A stretch of DNA of 34,376 nucleotides from Planctomycetota bacterium (GTDB taxonomy: Bacteria; Planctomycetota; Phycisphaerae; SM23-33). Below are positions 1 through 34,376 of this stretch, piece by piece. The stretch lies in NCBI GenBank assembly GCA_016235825.1, contig JACRIL010000185.1, positions 1-34,376 on the forward strand. The letters run 5' to 3'. Position numbers and translations under genes: made by a program. How positions within the stretch are numbered: position 1 is the first letter of the stretch; each line of letters starts with the position of its first letter. Below the pieces are notes generated by a model that made no database searches, had not been told where the DNA came from, and saw only the letters and a list, made by a program, of their open reading frames with translations.

Positions 1-29
1 AACCAAAATGATATCCTTACCTGTGCTCA

Positions 30-1199
30 TTGCGGTCTCCTTGGCCTTTGGCCTGTTTTGAAAGCCCCTATTGGCTTTCATTCGGGTTATTGTACCCGAC
101 CCGACAGGAGACCGCTTTTTTTACTCATGCCATCTTTCAGGTCGGCGGATACAACGGCCCGGATTACTGGAAGGACCTGATCGAAACCGGCAAGAAGTCC
201 CAATATTACAAGCCCAGCGTCCTCTTTCACGCCGGAAGCCAGGCGGCAAGGACCGATTTGACCAAGTCGATATGTGCCGACGTGCCGAACACCGACCGAG
301 TAGCGATTGCGCCATATATGGTGGGCACCTTCAGCAAGGAAGCCGAGCAAACGCTGGATAGCGACGACAAACTTTTCCGCTGGGCTTTTGGGTATTCGCT
401 GCAGAGAGCCGTGTCCGAAGGCAGCACATTGAACCAGACGTATCAGGCGGCGAAACAGGCCAAGATAGAATTGTCGGTCTACGAGTTTAATTATCACACG
501 ACCTCCGGAGGCGGGTCGCTCGAAACCCGCAACAGGATGATCACCTCGCTGGCCGGCGGCGTGAACGTGGCAAATACCATGCTTCTCATGCTCAAGAAAC
601 AGGGCATAAGGGTTCAGAACGTTTACAGCCTGGCGCAGTACGGATACAGACTACAGGCGGGAAGAGCGCCGGGCGGAAGGGAATCGACGCCGGAAGGACT
701 CGTCAGAGTGTGGGGCACGGCACTGAACATGCGCAAGGGAAAGGAACGCTACAGGCCGTCGTTTCTGGCCTGCTCGCTGGCCAACAAAGTCATGGGCGGA
801 GACCTGATTGAAACCGTCCACAGCGGGGCCAATCCGACATTCCAGGGCATCGGCAAGTCCGAACTCGGCGAACGCCAGGGCGCCGGCAACGCAAATCTGG
901 ATGCCTTCAAGGGCGACTGCATCTGGAGCTACGCCTTCAGCGACGGCAAGAAATGCGGCCTGATCCTGGTCAATCTGGACCTGAAAGAAAGCCTGCCGGT
1001 GGAACTGAAGTTCCAGGGCAAGTCCAAGGGCCAGGCGAAGTGTTGGACCATGGCGGCCGACAAGCCTTCCGCGAGCAATGAATTTGCAAACGACTCGCCG
1101 CAGGTGAAAATTGCGGAATCGACGGTACAGATTGACAGCGGCGGCAAGCTGACGCTGCCCCCATGCTCGATGCAGGCCTTCGCGTGGGAGGTCGAGTGA
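30..1199 (+). pseudogene. 5'-truncated glycoside hydrolase (clan GH-A / arabinofuranosidase-like), C-terminal part
   Basis: The open frame begins at a TTG at 30 and has a stop at 9-11. Its first ~31 codons run through the inverted-repeat structure and do not look like protein. Recognisable protein starts near base 126 at 'FQVGGYNGPDYW'. What follows looks like the second half of a TIM-barrel retaining glycosidase: 'VYEFNYH' near residue 152 (Glu152) is placed like the nucleophile Glu, and the C-terminal ~90 residues form a beta-sandwich-like domain ending 'LPPCSMQAFAWE'. This is the pattern of GH39/GH51-type alpha-L-arabinofuranosidases. The expected acid/base 'GNE' segment and any signal peptide are missing, so the product is probably inactive. 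The exact GH family is not certain. It could be a real but divergent short protein, but the abrupt start argues for disruption. Confidence 0.6.
32..121. repeat. Multi-branched inverted-repeat structure with T-run
   Basis: A 10-bp perfect inverted repeat, GCGGTCTCCT (32-41) and AGGAGACCGC (106-115), encloses three smaller hairpins: GGCC-TTT-GGCC (43-53), GAAAGCC-N6-GGCTTTC (60-79) and TCGGGT-N6-ACCCGA (82-99). A run of seven T (115-121 region) follows the closing arm. As RNA or single-stranded DNA this would fold as a cloverleaf-like multiloop. It lies just before the point where a glycoside hydrolase gene begins mid-protein. It could be the end of a mobile element, a small structured RNA or an elaborate terminator. 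The pairing is read directly from the sequence; the identity is unknown. Confidence 0.6.
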
Positions 1200-1225
1200 A
1201 CGGCCAATGAGGGATGATCCGATCT

Positions 1226-1253
1226 CGCGGGCCGGGATATTGCCCGGTCCGCG
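1226..1253. terminator. Strong hairpin without T-tract after the glycosidase fragment
   Basis: CGCGGGCCGGG (1226-1236) pairs with CCCGGTCCGCG (1243-1253) over 11 bp with one G-T wobble and a 6-nt loop. It sits 27 bases after the stop at 1199. No T-run follows, so it is either a Rho-assisted terminator or an mRNA 3'-end protecting structure rather than a classic intrinsic terminator. Confidence 0.45.
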
Positions 1254-1301
1254 AATCGGGAATTCCGGCTGAAAAACCTCCTCGGGAAAGGACTCGCGAA
1301 T

Positions 1302-1331
1302 TTGACGAAAACGCTGGAATTCTGGTATGCT
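1302..1331 (+). promoter_or_regulatory. Candidate sigma-70 promoter for the first toroid/DUF4159 gene
   Basis: TTGACG (1302-1307), an 18-bp spacer and TATGCT (1326-1331) give good -35 and -10 matches. Transcription would start near 1338, leaving a ~47-nt leader with a GAAGGAG ribosome site at 1372-1378, six bases before the ATG at 1385. Confidence 0.5.
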
Positions 1332-1384
1332 GAAAGAGTCAATTCGGAAATAGCGGACCTTCTCCATGCCTGAAGGAGCATGAT

Positions 1385-3853
1385 ATGCGATCCGACAGAT
1401 GGATTTCAATTGCGATCCTGATCTTTGCGGCCTTCATGAATTTCGATGCAGGGGTTCATGCCCAAGCTCCAGGCCGGCCTCCGGCCAATCCGCCGCGAAA
1501 TCCGCAGAGCCAGCCGGGAAATCAATCTCAGGATAGAACCATCCGCCCCATTTCCGCTGTCAGCAGTTTCACTGAAGAAGATGTCGAAAAAACAATCCAG
1601 CATTTTACCGATGCTATTTTCAAATTGCAGTTGCCCGACGGCAGTTGGCCGCCTCATTTTGGCCAAGGGCCGAACGCTAACGGATGGCCGACAGGCCCCA
1701 CCGCCATCGCCATTTATGCGCTTATCGAGTCCGGCATCAAGGCCGATGATCAACGGATCGCAAAGGCATTGGACTGGCTGACCAAGAACTACGAAAAAGA
1801 TGATATGACTTATTGTGTCGGGCTTCGCTGCAACGCGTGGTTGGCGGCAAACAGACAGACGGGAAAAAAGTACCGCAAACAACTCGAGAGGGACGTAGAT
1901 ATGTTGGTCAAGACCGGCGAGTATTATGCCGGTGGAGCGCCGTATCCCTGTTATAATGCAAAATCAACTCCCGCCCGTCCACCCGGAAACAAGCCCGAAC
2001 CCGGCTCCCAGGGCGACAATTCAAACAGCCAGTATCTTCTGCTGGGCGTCTGGGCAGGCGCAAGAAGCGGAATCGAGGTGCCAAAACAATTCTGGGAAAC
2101 ATGCATGCAGCACTGGATAAAACGCCAGCAGTCTGATGGGGGATGGAATTATAATCCGGCGCACACAGAGTCGTCCTACGGTTGCATGAGCACGGCGGGC
2201 CTGGCCAGCTTGTTCGTCTGCATCGACGCCACCATGGGCGACAAATTCATCAAGTGCAATGTAGCCAACGAATATGCCCCGGTCAAAAAAGGCTTGGACT
2301 GGTTCGAGGCTAATTTTGAAAAAACGTTGACGGACCCATGGGCCGGCCATGATCGGTATTATTTCGGTTATTACATGTACGGCATTGAGCGCGTCGGGCT
2401 GGCCAGCGGATACAAGTATTTCGGCAAGTGCGACTGGTACAAAGAAGGATGCAAAAGGATATTGGGGGAGAAGGAAATGAGCGGTAATTTCCCCGCCGGC
2501 CGTGAATCGGTGTTTATGGCCGATTGTTCATATAAACTTCTGTTTTTATCCCGAGGCCGCCGGCCGGTGCTGTTCAACAGGCTCGAATACGACGGCGACT
2601 GGAACAACCGCCCGCGGGCGCTGGCGAATTTTTGCCGATGGGCAGAGAACGCCTACGAGCACGAGGTCAACTGGCAGATTGTTACGCTCAAGAGCGAGGT
2701 CGGCGAATGGCACGACGCGCCCGTCGTGCTCATCACCGGCTCAAAGGCCCCAAGATTCTCCGAGGATGAACTTGCCAAATTGCGGACTTACGTCAACCAG
2801 GGCGGCACGCTGCTGAGTATCACCGAATGTTCCGGCGCCCCGTTCGGCACGGGGATGAAAAATCTCTACAAAAAACTCTTCCCGAAATACGAGCTGGTCA
2901 ACCTGGGCAGAGATCACCCGCTTTACACGTCCCACTATAAGCTTTCCGGCGTGCCAGCTATCTCGGCGGTCTCCAACGGCGTCCGTCCGCTGGCAATCCA
3001 CATCGACGCCGATCTGCCGCAGTCGTGGCATACCTACGCAGTGGCGACGGCGAAGGTCCACTTCGAGGCCGCCGCAAACATACTGAGCTTCGTTACCGAC
3101 CGGGAGCTTTATAATCGCGGGGCGAAGGTCTGGCCGGGCGCGGCGACTGCGGAAAAGAAGATCAAGGCCGCCCGAATCCGATATGCCGGCAACTACGACC
3201 CCGAGCCGCTTGCTTTGGAGCGATTCAGTCGCCTGATGGCACAGGCGCATAAAATCCAGATCGACTGCACGTCGGCCCTTTCAGCAAGCGCCCCGGCCTC
3301 GCAGGGCGCGACTCCGCCAGCATCGGCTGTGCCGATCACGGGTATCCTGGCGACCCAACTGACAGCCGACATAAAGCTGGCGTTCCTGACGGGCACGGGC
3401 GCGTTCAAGCTTGCTGACGAAGAAAAGGATGCACTCAAGAAATGGATCGACGCCGGCGGGCTGCTGGTCGTGGATGCAGCCGGCGGCAACAAGGCCTTCT
3501 CCGACTCGGCTAAAGACCTGATAACTGAATTGTACGGCACCGACGTGCTGGTGCAGATGCCGCTGTCCAGCCCGATCTTCCAGATGAAAGACATGACCGT
3601 CGAAAAGGTCAAGTATCACAAGACGACCAAGGCCCGCATCGGCGGGATGACCGAGCCGCGATTGATGAGCGTGCAGGACGGCGACAGGCCGAAGGTTATC
3701 CTCAGCGCCGAAGACCTCACCGCCGGAATGGTCGGCTACAGCAGTTGGGGGCTTGACGGATATGCTCCCCAGTCGGCCTTTGCGATCTTACGAAACATCG
3801 TCATATACACATCGATGGAAAAACCGGCTTCCAGTCCGGCTGCCCGGCCTTAG
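1385..3853 (+). CDS. Secreted prenyltransferase-like toroid protein with two DUF4159 domains (paralogue 1)
   Basis: This 822-residue protein has a Sec signal peptide (residues 1-27, cleavage after 'GVHAQ') and a Pro/Gln/Asn-rich linker. Residues ~55-390 form an alpha/alpha-toroid of the prenyltransferase/squalene-cyclase type, with recurring 'DGSWPP', 'GPTAIAIYAL', 'SDGGWNY' and 'SYGCMSTAGLASL' segments. A first DUF4159 domain starts near residue 395 ('LEYDGDWNNRPRALANF', later 'VVLITGSKAPRFSEDEL'). A second, more divergent DUF4159 copy starts near residue 593 ('IRYAGNYDPEPLALERF', later 'WIDAGGLLVVDAAGG'). DUF4159 has a class I glutamine amidotransferase-like fold and is frequent in planctomycete secreted proteins; no enzymatic role is established. 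The DDxxD or DxDD motifs of true terpene enzymes are not evident, so the toroid is probably a binding scaffold. The next gene is a close paralogue. The start is set by the good ribosome site and the signal peptide. Confidence 0.85.
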   Translation: MRSDRWISIAILIFAAFMNFDAGVHAQAPGRPPANPPRNPQSQPGNQSQDRTIRPISAVSSFTEEDVEKTIQHFTDAIFKLQLPDGSWPPHFGQGPNANGWPTGPTAIAIYALIESGIKADDQRIAKALDWLTKNYEKDDMTYCVGLRCNAWLAANRQTGKKYRKQLERDVDMLVKTGEYYAGGAPYPCYNAKSTPARPPGNKPEPGSQGDNSNSQYLLLGVWAGARSGIEVPKQFWETCMQHWIKRQQSDGGWNYNPAHTESSYGCMSTAGLASLFVCIDATMGDKFIKCNVANEYAPVKKGLDWFEANFEKTLTDPWAGHDRYYFGYYMYGIERVGLASGYKYFGKCDWYKEGCKRILGEKEMSGNFPAGRESVFMADCSYKLLFLSRGRRPVLFNRLEYDGDWNNRPRALANFCRWAENAYEHEVNWQIVTLKSEVGEWHDAPVVLITGSKAPRFSEDELAKLRTYVNQGGTLLSITECSGAPFGTGMKNLYKKLFPKYELVNLGRDHPLYTSHYKLSGVPAISAVSNGVRPLAIHIDADLPQSWHTYAVATAKVHFEAAANILSFVTDRELYNRGAKVWPGAATAEKKIKAARIRYAGNYDPEPLALERFSRLMAQAHKIQIDCTSALSASAPASQGATPPASAVPITGILATQLTADIKLAFLTGTGAFKLADEEKDALKKWIDAGGLLVVDAAGGNKAFSDSAKDLITELYGTDVLVQMPLSSPIFQMKDMTVEKVKYHKTTKARIGGMTEPRLMSVQDGDRPKVILSAEDLTAGMVGYSSWGLDGYAPQSAFAILRNIVIYTSMEKPASSPAARP

Positions 3854-3988
3854 AGCCTGTCCTAGTCACCACGATGAACTGCCATTGTAGTTATTCGGAT
3901 AAGCGATTGGGGAATAATCGTGGGAAAACCGAATTATGGAATTTTCTGACGGCAACAGGAAGTATATTATATGGAAGAGGAGCATAAA

Positions 3989-6694
3989 ATGCGATCCGGC
4001 AGATGGATTTCGACGGTGGTCCTGATCTTTGCAACCATCATGATTCTCGATGCATGGGTTCATGCCCAAACTCCTGTGGGACGGCCTCCGGCCAATCCCC
4101 GGGAGGGAAGGCAACAGCCACAAACCAGACCCGGAGAGGAAAGGACGATTGAGCCGCTGCCCTCTGTCAGTAAATTCACAGACGAAGACATAGACAAGTT
4201 GAAGCAAAAATACGTCGATTTTCTTCTCAGCAAACAATTGCCGGAAGGGAACTGGCCTCCAGCCAAGTCCCCGGGCGCTAATCCTGATGTCTGGCTGACG
4301 GGTCCCACCGCCATCGCCATTTACGCCCTTATCGAGTCCGGTATCAGCGCCAAGGATCCGCGGATCGTAAAGGCGCTGGACTGGCTTATCAAGAATTATG
4401 AAACTGATTATAAGACTTATTCGGCAGGTTTTCGCTGTAATGCATGGCTGGCGGCAAACAAGCAGACAAAAAAACAGTACCAGAAGCAGCTCGAGCAGGA
4501 CGTGAACTTGTTGGTCGAGAGTGGCAAGCACTTTGGCGGCGGAGGGAGGTATGACTGTTATCAGGAAAAAACATCTCCTGCCCGTCCACCCGGGGCTAAG
4601 CCCGAAGCCGGCTCTGCCGGCGACAATTCAAACAGCCAGTATGTTCTGCTGGGCGTCTGGGCCGGCGCCAGAGGCGGAATGGAAATATCCAAGGAGTTCT
4701 GGGAGATCTGCCAGAAGTTCTGGATCACGCGCCAAATGAGCGACGGCGGATGGAACTATGGGGGGAAGGACGACCCCATCGCGTCATATGGCGCAATGAG
4801 CACGGCGGGACTAGCCAGCCTCTTCGTCTGCCTCGACGCCACCGGGGGCGACAAATTCATCAAGTGCGATATTGACAATGAATATGCACCAGTCAAAAAA
4901 GGCCTGGACTGGTTCGAGAAGAACTTTGAAAAAACCCTGACTGCCCCCTGGAATTCAAAAGATAATTCCGGTTTCGGCTATTATTTATATGGGGTAGAGC
5001 GTGTCGGCCTGGCCAGCGGATACAAGTATTTCGGGAAATCCGACTGGTACAAGGAGGGATGCAAGAGGTTGCTGGCAGAGACGAGGGAACCCGGCAGCAT
5101 ATCGCCCGAGCACGAAGCAATAGCGGTCGCCTATTATTCCTATCAACTTCTTTTCATATCCCGAGGCCAGCGGCCTGTGCTTCTCAATAAACTGCAGTAT
5201 GATGGCGCTTGGAACAACCGTCCGCGGGCGCTGGCGAATTTTTGCCGATGGGCCGAGAACGCTTACGAACATGAGGTGAACTGGCAGATCGTAACGCTAA
5301 AGAGCGAGGTCGGCGAGTGGCATGATGCCCCCGTCGTGCTCATCACCGGCTCAAAGGCCCCGAAATTCTCCGAGGATGAACTTGCCAAATTGCGGACTTA
5401 CGTCAATCAGGGCGGCACGCTGCTGAGCATAACTGAGTGCTCCGGCGCCCCGTTCGGCGGCGGCATGAGAACCATTTATAAAAAACTGTTTCCCAGATAC
5501 GAGCTTAAAAGCATCAGTAAGGAAGGTCCTCTCTATAGTTCGCACTACAAACTCCCCGGAACGCCGGCCATCTCGATAATTTCCAACGGCATCCGCCCGC
5601 TGGCGATCCACATCGACTCCGATCTGCCGCTGTCGTGGCAGACCTACGCTGTTGCGACGGCGAAGGCCAACTTCGAGGCTGCCGCAAATATCCTGACCTA
5701 CGTAACCGACCGGGAGCTTTACAACCGCGGCGTGAAGGTCTGGCCGGACGCGGCAACCGCCGTAAATAAGATCAAGGCCGCCCGAATCCGGTACGCCGGC
5801 AACTACGATCCGGAGCCTCTGGCCCTGGAGCGGCTGAGCCGCCTGATGGCGCAGACATACAAAATCCAGATCGACTGCGTGTCGGAAACCGCAGCCAGCG
5901 CCCCGGCCTCGCAGGGCGCGACTCCGCCCGCATCGATCGGGCCGATCACGGGCATTCTGACAACCCAGTTGACAGGCGACATAAGACTGGCCTTTCTGAC
6001 AGGCACGGGCGGATTCAAGCTGCCTGATGATGAAAAGGAGGCCCTGAAAAAATGGGTCGATGCCGGTGGGCTGCTGATCGTGGATGCAGCCGGCGGCAGC
6101 AAGCCCCTCACAGATTCGGCCAAGGAACTCGTCGCGGAACTGTGGGGCGCTGATACATTGTTGTCCATGCCGCTTGCCAGCCCGATTTACCAGCTCAAGG
6201 ACTTGACCATCGACAAGGTCAAATATCGCAAGACGACCAGGGCCCGCATCGGCGGGATGACCGAGCCGCGGCTGATGGCCGTGCTGGCCGGCGACAGGCC
6301 GAAGGTCATCCTCAGCGCCGAGGACCTCACCGCCGGCATGGTCGGCTATAGCAGTTGGGGTCTCGACGGATACGACGCCGTATCCGCCTTTAACATCGTC
6401 AGAAACATCATCATCTACGCCGCGATGGGAAAAACCGCCGCAAGCCCGGCTGTCGAACCTTCGTCCCCGTCGTCCGCGCCGGCGCAAAACACATCCCCGC
6501 CGCAGCCTGCTCCGACAACGGCGCCGGCCGGGAATGCGATCGATTGGCAGCGGGCAATGGAACTGTACCGGAAAGAGCAAAAAGGCGAGGCGCTCACGCC
6601 GGACGAAAAGGCGTACCTCGAGCGGGCCAAGAAAGCAAAAGCCGCGAATCCGGGCGGGAACGACGCCGCCAAACCGCCGCCCGCCAGGGAATAA
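3989..6694 (+). CDS. Secreted toroid protein with two DUF4159 domains and a C-terminal module (paralogue 2)
   Basis: This 901-residue paralogue of the preceding protein has the same layout: signal peptide 1-27 (MRSGRWIS... to 'VHAQ'), toroid ~55-395, DUF4159 copy A from ~397 and copy B from ~593. An ATG at 3971 also opens the frame, but the bases between (GAAGAGGAG) are the ribosome site for the ATG at 3989, and only 3989 aligns with paralogue 1, so 3989 is chosen. DUF4159 copy A is nearly identical to paralogue 1 at protein and DNA level (2605-2860 against 5215-5470), while the toroid halves are clearly more diverged. The C-terminal ~85 residues, absent from paralogue 1, are a Pro/Ala/Ser linker followed by a charged helical module ('IDWQRAMELYRKE', 'PDEKAYLERAKKAK'). 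The next gene carries this same module at its N-terminus. Function is unknown, probably extracytoplasmic binding or scaffold. Confidence 0.85.
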   Translation: MRSGRWISTVVLIFATIMILDAWVHAQTPVGRPPANPREGRQQPQTRPGEERTIEPLPSVSKFTDEDIDKLKQKYVDFLLSKQLPEGNWPPAKSPGANPDVWLTGPTAIAIYALIESGISAKDPRIVKALDWLIKNYETDYKTYSAGFRCNAWLAANKQTKKQYQKQLEQDVNLLVESGKHFGGGGRYDCYQEKTSPARPPGAKPEAGSAGDNSNSQYVLLGVWAGARGGMEISKEFWEICQKFWITRQMSDGGWNYGGKDDPIASYGAMSTAGLASLFVCLDATGGDKFIKCDIDNEYAPVKKGLDWFEKNFEKTLTAPWNSKDNSGFGYYLYGVERVGLASGYKYFGKSDWYKEGCKRLLAETREPGSISPEHEAIAVAYYSYQLLFISRGQRPVLLNKLQYDGAWNNRPRALANFCRWAENAYEHEVNWQIVTLKSEVGEWHDAPVVLITGSKAPKFSEDELAKLRTYVNQGGTLLSITECSGAPFGGGMRTIYKKLFPRYELKSISKEGPLYSSHYKLPGTPAISIISNGIRPLAIHIDSDLPLSWQTYAVATAKANFEAAANILTYVTDRELYNRGVKVWPDAATAVNKIKAARIRYAGNYDPEPLALERLSRLMAQTYKIQIDCVSETAASAPASQGATPPASIGPITGILTTQLTGDIRLAFLTGTGGFKLPDDEKEALKKWVDAGGLLIVDAAGGSKPLTDSAKELVAELWGADTLLSMPLASPIYQLKDLTIDKVKYRKTTRARIGGMTEPRLMAVLAGDRPKVILSAEDLTAGMVGYSSWGLDGYDAVSAFNIVRNIIIYAAMGKTAASPAVEPSSPSSAPAQNTSPPQPAPTTAPAGNAIDWQRAMELYRKEQKGEALTPDEKAYLERAKKAKAANPGGNDAAKPPPARE
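6505..6665 (+). repeat. Duplicated 'DWQRA...PDEKAYL' module, copy 1
   Basis: About 150 bases at the end of the toroid/DUF4159 paralogue 2 recur with high nucleotide similarity near 6877-7025 at the start of the next gene. Both copies encode a Thr/Ala/Pro spacer ('TTAPAG'), then 'IDWQRA', 'PDEKAYL', a basic 'RAKKA' stretch and a Gly-rich end. Confidence 0.75.
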
Positions 6695-6784
6695 AGCCGG
6701 CTGACAATGAAAAACAGCTTGGCGTTGACATGATTTTTCTGCAAGCCAAAGAAGTTTGTTCGCAAAACCAGAAAGGAACAACCA

Positions 6785-8029
6785 ATGAAGATGATAATCC
6801 TCGCTTTGACGACCATGGGCCTTATCACCGCCGTGGCCGCGCTGGCACAAAACACAACCCCTCCGCCCTCCGGGACGACAACGGCGCCGGCCGGCGACGC
6901 GATAGACTGGCAGCGGGCGAGAGAACTGTTCCAAAAAGAGAGCAAGGGCGAAACACTCATGCCGGACGAAAAGGCGTATCTCGACCGGGCCAAAAAGGCA
7001 AGGGCTGCCAACCAGGGCGGGAAAGACCGCCCGGGCCAGGACGGCGGGAACAACTCCGGCAGGACGCCGACCGGCACCCAGCCGGGCAATGAGTCGGCCG
7101 GGACGCCGCCCGTCAGGGAGACAACCGGATGTGTGCCGCTTACGGATATGGGAGACAAGACCTACAAAGAGTGGGATGGCGGTCTGTACGGCAAAGGCAA
7201 GAACGAACCCCCGCCTGAACTGGCGGAGACAGCAAAAAAGGTTGCGACAAGCATCAAGCCGCTCGATAAGGACGGCAAACCGTCGGCGGACGGCAAGATT
7301 GTCCTGATATCGCTCGGCATGTCCAACACCACCATGGAATTCAGCGTTTTCAAGCAGCGAGCGGACAAAGATTCGGCAAAGTCCCCGCTGGTTGCCATTG
7401 TCGACTGTGCGCAGGGAAGCCAGGAAGCGACCAGGTGGTCACTGGTGAACACAGGTGAACGCGCTGGTAGGCCGCCCTGGGAAGTGATGGCGGAACGGCT
7501 GAAGGCGGCGGATGTGTCCGACGCGCAGGTGCAGGCGGTGTGGATCAAACTTGCCATAGCCAATCCGGCCAGCGACGGCGATGTTGCCAAGCAGATCAAA
7601 AGGTTCAAAGATTACAACATAATCATTCTGCACAAGCTGAAGGCGAAATTCCCGAATCTCCAGATCGCCTTCCTGTCAAGCCGGATATACGCGGGATATG
7701 CGACCACGCCGCTGAATCCCGAGCCTTATGCCTACGAGTACGGGTTTGCCTGCCGCGACCTGATCCTGGGGCAGGCCGACGGAAAACTGGATTTGAATTG
7801 GGATCCTGCGAAGGGAGCGGTAAAATCGCCGCTGCTGCTCTGGGGGCCGTACCTCTGGGCAGACGGGACTACCCCGAGAAAGAGCGACGGCCTTGTGTGG
7901 AAAAAAGAAGACATGACCGGAAATGACGGAACCCATCCGAGCCGGGCCGGAATCGACAAGATCGTGAACCTCCTGATGGATTTCTTCAAGACCAATCCCT
8001 ATACCAAAGATTGGTATCTGAAAAAATAA
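6785..8029 (+). CDS. Secreted SGNH/GDSL-hydrolase-like protein with N-terminal DWQRA module
   Basis: This 414-residue protein has an AAGGA ribosome site at 6773-6777 and a Sec signal peptide (residues ~1-20, ending 'AALAQ'). A copy of the module from the neighbour's tail covers residues ~30-80, followed by a low-complexity Gly/Asn/Pro linker to ~115. The remaining domain resembles an SGNH hydrolase: 'VLISLGMSNT' places Ser180 at the block I nucleophile position, and 'GNDGTHPSRAG' places Asp381 and His384 as the block V Asp-x-x-His pair. Block I has GMSN in place of the usual GDS, so catalysis is likely but not certain. Family members are carbohydrate esterases, lipases or acyl hydrolases; the glycosidase genes nearby would fit a carbohydrate esterase. 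That assignment is an inference. Confidence 0.75.
   Translation: MKMIILALTTMGLITAVAALAQNTTPPPSGTTTAPAGDAIDWQRARELFQKESKGETLMPDEKAYLDRAKKARAANQGGKDRPGQDGGNNSGRTPTGTQPGNESAGTPPVRETTGCVPLTDMGDKTYKEWDGGLYGKGKNEPPPELAETAKKVATSIKPLDKDGKPSADGKIVLISLGMSNTTMEFSVFKQRADKDSAKSPLVAIVDCAQGSQEATRWSLVNTGERAGRPPWEVMAERLKAADVSDAQVQAVWIKLAIANPASDGDVAKQIKRFKDYNIIILHKLKAKFPNLQIAFLSSRIYAGYATTPLNPEPYAYEYGFACRDLILGQADGKLDLNWDPAKGAVKSPLLLWGPYLWADGTTPRKSDGLVWKKEDMTGNDGTHPSRAGIDKIVNLLMDFFKTNPYTKDWYLKK
6877..7025 (+). repeat. Duplicated 'DWQRA...PDEKAYL' module, copy 2
   Basis: This is the second copy of the module described at 6505-6665, here between the signal peptide and the SGNH-like domain. The shared DNA shows a duplication or recombination event rather than convergence. 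Confidence 0.75.
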
Positions 8030-8070
8030 GGCGGACATTCATCGCTGGAGCGGGACTTGATGGCCTTGCT

Positions 8071-8106
8071 GCGTGGCGGCGGGCGTGGGTCTGCCCCCGC
8101 CCCACA
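8071..8106. terminator. GC-rich hairpin between the SGNH-like gene and the GH20-like gene
   Basis: GTGGCGGCGGG on the left pairs imperfectly with CCCCCGCCCCAC on the right, with an ~8-10 nt loop, 45-75 bases after the stop at 8029. No T-tract follows. It may end or attenuate transcription before the next gene, but the evidence is structural only. Confidence 0.3.
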
Positions 8107-8199
8107 ATTCCCGGCCAGACGGGACGCCTTCCGGCACGGTATGCTCCTGAACACACATGATGGCGATTAAAACCTGAATCATGTTTTTTGGAGACAAAT

Positions 8200-10557
8200 A
8201 TGCTGAACCTTGTTCCGATTCCGACGCGAGTACGCCAGATGCCCGGCAGTTTCCTGTTGTCGGGAAAAGTTGTCCGTCTGGGCCCGCAGCGGCCGCCCGG
8301 CGTTACAGAGCCTGTGCGGCACAAACTGAAGACCCTCGGCTTTTCCATCGCCCGCGACGCAAGCCTGCCGGAATTTGCCGCCGTTTTCGGCTCGCCGTCG
8401 CTGAAGAACCTTAATCCTCCGGCCAGGCCGGAAGGTTACGCGCTTCGCTGCGATTCTAGTGGCGTCGTCGTGCGGGGCCGCGATGCGGACGGCCTTTTCT
8501 GGGGCCTGGTTACGCTCCAGCAGCTTCTTAACGGGGGCCGCCGCGTGCCGTGCGTGGAGATTCACGATGCCCCGGCGTATCCCTTCCGTTTTCACGTAGA
8601 CGACATCTCCCGCAAGCAGATTTCACGGCTCGACGACTTCAAGGAGATCATCCGCCGCCTGTCGTATTACAAGATTCGCTACTACTTTCCGTATACGGAA
8701 GACGTTCTTTACATAAAAAGTTTTCCCGAGATCGGCCAGGGCCGCGGCCGGCTGACTCCGCCGGAAGTGCGGGCCATGCATGCCGAGGCGCGGAGGCACA
8801 ACATCATTATCGTACCGAGCTATTCCCTGATCGGCCATCAGGAGAACCTGCTTGCTCATCCCAAGTTCCGCAAGTACGCCCGCGAGGTCTTTCAGCTTCC
8901 TTCAGCCTATGACGTGTGCAAGCCCATCCTCCGTCCGTATCTCCGCAAGATCATCCGGGACGTTTGCGAACTTTTCCCGGATTCCCCGTACTTTGATGCC
9001 GGCTTTGACGAGGTGATCGGGCTTACCGAGCGGGAGTTCATGGCCCACGTCATGTGGTGCGCCAAAGAGGTTGCCCGGTACGGCAAGCGGATGACGATGG
9101 CCGCGGACATGTTCAAGGACCATTACGGCCTGAAAAAAATCCGGCGCCTGGCGCACGGCGTCATTGCGTTTGAATGGTGCTATGCCGATCCTCGCGAGAT
9201 GGAAGCGGCCTATCGCAGGGAGAAGATGGCGCCGATGGGCCTTTCGGGCTACAACAACTGGTGCGCATTCCTGCCCGCCTTCGCCAACGCCAAGCGCAAC
9301 ATCGACCTGTGGGCCGGCGTGATGGAACGCTGGGGCGGACGGCTGGGCTTTGGCGCTTCGCAGTGGGGCGACGACGGTTACGAGAACCACCGCGACCTCT
9401 GCTGGAATCTCTTTGCCTACTATGCCGAGGCTGTCTGGACCGGCCGGGCCGTGCGAAAAGACTTCGAGCGCCGCTTCCAGACCACATTCTACGGCTCGCC
9501 CCAACTGCCCCTGAGGCGTATCATAGAAGACATCGCGCCGTCGCGTAAAATCTCCGCGAATCAGTCGTGGCAGCTTTTCCGCATGCCATGGAACGGGCTT
9601 GTGAGGCTGGCGGCTGTGAAAAAGGATGTCCTCAAGGACGCCCGGCACGACCTGGGGCTGATCCGCAAAGGTCTGGCCCTGCTGAAAACCTGCCTGCCGA
9701 AACGCAATGCCCCGCACCTGGAGCATTTCCGCGTCGCACTGGAGCGCGAGCGCCATGTGCGAGAGCGGCTTTTACTGGCCAGAAGCGCCGTCTCCGGCCT
9801 TTCCGGACCATCGCTGGCTGCCGCAGTCCGCAAAATGCTGGGCGACCTGAAGTCCGTTCGTGCGATGTATGTCCGGGACTGGCTGCGAAACAACAAGCGT
9901 CCCAACATCGAGGTCTCCCTGAAGGTCTTCGATGAATTCGCCCGATCCGCGCAGGAAGCCCTTGCGCACCCCAAGGCGCCGTCGGGCAAGTTTCTCTGCC
10001 TGGATCTGGATAAACGATATGACGCCTACGTGCCCGACGTCGGCGGCGTGCCGATCGGGCCGAGATCGGTGAACGGCGTTCCGTTCCGGTTTGCGGACCT
10101 GCACCACTCTCACGCCGATCTGGCGCCAGATAAGCCGATATGTCTGCAATTCGAGACCTGCAAAGTCCGCGACATTCATCTTATTTATGGCGGCCAGCGA
10201 ATCGTGGCCGATCTCGAAAAAATTAAACCCATGGTCGAGGTCGTGCTTTCCCGCAAAGATAAAGTCGTATTTTCCGAAAAGCTCCTTTCAATACGTCACA
10301 TCTGCGACTGGTGGGCCCCGCTGGGCGAGCATATATGGGCCGGCGGCGGGTATCGTCATGTCGATCGCAAACGAGTCGCTTACGCCCTCAAGCCCGGCAA
10401 CAAGTTCGGGCTGATGCACCTGTCGAATTTCAATATTCGAGGCGTCCAGGCCGACGCACTCCGCGTCCGCCTTATTGATAAAGGCACCCAGACGATAGGC
10501 CTGTTCGCGGCGACGGTCGAGACCGATTCAGAGCATGGGTTACACTTGCGGCCCTGA
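8200..10557 (+). CDS. GH20-like beta-N-acetylhexosaminidase family protein
   Basis: This 785-residue protein has an N-terminal GH20b-type alpha/beta domain (residues ~1-125, ending in 'YALRCDSSGVVVRGRDADG', 'GLVTLQQLL') and then a TIM-barrel opening 'AYPFRFHVDDISRKQI', as in GH20 enzymes (Asp-Glu substrate-assisted catalysis on beta-GlcNAc/GalNAc). The presumed catalytic pair is Asp270-Glu271 in 'DAGFDEVIGLTE', which differs from the common 'HxGxDE' by an Asp in place of His. The long C-terminal part (~430-785) contains helices rich in Arg/Lys and then a beta-rich region; I do not recognise it. No signal peptide is visible, which suggests a cytoplasmic enzyme or a non-classical export route. 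The frame also opens at TTG 8188, but GGAG at 8190-8193 lies six bases before ATG 8200, which decides the start. Confidence 0.75.
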   Translation: MLNLVPIPTRVRQMPGSFLLSGKVVRLGPQRPPGVTEPVRHKLKTLGFSIARDASLPEFAAVFGSPSLKNLNPPARPEGYALRCDSSGVVVRGRDADGLFWGLVTLQQLLNGGRRVPCVEIHDAPAYPFRFHVDDISRKQISRLDDFKEIIRRLSYYKIRYYFPYTEDVLYIKSFPEIGQGRGRLTPPEVRAMHAEARRHNIIIVPSYSLIGHQENLLAHPKFRKYAREVFQLPSAYDVCKPILRPYLRKIIRDVCELFPDSPYFDAGFDEVIGLTEREFMAHVMWCAKEVARYGKRMTMAADMFKDHYGLKKIRRLAHGVIAFEWCYADPREMEAAYRREKMAPMGLSGYNNWCAFLPAFANAKRNIDLWAGVMERWGGRLGFGASQWGDDGYENHRDLCWNLFAYYAEAVWTGRAVRKDFERRFQTTFYGSPQLPLRRIIEDIAPSRKISANQSWQLFRMPWNGLVRLAAVKKDVLKDARHDLGLIRKGLALLKTCLPKRNAPHLEHFRVALERERHVRERLLLARSAVSGLSGPSLAAAVRKMLGDLKSVRAMYVRDWLRNNKRPNIEVSLKVFDEFARSAQEALAHPKAPSGKFLCLDLDKRYDAYVPDVGGVPIGPRSVNGVPFRFADLHHSHADLAPDKPICLQFETCKVRDIHLIYGGQRIVADLEKIKPMVEVVLSRKDKVVFSEKLLSIRHICDWWAPLGEHIWAGGGYRHVDRKRVAYALKPGNKFGLMHLSNFNIRGVQADALRVRLIDKGTQTIGLFAATVETDSEHGLHLRP

Positions 10558-10630
10558 ATCTTTGCAGCCTCCATGATTCCCGATGCCCATGCCATCGAGG
10601 CGGATACAGCTATGATTTCCGGCCGCCTTT

Positions 10631-10639
10631 TGGTATAAT
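10631..10639 (+). promoter_or_regulatory. Extended -10 promoter for the sensor operon
   Basis: TGGTATAAT contains a consensus -10 TATAAT (10634-10639) preceded by the TGn extended element. No good -35 is seen 16-18 bases upstream, which an extended -10 promoter can tolerate. Transcription would start near 10646, about 40 bases before the ATG at 10686. Confidence 0.55.
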
Positions 10640-10685
10640 CCGGTCTCGAAAAGCAGCTATTGCTGCTCCAAGAGCGACAGAAACC

Positions 10686-11663
10686 ATGACCGACACACCC
10701 GATCAAACGTTCCGTTCCGTAGTCAAGGTGATTGCCGTCGCCACCGTGCTGGGGGTAGCGGGCCTGGCGTCTGTGCGAGCTGTTCGATGGGTTGCGGATC
10801 GGGCGGAGCCGAGAGTCGATCTGTCTGGCCCCGCCTTCCTTGAGCCGAGCCATCTGGAAAGCGGCGGCCAGTTGCGTTTCGCGGTGGCCAGCATGGTCAG
10901 CGCCGAGACAACCTTCTCGAGTTATCGCCGCCTGATACAGAAGGTTTCCCGGGCGGTCGGGCGGGAAGATGTCTTCGTCATTCGGCCGTCCTACGCCGAT
11001 ATTCGAGCCGCTCTGGATCGCGGCGAGGTTGATGTGGCCATCGTTTGCACAGGGACCTATCTTCACGGTTTGGCCTCGGGGCGGACGAAACTGCTGGTGC
11101 AGCCGGAGTTTGAGAAAGGCCTGGAATACCGATGCCTGGTCATTGTGCCCGCCCGCAGCCAGGTTCGATCGTTGGAGGACCTGCGCGGCAAGACGATGGC
11201 GTTTACAGACCGCGAATCCAACACGGGCTATCTTGCCGCCTGCATGAATCTGAAAGAGAAGGGCCTGAAACCGGCGTCATTGTTCGCAAAGGTAATTTTC
11301 ACCCACAGTCATGATCGATCAATTCAGGCGGTGTCGTCATCAGTGGTTGATGCGGCTGCGGTTGATAGCCTGGTGCTGGAATCCATGTGCCGGGAAGATC
11401 CAAAGCTCCGGGAGCGTGTGCGGGTCGTCTGGACCAGCGAGCCGTTTGGGCCGCCGCCAGTGGTGGTCCCGATCAGCATCAACCCGCAGCTTGAGGAATC
11501 GTTGCGGCAGGTGTTGTTGTCATTTCATCAGAATCAGGAAGGTCGTGACATACTGGGAAAATTAGGCGTTCTGCGGTTCGTTTTGCCCGACCCGGAGTGC
11601 TATAGCAGCGCCATTGCCATGTTTCAGCGGTATCAGGCGGAGGAAGCCGGCACATGGCCATGA
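10686..11663 (+). CDS. PhnD-like oxyanion/ligand-binding protein, membrane-anchored
   Basis: This 325-residue protein has an N-terminal hydrophobic anchor (~13-32) and then a periplasmic type II substrate-binding fold of the PhnD family ('LRFAVASMVSAETTFSSYRRL', 'VDVAIVCTGTYLHGLA', 'LEDLRGKTMAFTDRESNTGY'). PhnD relatives bind phosphonate, phosphite or other oxyanions. A histidine kinase and a sigma-54 activator follow with overlapping reading frames, so the likely job is ligand sensing rather than uptake; no ABC transporter genes are near. AioX/ArxX proteins that present arsenite to a kinase, and the TtrS sensor domain for tetrathionate, belong to the same superfamily. Cys121, in the strand that normally shapes the ligand pocket, could bind a thiophilic ligand. 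The ligand is unknown. Confidence 0.8.
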   Translation: MTDTPDQTFRSVVKVIAVATVLGVAGLASVRAVRWVADRAEPRVDLSGPAFLEPSHLESGGQLRFAVASMVSAETTFSSYRRLIQKVSRAVGREDVFVIRPSYADIRAALDRGEVDVAIVCTGTYLHGLASGRTKLLVQPEFEKGLEYRCLVIVPARSQVRSLEDLRGKTMAFTDRESNTGYLAACMNLKEKGLKPASLFAKVIFTHSHDRSIQAVSSSVVDAAAVDSLVLESMCREDPKLRERVRVVWTSEPFGPPPVVVPISINPQLEESLRQVLLSFHQNQEGRDILGKLGVLRFVLPDPECYSSAIAMFQRYQAEEAGTWP

Positions 11664-13126
11664 ACCGATGGTCGCTTGACCGCCTCTGTGCCTTTGTCGG
11701 ATCGGTTTCTCTGCTGGCGGCGTTTCTGCCTGTGGCCGTGTATCTGACCCATCTGGTAACGTCTTCGGCGGAAGAGTCTCTTGTGAATCGCGGTGGAACG
11801 TTGGGGCAAACCGTCGCGGCGCAGGTAGTGGAACCGATGCTTCTTGACGATCGCCTGAGCCTGCGAAACATGCTGAAGAGGGCCAGTCGCCAGGACGACG
11901 TGAGATACGTTTGCCTGGAGGACGGCCGCGGACGCGTCGTCGCCTGCACCTATTCGGGTGGCTGCCCGCCGCAAAGCCTGGTGGACCTGTGGCGAGACGA
12001 GGGCGGAGCCGTTCGGTATTTCCACACCGAGCGCGAGCGACTGATGGATGTTGCCGTGCCGGTGCTGGAGGGCCAGTTGGGGCGCATCCACGTGGGGATG
12101 TCCCGCGCACGGGCGATAGAGGCCGGAGATCGCCTGTTGTGGATAATGGGGTTGGTACTGACGGCGGCGCTGTCTATCCTTCTGGGCGGCGTTCGGCTGG
12201 TGGCCAATCGGGTGGGGCGCCCGCTGCGGCAGTTGGAGCGGGCGATTTCACAGTTGCCCGCCATGCCGTCCGACGCGAACGTCTCGGTGGCGGGCGGCAC
12301 GCGGGAGGTGGACGTGCTGGCGCGCGGTTTCGCCGCCATGGTGGAGCGTCTGAGGAAACTGACCAGGGAGCAATCGGCGACCCAGGATCGGATAGTGCAT
12401 GTTGAGCGGCTTGTCGCATTGGGAGAACTGGCCGCCGGCCTGGCCCACGAGATACACAACCCGCTGGACGGAATGCTGGAGTGCCTGCGATATCTGGATG
12501 CCGATACGGGCAAGAGCGTCCGTGCGGCCAAGTACTACCCGCTGCTGCGCGACGGCCTGGAGCGGATTGCCCGCACGATGCGGCAGATGTTGACCTTCGC
12601 CCGTTCCGGCCAGCAAGTGTCTTCGGAAGCCTGCTCGGTTGGCGACCTGTTGGCGGAGATGGAGTTGATGATCCGGCCCCGGCTGGAAGGCGGCCGCGTT
12701 CGCCTGAACATACATACGGACGGGACCTGTATATGTATGTGCAACCGCGACGGGTTGGCGCAGGCGATGTTGAACCTGGTTCTCAATGCCGTCGAGGCCG
12801 CCGAGGCGAACGATCAGCCCGAGGTTCGCGTGGGAGCGGCGTGCGGCGAGCAGTGGGTCTACCTGATCGTGGACGACAACGGGCCGGGCGTGCGGGACGA
12901 CCTGCGGTCCAGGATATTCGACGCGTTCTTCACCACAAAGCCCGCCGGAAAGGGCACCGGCCTGGGGTTGTCGGTTTCTTGCCAGATCATCCGGGCGATC
13001 GGCGGGGATATCGAGTTGTCGAGCGAGCCGGGTCCTCTCGGCGGCGCCAGCTTTTTGGTCCGTCTGCCCAAAGCCATTTCGCGAGGTTCTGACGATGACT
13101 GCGCGCGCAAGAATCCTGATCGTTGA
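11654..13126 (+). CDS. Sensor histidine kinase, NtrB-like, partner of the sigma-54 activator
   Basis: This 490-residue kinase overlaps the binding-protein gene by 10 bases; GGAGGA at 11639-11644 fits the ATG at 11654, and a second ATG at 11660 forms an ATGA overlap. Two membrane helices (~12-34 and ~158-180) flank a periplasmic sensor region, followed by HAMP (~180-235). HisKA has His265 in 'GLAHEIHNPLDG', and the ATPase domain has the N box 'NLVLNAVEAAEAN', G1 'DDNGPGV' and G2 'GKGTGLGLSVS'. All catalytic motifs are intact. It should phosphorylate the NtrC-type regulator encoded by the overlapping downstream gene. The periplasmic loop probably contacts the PhnD-like protein, by analogy with AioX-AioS. 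Confidence 0.9.
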   Translation: MAMNRWSLDRLCAFVGSVSLLAAFLPVAVYLTHLVTSSAEESLVNRGGTLGQTVAAQVVEPMLLDDRLSLRNMLKRASRQDDVRYVCLEDGRGRVVACTYSGGCPPQSLVDLWRDEGGAVRYFHTERERLMDVAVPVLEGQLGRIHVGMSRARAIEAGDRLLWIMGLVLTAALSILLGGVRLVANRVGRPLRQLERAISQLPAMPSDANVSVAGGTREVDVLARGFAAMVERLRKLTREQSATQDRIVHVERLVALGELAAGLAHEIHNPLDGMLECLRYLDADTGKSVRAAKYYPLLRDGLERIARTMRQMLTFARSGQQVSSEACSVGDLLAEMELMIRPRLEGGRVRLNIHTDGTCICMCNRDGLAQAMLNLVLNAVEAAEANDQPEVRVGAACGEQWVYLIVDDNGPGVRDDLRSRIFDAFFTTKPAGKGTGLGLSVSCQIIRAIGGDIELSSEPGPLGGASFLVRLPKAISRGSDDDCARKNPDR

Positions 13127-14486
13127 CGACGAGCGCATCAAGCGTTCGATCCTGGAAGACGAGCTGAAGGCGGGCGGCTATGAAGTGGCCATCGCCGAGA
13201 ACCCGCTCCAGGCCGAACCCAAGATGGCAAAGGCGACATTCGATGTCATTGTAACCGATCTGCGCATGCCAGGTCAGGACGGCCTGTCCTTTCTTCGCCA
13301 GGTCAAGCAGCGTCAGCCGGACCAGCAGGTCATCGTCATGACGGCCTACGGGACGGTGGAGACGGCCGTGGAGGCCATGAAACTGGGGGCGTTCGATTAC
13401 CTTCTGAAGCCGTTCGCCACCGAGGAGCTGCTGCTGAAAATCGACCGGCTTCTGCAATACCGCCGCCTGGCCAGCGAAAACGAAGCCCTTCGCCAGCAAT
13501 TGGCGGTGCAGGGTCCCAGCCGCATTGTCGGGCAGTCGGAAAGCATCCGCCAGTTGTTGGCCCGCATCCATATGGTGGCCGCCACCGACAGCACAGTGCT
13601 CATCGACGGCGAGAGCGGCACGGGCAAGGAGTTGGTTGCCCGGATGCTGCATGAAACGTCCCATCGTTCCCAAGGCCCCTTCGTGGCCGTTTCCTGCGCG
13701 GCTTTGCCGAAGGAACTCATTGAAAGCGAACTGTTCGGGCATGAGTCGGGCGCGTTCACCGGGGCGTCCCGGCAGCGGATCGGCCGATTTGAACTGGCCC
13801 ACGGCGGGACGCTGTTCCTGGACGAAGTGGACGATATCCCAATGGAAGTGCAGGTCAAACTCCTGCGGGCCTTGCAGGAGAGGACCTTCGATCGTGTCGG
13901 GGGCGAAGGGACTGTTCAATTCAACGTTCGGGTCGTGGCGGCGACAAAACGTCCGATCGCGCCGCTCGTGGAGGAAGGCCGCTTTCGCGAGGACCTGTAC
14001 TACCGCCTGGCCGTCGTGCCGCTGCACATTCCGCCGTTGCGCGAACGGCGGGAGGACATCCGCTGCCTGGTGGAATTCTTCCTCCAGAGGCTGGCGACCC
14101 GTCTGAATCGCGAGAGTCTCTCCGTAACGCCAGAGGCCCTGCGGAAACTTCAGGAGTACTCATGGCCGGGCAACGTGCGGCAATTGGAGCATATGCTGGA
14201 GCAGATGGCCGCCCTCAATCCCGGGGGAATTCTGGACGTGCCCGACTTGCCGCCCACAGTGCTTTCCTGTCAACAGTCCGGCATCGTTTCCCTTTCGCTG
14301 GAAGGCCGGTCCAGGGTGGACCTGTCCAAGGTGATGGAGGAAACGGAGGCGTCCCTGCTGCAATGGGCGATCCAGAAGTGCGGGGGAAACCTCAACCAGG
14401 CTGCGGCTGTGCTCGGGATCGCGAGGTCCACGTTGCAGTACAAGGCGGCTAAACATCTCGAATTGCCAAAGGAGCATATGAGTTAA
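13095..14486 (+). CDS. NtrC-family sigma-54-dependent response regulator
   Basis: This 463-residue regulator has a receiver domain with 'LIVDDERIK' and the phospho-acceptor Asp55 in 'VTDLRMPG', a conserved Thr in 'MTAYG' and Lys in 'LLKPF'. The AAA+ domain has Walker A from Gly172 ('GESGTGKE'), the sigma-54 contact loop GAFTGA at 219-224, Walker B 'GGTLFLDEVDDIP' and the arginine-finger region 'FREDLYYRL'. The C-terminal Fis-type helix-turn-helix is 'NLNQAAAVLGIARSTLQYK'. It overlaps the kinase gene by 32 bases, so the two are co-translated. The intact GAFTGA means it can activate sigma-54 RNA polymerase, and a -24/-12 promoter lies ~190 bases downstream of its stop, in front of the molybdoenzyme genes. 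Confidence 0.95.
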   Translation: MTARARILIVDDERIKRSILEDELKAGGYEVAIAENPLQAEPKMAKATFDVIVTDLRMPGQDGLSFLRQVKQRQPDQQVIVMTAYGTVETAVEAMKLGAFDYLLKPFATEELLLKIDRLLQYRRLASENEALRQQLAVQGPSRIVGQSESIRQLLARIHMVAATDSTVLIDGESGTGKELVARMLHETSHRSQGPFVAVSCAALPKELIESELFGHESGAFTGASRQRIGRFELAHGGTLFLDEVDDIPMEVQVKLLRALQERTFDRVGGEGTVQFNVRVVAATKRPIAPLVEEGRFREDLYYRLAVVPLHIPPLRERREDIRCLVEFFLQRLATRLNRESLSVTPEALRKLQEYSWPGNVRQLEHMLEQMAALNPGGILDVPDLPPTVLSCQQSGIVSLSLEGRSRVDLSKVMEETEASLLQWAIQKCGGNLNQAAAVLGIARSTLQYKAAKHLELPKEHMS

Positions 14487-14830
14487 CGGATTTCTGGCGG
14501 CAGCGACGGCAATTCGTCAGCGGACGTATCTTTTTGTCTTGATTGATCTTGGGATTTGATCCCCGTGGATTCAGGCTGGGATTCGTCGCAATTTCCTGCC
14601 ATTTTTTTCCCTGTTTTTATCATCGGCGTTTTTGTAACTGACGCAACACGAGCGACTTATGTGTTTACTATCTTCCTGGCATGTCCCTTGCTAAGAAAGA
14701 GGCAACGTGCCTTGGTTTTTGTCTGCGCACATCGACAATCACCGAGAGAAATGGCATCGAGAATGGCAAGTCGCCGGCAGTTTGAAGCGATCCGGGCGCC
14801 AAATTCGAGCATGAAGGATAGGCAAAACAC
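14487..14830 (+). promoter_or_regulatory. Regulatory gap upstream of the molybdoenzyme operon
   Basis: This 344-base gap holds no convincing gene. Relative to its neighbours it is AT-rich around 14590-14670. The sigma-54 promoter at 14677-14692 leaves ~190 bases upstream for activator binding. Possible recognition elements are the short dyad GACG-N6-CGTC (14505-14518) and two ATTCGTC copies (14512-14518 and 14581-14587), all weak. No intrinsic terminator for the regulator gene is visible. Confidence 0.55.
14677..14692 (+). promoter_or_regulatory. Sigma-54 (-24/-12) promoter of the molybdoenzyme operon
   Basis: TGGCATGTCCCTTGCT matches the sigma-54 consensus TGGCAC-N5-TTGCW in all but one base, with exactly ten bases between the GG and GC dinucleotides. 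Transcription would start near 14703, giving a leader of ~128 bases to the ATG at 14831. Its position directly downstream of a sigma-54 activator gene makes control by that regulator very likely. Confidence 0.85.
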
Positions 14831-15610
14831 ATGGATATGACCAGACGTGGGTTTCTGAAAGGGGCAGGGGTCGCTGTGGCGGCTGCAACGGCGACGGCTC
14901 TGCCTGGGTGCCTCCAAGAAGCATCCGCCGGCAATGGCAATCGGCGATGGGGCATGGTTATCGACCTCAAGCGATGCATAGCCTGCAAGGCTTGCGGGGC
15001 GGCCTGCCGGCTTGAGAACAAGACGCCGCCAGGCGTGGCTTACGGGGTCTTCCTGGATGAGGAGAAGGGACAGTTCCCGCATGCCTATCGCCTGTCCTTC
15101 TTCCGGCCCTGCATGCAGTGCGAGGAATCATCCTGCGCTAAGGTCTGCCCGACGGGCGCGACCAGCCACCGCAAAGACGGGATCGTCGGCGTGGACTACG
15201 AGAAATGCATCGGCTGCCGTTACTGCATCGCCGCCTGCCCATATGGCGCGAGGTCCTTCGATTACGGGCACAACTACATTGAGGCGGCAAACAACCCGTA
15301 CAACGCCATTCCCTCTTCGGAGTATGGCGCCGAGTACGGCCTGCGCAGCAAGGGCCGTTCGCCCATCGGCAACGTCCGCAAGTGCACCTTCTGCCTGCAC
15401 CTGCAGGACGAGAAGGGCGAATACCGGGAGCCGACGGCCTGCTCCCGCACGTGCATGGGCAAGGCCATCCACTTCGGCGACCTGAAGGACCCGGAGGCCA
15501 AGTGCCTGGTCCACGGCGAGAAGATGCAGGAACTCTTGGCTCGTCGCGGGCATTATCGGCTGAAGGAAGAACTGGGCAATGAGCCGTCCGTCTACTACTT
15601 GCCGGCATAA
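14831..15610 (+). CDS. Tat-exported 4Fe-4S ferredoxin subunit of a molybdoenzyme (PsrB/NrfC/TtrB-like)
   Basis: This 259-residue electron-transfer subunit has a twin-arginine signal ('MTRRGFLKGAG', h-region rich in Ala) ending in 'LPGC', so it may be a Tat lipoprotein. Four Cys groups follow in the order typical of DmsB/PsrB/NrfC proteins: 'CIACKACGAAC', 'CMQCEESSCAKVCP', 'CIGCRYCIAACP' and 'CTFC'...'CSRTC'. These should hold four [4Fe-4S] clusters that wire the membrane quinol site of the NrfD subunit to the catalytic subunit. It is the first gene after the sigma-54 promoter and is followed 18 bases later by the membrane subunit gene. Ribosome-site match is modest (AAGGA at ~14815). Confidence 0.92.
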   Translation: MDMTRRGFLKGAGVAVAAATATALPGCLQEASAGNGNRRWGMVIDLKRCIACKACGAACRLENKTPPGVAYGVFLDEEKGQFPHAYRLSFFRPCMQCEESSCAKVCPTGATSHRKDGIVGVDYEKCIGCRYCIAACPYGARSFDYGHNYIEAANNPYNAIPSSEYGAEYGLRSKGRSPIGNVRKCTFCLHLQDEKGEYREPTACSRTCMGKAIHFGDLKDPEAKCLVHGEKMQELLARRGHYRLKEELGNEPSVYYLPA

Positions 15611-15628
15611 CTGAGGAGCAAATAAAAC

Positions 15629-16912
15629 ATGAACGAACTGAAGACTACTTTTTCGCAAGGGAGCGTCATTGCCCGCTTGCTGGGATATCTGATCCTTCTG
15701 GCCGTATCGGCCGTCGGAGTGTGGGCGATTTTCGGAACACTCCGGGACGGGCATATTGAAGCCACCACCACACAGAATGTGCCATGGGGGTTGTGGGTTG
15801 CTCTGTACATCTTTTTTCTGGGTCTTTCGGCCGGCTCTTTCCTGCTCTCGACGCTGGTCTATGTGTTCGGCATCAAGAAGCTGGAACCGGCTGGACCGCT
15901 GGCGCTGCTCCAGGCCCTCGGCTGCCTGGTTCTCGGCGGGATGTTAATCCTGCTGGACTTGGGCCATCCTGCGCGTATGTACAAAATAATCACCTCCATG
16001 AACCCGACCTCGGTAATGGCCTGGATGGGGTTCTTCTACAACATCTACATCGTCGTTGTGCTGGTCGAGATATACTTCGCCCTCCGGCCGCAACTGGTGC
16101 TCAAAGCTCAAGCCGGCGGGAGCAGCGCCTGGTGGTATCGGCTGCTGGCGCTGGGCAGCAAGCGGCTTGATCCGGCCAGCTTGGCGCGAGACAAGAAGTG
16201 GCTGATGGCCTTGGGCATTCTGGGCATTCCCATAGCCATAACCGTGCACGGCGGCGTGGGTTCGATCTTCGCGGTGGCCAAGGCCCGGCCCAACTGGTTC
16301 GGCGGGCTGTTCCCGATCATATTCCTGATCTCGGCGCTGGCCTCCGGCGGAGCCTTGCTGGCGCTACTGACCGCGGTCTTCTCCAGGCTGCCCAAGGAGG
16401 CCAAGCGCGGAGTAGTCCGGACGATCATGCGGCTCACGGTCGGCATACTCGCTTTCGATCTCCTGCTCATGTGCAGCGAGATAATGGTTACCTATTACGG
16501 GAACATTCCTCACGAGGTTGCCGGGTGGAACTTTGCGATGTTCGGCCCCAGTTGGTGGGTTTTCTGGCTCATCCAACTGGCTGTCGGAGCAGCCATCCCC
16601 ATTCTTATCGTGATAAACCCCAAGACCGGGCGCAGCGCAGGCTGGCTCGGTTTGGCGGGCCTTCTGGTGGTGGTGGGGATCATCGGCGCCAGATGGAACC
16701 TGGTGGTTCCGCCGCAACTGACCCCGACTTTCGACGCGCTTCCCAACGCCTACCACCACGCGCGTTTTGCGTTAGGCTACGTCCCGAGCGTTCACGAGTT
16801 TCTGGTCGGCTTGGGCGTGGTTGCCTTGGGTCTGTGGGCCTTTTTGTTGTTGCGGAAGCTTTTGCCGCTCGATGAGGCTGAGCTTGCGGGCGTTGAAAAC
16901 CACCACGTATAA
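15629..16912 (+). CDS. nrfD: NrfD/PsrC-type membrane quinone-interacting subunit
   Basis: This 427-residue polytopic membrane protein has about nine to ten hydrophobic helices. Sequences such as 'WGLWVALYIFFLGLSAGSF' and 'LDLGHPARMYKII' early in the protein are characteristic of the NrfD/PsrC family, which exchange electrons with menaquinone. GAGGAG at 15613-15618 precedes the ATG. It sits between the FeS and molybdopterin genes, so it is the membrane anchor of this complex iron-sulfur molybdoenzyme. The family includes PsrC, TtrC, NrfD and ActC/QrcD, so sequence alone does not name the substrate. The gene symbol is given at family level. Confidence 0.9.
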   Translation: MNELKTTFSQGSVIARLLGYLILLAVSAVGVWAIFGTLRDGHIEATTTQNVPWGLWVALYIFFLGLSAGSFLLSTLVYVFGIKKLEPAGPLALLQALGCLVLGGMLILLDLGHPARMYKIITSMNPTSVMAWMGFFYNIYIVVVLVEIYFALRPQLVLKAQAGGSSAWWYRLLALGSKRLDPASLARDKKWLMALGILGIPIAITVHGGVGSIFAVAKARPNWFGGLFPIIFLISALASGGALLALLTAVFSRLPKEAKRGVVRTIMRLTVGILAFDLLLMCSEIMVTYYGNIPHEVAGWNFAMFGPSWWVFWLIQLAVGAAIPILIVINPKTGRSAGWLGLAGLLVVVGIIGARWNLVVPPQLTPTFDALPNAYHHARFALGYVPSVHEFLVGLGVVALGLWAFLLLRKLLPLDEAELAGVENHHV

Positions 16913-16929
16913 AAATAGGAGATGTTACA

Positions 16930-19386
16930 GTGAGTTCAATAACACGCAGAAAATTTCTGGCCGGCTCGGTGCTGGCTGCCGGCGGCATGTCCTGGCTGCT
17001 GAAAAGCCGCACGATGCAGGCCTTCGCCGCCGAGGTTGACAAGCGATACGACTTCAAGGCCGGCACATGGATACCGACCTGCTGCCATATGTGCGGCGGG
17101 ACTACCGGCATCCTCTGCCAGGTGGTGGATGGCAAGGTCATCCGCATCAAGCCCAACTCGGCCAACCCCTGCGGGTTCTCGAACATCTCCGACGATTTCT
17201 TCAAGAACTGCGCCACTGAGGGCGCCACCATGTGCCCCAAGGGCAACAGCGGCATGATGACCCTCTACGACCCCGACCGGCTGGCCAAGCCCGTCCGGCG
17301 CACCAATCCCAAGAAGGGCATCGGCGTGGATCCCGGCTGGAAGGAGATAACATGGGATGAGGCCTACAGCGAGATCGCCGCACGCATGAAGAAGCTGCGC
17401 GACGCGGGCACGCCCGAGGCGCTCCTGTGGTTCTCCGAGGACCACTGCTTCACGCACATCCAGGGGGACTTCTGCCAACTCTTCGGCACCCCCAACTACA
17501 GCAACCACTCCAACCTGTGCGACACCGCACGCAAGGCATCCTTCAAGGCTGTCATTGGGGATGAGCGGCCGCTGATGGACGCCATCCAATCGCGATACAT
17601 CCTGCTCTTCGGCTGGAATCCGCTGGGCGCCACCAAGTGGGCTCATCTGCCCCGGATCATGACTCGCGCCCGGGAGCGAGGCGCCAAGCTCGTGGTCGTG
17701 GATCCCTACTACTCGTCCACCGCCCGCAAGGCCGACGAGTGGGTCCCGATCCGTCCGGGCACCGATGGCGCCTTGGCACTGGCCATGGCCCACGTCATCA
17801 TCCGCGACGGGCTCCAGGACAAGGACTTCGTCGAGAAGTGGACCTACGGCTTCGACAAGTTCTCGGAGTACGTCAAGGACAAGACGCCAGCCTGGGCTGA
17901 GAAGATCACCACAGTTCCGGCCGAGACCATCGAGCGGATCGCCCGGGACTTCGCCACCACCCAGCCCGCGGTCGTGGACGTGTGGTCCGGCCCTGGACAG
18001 CACGAAAACTGCGTACACGGCGGGGCGGCCATCGCCTGCCTGGCGACCTTGACCGGCGGCTACGACCGGCCTGGGACCCTGCACCTGCCCAACAAGAAGG
18101 GCAACGCGCACGGCCACCTCCATGCCGATAAGCCCAAGGCGCCGCGCTTCGCCGACGATAACAAGCTCTACCCGATGTTCCACGGCTCGGGCGTTTATTG
18201 CGAAATCTTCAAGCAGCTCGCCGAGGGTAAAGGCAAGTATCCGGCCAAAATGGCTATGATCGTCTTTCAGAACCCGATGATGTCCCTGCCGGGCACAGAA
18301 ACGGTCGCCAAGGCCCTGGCCAGCTTGGAGTTCGTGGTTGTCAACGACATCTTCCTGTCGGAAACATCCCAATTTGCCGACATCGTCGTCCCGGGGACCA
18401 CCTACCTGGAGCGCTACGACTGGAACACCCACTGGGTAACCTGGCCGGTCCTGGCATTGCGCCAGCCGGTGGTCAAGCCTATCTTCGGCCAGCCCGCCGA
18501 GTACGAGTTCGTCGCCGAACTGGGCCGCCGGCTAGACCTGCGAGACAAGGACAACAAAGAGTTCTTCAAGATCGGTCCGCTCTCCGGCCAGCCCATCGAG
18601 AACCTCACCGCCTGGTACGAGGACTACTTCTCCGCCGAGTCCAAGAACGGCGCGCCCAAGCTGACTCTGGAGGAAATCAAGGCCCTGCCCGGCGCGGTCT
18701 GGGTGGACAAAGGCGGCACCAAGTACGGGAAGTTCAAGAGCGAGCTGAAAGCGGAGGATGTGGCCAAGGCCACCATCGTCAAGGCCAAGGTCGGAGACCT
18801 GGAGATCGAGCAGATATTCGACAAACCCAAGGACCAAGGCGGCAAGCGCATCGGCACGATGATCGACGGCAAGGCCGTCAAAGGCTTCATGACCCCGACC
18901 GGCAAGGTGGAGTTTGTCCTTAACTGTCTGACCGGCAAGAAGGATGCCGAGGGCAAGTCTTGCTCGGATCTCCCGGTGTACACGCCTCGCGACTGGCAGC
19001 CGGACGCCCAGTACCCGTTGTTCCTCATTAACTGGAAGGAGGCCACCCACACCCACACCCGCACCCAAAACAACCGCTGGCTCCTGGAGTTCAAGCCCGA
19101 CAATCCCCTCCAGATCAACCGCAAGACCGCCGAACGTCTGGGCATCAGCGACGGCGATCAGGTTGTGGTCGAGTCCAAATTCGGCAGTGCCAAGGCCAAA
19201 GCCCACGTAACCGAAGAAATCCATCCTGAGGTGGTCGGGCTGCAACACGGCTTTGGCCACTGGGCCATGGGCGCGGCGGCCAAGGGACGCGGAACATCGG
19301 ATGGCATCCTGCGCCCGCTGAGGGCCGACCCCATCGGGGGCCAGGCGCTGCACAAGGAATGTTGCGTGCGGGTGAAGAAGGCGTAG
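16930..19386 (+). CDS. Tat-exported molybdopterin oxidoreductase, catalytic subunit (DMSO reductase superfamily)
   Basis: This 818-residue protein starts at GTG, supported by AGGAG at 16917-16921. A twin-arginine signal ('SSITRRKFLAGSV', ending 'FAAEV') shows export of the folded cofactor-loaded enzyme. The N-terminal cluster motif is Cys51-Cys52-x2-Cys55-x7-Cys63 and later 'MCPKG'; the residue where the usual third Cys stands is Thr59. Molybdopterin-binding signatures include 'YILLFGWNPLGA', 'KLVVVDPYYSSTARKADEWVP', 'RPGTDGALALAMAHVI' and a C-terminal dinucleotide domain ('WKEATHTHTRTQNNRWL', 'ERLGISDGDQVVVES'). Cys197 in 'SNLCDTARK' is the likely Mo ligand, as in polysulfide, thiosulfate and arsenate reductases rather than the Ser or Asp enzymes. 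The substrate is not determinable: Psr/Phs/Sre, Arr or Ttr-like activities are candidates. Confidence 0.9.
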   Translation: MSSITRRKFLAGSVLAAGGMSWLLKSRTMQAFAAEVDKRYDFKAGTWIPTCCHMCGGTTGILCQVVDGKVIRIKPNSANPCGFSNISDDFFKNCATEGATMCPKGNSGMMTLYDPDRLAKPVRRTNPKKGIGVDPGWKEITWDEAYSEIAARMKKLRDAGTPEALLWFSEDHCFTHIQGDFCQLFGTPNYSNHSNLCDTARKASFKAVIGDERPLMDAIQSRYILLFGWNPLGATKWAHLPRIMTRARERGAKLVVVDPYYSSTARKADEWVPIRPGTDGALALAMAHVIIRDGLQDKDFVEKWTYGFDKFSEYVKDKTPAWAEKITTVPAETIERIARDFATTQPAVVDVWSGPGQHENCVHGGAAIACLATLTGGYDRPGTLHLPNKKGNAHGHLHADKPKAPRFADDNKLYPMFHGSGVYCEIFKQLAEGKGKYPAKMAMIVFQNPMMSLPGTETVAKALASLEFVVVNDIFLSETSQFADIVVPGTTYLERYDWNTHWVTWPVLALRQPVVKPIFGQPAEYEFVAELGRRLDLRDKDNKEFFKIGPLSGQPIENLTAWYEDYFSAESKNGAPKLTLEEIKALPGAVWVDKGGTKYGKFKSELKAEDVAKATIVKAKVGDLEIEQIFDKPKDQGGKRIGTMIDGKAVKGFMTPTGKVEFVLNCLTGKKDAEGKSCSDLPVYTPRDWQPDAQYPLFLINWKEATHTHTRTQNNRWLLEFKPDNPLQINRKTAERLGISDGDQVVVESKFGSAKAKAHVTEEIHPEVVGLQHGFGHWAMGAAAKGRGTSDGILRPLRADPIGGQALHKECCVRVKKA

Positions 19387-19594
19387 CCGCGGAATGGACC
19401 GGGAGACGGCGCGGCCCAGAGACAATGGACAGCCATGCATATCCGTCTTGCACGGGGCATTGCAACTTGAGTCTGGACGGTTTCCTGGGACGAGTCTGGA
19501 TCGTGATTGGAAAAATCTTGACAATTCTTTCTCCTGCGCACAACATTTGCGTCAGCTGCCGTCAGCGCGGGACGATTAACCTCGCTAACCAATT
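19387..19594 (+). promoter_or_regulatory. Promoter region of the quinone/Nqr operon with tandem activator-like repeats
   Basis: TTGACA (19518-19523), a 17-bp spacer and CAACAT (19541-19546) form a plausible promoter with a perfect -35 and a weak -10. Upstream, GAGTCTGGA occurs twice in direct orientation (19469-19477 and 19492-19500), 23 bases apart start to start, or about two helical turns. The second copy ends 17 bases before the -35. This is the geometry of an activator that binds as a tandem dimer. A weak hairpin GCCGCG/CGCGGC (19386-19415) follows the molybdoenzyme stop. Confidence 0.45.
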
Positions 19595-20488
19595 ATGGAA
19601 ATGTCGTCGATGATTATGGAATCAGGCCTGGAATTATTGGGCGAGGTCCGAGCAGCAATCTCAGAGAGATTGGAGCGGATGCAGTCCGCCTTGGGCGTGA
19701 AGAGCGATCTGTTGCTGCCCGGCAAGATGCTCCGGACGCGTTTGGCTGGGCGACTGGAGGCCGCAGGCGCTTGTCAGGCGGAGCACGAGACGATCGTGGC
19801 CGCCTGCGCCGCGACGGAGATGGTGCACACCGCCAGTCTTTGCCACGACGACGTGATCGACGAGTCGTCTTTGCGGCGGCACAGGCCGGCCCTGTGGACC
19901 GTGGCGGGCCGTTCCGCGGCGGTGCTCACCGGCGACCTGCTGCTGTGCGAGGCGATGGACCTGGTGCTTCAGATACAAGGCGGACTGTATGTGCGGCCGT
20001 TCCTTTCTAAAGTCCGCCAGGTGGTGGAGGCCGAAATCCGCCAGGAGTTGCTGCACCGGGGGCAGACGATGGACACACAGACATATCTTCGCGTGGCCAG
20101 GGAAAAAACCGGACCGCTGTTTGCGTTTGTCGCCGAGGTCTGCGCCGGGCGGGACCCGGCCTTCCGGCAGGCGCTGGAGCAGGCGGGATACCTGGTCGGA
20201 ACAGCCTATCAGCTTGTGGACGACCTGATTGACGTGACGGGCCGGGAAGACGCGGCGGGCAAGGCCCTTGGCATGGACGCGGCCCGGAACAAATTCACGC
20301 TTCCCCAGGCGGATCGGGACGGCGTGGCCGCAACAAAGAACTTTGTCCGCATTCTGCTGACGGAAGCCGTCGAAACCCTCCACCCCTTTGCTGCCGCCCG
20401 GGCCGGACTGGAATCTTTCATCCGCGACGACCTGGGGCATGCAATGGCCGTCCAGGGCGTGGATATCAAGAAGGAACGCGTGGCATGA
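19595..20488 (+). CDS. Polyprenyl diphosphate synthase (trans-isoprenyl, class I)
   Basis: This 297-residue enzyme elongates farnesyl or geranylgeranyl diphosphate with isopentenyl diphosphate to make the quinone side chain. The first Asp-rich motif is DDVID (85-89) followed by 'RRHRPALW', and the second is DDLID (209-213); both Mg-binding motifs are intact. 'GKALGMDAARNKFTLP' matches the 'GKPxGxDxxxGKxTLP' block in degenerate form. Length is slightly below the usual 320. The gene overlaps nqrA by four bases (ATGA) and heads an operon that also contains a MenA/UbiA-type prenyltransferase, so menaquinone tail synthesis is the natural role. Several in-frame ATGs (19595, 19604, 19613) lie close together without a clear ribosome site, so the exact start is uncertain. 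Confidence 0.88.
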   Translation: MEMSSMIMESGLELLGEVRAAISERLERMQSALGVKSDLLLPGKMLRTRLAGRLEAAGACQAEHETIVAACAATEMVHTASLCHDDVIDESSLRRHRPALWTVAGRSAAVLTGDLLLCEAMDLVLQIQGGLYVRPFLSKVRQVVEAEIRQELLHRGQTMDTQTYLRVAREKTGPLFAFVAEVCAGRDPAFRQALEQAGYLVGTAYQLVDDLIDVTGREDAAGKALGMDAARNKFTLPQADRDGVAATKNFVRILLTEAVETLHPFAAARAGLESFIRDDLGHAMAVQGVDIKKERVA

Positions 20489-21873
20489 AATTGCGTGGCG
20501 GTTATACCGTTCAAATGGCCGGAAAGCCCGTTGGATCTGTCGAGGTGCTCCCGGACCCTGACGAATTATATCTGCCCTTGTTCAGCCGCCGATTCCGCTT
20601 CACCGAATTGTGCGTCGGCGACGGTGATCGCGTCCGGCCGGGAAAGGTGTTGGCCAGAGACCCGTCGAATCACGGCGTGCCGCTGCTGGCGCCGCGGGAG
20701 GGGACGGTTCGCCTGAATGCGATCCCGCGGCATCTGGTGCTTCAGAACGTTTCCGCCGGCGTTCCGGAGCCTCTTGAGGATTCCGATGAGCCGTCCCACA
20801 TTCCACGCAACCTCGGCTCGGTCGAAATGAAGCGGAACAAGCTGCTGCTGCTGGGGGCATGGCAATACTTCTTCGACGCTCACAGCGGCGCCCTGCCGAA
20901 CCCGTTCGGCACGCCGCAGGCCGTTATTGTCTCCACACTCAATCTGGAGCCGTTCCTGGGGCGCGGCGACGTGCAGTTGCGGGCTCGCCTCAAGAGCTTC
21001 ACCCGCGGCCTCGAGCAGATCCAGACGCTGTTGGAGTACCAGCCGATCTTCCTGATCCTGCCCAAGGTCGCCGCCGCACTGGCCGAGCAGGTCAGCCAGG
21101 CGATCCGGGGATACGCCCACATCAAACCGGTCCATGTGCCGCTTCGGTATCCCTTCGACAACTTCACGGTGCTGGCGCGATACCTGGGCCTGAAACGCCA
21201 GAAAGACCAACCGGTCTGGGCGCTGCGGACCGAGGGCGTGCTGGCCCTGGACCGGGCGTTGACGGCGTCGAAGCCCTGCGACCTGCGGGTGATCTCCATC
21301 GGCGGCCCCGCCGCCACTTCGCCGGCGCACGTGGTCGCGATGCCCGGATATCCGCTCAAGACGCTCCTTTCCAAAAGGATCGCCGACGGTCCGGTGCGGG
21401 TGCTCAACGGCGGGGTGCTGAGCGGACAGGAGATCGCCCCCGATCAGGCCGGTTTGGACTGCGAGTGCCTTGGAATTACCGCCCTCGGCGAGCAGACCGA
21501 GCGCGAGTTCCTGGCCTTTGTGCGGCCCGGCGCCGGGCGCTGGTCGTACAGCCGGTGTTTTTTGAGCGCGTTGCGCCGCCCGATGCCCGAACGCATGACC
21601 ACGGCCATTCGCGGTGAGCATCGTCCCTGCGTGTCGTGCGGCTTCTGCGAGGAAATCTGCCCCGCGGGCATCATGCCGCACCTTCTGCACAAGCTGTTGT
21701 ACCAGGACGATCTTGAAGCCGCTATAAAAGTCCGGCTGGACCTGTGCGTCGCCTGCGGGCTTTGCTCGTTCGTGTGCCCCTCGAAGATCGACTTGTGCGG
21801 TCAATTCCAGAAGGCGATGGAGACATTTCGCATGGAACAAATGGAACATATGGCACAGGAGGCGCCCGCATGA
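20485..21873 (+). CDS. nqrA: NqrA-type subunit of Na+-translocating NADH:quinone oxidoreductase with two extra [4Fe-4S] motifs
   Basis: This 462-residue protein follows NqrA along its length: 'LRGGYTVQMAGKP' at the N-terminus, 'LLGAWQYFF', 'RVLNGGVLSGQEI', 'EREFLAFVRPGAGRWSYSR', then 'LLHKLLYQDDLEAA' and 'CSFVCPSKID'. Unlike ordinary NqrA it contains two complete ferredoxin motifs: Cys382, 385, 388, 392 ('CVSCGFCEEICP') and Cys421, 424, 427, 431 ('CVACGLCSFVCP'). These are the positions where RnfC has its clusters and where classical NqrA keeps only a vestigial Cys near 'TFVCPGK'. The following five genes are Nqr-like, including nqrF, so the complex is Nqr rather than Rnf. It would therefore bind two [4Fe-4S] clusters at the cytoplasmic face. 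Overlaps with neighbours are ATGA on both sides. Confidence 0.85.
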   Translation: MKLRGGYTVQMAGKPVGSVEVLPDPDELYLPLFSRRFRFTELCVGDGDRVRPGKVLARDPSNHGVPLLAPREGTVRLNAIPRHLVLQNVSAGVPEPLEDSDEPSHIPRNLGSVEMKRNKLLLLGAWQYFFDAHSGALPNPFGTPQAVIVSTLNLEPFLGRGDVQLRARLKSFTRGLEQIQTLLEYQPIFLILPKVAAALAEQVSQAIRGYAHIKPVHVPLRYPFDNFTVLARYLGLKRQKDQPVWALRTEGVLALDRALTASKPCDLRVISIGGPAATSPAHVVAMPGYPLKTLLSKRIADGPVRVLNGGVLSGQEIAPDQAGLDCECLGITALGEQTEREFLAFVRPGAGRWSYSRCFLSALRRPMPERMTTAIRGEHRPCVSCGFCEEICPAGIMPHLLHKLLYQDDLEAAIKVRLDLCVACGLCSFVCPSKIDLCGQFQKAMETFRMEQMEHMAQEAPA

Positions 21874-22958
21874 AGTTGCTGGAACGGCTGCTTGACAGGA
21901 CTCGCGGCGCCTTCGCCGAAGGCAAGCGCCTGCATCGGACCAAGCCGGTGTTCGACGCGGCGGAGAACTTCTTCTTCGCCCCGATATCTCGGGCGAAATC
22001 GGCGCCGTTCGTTCACGACCCGCTGGACATCAAGCGGCTGATGTCGATGGTCATCATCGCTATTTTGCCCGCGCTGGCGTGTGCGGTGTATTTCTTCGGC
22101 CTGCATGTGCTGGCGATGGTGGTAGTCTCATATGCCGCCGGCGGCATCGTCGAGGTGCTGTTCGCGGTCGTCCGCAAGGAAGAGATCAACGAGGGGTTCC
22201 TGGTAACCGGAATGCTGTTCCCGCTGATTCTTCCGCCGGCGCTGCCGCTGTGGATGGTGGCGGTAGGGGTGATGTTCGGCGTGCTGGTCGGCAAGGAGCT
22301 CTTCGGCGGCACGGGGCGGAACCTGTTCAACCCCGCCCTGGTCGGCCGGGTTTTTCTGGCCTTGGCGTATCCGGCGGCGATGGCGGGAAACTGGATCAGC
22401 CCCGTCGCGGAGCCGCCAGGGCGGATTCTCCAGTACGTTTCGTCCGGCGCCGTCGACGCAATTGCCGGGGCCACCCCGTTGGCCGCGGCCAAACAGGGCC
22501 AGTTGGCGGGCTTGCAGGAGATGTTTCTGGGCAATGTTGCCGGCAGCGCGGGCGAGACCTCAGCCCTGGCGATCCTGCTGGGCGGGATACTGCTGATCAT
22601 GACGCGGGTGGCCAGTTGGCGGATTGTCGTCGGCGTGCTTGGCTCTTTCCTGCTGATGGAGACGGTTCTGCATTACACGCTGCCCGGCCCAATTCCGCCG
22701 CCGATGTGGCAGTTATTGGCGGGCGGAATCCTGTTCGGGGCGTTCTTCATGGCTACCGACCCGGTTACCAGTCCGGCGACCACGGGCGGAAAGTGGGCTT
22801 ACGCGATCATTATCGGTTTGGCGACCGCCCTGATTCGCCACCTCACCGGATACGTCGAGGGCGTCATGTTCGCGATCCTGCTGGGCAACATCTGTGCGCC
22901 TCTGTTGGACGAGGTGGCCGTGGCGGTCCGCCTTCGGAGACTTGCCCATGAAAGTTGA
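21870..22958 (+). CDS. nqrB: Nqr subunit B, membrane flavoprotein
   Basis: This 362-residue polytopic protein has an NqrB-specific N-terminal stretch ('FDAAENFFFAP', 'HVHD'-like 'FVHDPLDIKRLMSMVI') and then about ten membrane helices. Thr202 in 'IAGATPLA' is the expected covalent FMN attachment threonine. 'FFMATDPVTSPATTGGKW' is the conserved RnfD/NqrB block. AGGAGG at 21857-21862 selects the ATG at 21870; the frame is open further upstream, but that part overlaps nqrA and is not conserved. It is shorter than Vibrio NqrB (~415). NqrB carries the Na+ pathway and quinone site of the complex. Confidence 0.93.
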   Translation: MKLLERLLDRTRGAFAEGKRLHRTKPVFDAAENFFFAPISRAKSAPFVHDPLDIKRLMSMVIIAILPALACAVYFFGLHVLAMVVVSYAAGGIVEVLFAVVRKEEINEGFLVTGMLFPLILPPALPLWMVAVGVMFGVLVGKELFGGTGRNLFNPALVGRVFLALAYPAAMAGNWISPVAEPPGRILQYVSSGAVDAIAGATPLAAAKQGQLAGLQEMFLGNVAGSAGETSALAILLGGILLIMTRVASWRIVVGVLGSFLLMETVLHYTLPGPIPPPMWQLLAGGILFGAFFMATDPVTSPATTGGKWAYAIIIGLATALIRHLTGYVEGVMFAILLGNICAPLLDEVAVAVRLRRLAHES

Positions 22959-23583
22959 CACATACACGTATACCATGATTTATGCGGTGGTGCTGGGAGT
23001 CGTCTGCGCCGCGATGCTGACGGCGGCCGGGCAGTTTGCGGCGCCGTACAAGGAAGCCAACGCCAAGGCGGACGAGATGCGCCATGTCCTGACCGTTCTG
23101 AGAGTGCCATTCGATCCCAAAAGCACAGCCGCGAAACTGGCGCAGGCCTTCGAGCAGAACGTCCGGGGCCGGGATCGCGGCGGCATGAGCGTGTACGAGT
23201 ACGTCGCGAGCGACGGAAAGATGCTGGCTCAGGCTGTGCCCTTCGCCGGCCCGGGGGTATGGGGTCCGATGCGGGGTTTTCTGGCCCTCGGGCCCGATGG
23301 GGTTACCATTGTGGAAGTGAGCTTCTACGAGCAGGAGGAGACGCCGGGCTTGGGCGGCGAGATCGGATCGAAGTGGTTCCAGGACCAGTTTCAAGGGCGG
23401 CGGATCGTAGATGCCCAAAATCGTCCCGGTATCCGCATTCGCCGCGACGGAGCCAAGGGTTCCAACGAAGTGGACGGCATCGCTGGGGCGACCATGACGT
23501 GCGACAAGGTTGAGATCATGCTGAATGAGACAATCCAAAGGCTTTTGAAGGAGCGGAAGAACAATGACCGCAACAGCCAGTAA
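22948..23583 (+). CDS. nqrC: Nqr subunit C, covalent-FMN subunit
   Basis: This 211-residue protein has a single N-terminal membrane helix (~8-28) and an FMN-binding domain facing the periplasm. 'DGIAGATMTCDKVE' gives the S/AGATxT motif, with Thr184 as the covalent FMN ester site. 'EQEETPGLGGEI' is the conserved RnfG/NqrC segment. It overlaps nqrB by 11 bases and nqrD by 20, indicating translational coupling. The start at ATG 22948 is preferred because the upstream in-frame codons lie inside nqrB. A flavin transferase (ApbE) is needed for maturation and is not in this window. Confidence 0.92.
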   Translation: MKVDTYTYTMIYAVVLGVVCAAMLTAAGQFAAPYKEANAKADEMRHVLTVLRVPFDPKSTAAKLAQAFEQNVRGRDRGGMSVYEYVASDGKMLAQAVPFAGPGVWGPMRGFLALGPDGVTIVEVSFYEQEETPGLGGEIGSKWFQDQFQGRRIVDAQNRPGIRIRRDGAKGSNEVDGIAGATMTCDKVEIMLNETIQRLLKERKNNDRNSQ

Positions 23584-24238
23584 ATCGCCGGCCGCTTGCG
23601 GACCCTGCGCGGCAGGGTTGCTGTGCGACGGAAAAGCAGGGAAGATCGTCAAGGACGGAGTTTGGGCAAACAACCCCATTTCCATACAGGTGCTGGGCAT
23701 CTGCTCGGCCCTGGCCGTAACCAATAAACTCGCCAACGCCCTGGTAATGGGCGGGGCCCTGATCTTTGTGACCGCCTGCTCCAGCCTGTTCCTGTCCTTC
23801 CTGCGGAACGCCACACCGCGAAAAATCCGTATGATCGCCGAGGTGGCCATCATCTCCACCTTCGTGATCGTCTTCGACCAGCTCCTCAGGGCCTTTTACT
23901 GGGACATGTCCAAGCAGCTCGGGCCTTATGTGGGGCTGATCATCACCAACTGCATCGTCATGGGCCGGGCCGAGGCCTTCGCGCTCCAGAATCGCCCCAT
24001 AGCGTCGGCGTTGGACGGGATAGCCAACGGGCTGGGGTATGCGATTGTGCTGGCCGTTATCGCCGTTTTTCGCGAGATGATCGGAGCGGGAAAGCTCCTG
24101 GGTTTTTCAATCCTTGATAAAGTATGGTACGAGCCTAATCAGTTGATGATTCTCGCGCCGGGGGCGTTCTTTACGCTTGGAATACTGATTGCCCTGCTGA
24201 ACGCCCTCCGCAAAGACGTTCCGGAGACCAAACCATGA
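23564..24238 (+). CDS. nqrD: Nqr subunit D with Cys-rich N-terminal extension
   Basis: This 224-residue protein of about six helices is a member of the NqrD/RnfE family ('NNPISIQVLGICSALAVT', 'GLIITNCIVMGRAEAFA', 'GYAIVLAVIAVFREMIG'). Cys47 and Cys130 correspond to the two NqrD cysteines that, with two of NqrE, hold the intramembrane Fe-S centre. The first ~30 residues are longer than usual and contain 'CGPCAAGLLC' (Cys12, 15, 21), which I do not recall from standard NqrD. AAGGAG ten bases upstream supports ATG 23564. It overlaps nqrE by four bases. Confidence 0.92.
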   Translation: MTATASKSPAACGPCAAGLLCDGKAGKIVKDGVWANNPISIQVLGICSALAVTNKLANALVMGGALIFVTACSSLFLSFLRNATPRKIRMIAEVAIISTFVIVFDQLLRAFYWDMSKQLGPYVGLIITNCIVMGRAEAFALQNRPIASALDGIANGLGYAIVLAVIAVFREMIGAGKLLGFSILDKVWYEPNQLMILAPGAFFTLGILIALLNALRKDVPETKP

Positions 24239-24843
24239 GCGAGACCTCAGCCTTCATCATCATCGTCGCGGCCATCTTCACCAACAACATTCTGCTGTCC
24301 AATTTTCTGGGTATGTGTTCGTTTCTGGTGTGCAGCCGGCAGATAGGTACCGCCCTGGGGTTGGGGGCGGCGGTGATCTTCGTGATGACCTGCACGACAG
24401 TGCTGAACTACGGGATATACTACGGCGTGCTGGTCAAAGACGCCCCGCTCTGCTCGGCGGACCTGACGTTCCTGGCGTTCATTATCTTCATCGCGGTGAT
24501 CGCGGCCTTCGTGCAGTTCGTCGAGATGTTCGTGGAGCGATTCAGCCCCAAACTGTACTACGCGCTGGGCATTTTCCTCCCGCTGATTACCGTGAATTGC
24601 GCGATCCTGGGCGCGGCGCTGTTCATGATCATCCGCAAGTACTCGTTCTGGCAGTCGCTGGGTTACGGCTTCGGCGCGGGCGTCGGATGGGCGTTGGCGA
24701 TCCTGCTGATCGCGGGACTTCGGAAAAAGATGGGCTATAGCCGGGTTCCCAAGCCTTTTCAGGGAGTGTCCATCGCCATGATCATTACCGGCGTCATGGC
24801 CATGACGTTCATGGGATTTGCAGGCATGGTATCGATCCAATAG
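24235..24843 (+). CDS. nqrE: Nqr subunit E
   Basis: This 202-residue six-helix membrane protein of the NqrE/RnfA family ('FTNNILLSNFLGMCSFL', 'PLITVNCAILGAALFMI', ending 'AMTFMGFAGMVSIQ'). Cys28 and Cys122 match the conserved cysteines that complete the Fe-S site shared with NqrD. The length and the C-terminal 'FMGF.GM' are typical of NqrE rather than RnfA. The start overlaps the nqrD stop (ATGA). Confidence 0.94.
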   Translation: MSETSAFIIIVAAIFTNNILLSNFLGMCSFLVCSRQIGTALGLGAAVIFVMTCTTVLNYGIYYGVLVKDAPLCSADLTFLAFIIFIAVIAAFVQFVEMFVERFSPKLYYALGIFLPLITVNCAILGAALFMIIRKYSFWQSLGYGFGAGVGWALAILLIAGLRKKMGYSRVPKPFQGVSIAMIITGVMAMTFMGFAGMVSIQ

Positions 24844-24853
24844 TGGTGAACAC

Positions 24854-25945
24854 ATGATCTACCTGATAGCAATTGGAGTTTTCGCCGGGCTGCTGCTGGC
24901 CTTGGCGGCACTGATCGCAGTGGCGGAACGCGTGCTGGTGAATTACGGCATCTGCAATGTGGACATCAATGCTGGCGAACGTCCGCTGGATGTCGATGGC
25001 GGGCAGACCCTCCTGTCGGCGTTGTATACAAACAAGCTGTTCATTCCGTCCGCCTGCGGCGGCAAGGGTTCCTGCGGCTTCTGCAAGGTGACGGTGCTGG
25101 AAGGCGGCGGGCCTGTCCTGCCCACTGAGACCCCGTATCTGTCCCGCAAGGAGGTCCGTTCCGGGTTGCGCCTGGCCTGCCAGGTGAAAATCCGCCAGAA
25201 CATCCGGATTCGCGTCCCTGACGACATGCTGAACGTCAAGATGTTCACGGCTTCCGTGGCCGGCACTCGCGAGGTTACCCACGACATCAAGGAGATACGC
25301 TTCGCATTGCACGATCCGCCCGAGATATCCCATCGCCCCGGGCAGTACGTGCAGGTTCAGGCCCCCTCGCCGGACGGGCCGGTGTTTCGGGCGTACTCCA
25401 TCAGTTCCCCGACATATGAGAAGAACGAGGTGGAACTCAACGTCCGCCTGGTGCCCAACGGCATCGGATCGACCTATTTGCACAATCTGAAGGAAGGCGA
25501 CCCGGTAACCTTCACAGGCCCGTACGGGGAGTTTGTCCTCAACGAAGACCCGGCGGTCGAGATCATCTGCGTCGGGGGCGGGTGCGGCATGGCCCCGATG
25601 AAGAACATCATCTATTCGCTCTACTCCCGCTGGCCGGACCGGCAGTGCTGGCTGTTCTTCGGATGCCGCAGCGCGCGCGACGTCTTCTATTTGCAGGAAT
25701 TCCAGGCTCTGGCGCGCAAGCACCCGAGCTTCCACGTGTTCTACGCGCTTTCGGACCCTGTCGGGCCCCAGGAGCAATGGGACGGGGAAGCCGGCTTCAT
25801 CCACCTGTCGGTTGACAAACACCTGGAGGCGGGCGTCCGCCGGCAGGCGTTCCTGTGCGGCCCGCCTCCGATGATCGAGGCCGTTACACGCGTCCTTGCG
25901 GAAAAGGGCCTGCGGCCCCAGGACATATTCTACGACAAGTTCTGA
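24854..25945 (+). CDS. nqrF: Nqr subunit F, NADH dehydrogenase flavoprotein
   Basis: This 363-residue electron-entry subunit has one N-terminal membrane helix (~1-27) and a plant-type [2Fe-2S] domain with Cys68, Cys74, Cys77 and Cys109 ('ACGGKGSCGFC', 'LACQV'). The FAD domain has 'RAYSISSP', and the NADH domain has 'VGGGCGMAPMK' and 'FLCGPPPMIEAV'. NADH is oxidised here and electrons pass via FAD and [2Fe-2S] into the membrane core. It is shorter than Vibrio NqrF (~407). Its presence separates this complex from Rnf, which lacks NqrF and uses ferredoxin through RnfB; no rnfB-like gene is here. Confidence 0.95.
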   Translation: MIYLIAIGVFAGLLLALAALIAVAERVLVNYGICNVDINAGERPLDVDGGQTLLSALYTNKLFIPSACGGKGSCGFCKVTVLEGGGPVLPTETPYLSRKEVRSGLRLACQVKIRQNIRIRVPDDMLNVKMFTASVAGTREVTHDIKEIRFALHDPPEISHRPGQYVQVQAPSPDGPVFRAYSISSPTYEKNEVELNVRLVPNGIGSTYLHNLKEGDPVTFTGPYGEFVLNEDPAVEIICVGGGCGMAPMKNIIYSLYSRWPDRQCWLFFGCRSARDVFYLQEFQALARKHPSFHVFYALSDPVGPQEQWDGEAGFIHLSVDKHLEAGVRRQAFLCGPPPMIEAVTRVLAEKGLRPQDIFYDKF

Positions 25946-25962
25946 CGCACCCGAGGTGGTTT

Positions 25963-26415
25963 ATGGCGAGCATCACGATACAGGGCGTATTGAAACATGC
26001 GGAGGATTTCGAGCGGATGCTGTCGGACTATTACGCGGGCATCGCCTCGCACACCGCCCGGGAGGGCGTGCGGCTGTTGACGGACTACATGGCCCGCCAC
26101 CGCATCCGCCTCCATGAGGCGCTGAGCCGCCTGGACCCCGCCGAAGCGGCGCATCTGATCGCCACGCCGCTGCGCTTCCAGCCCAAGGCCGCCGACTGCA
26201 CGTGCTTTGAAAAGATCCAACTTCCCGAAGGGGCCGGCGCCGCCGAGGTGCTGGACGCTGCCGTTACATTGGACGACTGCCTGATCCTGCTGTATCGCCA
26301 GGTGCTCGTCCAGGACATCAGCCCGGAGATCCGCGATCTGTTTGAGAGCCTTCTCCGAAGCGAGCAGCGGGACCAGATGGAACTCAAAAAGATCAAGGCG
26401 ATGGACTACTTCTGA
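25963..26415 (+). CDS. Ferritin-like/rubrerythrin-like helical-bundle protein
   Basis: This 150-residue, mostly helical protein has its carboxylate and His residues spaced as in ferritin-like four-helix bundles ('KHAEDFERMLSDYYAGIA', 'RLHEALSRLDP', 'LDDCLILLYRQVL', 'LLRSEQRDQMELKKIKAMD'). The Cys pair 'DCTCFE' mid-protein is extra. GAGG at 25953-25956 supports ATG 25963. It begins 17 bases after nqrF and its stop overlaps the next kinase gene by one base. A diiron oxidoreductase or peroxide-protecting role for the oxygen-sensitive Nqr and molybdoenzyme is possible, but the metal ligands cannot be assigned with confidence. The gene is otherwise unrecognised. Confidence 0.65.
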   Translation: MASITIQGVLKHAEDFERMLSDYYAGIASHTAREGVRLLTDYMARHRIRLHEALSRLDPAEAAHLIATPLRFQPKAADCTCFEKIQLPEGAGAAEVLDAAVTLDDCLILLYRQVLVQDISPEIRDLFESLLRSEQRDQMELKKIKAMDYF

Positions 26416-27857
26416 TGCTGCAACCAGCGCCACATTCTTGGCCCGTCTATGCGCTGCCGCCGGCAAGGAGCGAATCGGCCCGGGACGTGCCCGCCGGACA
26501 GGAGGAGGCGGCCCTTTCGGAGCCTCTGCTTCATAACAGTATCGAGTGGTTCTGCCGCCTGAGATGGGCCGTGGTGATCCTGCTGGTATTGGCGGGACTG
26601 ATCAACAACATCACGGTAATCGCCGATGCCGTGGGGCTGGTGCGCGTGATATACTGGCCCTTTATTTGTGCGGGCTTGCTGGCGGCGGCCAACCTGGGGT
26701 TCCTCCGGCACGCGCGGAATCTGGACGATCCCCAATCGCGCAACGCGGTTTATGGCAACTTATGGTGCCAGATCGTCCTGGATTTGCTGGTGCTGACGGT
26801 AGTCGTCCATCTCGTCGGAAGCACCACGACCTTCATCGCGTTCGCCTACCTGTTTCACATCGTTGTGTCCTGCATATTTTTCCCGGCCCGATTGAGCCTG
26901 ATCGTGGCGCTCCTGGCTGAGAGCCTGTTCATACTGTGCGTTGTTGCGGAACAGGCCGGGCTGCTGCGTCCCCAGACGATATTCTCGGATCCGTCCAACG
27001 CCGCTCGGGGCGAGGTGGCCTTCGATGTCGCCTCGGCGGTGCTGATCTGGACGGCGGTGTGGCACCTGACTTCGCACCTGGCCGCAACCGTCCGTCAGAG
27101 GAGCGCGGCCCTGGCCGATGCCAATAATCGGCTGCTGGCCGCGCAGGAAGAACGAGCCCAGTACATGCTGATCACAACGCATCAGCTCAAGTCGCCGTTC
27201 GCAGCCATTCACGCCCAGGCGCAATTGCTGCTGGAAGGATATTGCGGTCCGCTGGGCGAACAGGTGGCGGCGGTGGTGCAGCAGATCACCGCCCGCTGTC
27301 GCCGCCTGACGCGGGAAATACAGGAAATGCTTCAGTTGGCCAACCTGAGATCCAACAGCCAGACGGTTGCGCAGAAGGATCAGATAGATCTGTCCCGATT
27401 GATTCGCTGGTGCATGGACGAACTGGAGCCGATCCGCCTGGAGCGCGATATCCGGATGGAGCTGAACCTTCAGGATGTCGCGGTTGTTGGGGTGGAGGAC
27501 CACTTCAGGATGCTCCTGGGCAATCTCCTGTCGAACGCCATAACGTATTCGCGGATCGGGGGCGTCGTTCGGGCCGGCTGCGGATGCGATGCCGATGGTT
27601 GTCCATATGTCACTATCGCCGATGAAGGTATCGGCATCGAGCCGACAAAGCTGCCCCGTATTTTCGATGAATACTACCGCACTAATGAGGCCGTGAAGCA
27701 CAATCCGCAATCCTCCGGATTGGGACTGGCTATCGTCAAGCAGATCGCCCAGTTGCACGGCATACAGGTCCGAGTTGAAAGTCTGGCAGGAGCGGGGACT
27801 GCTTTCCATCTGATGTTCCCCCGCTCGTGCGCTCATCCGGCCGTAACAACATCATAA
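26415..27857 (+). CDS. Membrane sensor histidine kinase
   Basis: This 480-residue kinase has an N-terminal region of about six hydrophobic helices (~50-220) without a large periplasmic loop, which suggests sensing within the membrane, for example of quinone redox state or ion gradient. HisKA has His256 in 'ITTHQLKSPFAAI'. The ATPase domain has N box 'LLGNLLSNAITYS', G1 'ADEGIGIE' and G2 'SSGLGLAIVKQIA'. All motifs look functional. The start codon overlaps the previous stop (TGATG), and the downstream gene is a lone receiver. Membership in the Nqr/menaquinone operon suggests that it reports on that respiratory chain; this is inference. Confidence 0.9.
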   Translation: MLQPAPHSWPVYALPPARSESARDVPAGQEEAALSEPLLHNSIEWFCRLRWAVVILLVLAGLINNITVIADAVGLVRVIYWPFICAGLLAAANLGFLRHARNLDDPQSRNAVYGNLWCQIVLDLLVLTVVVHLVGSTTTFIAFAYLFHIVVSCIFFPARLSLIVALLAESLFILCVVAEQAGLLRPQTIFSDPSNAARGEVAFDVASAVLIWTAVWHLTSHLAATVRQRSAALADANNRLLAAQEERAQYMLITTHQLKSPFAAIHAQAQLLLEGYCGPLGEQVAAVVQQITARCRRLTREIQEMLQLANLRSNSQTVAQKDQIDLSRLIRWCMDELEPIRLERDIRMELNLQDVAVVGVEDHFRMLLGNLLSNAITYSRIGGVVRAGCGCDADGCPYVTIADEGIGIEPTKLPRIFDEYYRTNEAVKHNPQSSGLGLAIVKQIAQLHGIQVRVESLAGAGTAFHLMFPRSCAHPAVTTS

Positions 27858-27867
27858 GGAGCTGCGC

Positions 27868-28305
27868 ATGGCCTACGTGCTGATAGTGGACGACGATCTT
27901 GACTTCGCCAACACGACGGCGGTCGCCCTGCGCGGGGCAGGGCATGAAGTGAACATGGAATCCAACGTGGACGGCGCCCTGGAGAACATGAATCGCCGTC
28001 GCCCTGACCTGCTCATTCTGGACGTGATGTTCTCCGAGGACATCTCCGCCGGTTTCGTATTGGCGCGGGCGATGCGACACCACCACGAACACCTCAAGGG
28101 CGTCCCCATCCTCATGCTGACCGCCGTAAACACCCGATTTCCGTTGGGATTCGGGCGACGGGACATCGACGACGAGTGGCTGCCGGTGTCCGATTTTCTG
28201 GAGAAACCAGTGGAACTCAAACACCTGGTCCGGCGGGTCGAGGAGCTGCTTGGCAGCCGGTCTTCCGCCCCGGAAGAGGAAAATGAAACTGACGCAACCG
28301 CATGA
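27868..28305 (+). CDS. Stand-alone response regulator receiver protein
   Basis: This 145-residue CheY-like protein has the acidic cluster 'LIVDDDLDF', phospho-acceptor Asp in 'LILDVMFSED', Thr in 'MLTAVN' and Lys in 'FLEKPVE'. There is no DNA-binding or enzymatic output domain, so it must signal by protein contact or pass phosphate on. AGGAG (27857-27861) precedes ATG 27868, 10 bases after the partner kinase. Its 3' end overlaps the moeA remnant by 23 bases. An unusually long beta4-beta5 region ('FPLGFGRRDIDDEWLPVSD') is present. Confidence 0.9.
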   Translation: MAYVLIVDDDLDFANTTAVALRGAGHEVNMESNVDGALENMNRRRPDLLILDVMFSEDISAGFVLARAMRHHHEHLKGVPILMLTAVNTRFPLGFGRRDIDDEWLPVSDFLEKPVELKHLVRRVEELLGSRSSAPEEENETDATA

Positions 28306-28456
28306 TGCGTTGAAAATGATCTTATCCACCGTTCGGCCTTTGCCGGTCGAACGCGTGTCGTTGGATCGTGCCGCGGGGCGCTGCCTGGTGCGCGCCGTCC
28401 GGGCAGATCGCGACCAGCCCCCGACCGACCGTTCTGGCAGGGGCGCCGGAGGATAA
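28283..28456 (+). pseudogene. moeA: moeA remnant: N-terminal 57 codons only
   Basis: This 57-residue frame, 'LTQPHDALKMILSTVRPLP', 'VSLDRAAGRCLV' and 'RDQPPTDRS', matches the first ~50 residues of MoeA (molybdopterin molybdenumtransferase), where family members continue 'AMDGYAVR'. Here it reads 'GRGAGG' and stops. The rest of the ~400-residue enzyme is missing, so this is a deletion remnant. GAGG upstream and the overlap with the receiver gene show that it was once a normal operon member. Its last codons contain GGAGGA (28448-28453), the likely ribosome site for the following menA-type gene, which may explain why the frame survives. Confidence 0.75.
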
Positions 28457-28460
28457 GCCG

Positions 28461-29399
28461 GTGGGGAAAAAACAAATGAATGCAGGCGATCTGGTTGCGG
28501 GACGAACTTCGTTGAAGGTCTGGTTTCGGGCCGTGCGGGCGTTTTCATTCACCGCGTCGCTGACGCCGGTGCTGTTGGGTGCGGTGCTGGCCTTGGGCGC
28601 CCATGACGTGCGGTGGGAATTGACGCCGCTGGTAGCGATGGCGTCCGTTCTGATTCACGCCGGCACCAACCTTGTCAGCGACGCCGCCGACTACCGTCGC
28701 GGCGTGGACCGTCCAGGGACGCACGGAGGAAGCGGCGTGCTGGTGGCCGGGCTGTTGACCGCCGGCCAGGTCTTTTTCGGCGGGCTGGTCCTGCTGGCCG
28801 CCGGGTCCGTCGTGGGGTTGTTCCTTGTCTGGGCGCGGGGGTTGACCGTCCTGTGGCTGGGGTTGGCAGGCGTGGCGGGAGGATTCCTTTATGGAGGCCG
28901 GTCGTTCGGCTATAAGTACATCGCCCTTGGCGACGTAATGGTCTTCCTGCTTATGGGTCCGCTGATCGTCGTGGGGGCGCACTTCACCTTGACGGGCGAG
29001 ATGTCCCTGAGACCACTGCTGGCGTCGCTGCCGGTGGCCTGCCTGGTGACGGCGATCCTGTACTCGAACAATCTTCGCGACATTGCGCATGACTGCAGTT
29101 CCGGCGTGCGGACGTTGGCCGGCATGTTGGGCCTGCGCGGCGCCAAGATCGGATATTTTATCCTGGTTGGCGGCGCATATGCCCTGGCGGCGGCGTGGGC
29201 CGCCTGCGGAGTGCTTTCGCCCTGGACGCTGCTGGTCCTGCTGACTCTTCCGCCGGCATGGAAGAATCTGTCGCTGATCCGGCGGGCCAGGATGAGTAAC
29301 AGTTCGGAGATCGCCGCCATCGACGTTCTGACGGCCCAACTGCATTTGGGCTTCGGGCTGTTGCTGTCGGCCGGCATCTTGCTGGGGGCGGCGGCATGA
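28461..29399 (+). CDS. menA: MenA/UbiA-family quinone prenyltransferase
   Basis: This ~312-residue membrane enzyme has about eight to nine helices. The two Asp-rich prenyl-diphosphate motifs are 'NLVSDAADYRRGVDRP' and 'NNLRDIAHDCSSGVRTLAG', the pattern of MenA, which attaches the polyprenyl tail to 1,4-dihydroxy-2-naphthoate. The futalosine-pathway MqnP is a close alternative. The substrate tail would come from the polyprenyl synthase in the same operon. GTG 28461 is seven bases after GGAGGA; ATG 28476 is an alternative start. The frame is open further upstream, but that section overlaps the moeA remnant and does not look like UbiA. Confidence 0.85.
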   Translation: MGKKQMNAGDLVAGRTSLKVWFRAVRAFSFTASLTPVLLGAVLALGAHDVRWELTPLVAMASVLIHAGTNLVSDAADYRRGVDRPGTHGGSGVLVAGLLTAGQVFFGGLVLLAAGSVVGLFLVWARGLTVLWLGLAGVAGGFLYGGRSFGYKYIALGDVMVFLLMGPLIVVGAHFTLTGEMSLRPLLASLPVACLVTAILYSNNLRDIAHDCSSGVRTLAGMLGLRGAKIGYFILVGGAYALAAAWAACGVLSPWTLLVLLTLPPAWKNLSLIRRARMSNSSEIAAIDVLTAQLHLGFGLLLSAGILLGAAA

Positions 29400-29489
29400 T
29401 AAAATCGGCCATTGCAGTTCCGGCGGCGTCGGACTGCGGGCGCCCGGCGGGAGCGGATGCTTTCCGGGGCCCGGAGAGATCGGCTCGCC

Positions 29490-30485
29490 ATGCTTGAGAA
29501 CCTGCCCATCTTCGGCGTCTGCGGTTTCAGCGGTTCCGGAAAGACCACGCTCATCGAGCAGTTGGTGAGGCGTTTCCATGCCCGCGGGCTTCACGTGGCG
29601 GTGGCCAAGCACGACGCCCACGGCATCGACGTTGACCGCCCCGGCAAGGACAGCGACCGGTTCTACCAGGCCGGCGGGGACGTGCTGCTCAGCGGCCCCG
29701 GCCAGGAAGTGTTGCGGACACATCGCCGGGACCGTGAGCGCATCATTCCCCAACTCATGGACCTCGCCGGACGCTGCGATGTGGTATTGGTGGAGGGGCG
29801 AAAGCATACTCCGCTGCCGAAGCTCTGGCTGCTGGGCGAAGGCGAGACGTCCCCGCCGACAGAGGTTACAAACGTCCTGGCAACCCTGCCTCGCGACACG
29901 GACCGCCTGGCGCCAGCGGGCCAGATGCTGGAGGAATTGATCGAGCGGAAATGCAAGGCCACTCCCGTCTTCGGCGCCGTCCTCATCGGCGGAAACAACT
30001 CGCGCATGGACCGCCCCAGGCATCTGCTCGTCACTGAGGGCCGGACCTGGCTGCGGCGAACCGTCGATGTCCTGGCGCCGCTATGTTCCAGAGTCGTGAT
30101 CCTGGGCGACGGTGAAATGCCCGGCGACCTGCCTGTTGATATCGCGCGTCTGCCTGGCGCCCCGGGCGTGGAAGGCCGCATGGGCGGCGCGCTGGCGGCG
30201 ATGCGATGGGCGCCTTACGCGTCCTGGCTGATGGTCGCGTGCGACCTGCTCAACCTGACGACGGAAGCCGTGAGGTGGCTGCTGGCGATGAGAACCCCCG
30301 GCCGATGGGCCGTACTTCCTAAACCGGAAGGTCCGGACGAATGTGAGCCGGTCCTGGCTCACTGCGATTTCCGCTGCCGCATACCGCTGGAGCATCTGGC
30401 GTTCGGGGGCGCCCCGGGCCTTTCGGAAATAGGGAAACATCCGAAGACGGCCCTGGTTCCCATGCCGGCGGCGATTCGCGGTTGA
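29490..30485 (+). CDS. mobBA: MobB-MobA fusion, molybdopterin guanine dinucleotide biosynthesis
   Basis: This 331-residue protein joins MobB, a P-loop GTPase-like adaptor (Walker A 'GFSGSGKTTL', residues ~12-21; 'VVLVEGRKH'), to a C-terminal MobA-like nucleotidyltransferase domain (from ~155, 'AVLIGGNNSRMDRPRHLL', 'MVACDLLNLT'). MobA adds GMP to molybdopterin to make the MGD cofactor needed by the molybdoenzyme encoded upstream. The MobA signature is degenerate: the usual 'RMGxxK' reads 'RMDRPRH', without the conserved Gly and Lys, so this half may be weak or altered. Alternative starts in frame are TTG 29412 and ATG 29457; 29490 is chosen because the P-loop protein begins naturally at 'MLENLPIFGV'. 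It is the last gene of the long operon and converges on pntB. Confidence 0.8.
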   Translation: MLENLPIFGVCGFSGSGKTTLIEQLVRRFHARGLHVAVAKHDAHGIDVDRPGKDSDRFYQAGGDVLLSGPGQEVLRTHRRDRERIIPQLMDLAGRCDVVLVEGRKHTPLPKLWLLGEGETSPPTEVTNVLATLPRDTDRLAPAGQMLEELIERKCKATPVFGAVLIGGNNSRMDRPRHLLVTEGRTWLRRTVDVLAPLCSRVVILGDGEMPGDLPVDIARLPGAPGVEGRMGGALAAMRWAPYASWLMVACDLLNLTTEAVRWLLAMRTPGRWAVLPKPEGPDECEPVLAHCDFRCRIPLEHLAFGGAPGLSEIGKHPKTALVPMPAAIRG

Positions 30486-30511
30486 GACTTCGGCTGTTCT
30501 GAAATATCCGT

Positions 30512-31987
30512 TTACTCGAGCAACTTGCAAACTTCTTCGAGGCTCTTCTTGGCGTCGCCGAAGAACATCCTGGTGTTTTCCTTGTAGAACAGGGGATTGT
30601 CGACGCCGGCGTAGCCCGTCGCCATCGATCTCTTCATGACTATGGCGACCTTCCCCTTCCAGCACTCGACGACGGGCATCCCGGCGATCGGGCTGGCGGG
30701 ATCTTCCAGGGCGGAGGGATTGACGATGTCGTTGGCGCCGCAGACGATAGTAACATCGACATTCGGGAAATCTTCATTGACCTCATCCATCTCGAAAACG
30801 ATGTCATAAGGGACGTCCGCCTCCGCCAGCAGCACGTTCATATGCCCCGGCATGCGCCCCGCCACCGGGTGGATGGCGAAGCGTACGGTCTTTCCCTTCC
30901 CGCGAAGTTCGGCGGTGATCCTCGCTATCATGTGCTGGGCGTGGGCGACCGCCATCCCGTAACCCGGCACGACCATGACGCTCCTGGCTTCCTTGAGCAG
31001 CTCGGCAACTTCCTGAGCCTTGATCTCGGATATCTCGCCCTGGGCCTGGGCGCTCTTTGCCGCGGTCGCTCCGCCGGCGGTTCCGAATCCGCCGGCAAGG
31101 ACCGCCAGGAACTTGCGGTTCATCGCGCGGCACATGATGTAGCTGAGAATGGCGCCGGACGAACCGACCAGTGCGCCCGTTACGATCAGCAGATCGTTGT
31201 CGAGCATGAACCCGGTGGCCGCCGCCGCCCATCCGGAGTAGCTGTTGAGCATGGAAACCACGACGGGCATATCCGCGCCGCCGATAGCCATCACCATGTG
31301 AACGCCAAACAGCAGTGCCGCGACGGTCATTACTAGCAGTGCCAGCGTTCCGGCGGGCAGGCCATTGATCGTTGGCAGAAGGTTTCCGCCGACCATGGCG
31401 ATAGCATCGGGGCTGGTCCTGGGGTCGTGCTGCATTACGAACACGATTCCCGCCCAAATCGACACTACCAGCAGCAGCAGGTTGATAAAATGACGTCCCG
31501 GCAGCAGCATCGGCTTGCCCGTGATTCTGGCAGAGAGCTTTCCGAAGGCGATAACCGACCCGGTGAACGTAACGGCGCCGATCAATATGCCCAGATACGT
31601 CTCGATATCATGCACCATCAGGGCCGCGCCGACGTAGTGCTCCAGCGTCTTGGGGTCGAAGTAATTGGCGAATCCGACGAGCATCGCCGCCATTCCGACC
31701 AGACTGTGCAATATGGCGACCAGTTCCGGCATTTGCGTCATCTGCACCCGCAGCGCCAGCAGCAGCCCTGCCGTAGCGCCGATCGCAAGTCCCACGGCGA
31801 GCACCCAGTGATTGGCGGTTACATGGGAGAGGATGGTGGCAATTATCGCCACTGATATTCCTATCATCCCGAACAGATTGCCGCGCCTGGCCTTTTCCTG
31901 GTTGGACAGGCCGCCCAGTGCCAGTATGAACAGTACGGCGGCGCCCAGATAAGCGCAGGTAACAATTCCGTTGATTCCTTCACTCAT
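30512..31987 (-). CDS. pntB: NAD(P) transhydrogenase subunit beta
   Basis: This 491-residue protein has about nine to ten membrane helices in the first ~300 residues and a C-terminal NADP(H)-binding domain III ('[16 protein letters not shown]', '[21 protein letters not shown]', '[12 protein letters not shown]', '[16 protein letters not shown]'). Together with PntA it couples proton translocation to hydride transfer between NADH and NADP+. It is slightly longer than the E. coli protein (462), with an extra segment around residues 185-215 ('[14 protein letters not shown]'). AGGAG lies before its ATG, 15 bases after pntA. Only 26 bases separate it from the convergent mobBA gene. Confidence 0.95.
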
Positions 31988-32002
31988 TGCGTTGTTTCTC
32001 CT

Positions 32003-33580
32003 CTACTTGCGGAACATCTTCAGCATTCTCTGTGTTACGGCGAAACCGCCGGTGGTATTGACAAAGGTGATGCTCGTGGCGATGGCGGCCAAAATCCAGA
32101 CGATGGGCGTCGGAGTCGATAGCTGAACCAGTGCGCCTATTATGATAATGCTGGATATGGCGTTAGTTACGCTCATCAGCGGCGTGTGCAACGCCGGAGT
32201 TACATTCCAGACGACCATGTAGCCGACGAAAATCGCCAGCACGAAGACCGTAAAGTGCATAAGAAACGCCGGCGGCGCGACCCAGCCTATTCCCGCCAGA
32301 GCCACGGCGGCAAAGAGCATCATGACCACCAGGGTGCGAAGGGAGGCGGTTTTGGACGGTGCGTCGTGGCCCGCGGGCCTGGCTGACTTCGCCGGAGCGG
32401 CTGCGGCGCCGGCGGGTTTGGGTTTTGCGGCGGAAAGCTTCGGAGCCGGCGGCGGCCAGGTGATCTGGCCATCCTTTATTACGGTCGCGCCGCGAATGAC
32501 CTCGTCTTCCATGTTGACGTTCGGCGTTCCGTTCTTTTCCGGCGTGAGGTCGGTCAGCAGGTGCCTGAGGTTCGTCGAGTAAAGGTTGCTGGACTGCGTC
32601 GCCAGGCGGCTTGGAAGATCGGTATAACCGATGATCGTAACGCCATGCCTGACCACGACTTTGCCAGGCTCGGTCAGTTCGCAATTTCCGCCCTGCTCGG
32701 AAGCCATATCCACGACAACGCTGCCGGCCCGCAGCTTTTCCACCATATCGGCAAGGATCAGCTTGGGAGCCGGTTTGCCCGGGATAAGGGCGGTGGTGAT
32801 GATGATATCGACCTCTTCCGCCTGTTTGCGGAACAGCGCCATCTCGGCATCGATGAACTCTTTGCTCATCTGCTTGGCGTATCCGCCGACGCCGGTTCCG
32901 TCTTCCTTTATGGTTACCTCCAGGAACTCGGCGCCCATGCTCTGGACCTGTTCCCGGACTTCCGGACGGGTGTCGAACGCGCGGACGATTGCGCCCATCC
33001 CCTTGGCGGCGCCGATGGCGGCAAGGCCGGCCACGCCGGCGCCGATGATCAGCACCTTGCAGGGCGGAATCTTTCCGGCGGCGGTGATTTGTCCGGTAAA
33101 GAACCGGCCGAAATGTTCGGCGGCCTCCACCACCGCGCGATATCCGCCGACATTGGCCATTGAAGACAGCGCGTCGCACTTCTGAGCGCGGGAAATTCGC
33201 GGCACGCTGTCCATCGCCATGACAGTTACCTTCTTTGCCGCCAGGCGATCCATCAACTCCTTATTCTGCGCCGGCCAGATGAAGCTGATGAGTATCTGGC
33301 CTTCCTTCATCAGGTCAACCTCGGCCGGGACCGGAGGCCTGACCTTCATCACGATGTCGCAAGACGACCAGAGCGCCTTGGCGTCAGGCAGAACCTCGAC
33401 GCCTGCCGCGACGTACTTTTCGTTGGCGAAACTGGCTTCCGTTCCTGCCCCAGACTCGATAGCCAGCGAATAGCCGAGTTTTTTGAACTGCTCCACGGCA
33501 TCGGGCGACAACGCCACCCTGCGCTCGCCAATATGTGTTTCTTTCGGTACTCCAATTTTTTTCATGTTTTGTCTCGCCAT
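32003..33580 (-). CDS. pntA: NAD(P) transhydrogenase subunit alpha (fused alpha1/alpha2)
   Basis: This 525-residue protein contains the NAD(H)-binding domain I ('[18 protein letters not shown]', dinucleotide fold '[18 protein letters not shown]', '[20 protein letters not shown]'), an Ala/Pro/Lys-rich linker (~390-415) and a C-terminal membrane part of four helices (~420-520). It is therefore the single-chain E. coli-type alpha subunit, not the split PntAA/PntAB form. An alternative ATG at 33565 ('MKKIGVPKE') matches family starts better; neither has a strong ribosome site. The pntAB operon reads towards the Nqr/menaquinone operon. Confidence 0.95.
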
Positions 33581-34046
33581 CCGCTGTGTCGTGCAGTTTT
33601 TCGTTCATTGGCCGTGTTTGTGCGGCCAAATACTCTTGCATGCAACATCATGCTCTTTCTTAGATGCTCAAGAAGACAGGTGGCGGCCTCCTCGCCATTT
33701 GGCATTCCCGATCTTTTCAGTAAAATTGTCATGAACGTTTTCATGGTATTGGTAATGCTATGCCTCGTCAATGGAATTTCCAACCTGTCTGTAATCTTTC
33801 GTATATTGGAAAGTGGATTTTAGCCATTTTGTGGGTGTCGATCCGTTGAAAAAGCAGATGTGAATAAGGCCAGGAAGCAGATTGCGGGGCGATATGCCCG
33901 GCATGCAAGTACTCGTCAGGGACTCTACTTTTCGGCCTTTGTTTTGGCGTCGATTCTGACAGTGGGAACGGTTTCGCCGGCCTTTACGGCGCCGGCATAT
34001 TTGCAATTACAGGCATGTCGACTTTCAGGTCGGCAAGCTCCGCCTT
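33581..34046. promoter_or_regulatory. Gap upstream of pntA with several palindromes
   Basis: This 466-base stretch has no convincing gene and is more AT-rich than its neighbours. A stem TTGGCCG/CGGCCAA with 8-nt loop (33608-33629) lies in the pntA 5' leader. A perfect 10-bp palindrome TTGCATGCAA is at 33636-33645, and a dyad CATGAA-N4-TTCATG at 33730-33745. These may be operators of pntAB. No confident -35/-10 pair was found on the minus strand. Near 33978-34000 a GCCGGC-N9-GCCGGC hairpin may end the minus-strand gene at the window edge. Confidence 0.4.
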
Positions 34047-34376
34047 TTATGGATTTTCCGGCAGAAGCCCCTTCTCCCGGAGAGCATCCTTCTGCTTTTC
34101 GACGATTTTCGCCTGTTCAGCCGGCTGGGCCTTCATGAAGGCCTCGATCTGGGCCGGGCTGAGGGTTTTGATGACGGCCGCGACTTGCCGGGCCTTCGCC
34201 GCAAGCTCCGCCCGCTTCTGCGGGTCCATGCTTATCAGTTCGTCATAGCCGGCCAGCAATTCCTGCTGCCGCTGCGGCGAGGTGTTCAGGAACGCCAGGG
34301 CGTCGTGCCGGCAGGACGCCGGCCGGGCGGAAGGCAGCTGCTGCGATTGGCTGCGCTTTTGCTCCAGCGCCGAGGC
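34047..34376 (-). CDS. Hypothetical helical protein, partial at window edge
   Basis: An open frame enters from the right edge and gives at least 109 residues before TAA at 34047-34049; the N-terminus is outside the window. It is Ala/Gln/Lys/Glu-rich and appears fully helical, with repeated 'SPQRQQELLAGYDEL', 'MDPQKRAELAAKARQ', 'LSPAQIEAFMKAQPAEQAK' segments, each a helix led by Ser/Met-Pro. This resembles secreted helical-repeat proteins of unknown role (DUF3106-like composition), but no family is firmly recognised. Codon use matches the neighbours, so it is likely real. Confidence 0.6.
   Translation of the reverse strand, partial: ASALEQKRSQSQQLPSARPASCRHDALAFLNTSPQRQQELLAGYDELISMDPQKRAELAAKARQVAAVIKTLSPAQIEAFMKAQPAEQAKIVEKQKDALREKGLLPENP

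Follow-up and report, generated by a model that had tools for sequence, protein, structure and literature searches.

We examined if the locus around positions 20485-21873 (+ strand) of a 34,376-nucleotide contig from a Planctomycetota bacterium (the whole stretch analysed, here called the window) encodes a form of Nqr that kept the iron-sulfur clusters of RnfC within its NqrA subunit, or a complex of some other kind. The gene had been read in the original prediction as an NqrA homologue with two complete ferredoxin motifs, and the open reading frame, its length (462 aa) and the four NqrA-like strings quoted for it were all found at these positions. Both CxxCxxCxxxC motifs were confirmed at residues 382-392 and 421-431, each with Pro directly after it. 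The first is formed by Cys382/385/388/392 (21628-21660, + strand) and is invariant in all complete homologues; the second is formed by Cys421/424/427/431 (21745-21777, + strand), and the C-terminal half of this motif reads LCSFVCPSK, which lines up with the LCxFVCPxK stretch in ordinary NqrA. The 39-residue spacing between the motifs equals that in most RnfC of our sample.

The predicted protein, termed FeS-NqrA, was compared with curated profiles, solved structures and Pfam domains. The NqrA models scored best (NF003761, 182.8 bits over residues 2-452, curated cut-off 450; TIGR01936, 134.6 bits, cut-off 321), above the rnfC model TIGR01945 (100.0 bits, cut-off 245.95); the claimed likeness to NqrA along the length of the protein was thus upheld and a placement within RnfC was not seen. 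All of these scores are under the curated cut-offs, those for NqrA far below, and the label "NqrA homologue" is to be softened to NqrA/RnfC homologue. Among solved structures the best match was V. cholerae NqrA (E 1.9e-29, residues 44-440) and the second-best was RnfC, whose second matching stretch falls on the cluster domain. Pfam detected 4Fe-4S dicluster domains and NQRA_SLBB, and no Nuo51 FMN-binding domain (Complex1_51K); the GxGGAxFPT FMN/NAD motif was absent on alignment with RnfC. The protein sits between the two curated families, NqrA and RnfC.

A complete nqrBCDEF set including nqrF, as originally predicted, follows on the + strand and was assigned by profiles together with motifs or domains: NqrB (21867-22958) has the riboflavin Asn/Asn/Asp, a covalent-FMN Thr motif and the quinone-site GG...NEGF; NqrC (22948-23583) has the covalent-FMN motif AGATMT; NqrD (23564-24238, profile over cut-off) and NqrE (24235-24843) have [2Fe-2S] cysteines within GICSALAVT and TNCIVMGRAEA, and GMCSFL and VNCAILG, respectively; and NqrF (24854-25945) has a TM helix followed by Fer2 [2Fe-2S], FAD and NAD domains. 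The core cofactor motifs, i.e., the D/E cysteines, the FMN threonines of B and C and the riboflavin Asn/Asn/Asp, are all intact, the residues being taken from PMC9325719. The nqrA gene shares 4 bases with the polyprenyl synthase gene upstream and 7 with nqrB; nqrB to nqrF are tightly packed with overlaps or short gaps. The window shares with Na+-NQR (e.g., of Vibrio cholerae) the gene order ABCDEF, the Fer2/FAD/NAD organization of NqrF, the D/E cysteines, the covalent-FMN and riboflavin motifs and the NEGF of the NqrB quinone site. It differs from Na+-NQR by the two [4Fe-4S] motifs of NqrA, by the low NqrA scores, by shorter NqrB (about 363 aa versus about 400-430) and NqrF (about 363 aa versus about 405-430) subunits, and by core subunits that are sister to the conventional Nqr clade, not inside it. 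The nqrF profile scored 283.7 bits, just below its cut-off of 295.

The likeness to Rnf (RnfABCDGE) lies in the two [4Fe-4S] motifs, spaced as at the RnfC C-terminus, in the homologous core and in the gene order (CDGEA for Rnf, ABCDE for the window). A plain rnfC within an rnf operon was rejected for the 20485-21873 gene. We considered if the complex could instead be an Rnf whose RnfB was replaced by an NqrF-like input and which still reduces NAD+ or another carrier in the manner of RnfC. The retained clusters would fit, as would the part of the FMN domain retained by deep relatives and the score of NqrB, which passes the rnfD cut-off and, at 348.9 bits, is just under that for nqrB (349.9). 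This reading is nonetheless very improbable: FeS-NqrA lacks GxGGAxFPT and Complex1_51K, both gone from the window's RnfC counterpart; NADH in and NAD+ out would yield no work; there is no rnfB in the operon, where NqrF stands in its place, and none over cut-off in the window's 93.7% complete genome; and NqrB carries the Nqr quinone-site motif. Equivalents of G141, N156 and F159, the quinone contacts of V. cholerae NqrB (PMC10643135), are conserved in the window and missing from Rnf sequences. The core subunits also fall outside the Rnf clade (100/100). The same genome holds on another contig (C154, locus L038, 18874 bases) an rnfC-rnfD pair at 13929-16962, with a long rnfD-like protein; no rnfG, rnfE, rnfA or rnfB was recognised on that contig.

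Quinone-related genes occur on both flanks of the operon, all on the + strand. A polyprenyl diphosphate synthase (19595-20488), which has the same position in several relatives, probably makes the quinone side chain, and a UbiA-family, MenA-like prenyltransferase (28368-29399) probably serves quinone biosynthesis. Between nqrF and the latter are a conserved 150-aa protein (25963-26415; homologues in 4 relatives), a sensor histidine kinase (26415-27857; a neighbour conserved in some family members) and a response regulator (27868-28305). Just upstream of the operon, at 14831-19386 and also in L031, are Fe-S, NrfD and molybdopterin oxidoreductase genes that probably encode a quinone-linked respiratory complex. 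A pair read from its sequence as resembling the NAD(P) transhydrogenase PntB/PntA lies beside the operon at 30512-33580 (- strand), and two similar tandem proteins of 822 and 907 aa at 1385-6694 apparently arose by duplication. A search for ApbE gave no match in the 93.7% complete draft assembly to which the window belongs, and 10/10 relatives searched had it; the search for NqrM matched nowhere, and its absence from the window is uninformative.

The survey covered 392 genomes of the phylum, 397 of the class, near relatives and one public MAG; outside the phylum the comparison was made with plasmid records (the source of the conventional Nqr and Rnf reference sequences) and E. coli, a thin sampling. 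It yielded 26 further loci of the window type (L010, L031-L034, L069-L071, L132-L148, L157), 11 deeper loci of FeS type (L072-L076, L149-L154) and 13 loci with ordinary, cluster-free NqrA (L035, L077, L079-L087, L155, L156), the ordinary form being common within this phylum. The eight Cys are complete in 26/26 window-type and 11/11 deeper loci, which led us to reject a chance origin of the motifs; an assembly artefact was rejected on finding the same operon in more than 20 genomes. The window-type homologues are 45-60% identical to the window protein and are spread across many genera. As had been supposed, clusters are absent from ordinary NqrA: the motifs are missing in the 13 same-phylum loci and in five reference records, and reviews state that NqrA is without iron-sulfur clusters (PMC12174285; PMC11889175). 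The literature searched held no published description of an NqrA with clusters, and no relative was found among viral contigs. Of the 26 window-type relatives, 21 encode NqrF on one stretch with FeS-NqrA; in three others the stretch is short and truncated by the end of the contig or of the region examined, L034 is without nqrC and nqrF at the locus, and the L148 locus looks disrupted or misassembled. In L078, cut by a contig end, only the first motif is visible. These sequences show FeS-NqrA to be an entire subfamily, backed by a grade of deeper types, and not a one-off; a window-type and a deep-type locus occur together in one genome (G600).

Several loci depart from the window arrangement. 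L088 (genome G124, 2587-8563) has a truncated 352-aa NqrA that keeps both cluster motifs, a long NqrF (549 aa) and a fused NqrD-E (485 aa) reminiscent of the D/E fusion described in anammox Jettenia (PMC6828613); this anammox-like relative, with our reading of the neighbouring genes, points to Planctomycetota as the phylum. Deep-type FeS-NqrA/NqrBCDE cores were found on the - strand in L150 (G543, 1-4069) and L154 (G500, 208-4362), where NqrF has retained its TM helix and Fer2 and a NuoE-like thioredoxin [2Fe-2S] domain replaces the FAD/NADH part; NqrF is followed by a flavoprotein (about 870-1060 aa) with NuoF-like and GltD/NfnL-like parts. From its domains this resembles an Nqr/Rnf core that receives its electrons from an NADH module of complex I or bifurcation type. 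In L152 (G553) the core is the same and NqrF is ordinary. On Ilyobacter polytropus plasmid pILYOP01 (L104, 4495-8350), nqrB-C-D-E-F all best match the window's set, and no nqrA/rnfC gene is within the stretch examined.

Were the clusters kept from Rnf, or acquired later? The main tree was built from concatenated NqrB+D+E (746 columns, mixture model) with NqrA excluded, and roots were assumed to lie on Rnf. Rnf and conventional Nqr each formed a single clade (100/100 for both), the window clade was sister to conventional Nqr (99/98), and L073/L075, L074 and L088 fell outside window and conventional Nqr together. A second, wider sample without the longest rows gave the same topology (window sister, 99/97). 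The AU test rejected placing all FeS types in one clade (p=0.0039), and a second AU test did so moderately (p=0.031). Single-gene NqrB and NqrD trees agreed with the concatenated tree, as did an NqrA tree limited to the part N-terminal to the cluster domain (FeS columns left out); NqrE alone grouped L073/L075 with the window clade. Long-branch attraction, we infer, would draw the long conventional branch to Rnf, and the opposite was seen. In these sequence trees the FeS complexes thus form a grade that lies between Rnf and conventional Nqr. Cluster presence or absence needs one change on the tree, even with FeS types forced into one clade, and given the root on Rnf this was read as one cluster loss.

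The converse possibility, that an ordinary NqrA swapped its C-terminal domain by recombination for the two-cluster, ferredoxin-like domain of RnfC, could draw on the rnfC-rnfD pair of the same genome as donor and on the poor resolution of the C-terminal tree (82 columns, too weak alone to place the window type). That tree nevertheless separates conventional NqrA, window type and Rnf, with the window type not nested inside Rnf; the core-subunit and NqrA N-terminal trees put FeS types outside conventional Nqr; and the FeS domain aligns collinearly with ordinary NqrA, with which it has in common the lead-in TTxxxGxxR just before the first motif (with variations; not in RnfC) and LCxFVCPxK. A secondary gain is thus most improbable.

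The domain anatomy likewise changes by steps from RnfC to NqrA. RnfC has RnfC_N (127 bits), Complex1_51K (186 bits), GxGGAxFPT and the clusters. The deep types L074/L073 score 61/70 bits for RnfC_N and 50/49 bits for Complex1_51K, show traces of NQRA domains and remnants such as GVSSLGTSGIPT, and have both the clusters and NqrF. The window type has GAWQYF where Complex1_51K was lost, with clusters kept; conventional NqrA has NQRA_2nd (208 bits), NQRA_N (133 bits) and no clusters. A vestige of the second cluster, LCxFVCPxK with two of its four Cys, persists in 10/16 ordinary NqrA. The suggestion of a preserved intermediate is supported by the trees made without NqrA, by the NqrA tree without FeS columns, by the stepwise Pfam domains and by the Cys vestige, and the window very probably represents an intermediate state kept from Rnf. 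Reyes-Prieto et al. (2014; PMC4014512) proposed that Nqr arose from an rnf copy that lost RnfB and then recruited NqrF, and that NqrA lost the FMN, NAD and FeS sites of RnfC, the cluster cysteines as a consequence of RnfB loss. The window differs from this model in having NqrF already while the clusters remain.

What would the enzyme do? The product of the locus is probably an NADH:quinone oxidoreductase of Nqr type, ion-translocating and early-branching, that keeps RnfC clusters next to riboflavin. NADH would deliver electrons to NqrF, from which they would run through the [2Fe-2S] of NqrD/E and the FMN of NqrC to the FMN and riboflavin of NqrB, where quinone, the presumed acceptor, would be reduced. 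NqrA would retain the C-terminal two-cluster domain of ancestral RnfC with its FMN/NAD site lost, which would preclude RnfC-style NAD chemistry in any known way. In Rnf, electrons run from riboflavin to RnfC cluster 2 (11.7 A) and to FMN (PMC9588780); in Nqr, riboflavin is 11.6 A from ubiquinone (PMC10643135). The Rnf distance, transferred by homology, would put the proximal cluster of the window enzyme about 12 A from riboflavin, a distance at which the clusters should be electrically connected to it, and riboflavin would face two exits: quinone and the NqrA clusters. With the FMN site gone from NqrA, the clusters would pass single electrons only. An AlphaFold model made from two sequences had a pLDDT of 33 and was set aside.

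It is quite probable that the clusters are bound and redox-active. That they are bound and only structural, relics in what is functionally an ordinary Na+-NQR, is unlikely: no complete homologue has lost any of the eight Cys, despite identities of 45-60% and a spread over many genera, and [4Fe-4S] clusters of this kind are costly and often oxygen-sensitive. In favour of relics, no ferredoxin or flavodoxin gene was seen to recur near the operon, conventional Nqr functions without clusters, and ordinary NqrA, which lacks a cofactor, is thought to be structural (PMC12174285). It is likewise doubtful that the clusters relay or buffer electrons such that quinone receives two in quick succession; riboflavin does hand over single electrons, and its expected distance to the cluster is similar to that to quinone, but conventional Nqr manages without clusters, and quinone is bound within the membrane portion of NqrB, away from NqrA's distal cluster. 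The reading that we rank first, narrowly and tentatively, is that the clusters may serve as a second port through which single electrons pass to or from a soluble carrier such as ferredoxin. The additional ferredoxin route suggested in the original prediction may therefore exist. The extension to a three-way redox hub, with NqrB riboflavin branching between quinone and a ferredoxin-type carrier at the NqrA clusters, is rather unlikely; were it true, one ion pump would link the NADH, quinone and ferredoxin pools.

The transition from Rnf to Nqr has so far been argued mainly from its two endpoints. The FeS types provide living intermediates in order: NqrF alongside an RnfC-like A subunit with an eroded FMN domain, then the FMN site gone with clusters kept, then conventional Nqr. 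The implied order of events is that the input subunit was replaced first, the FMN/NAD site was lost next and the clusters were lost last. Annotation of window-type genes as "nqrA" conceals their different cofactor set.
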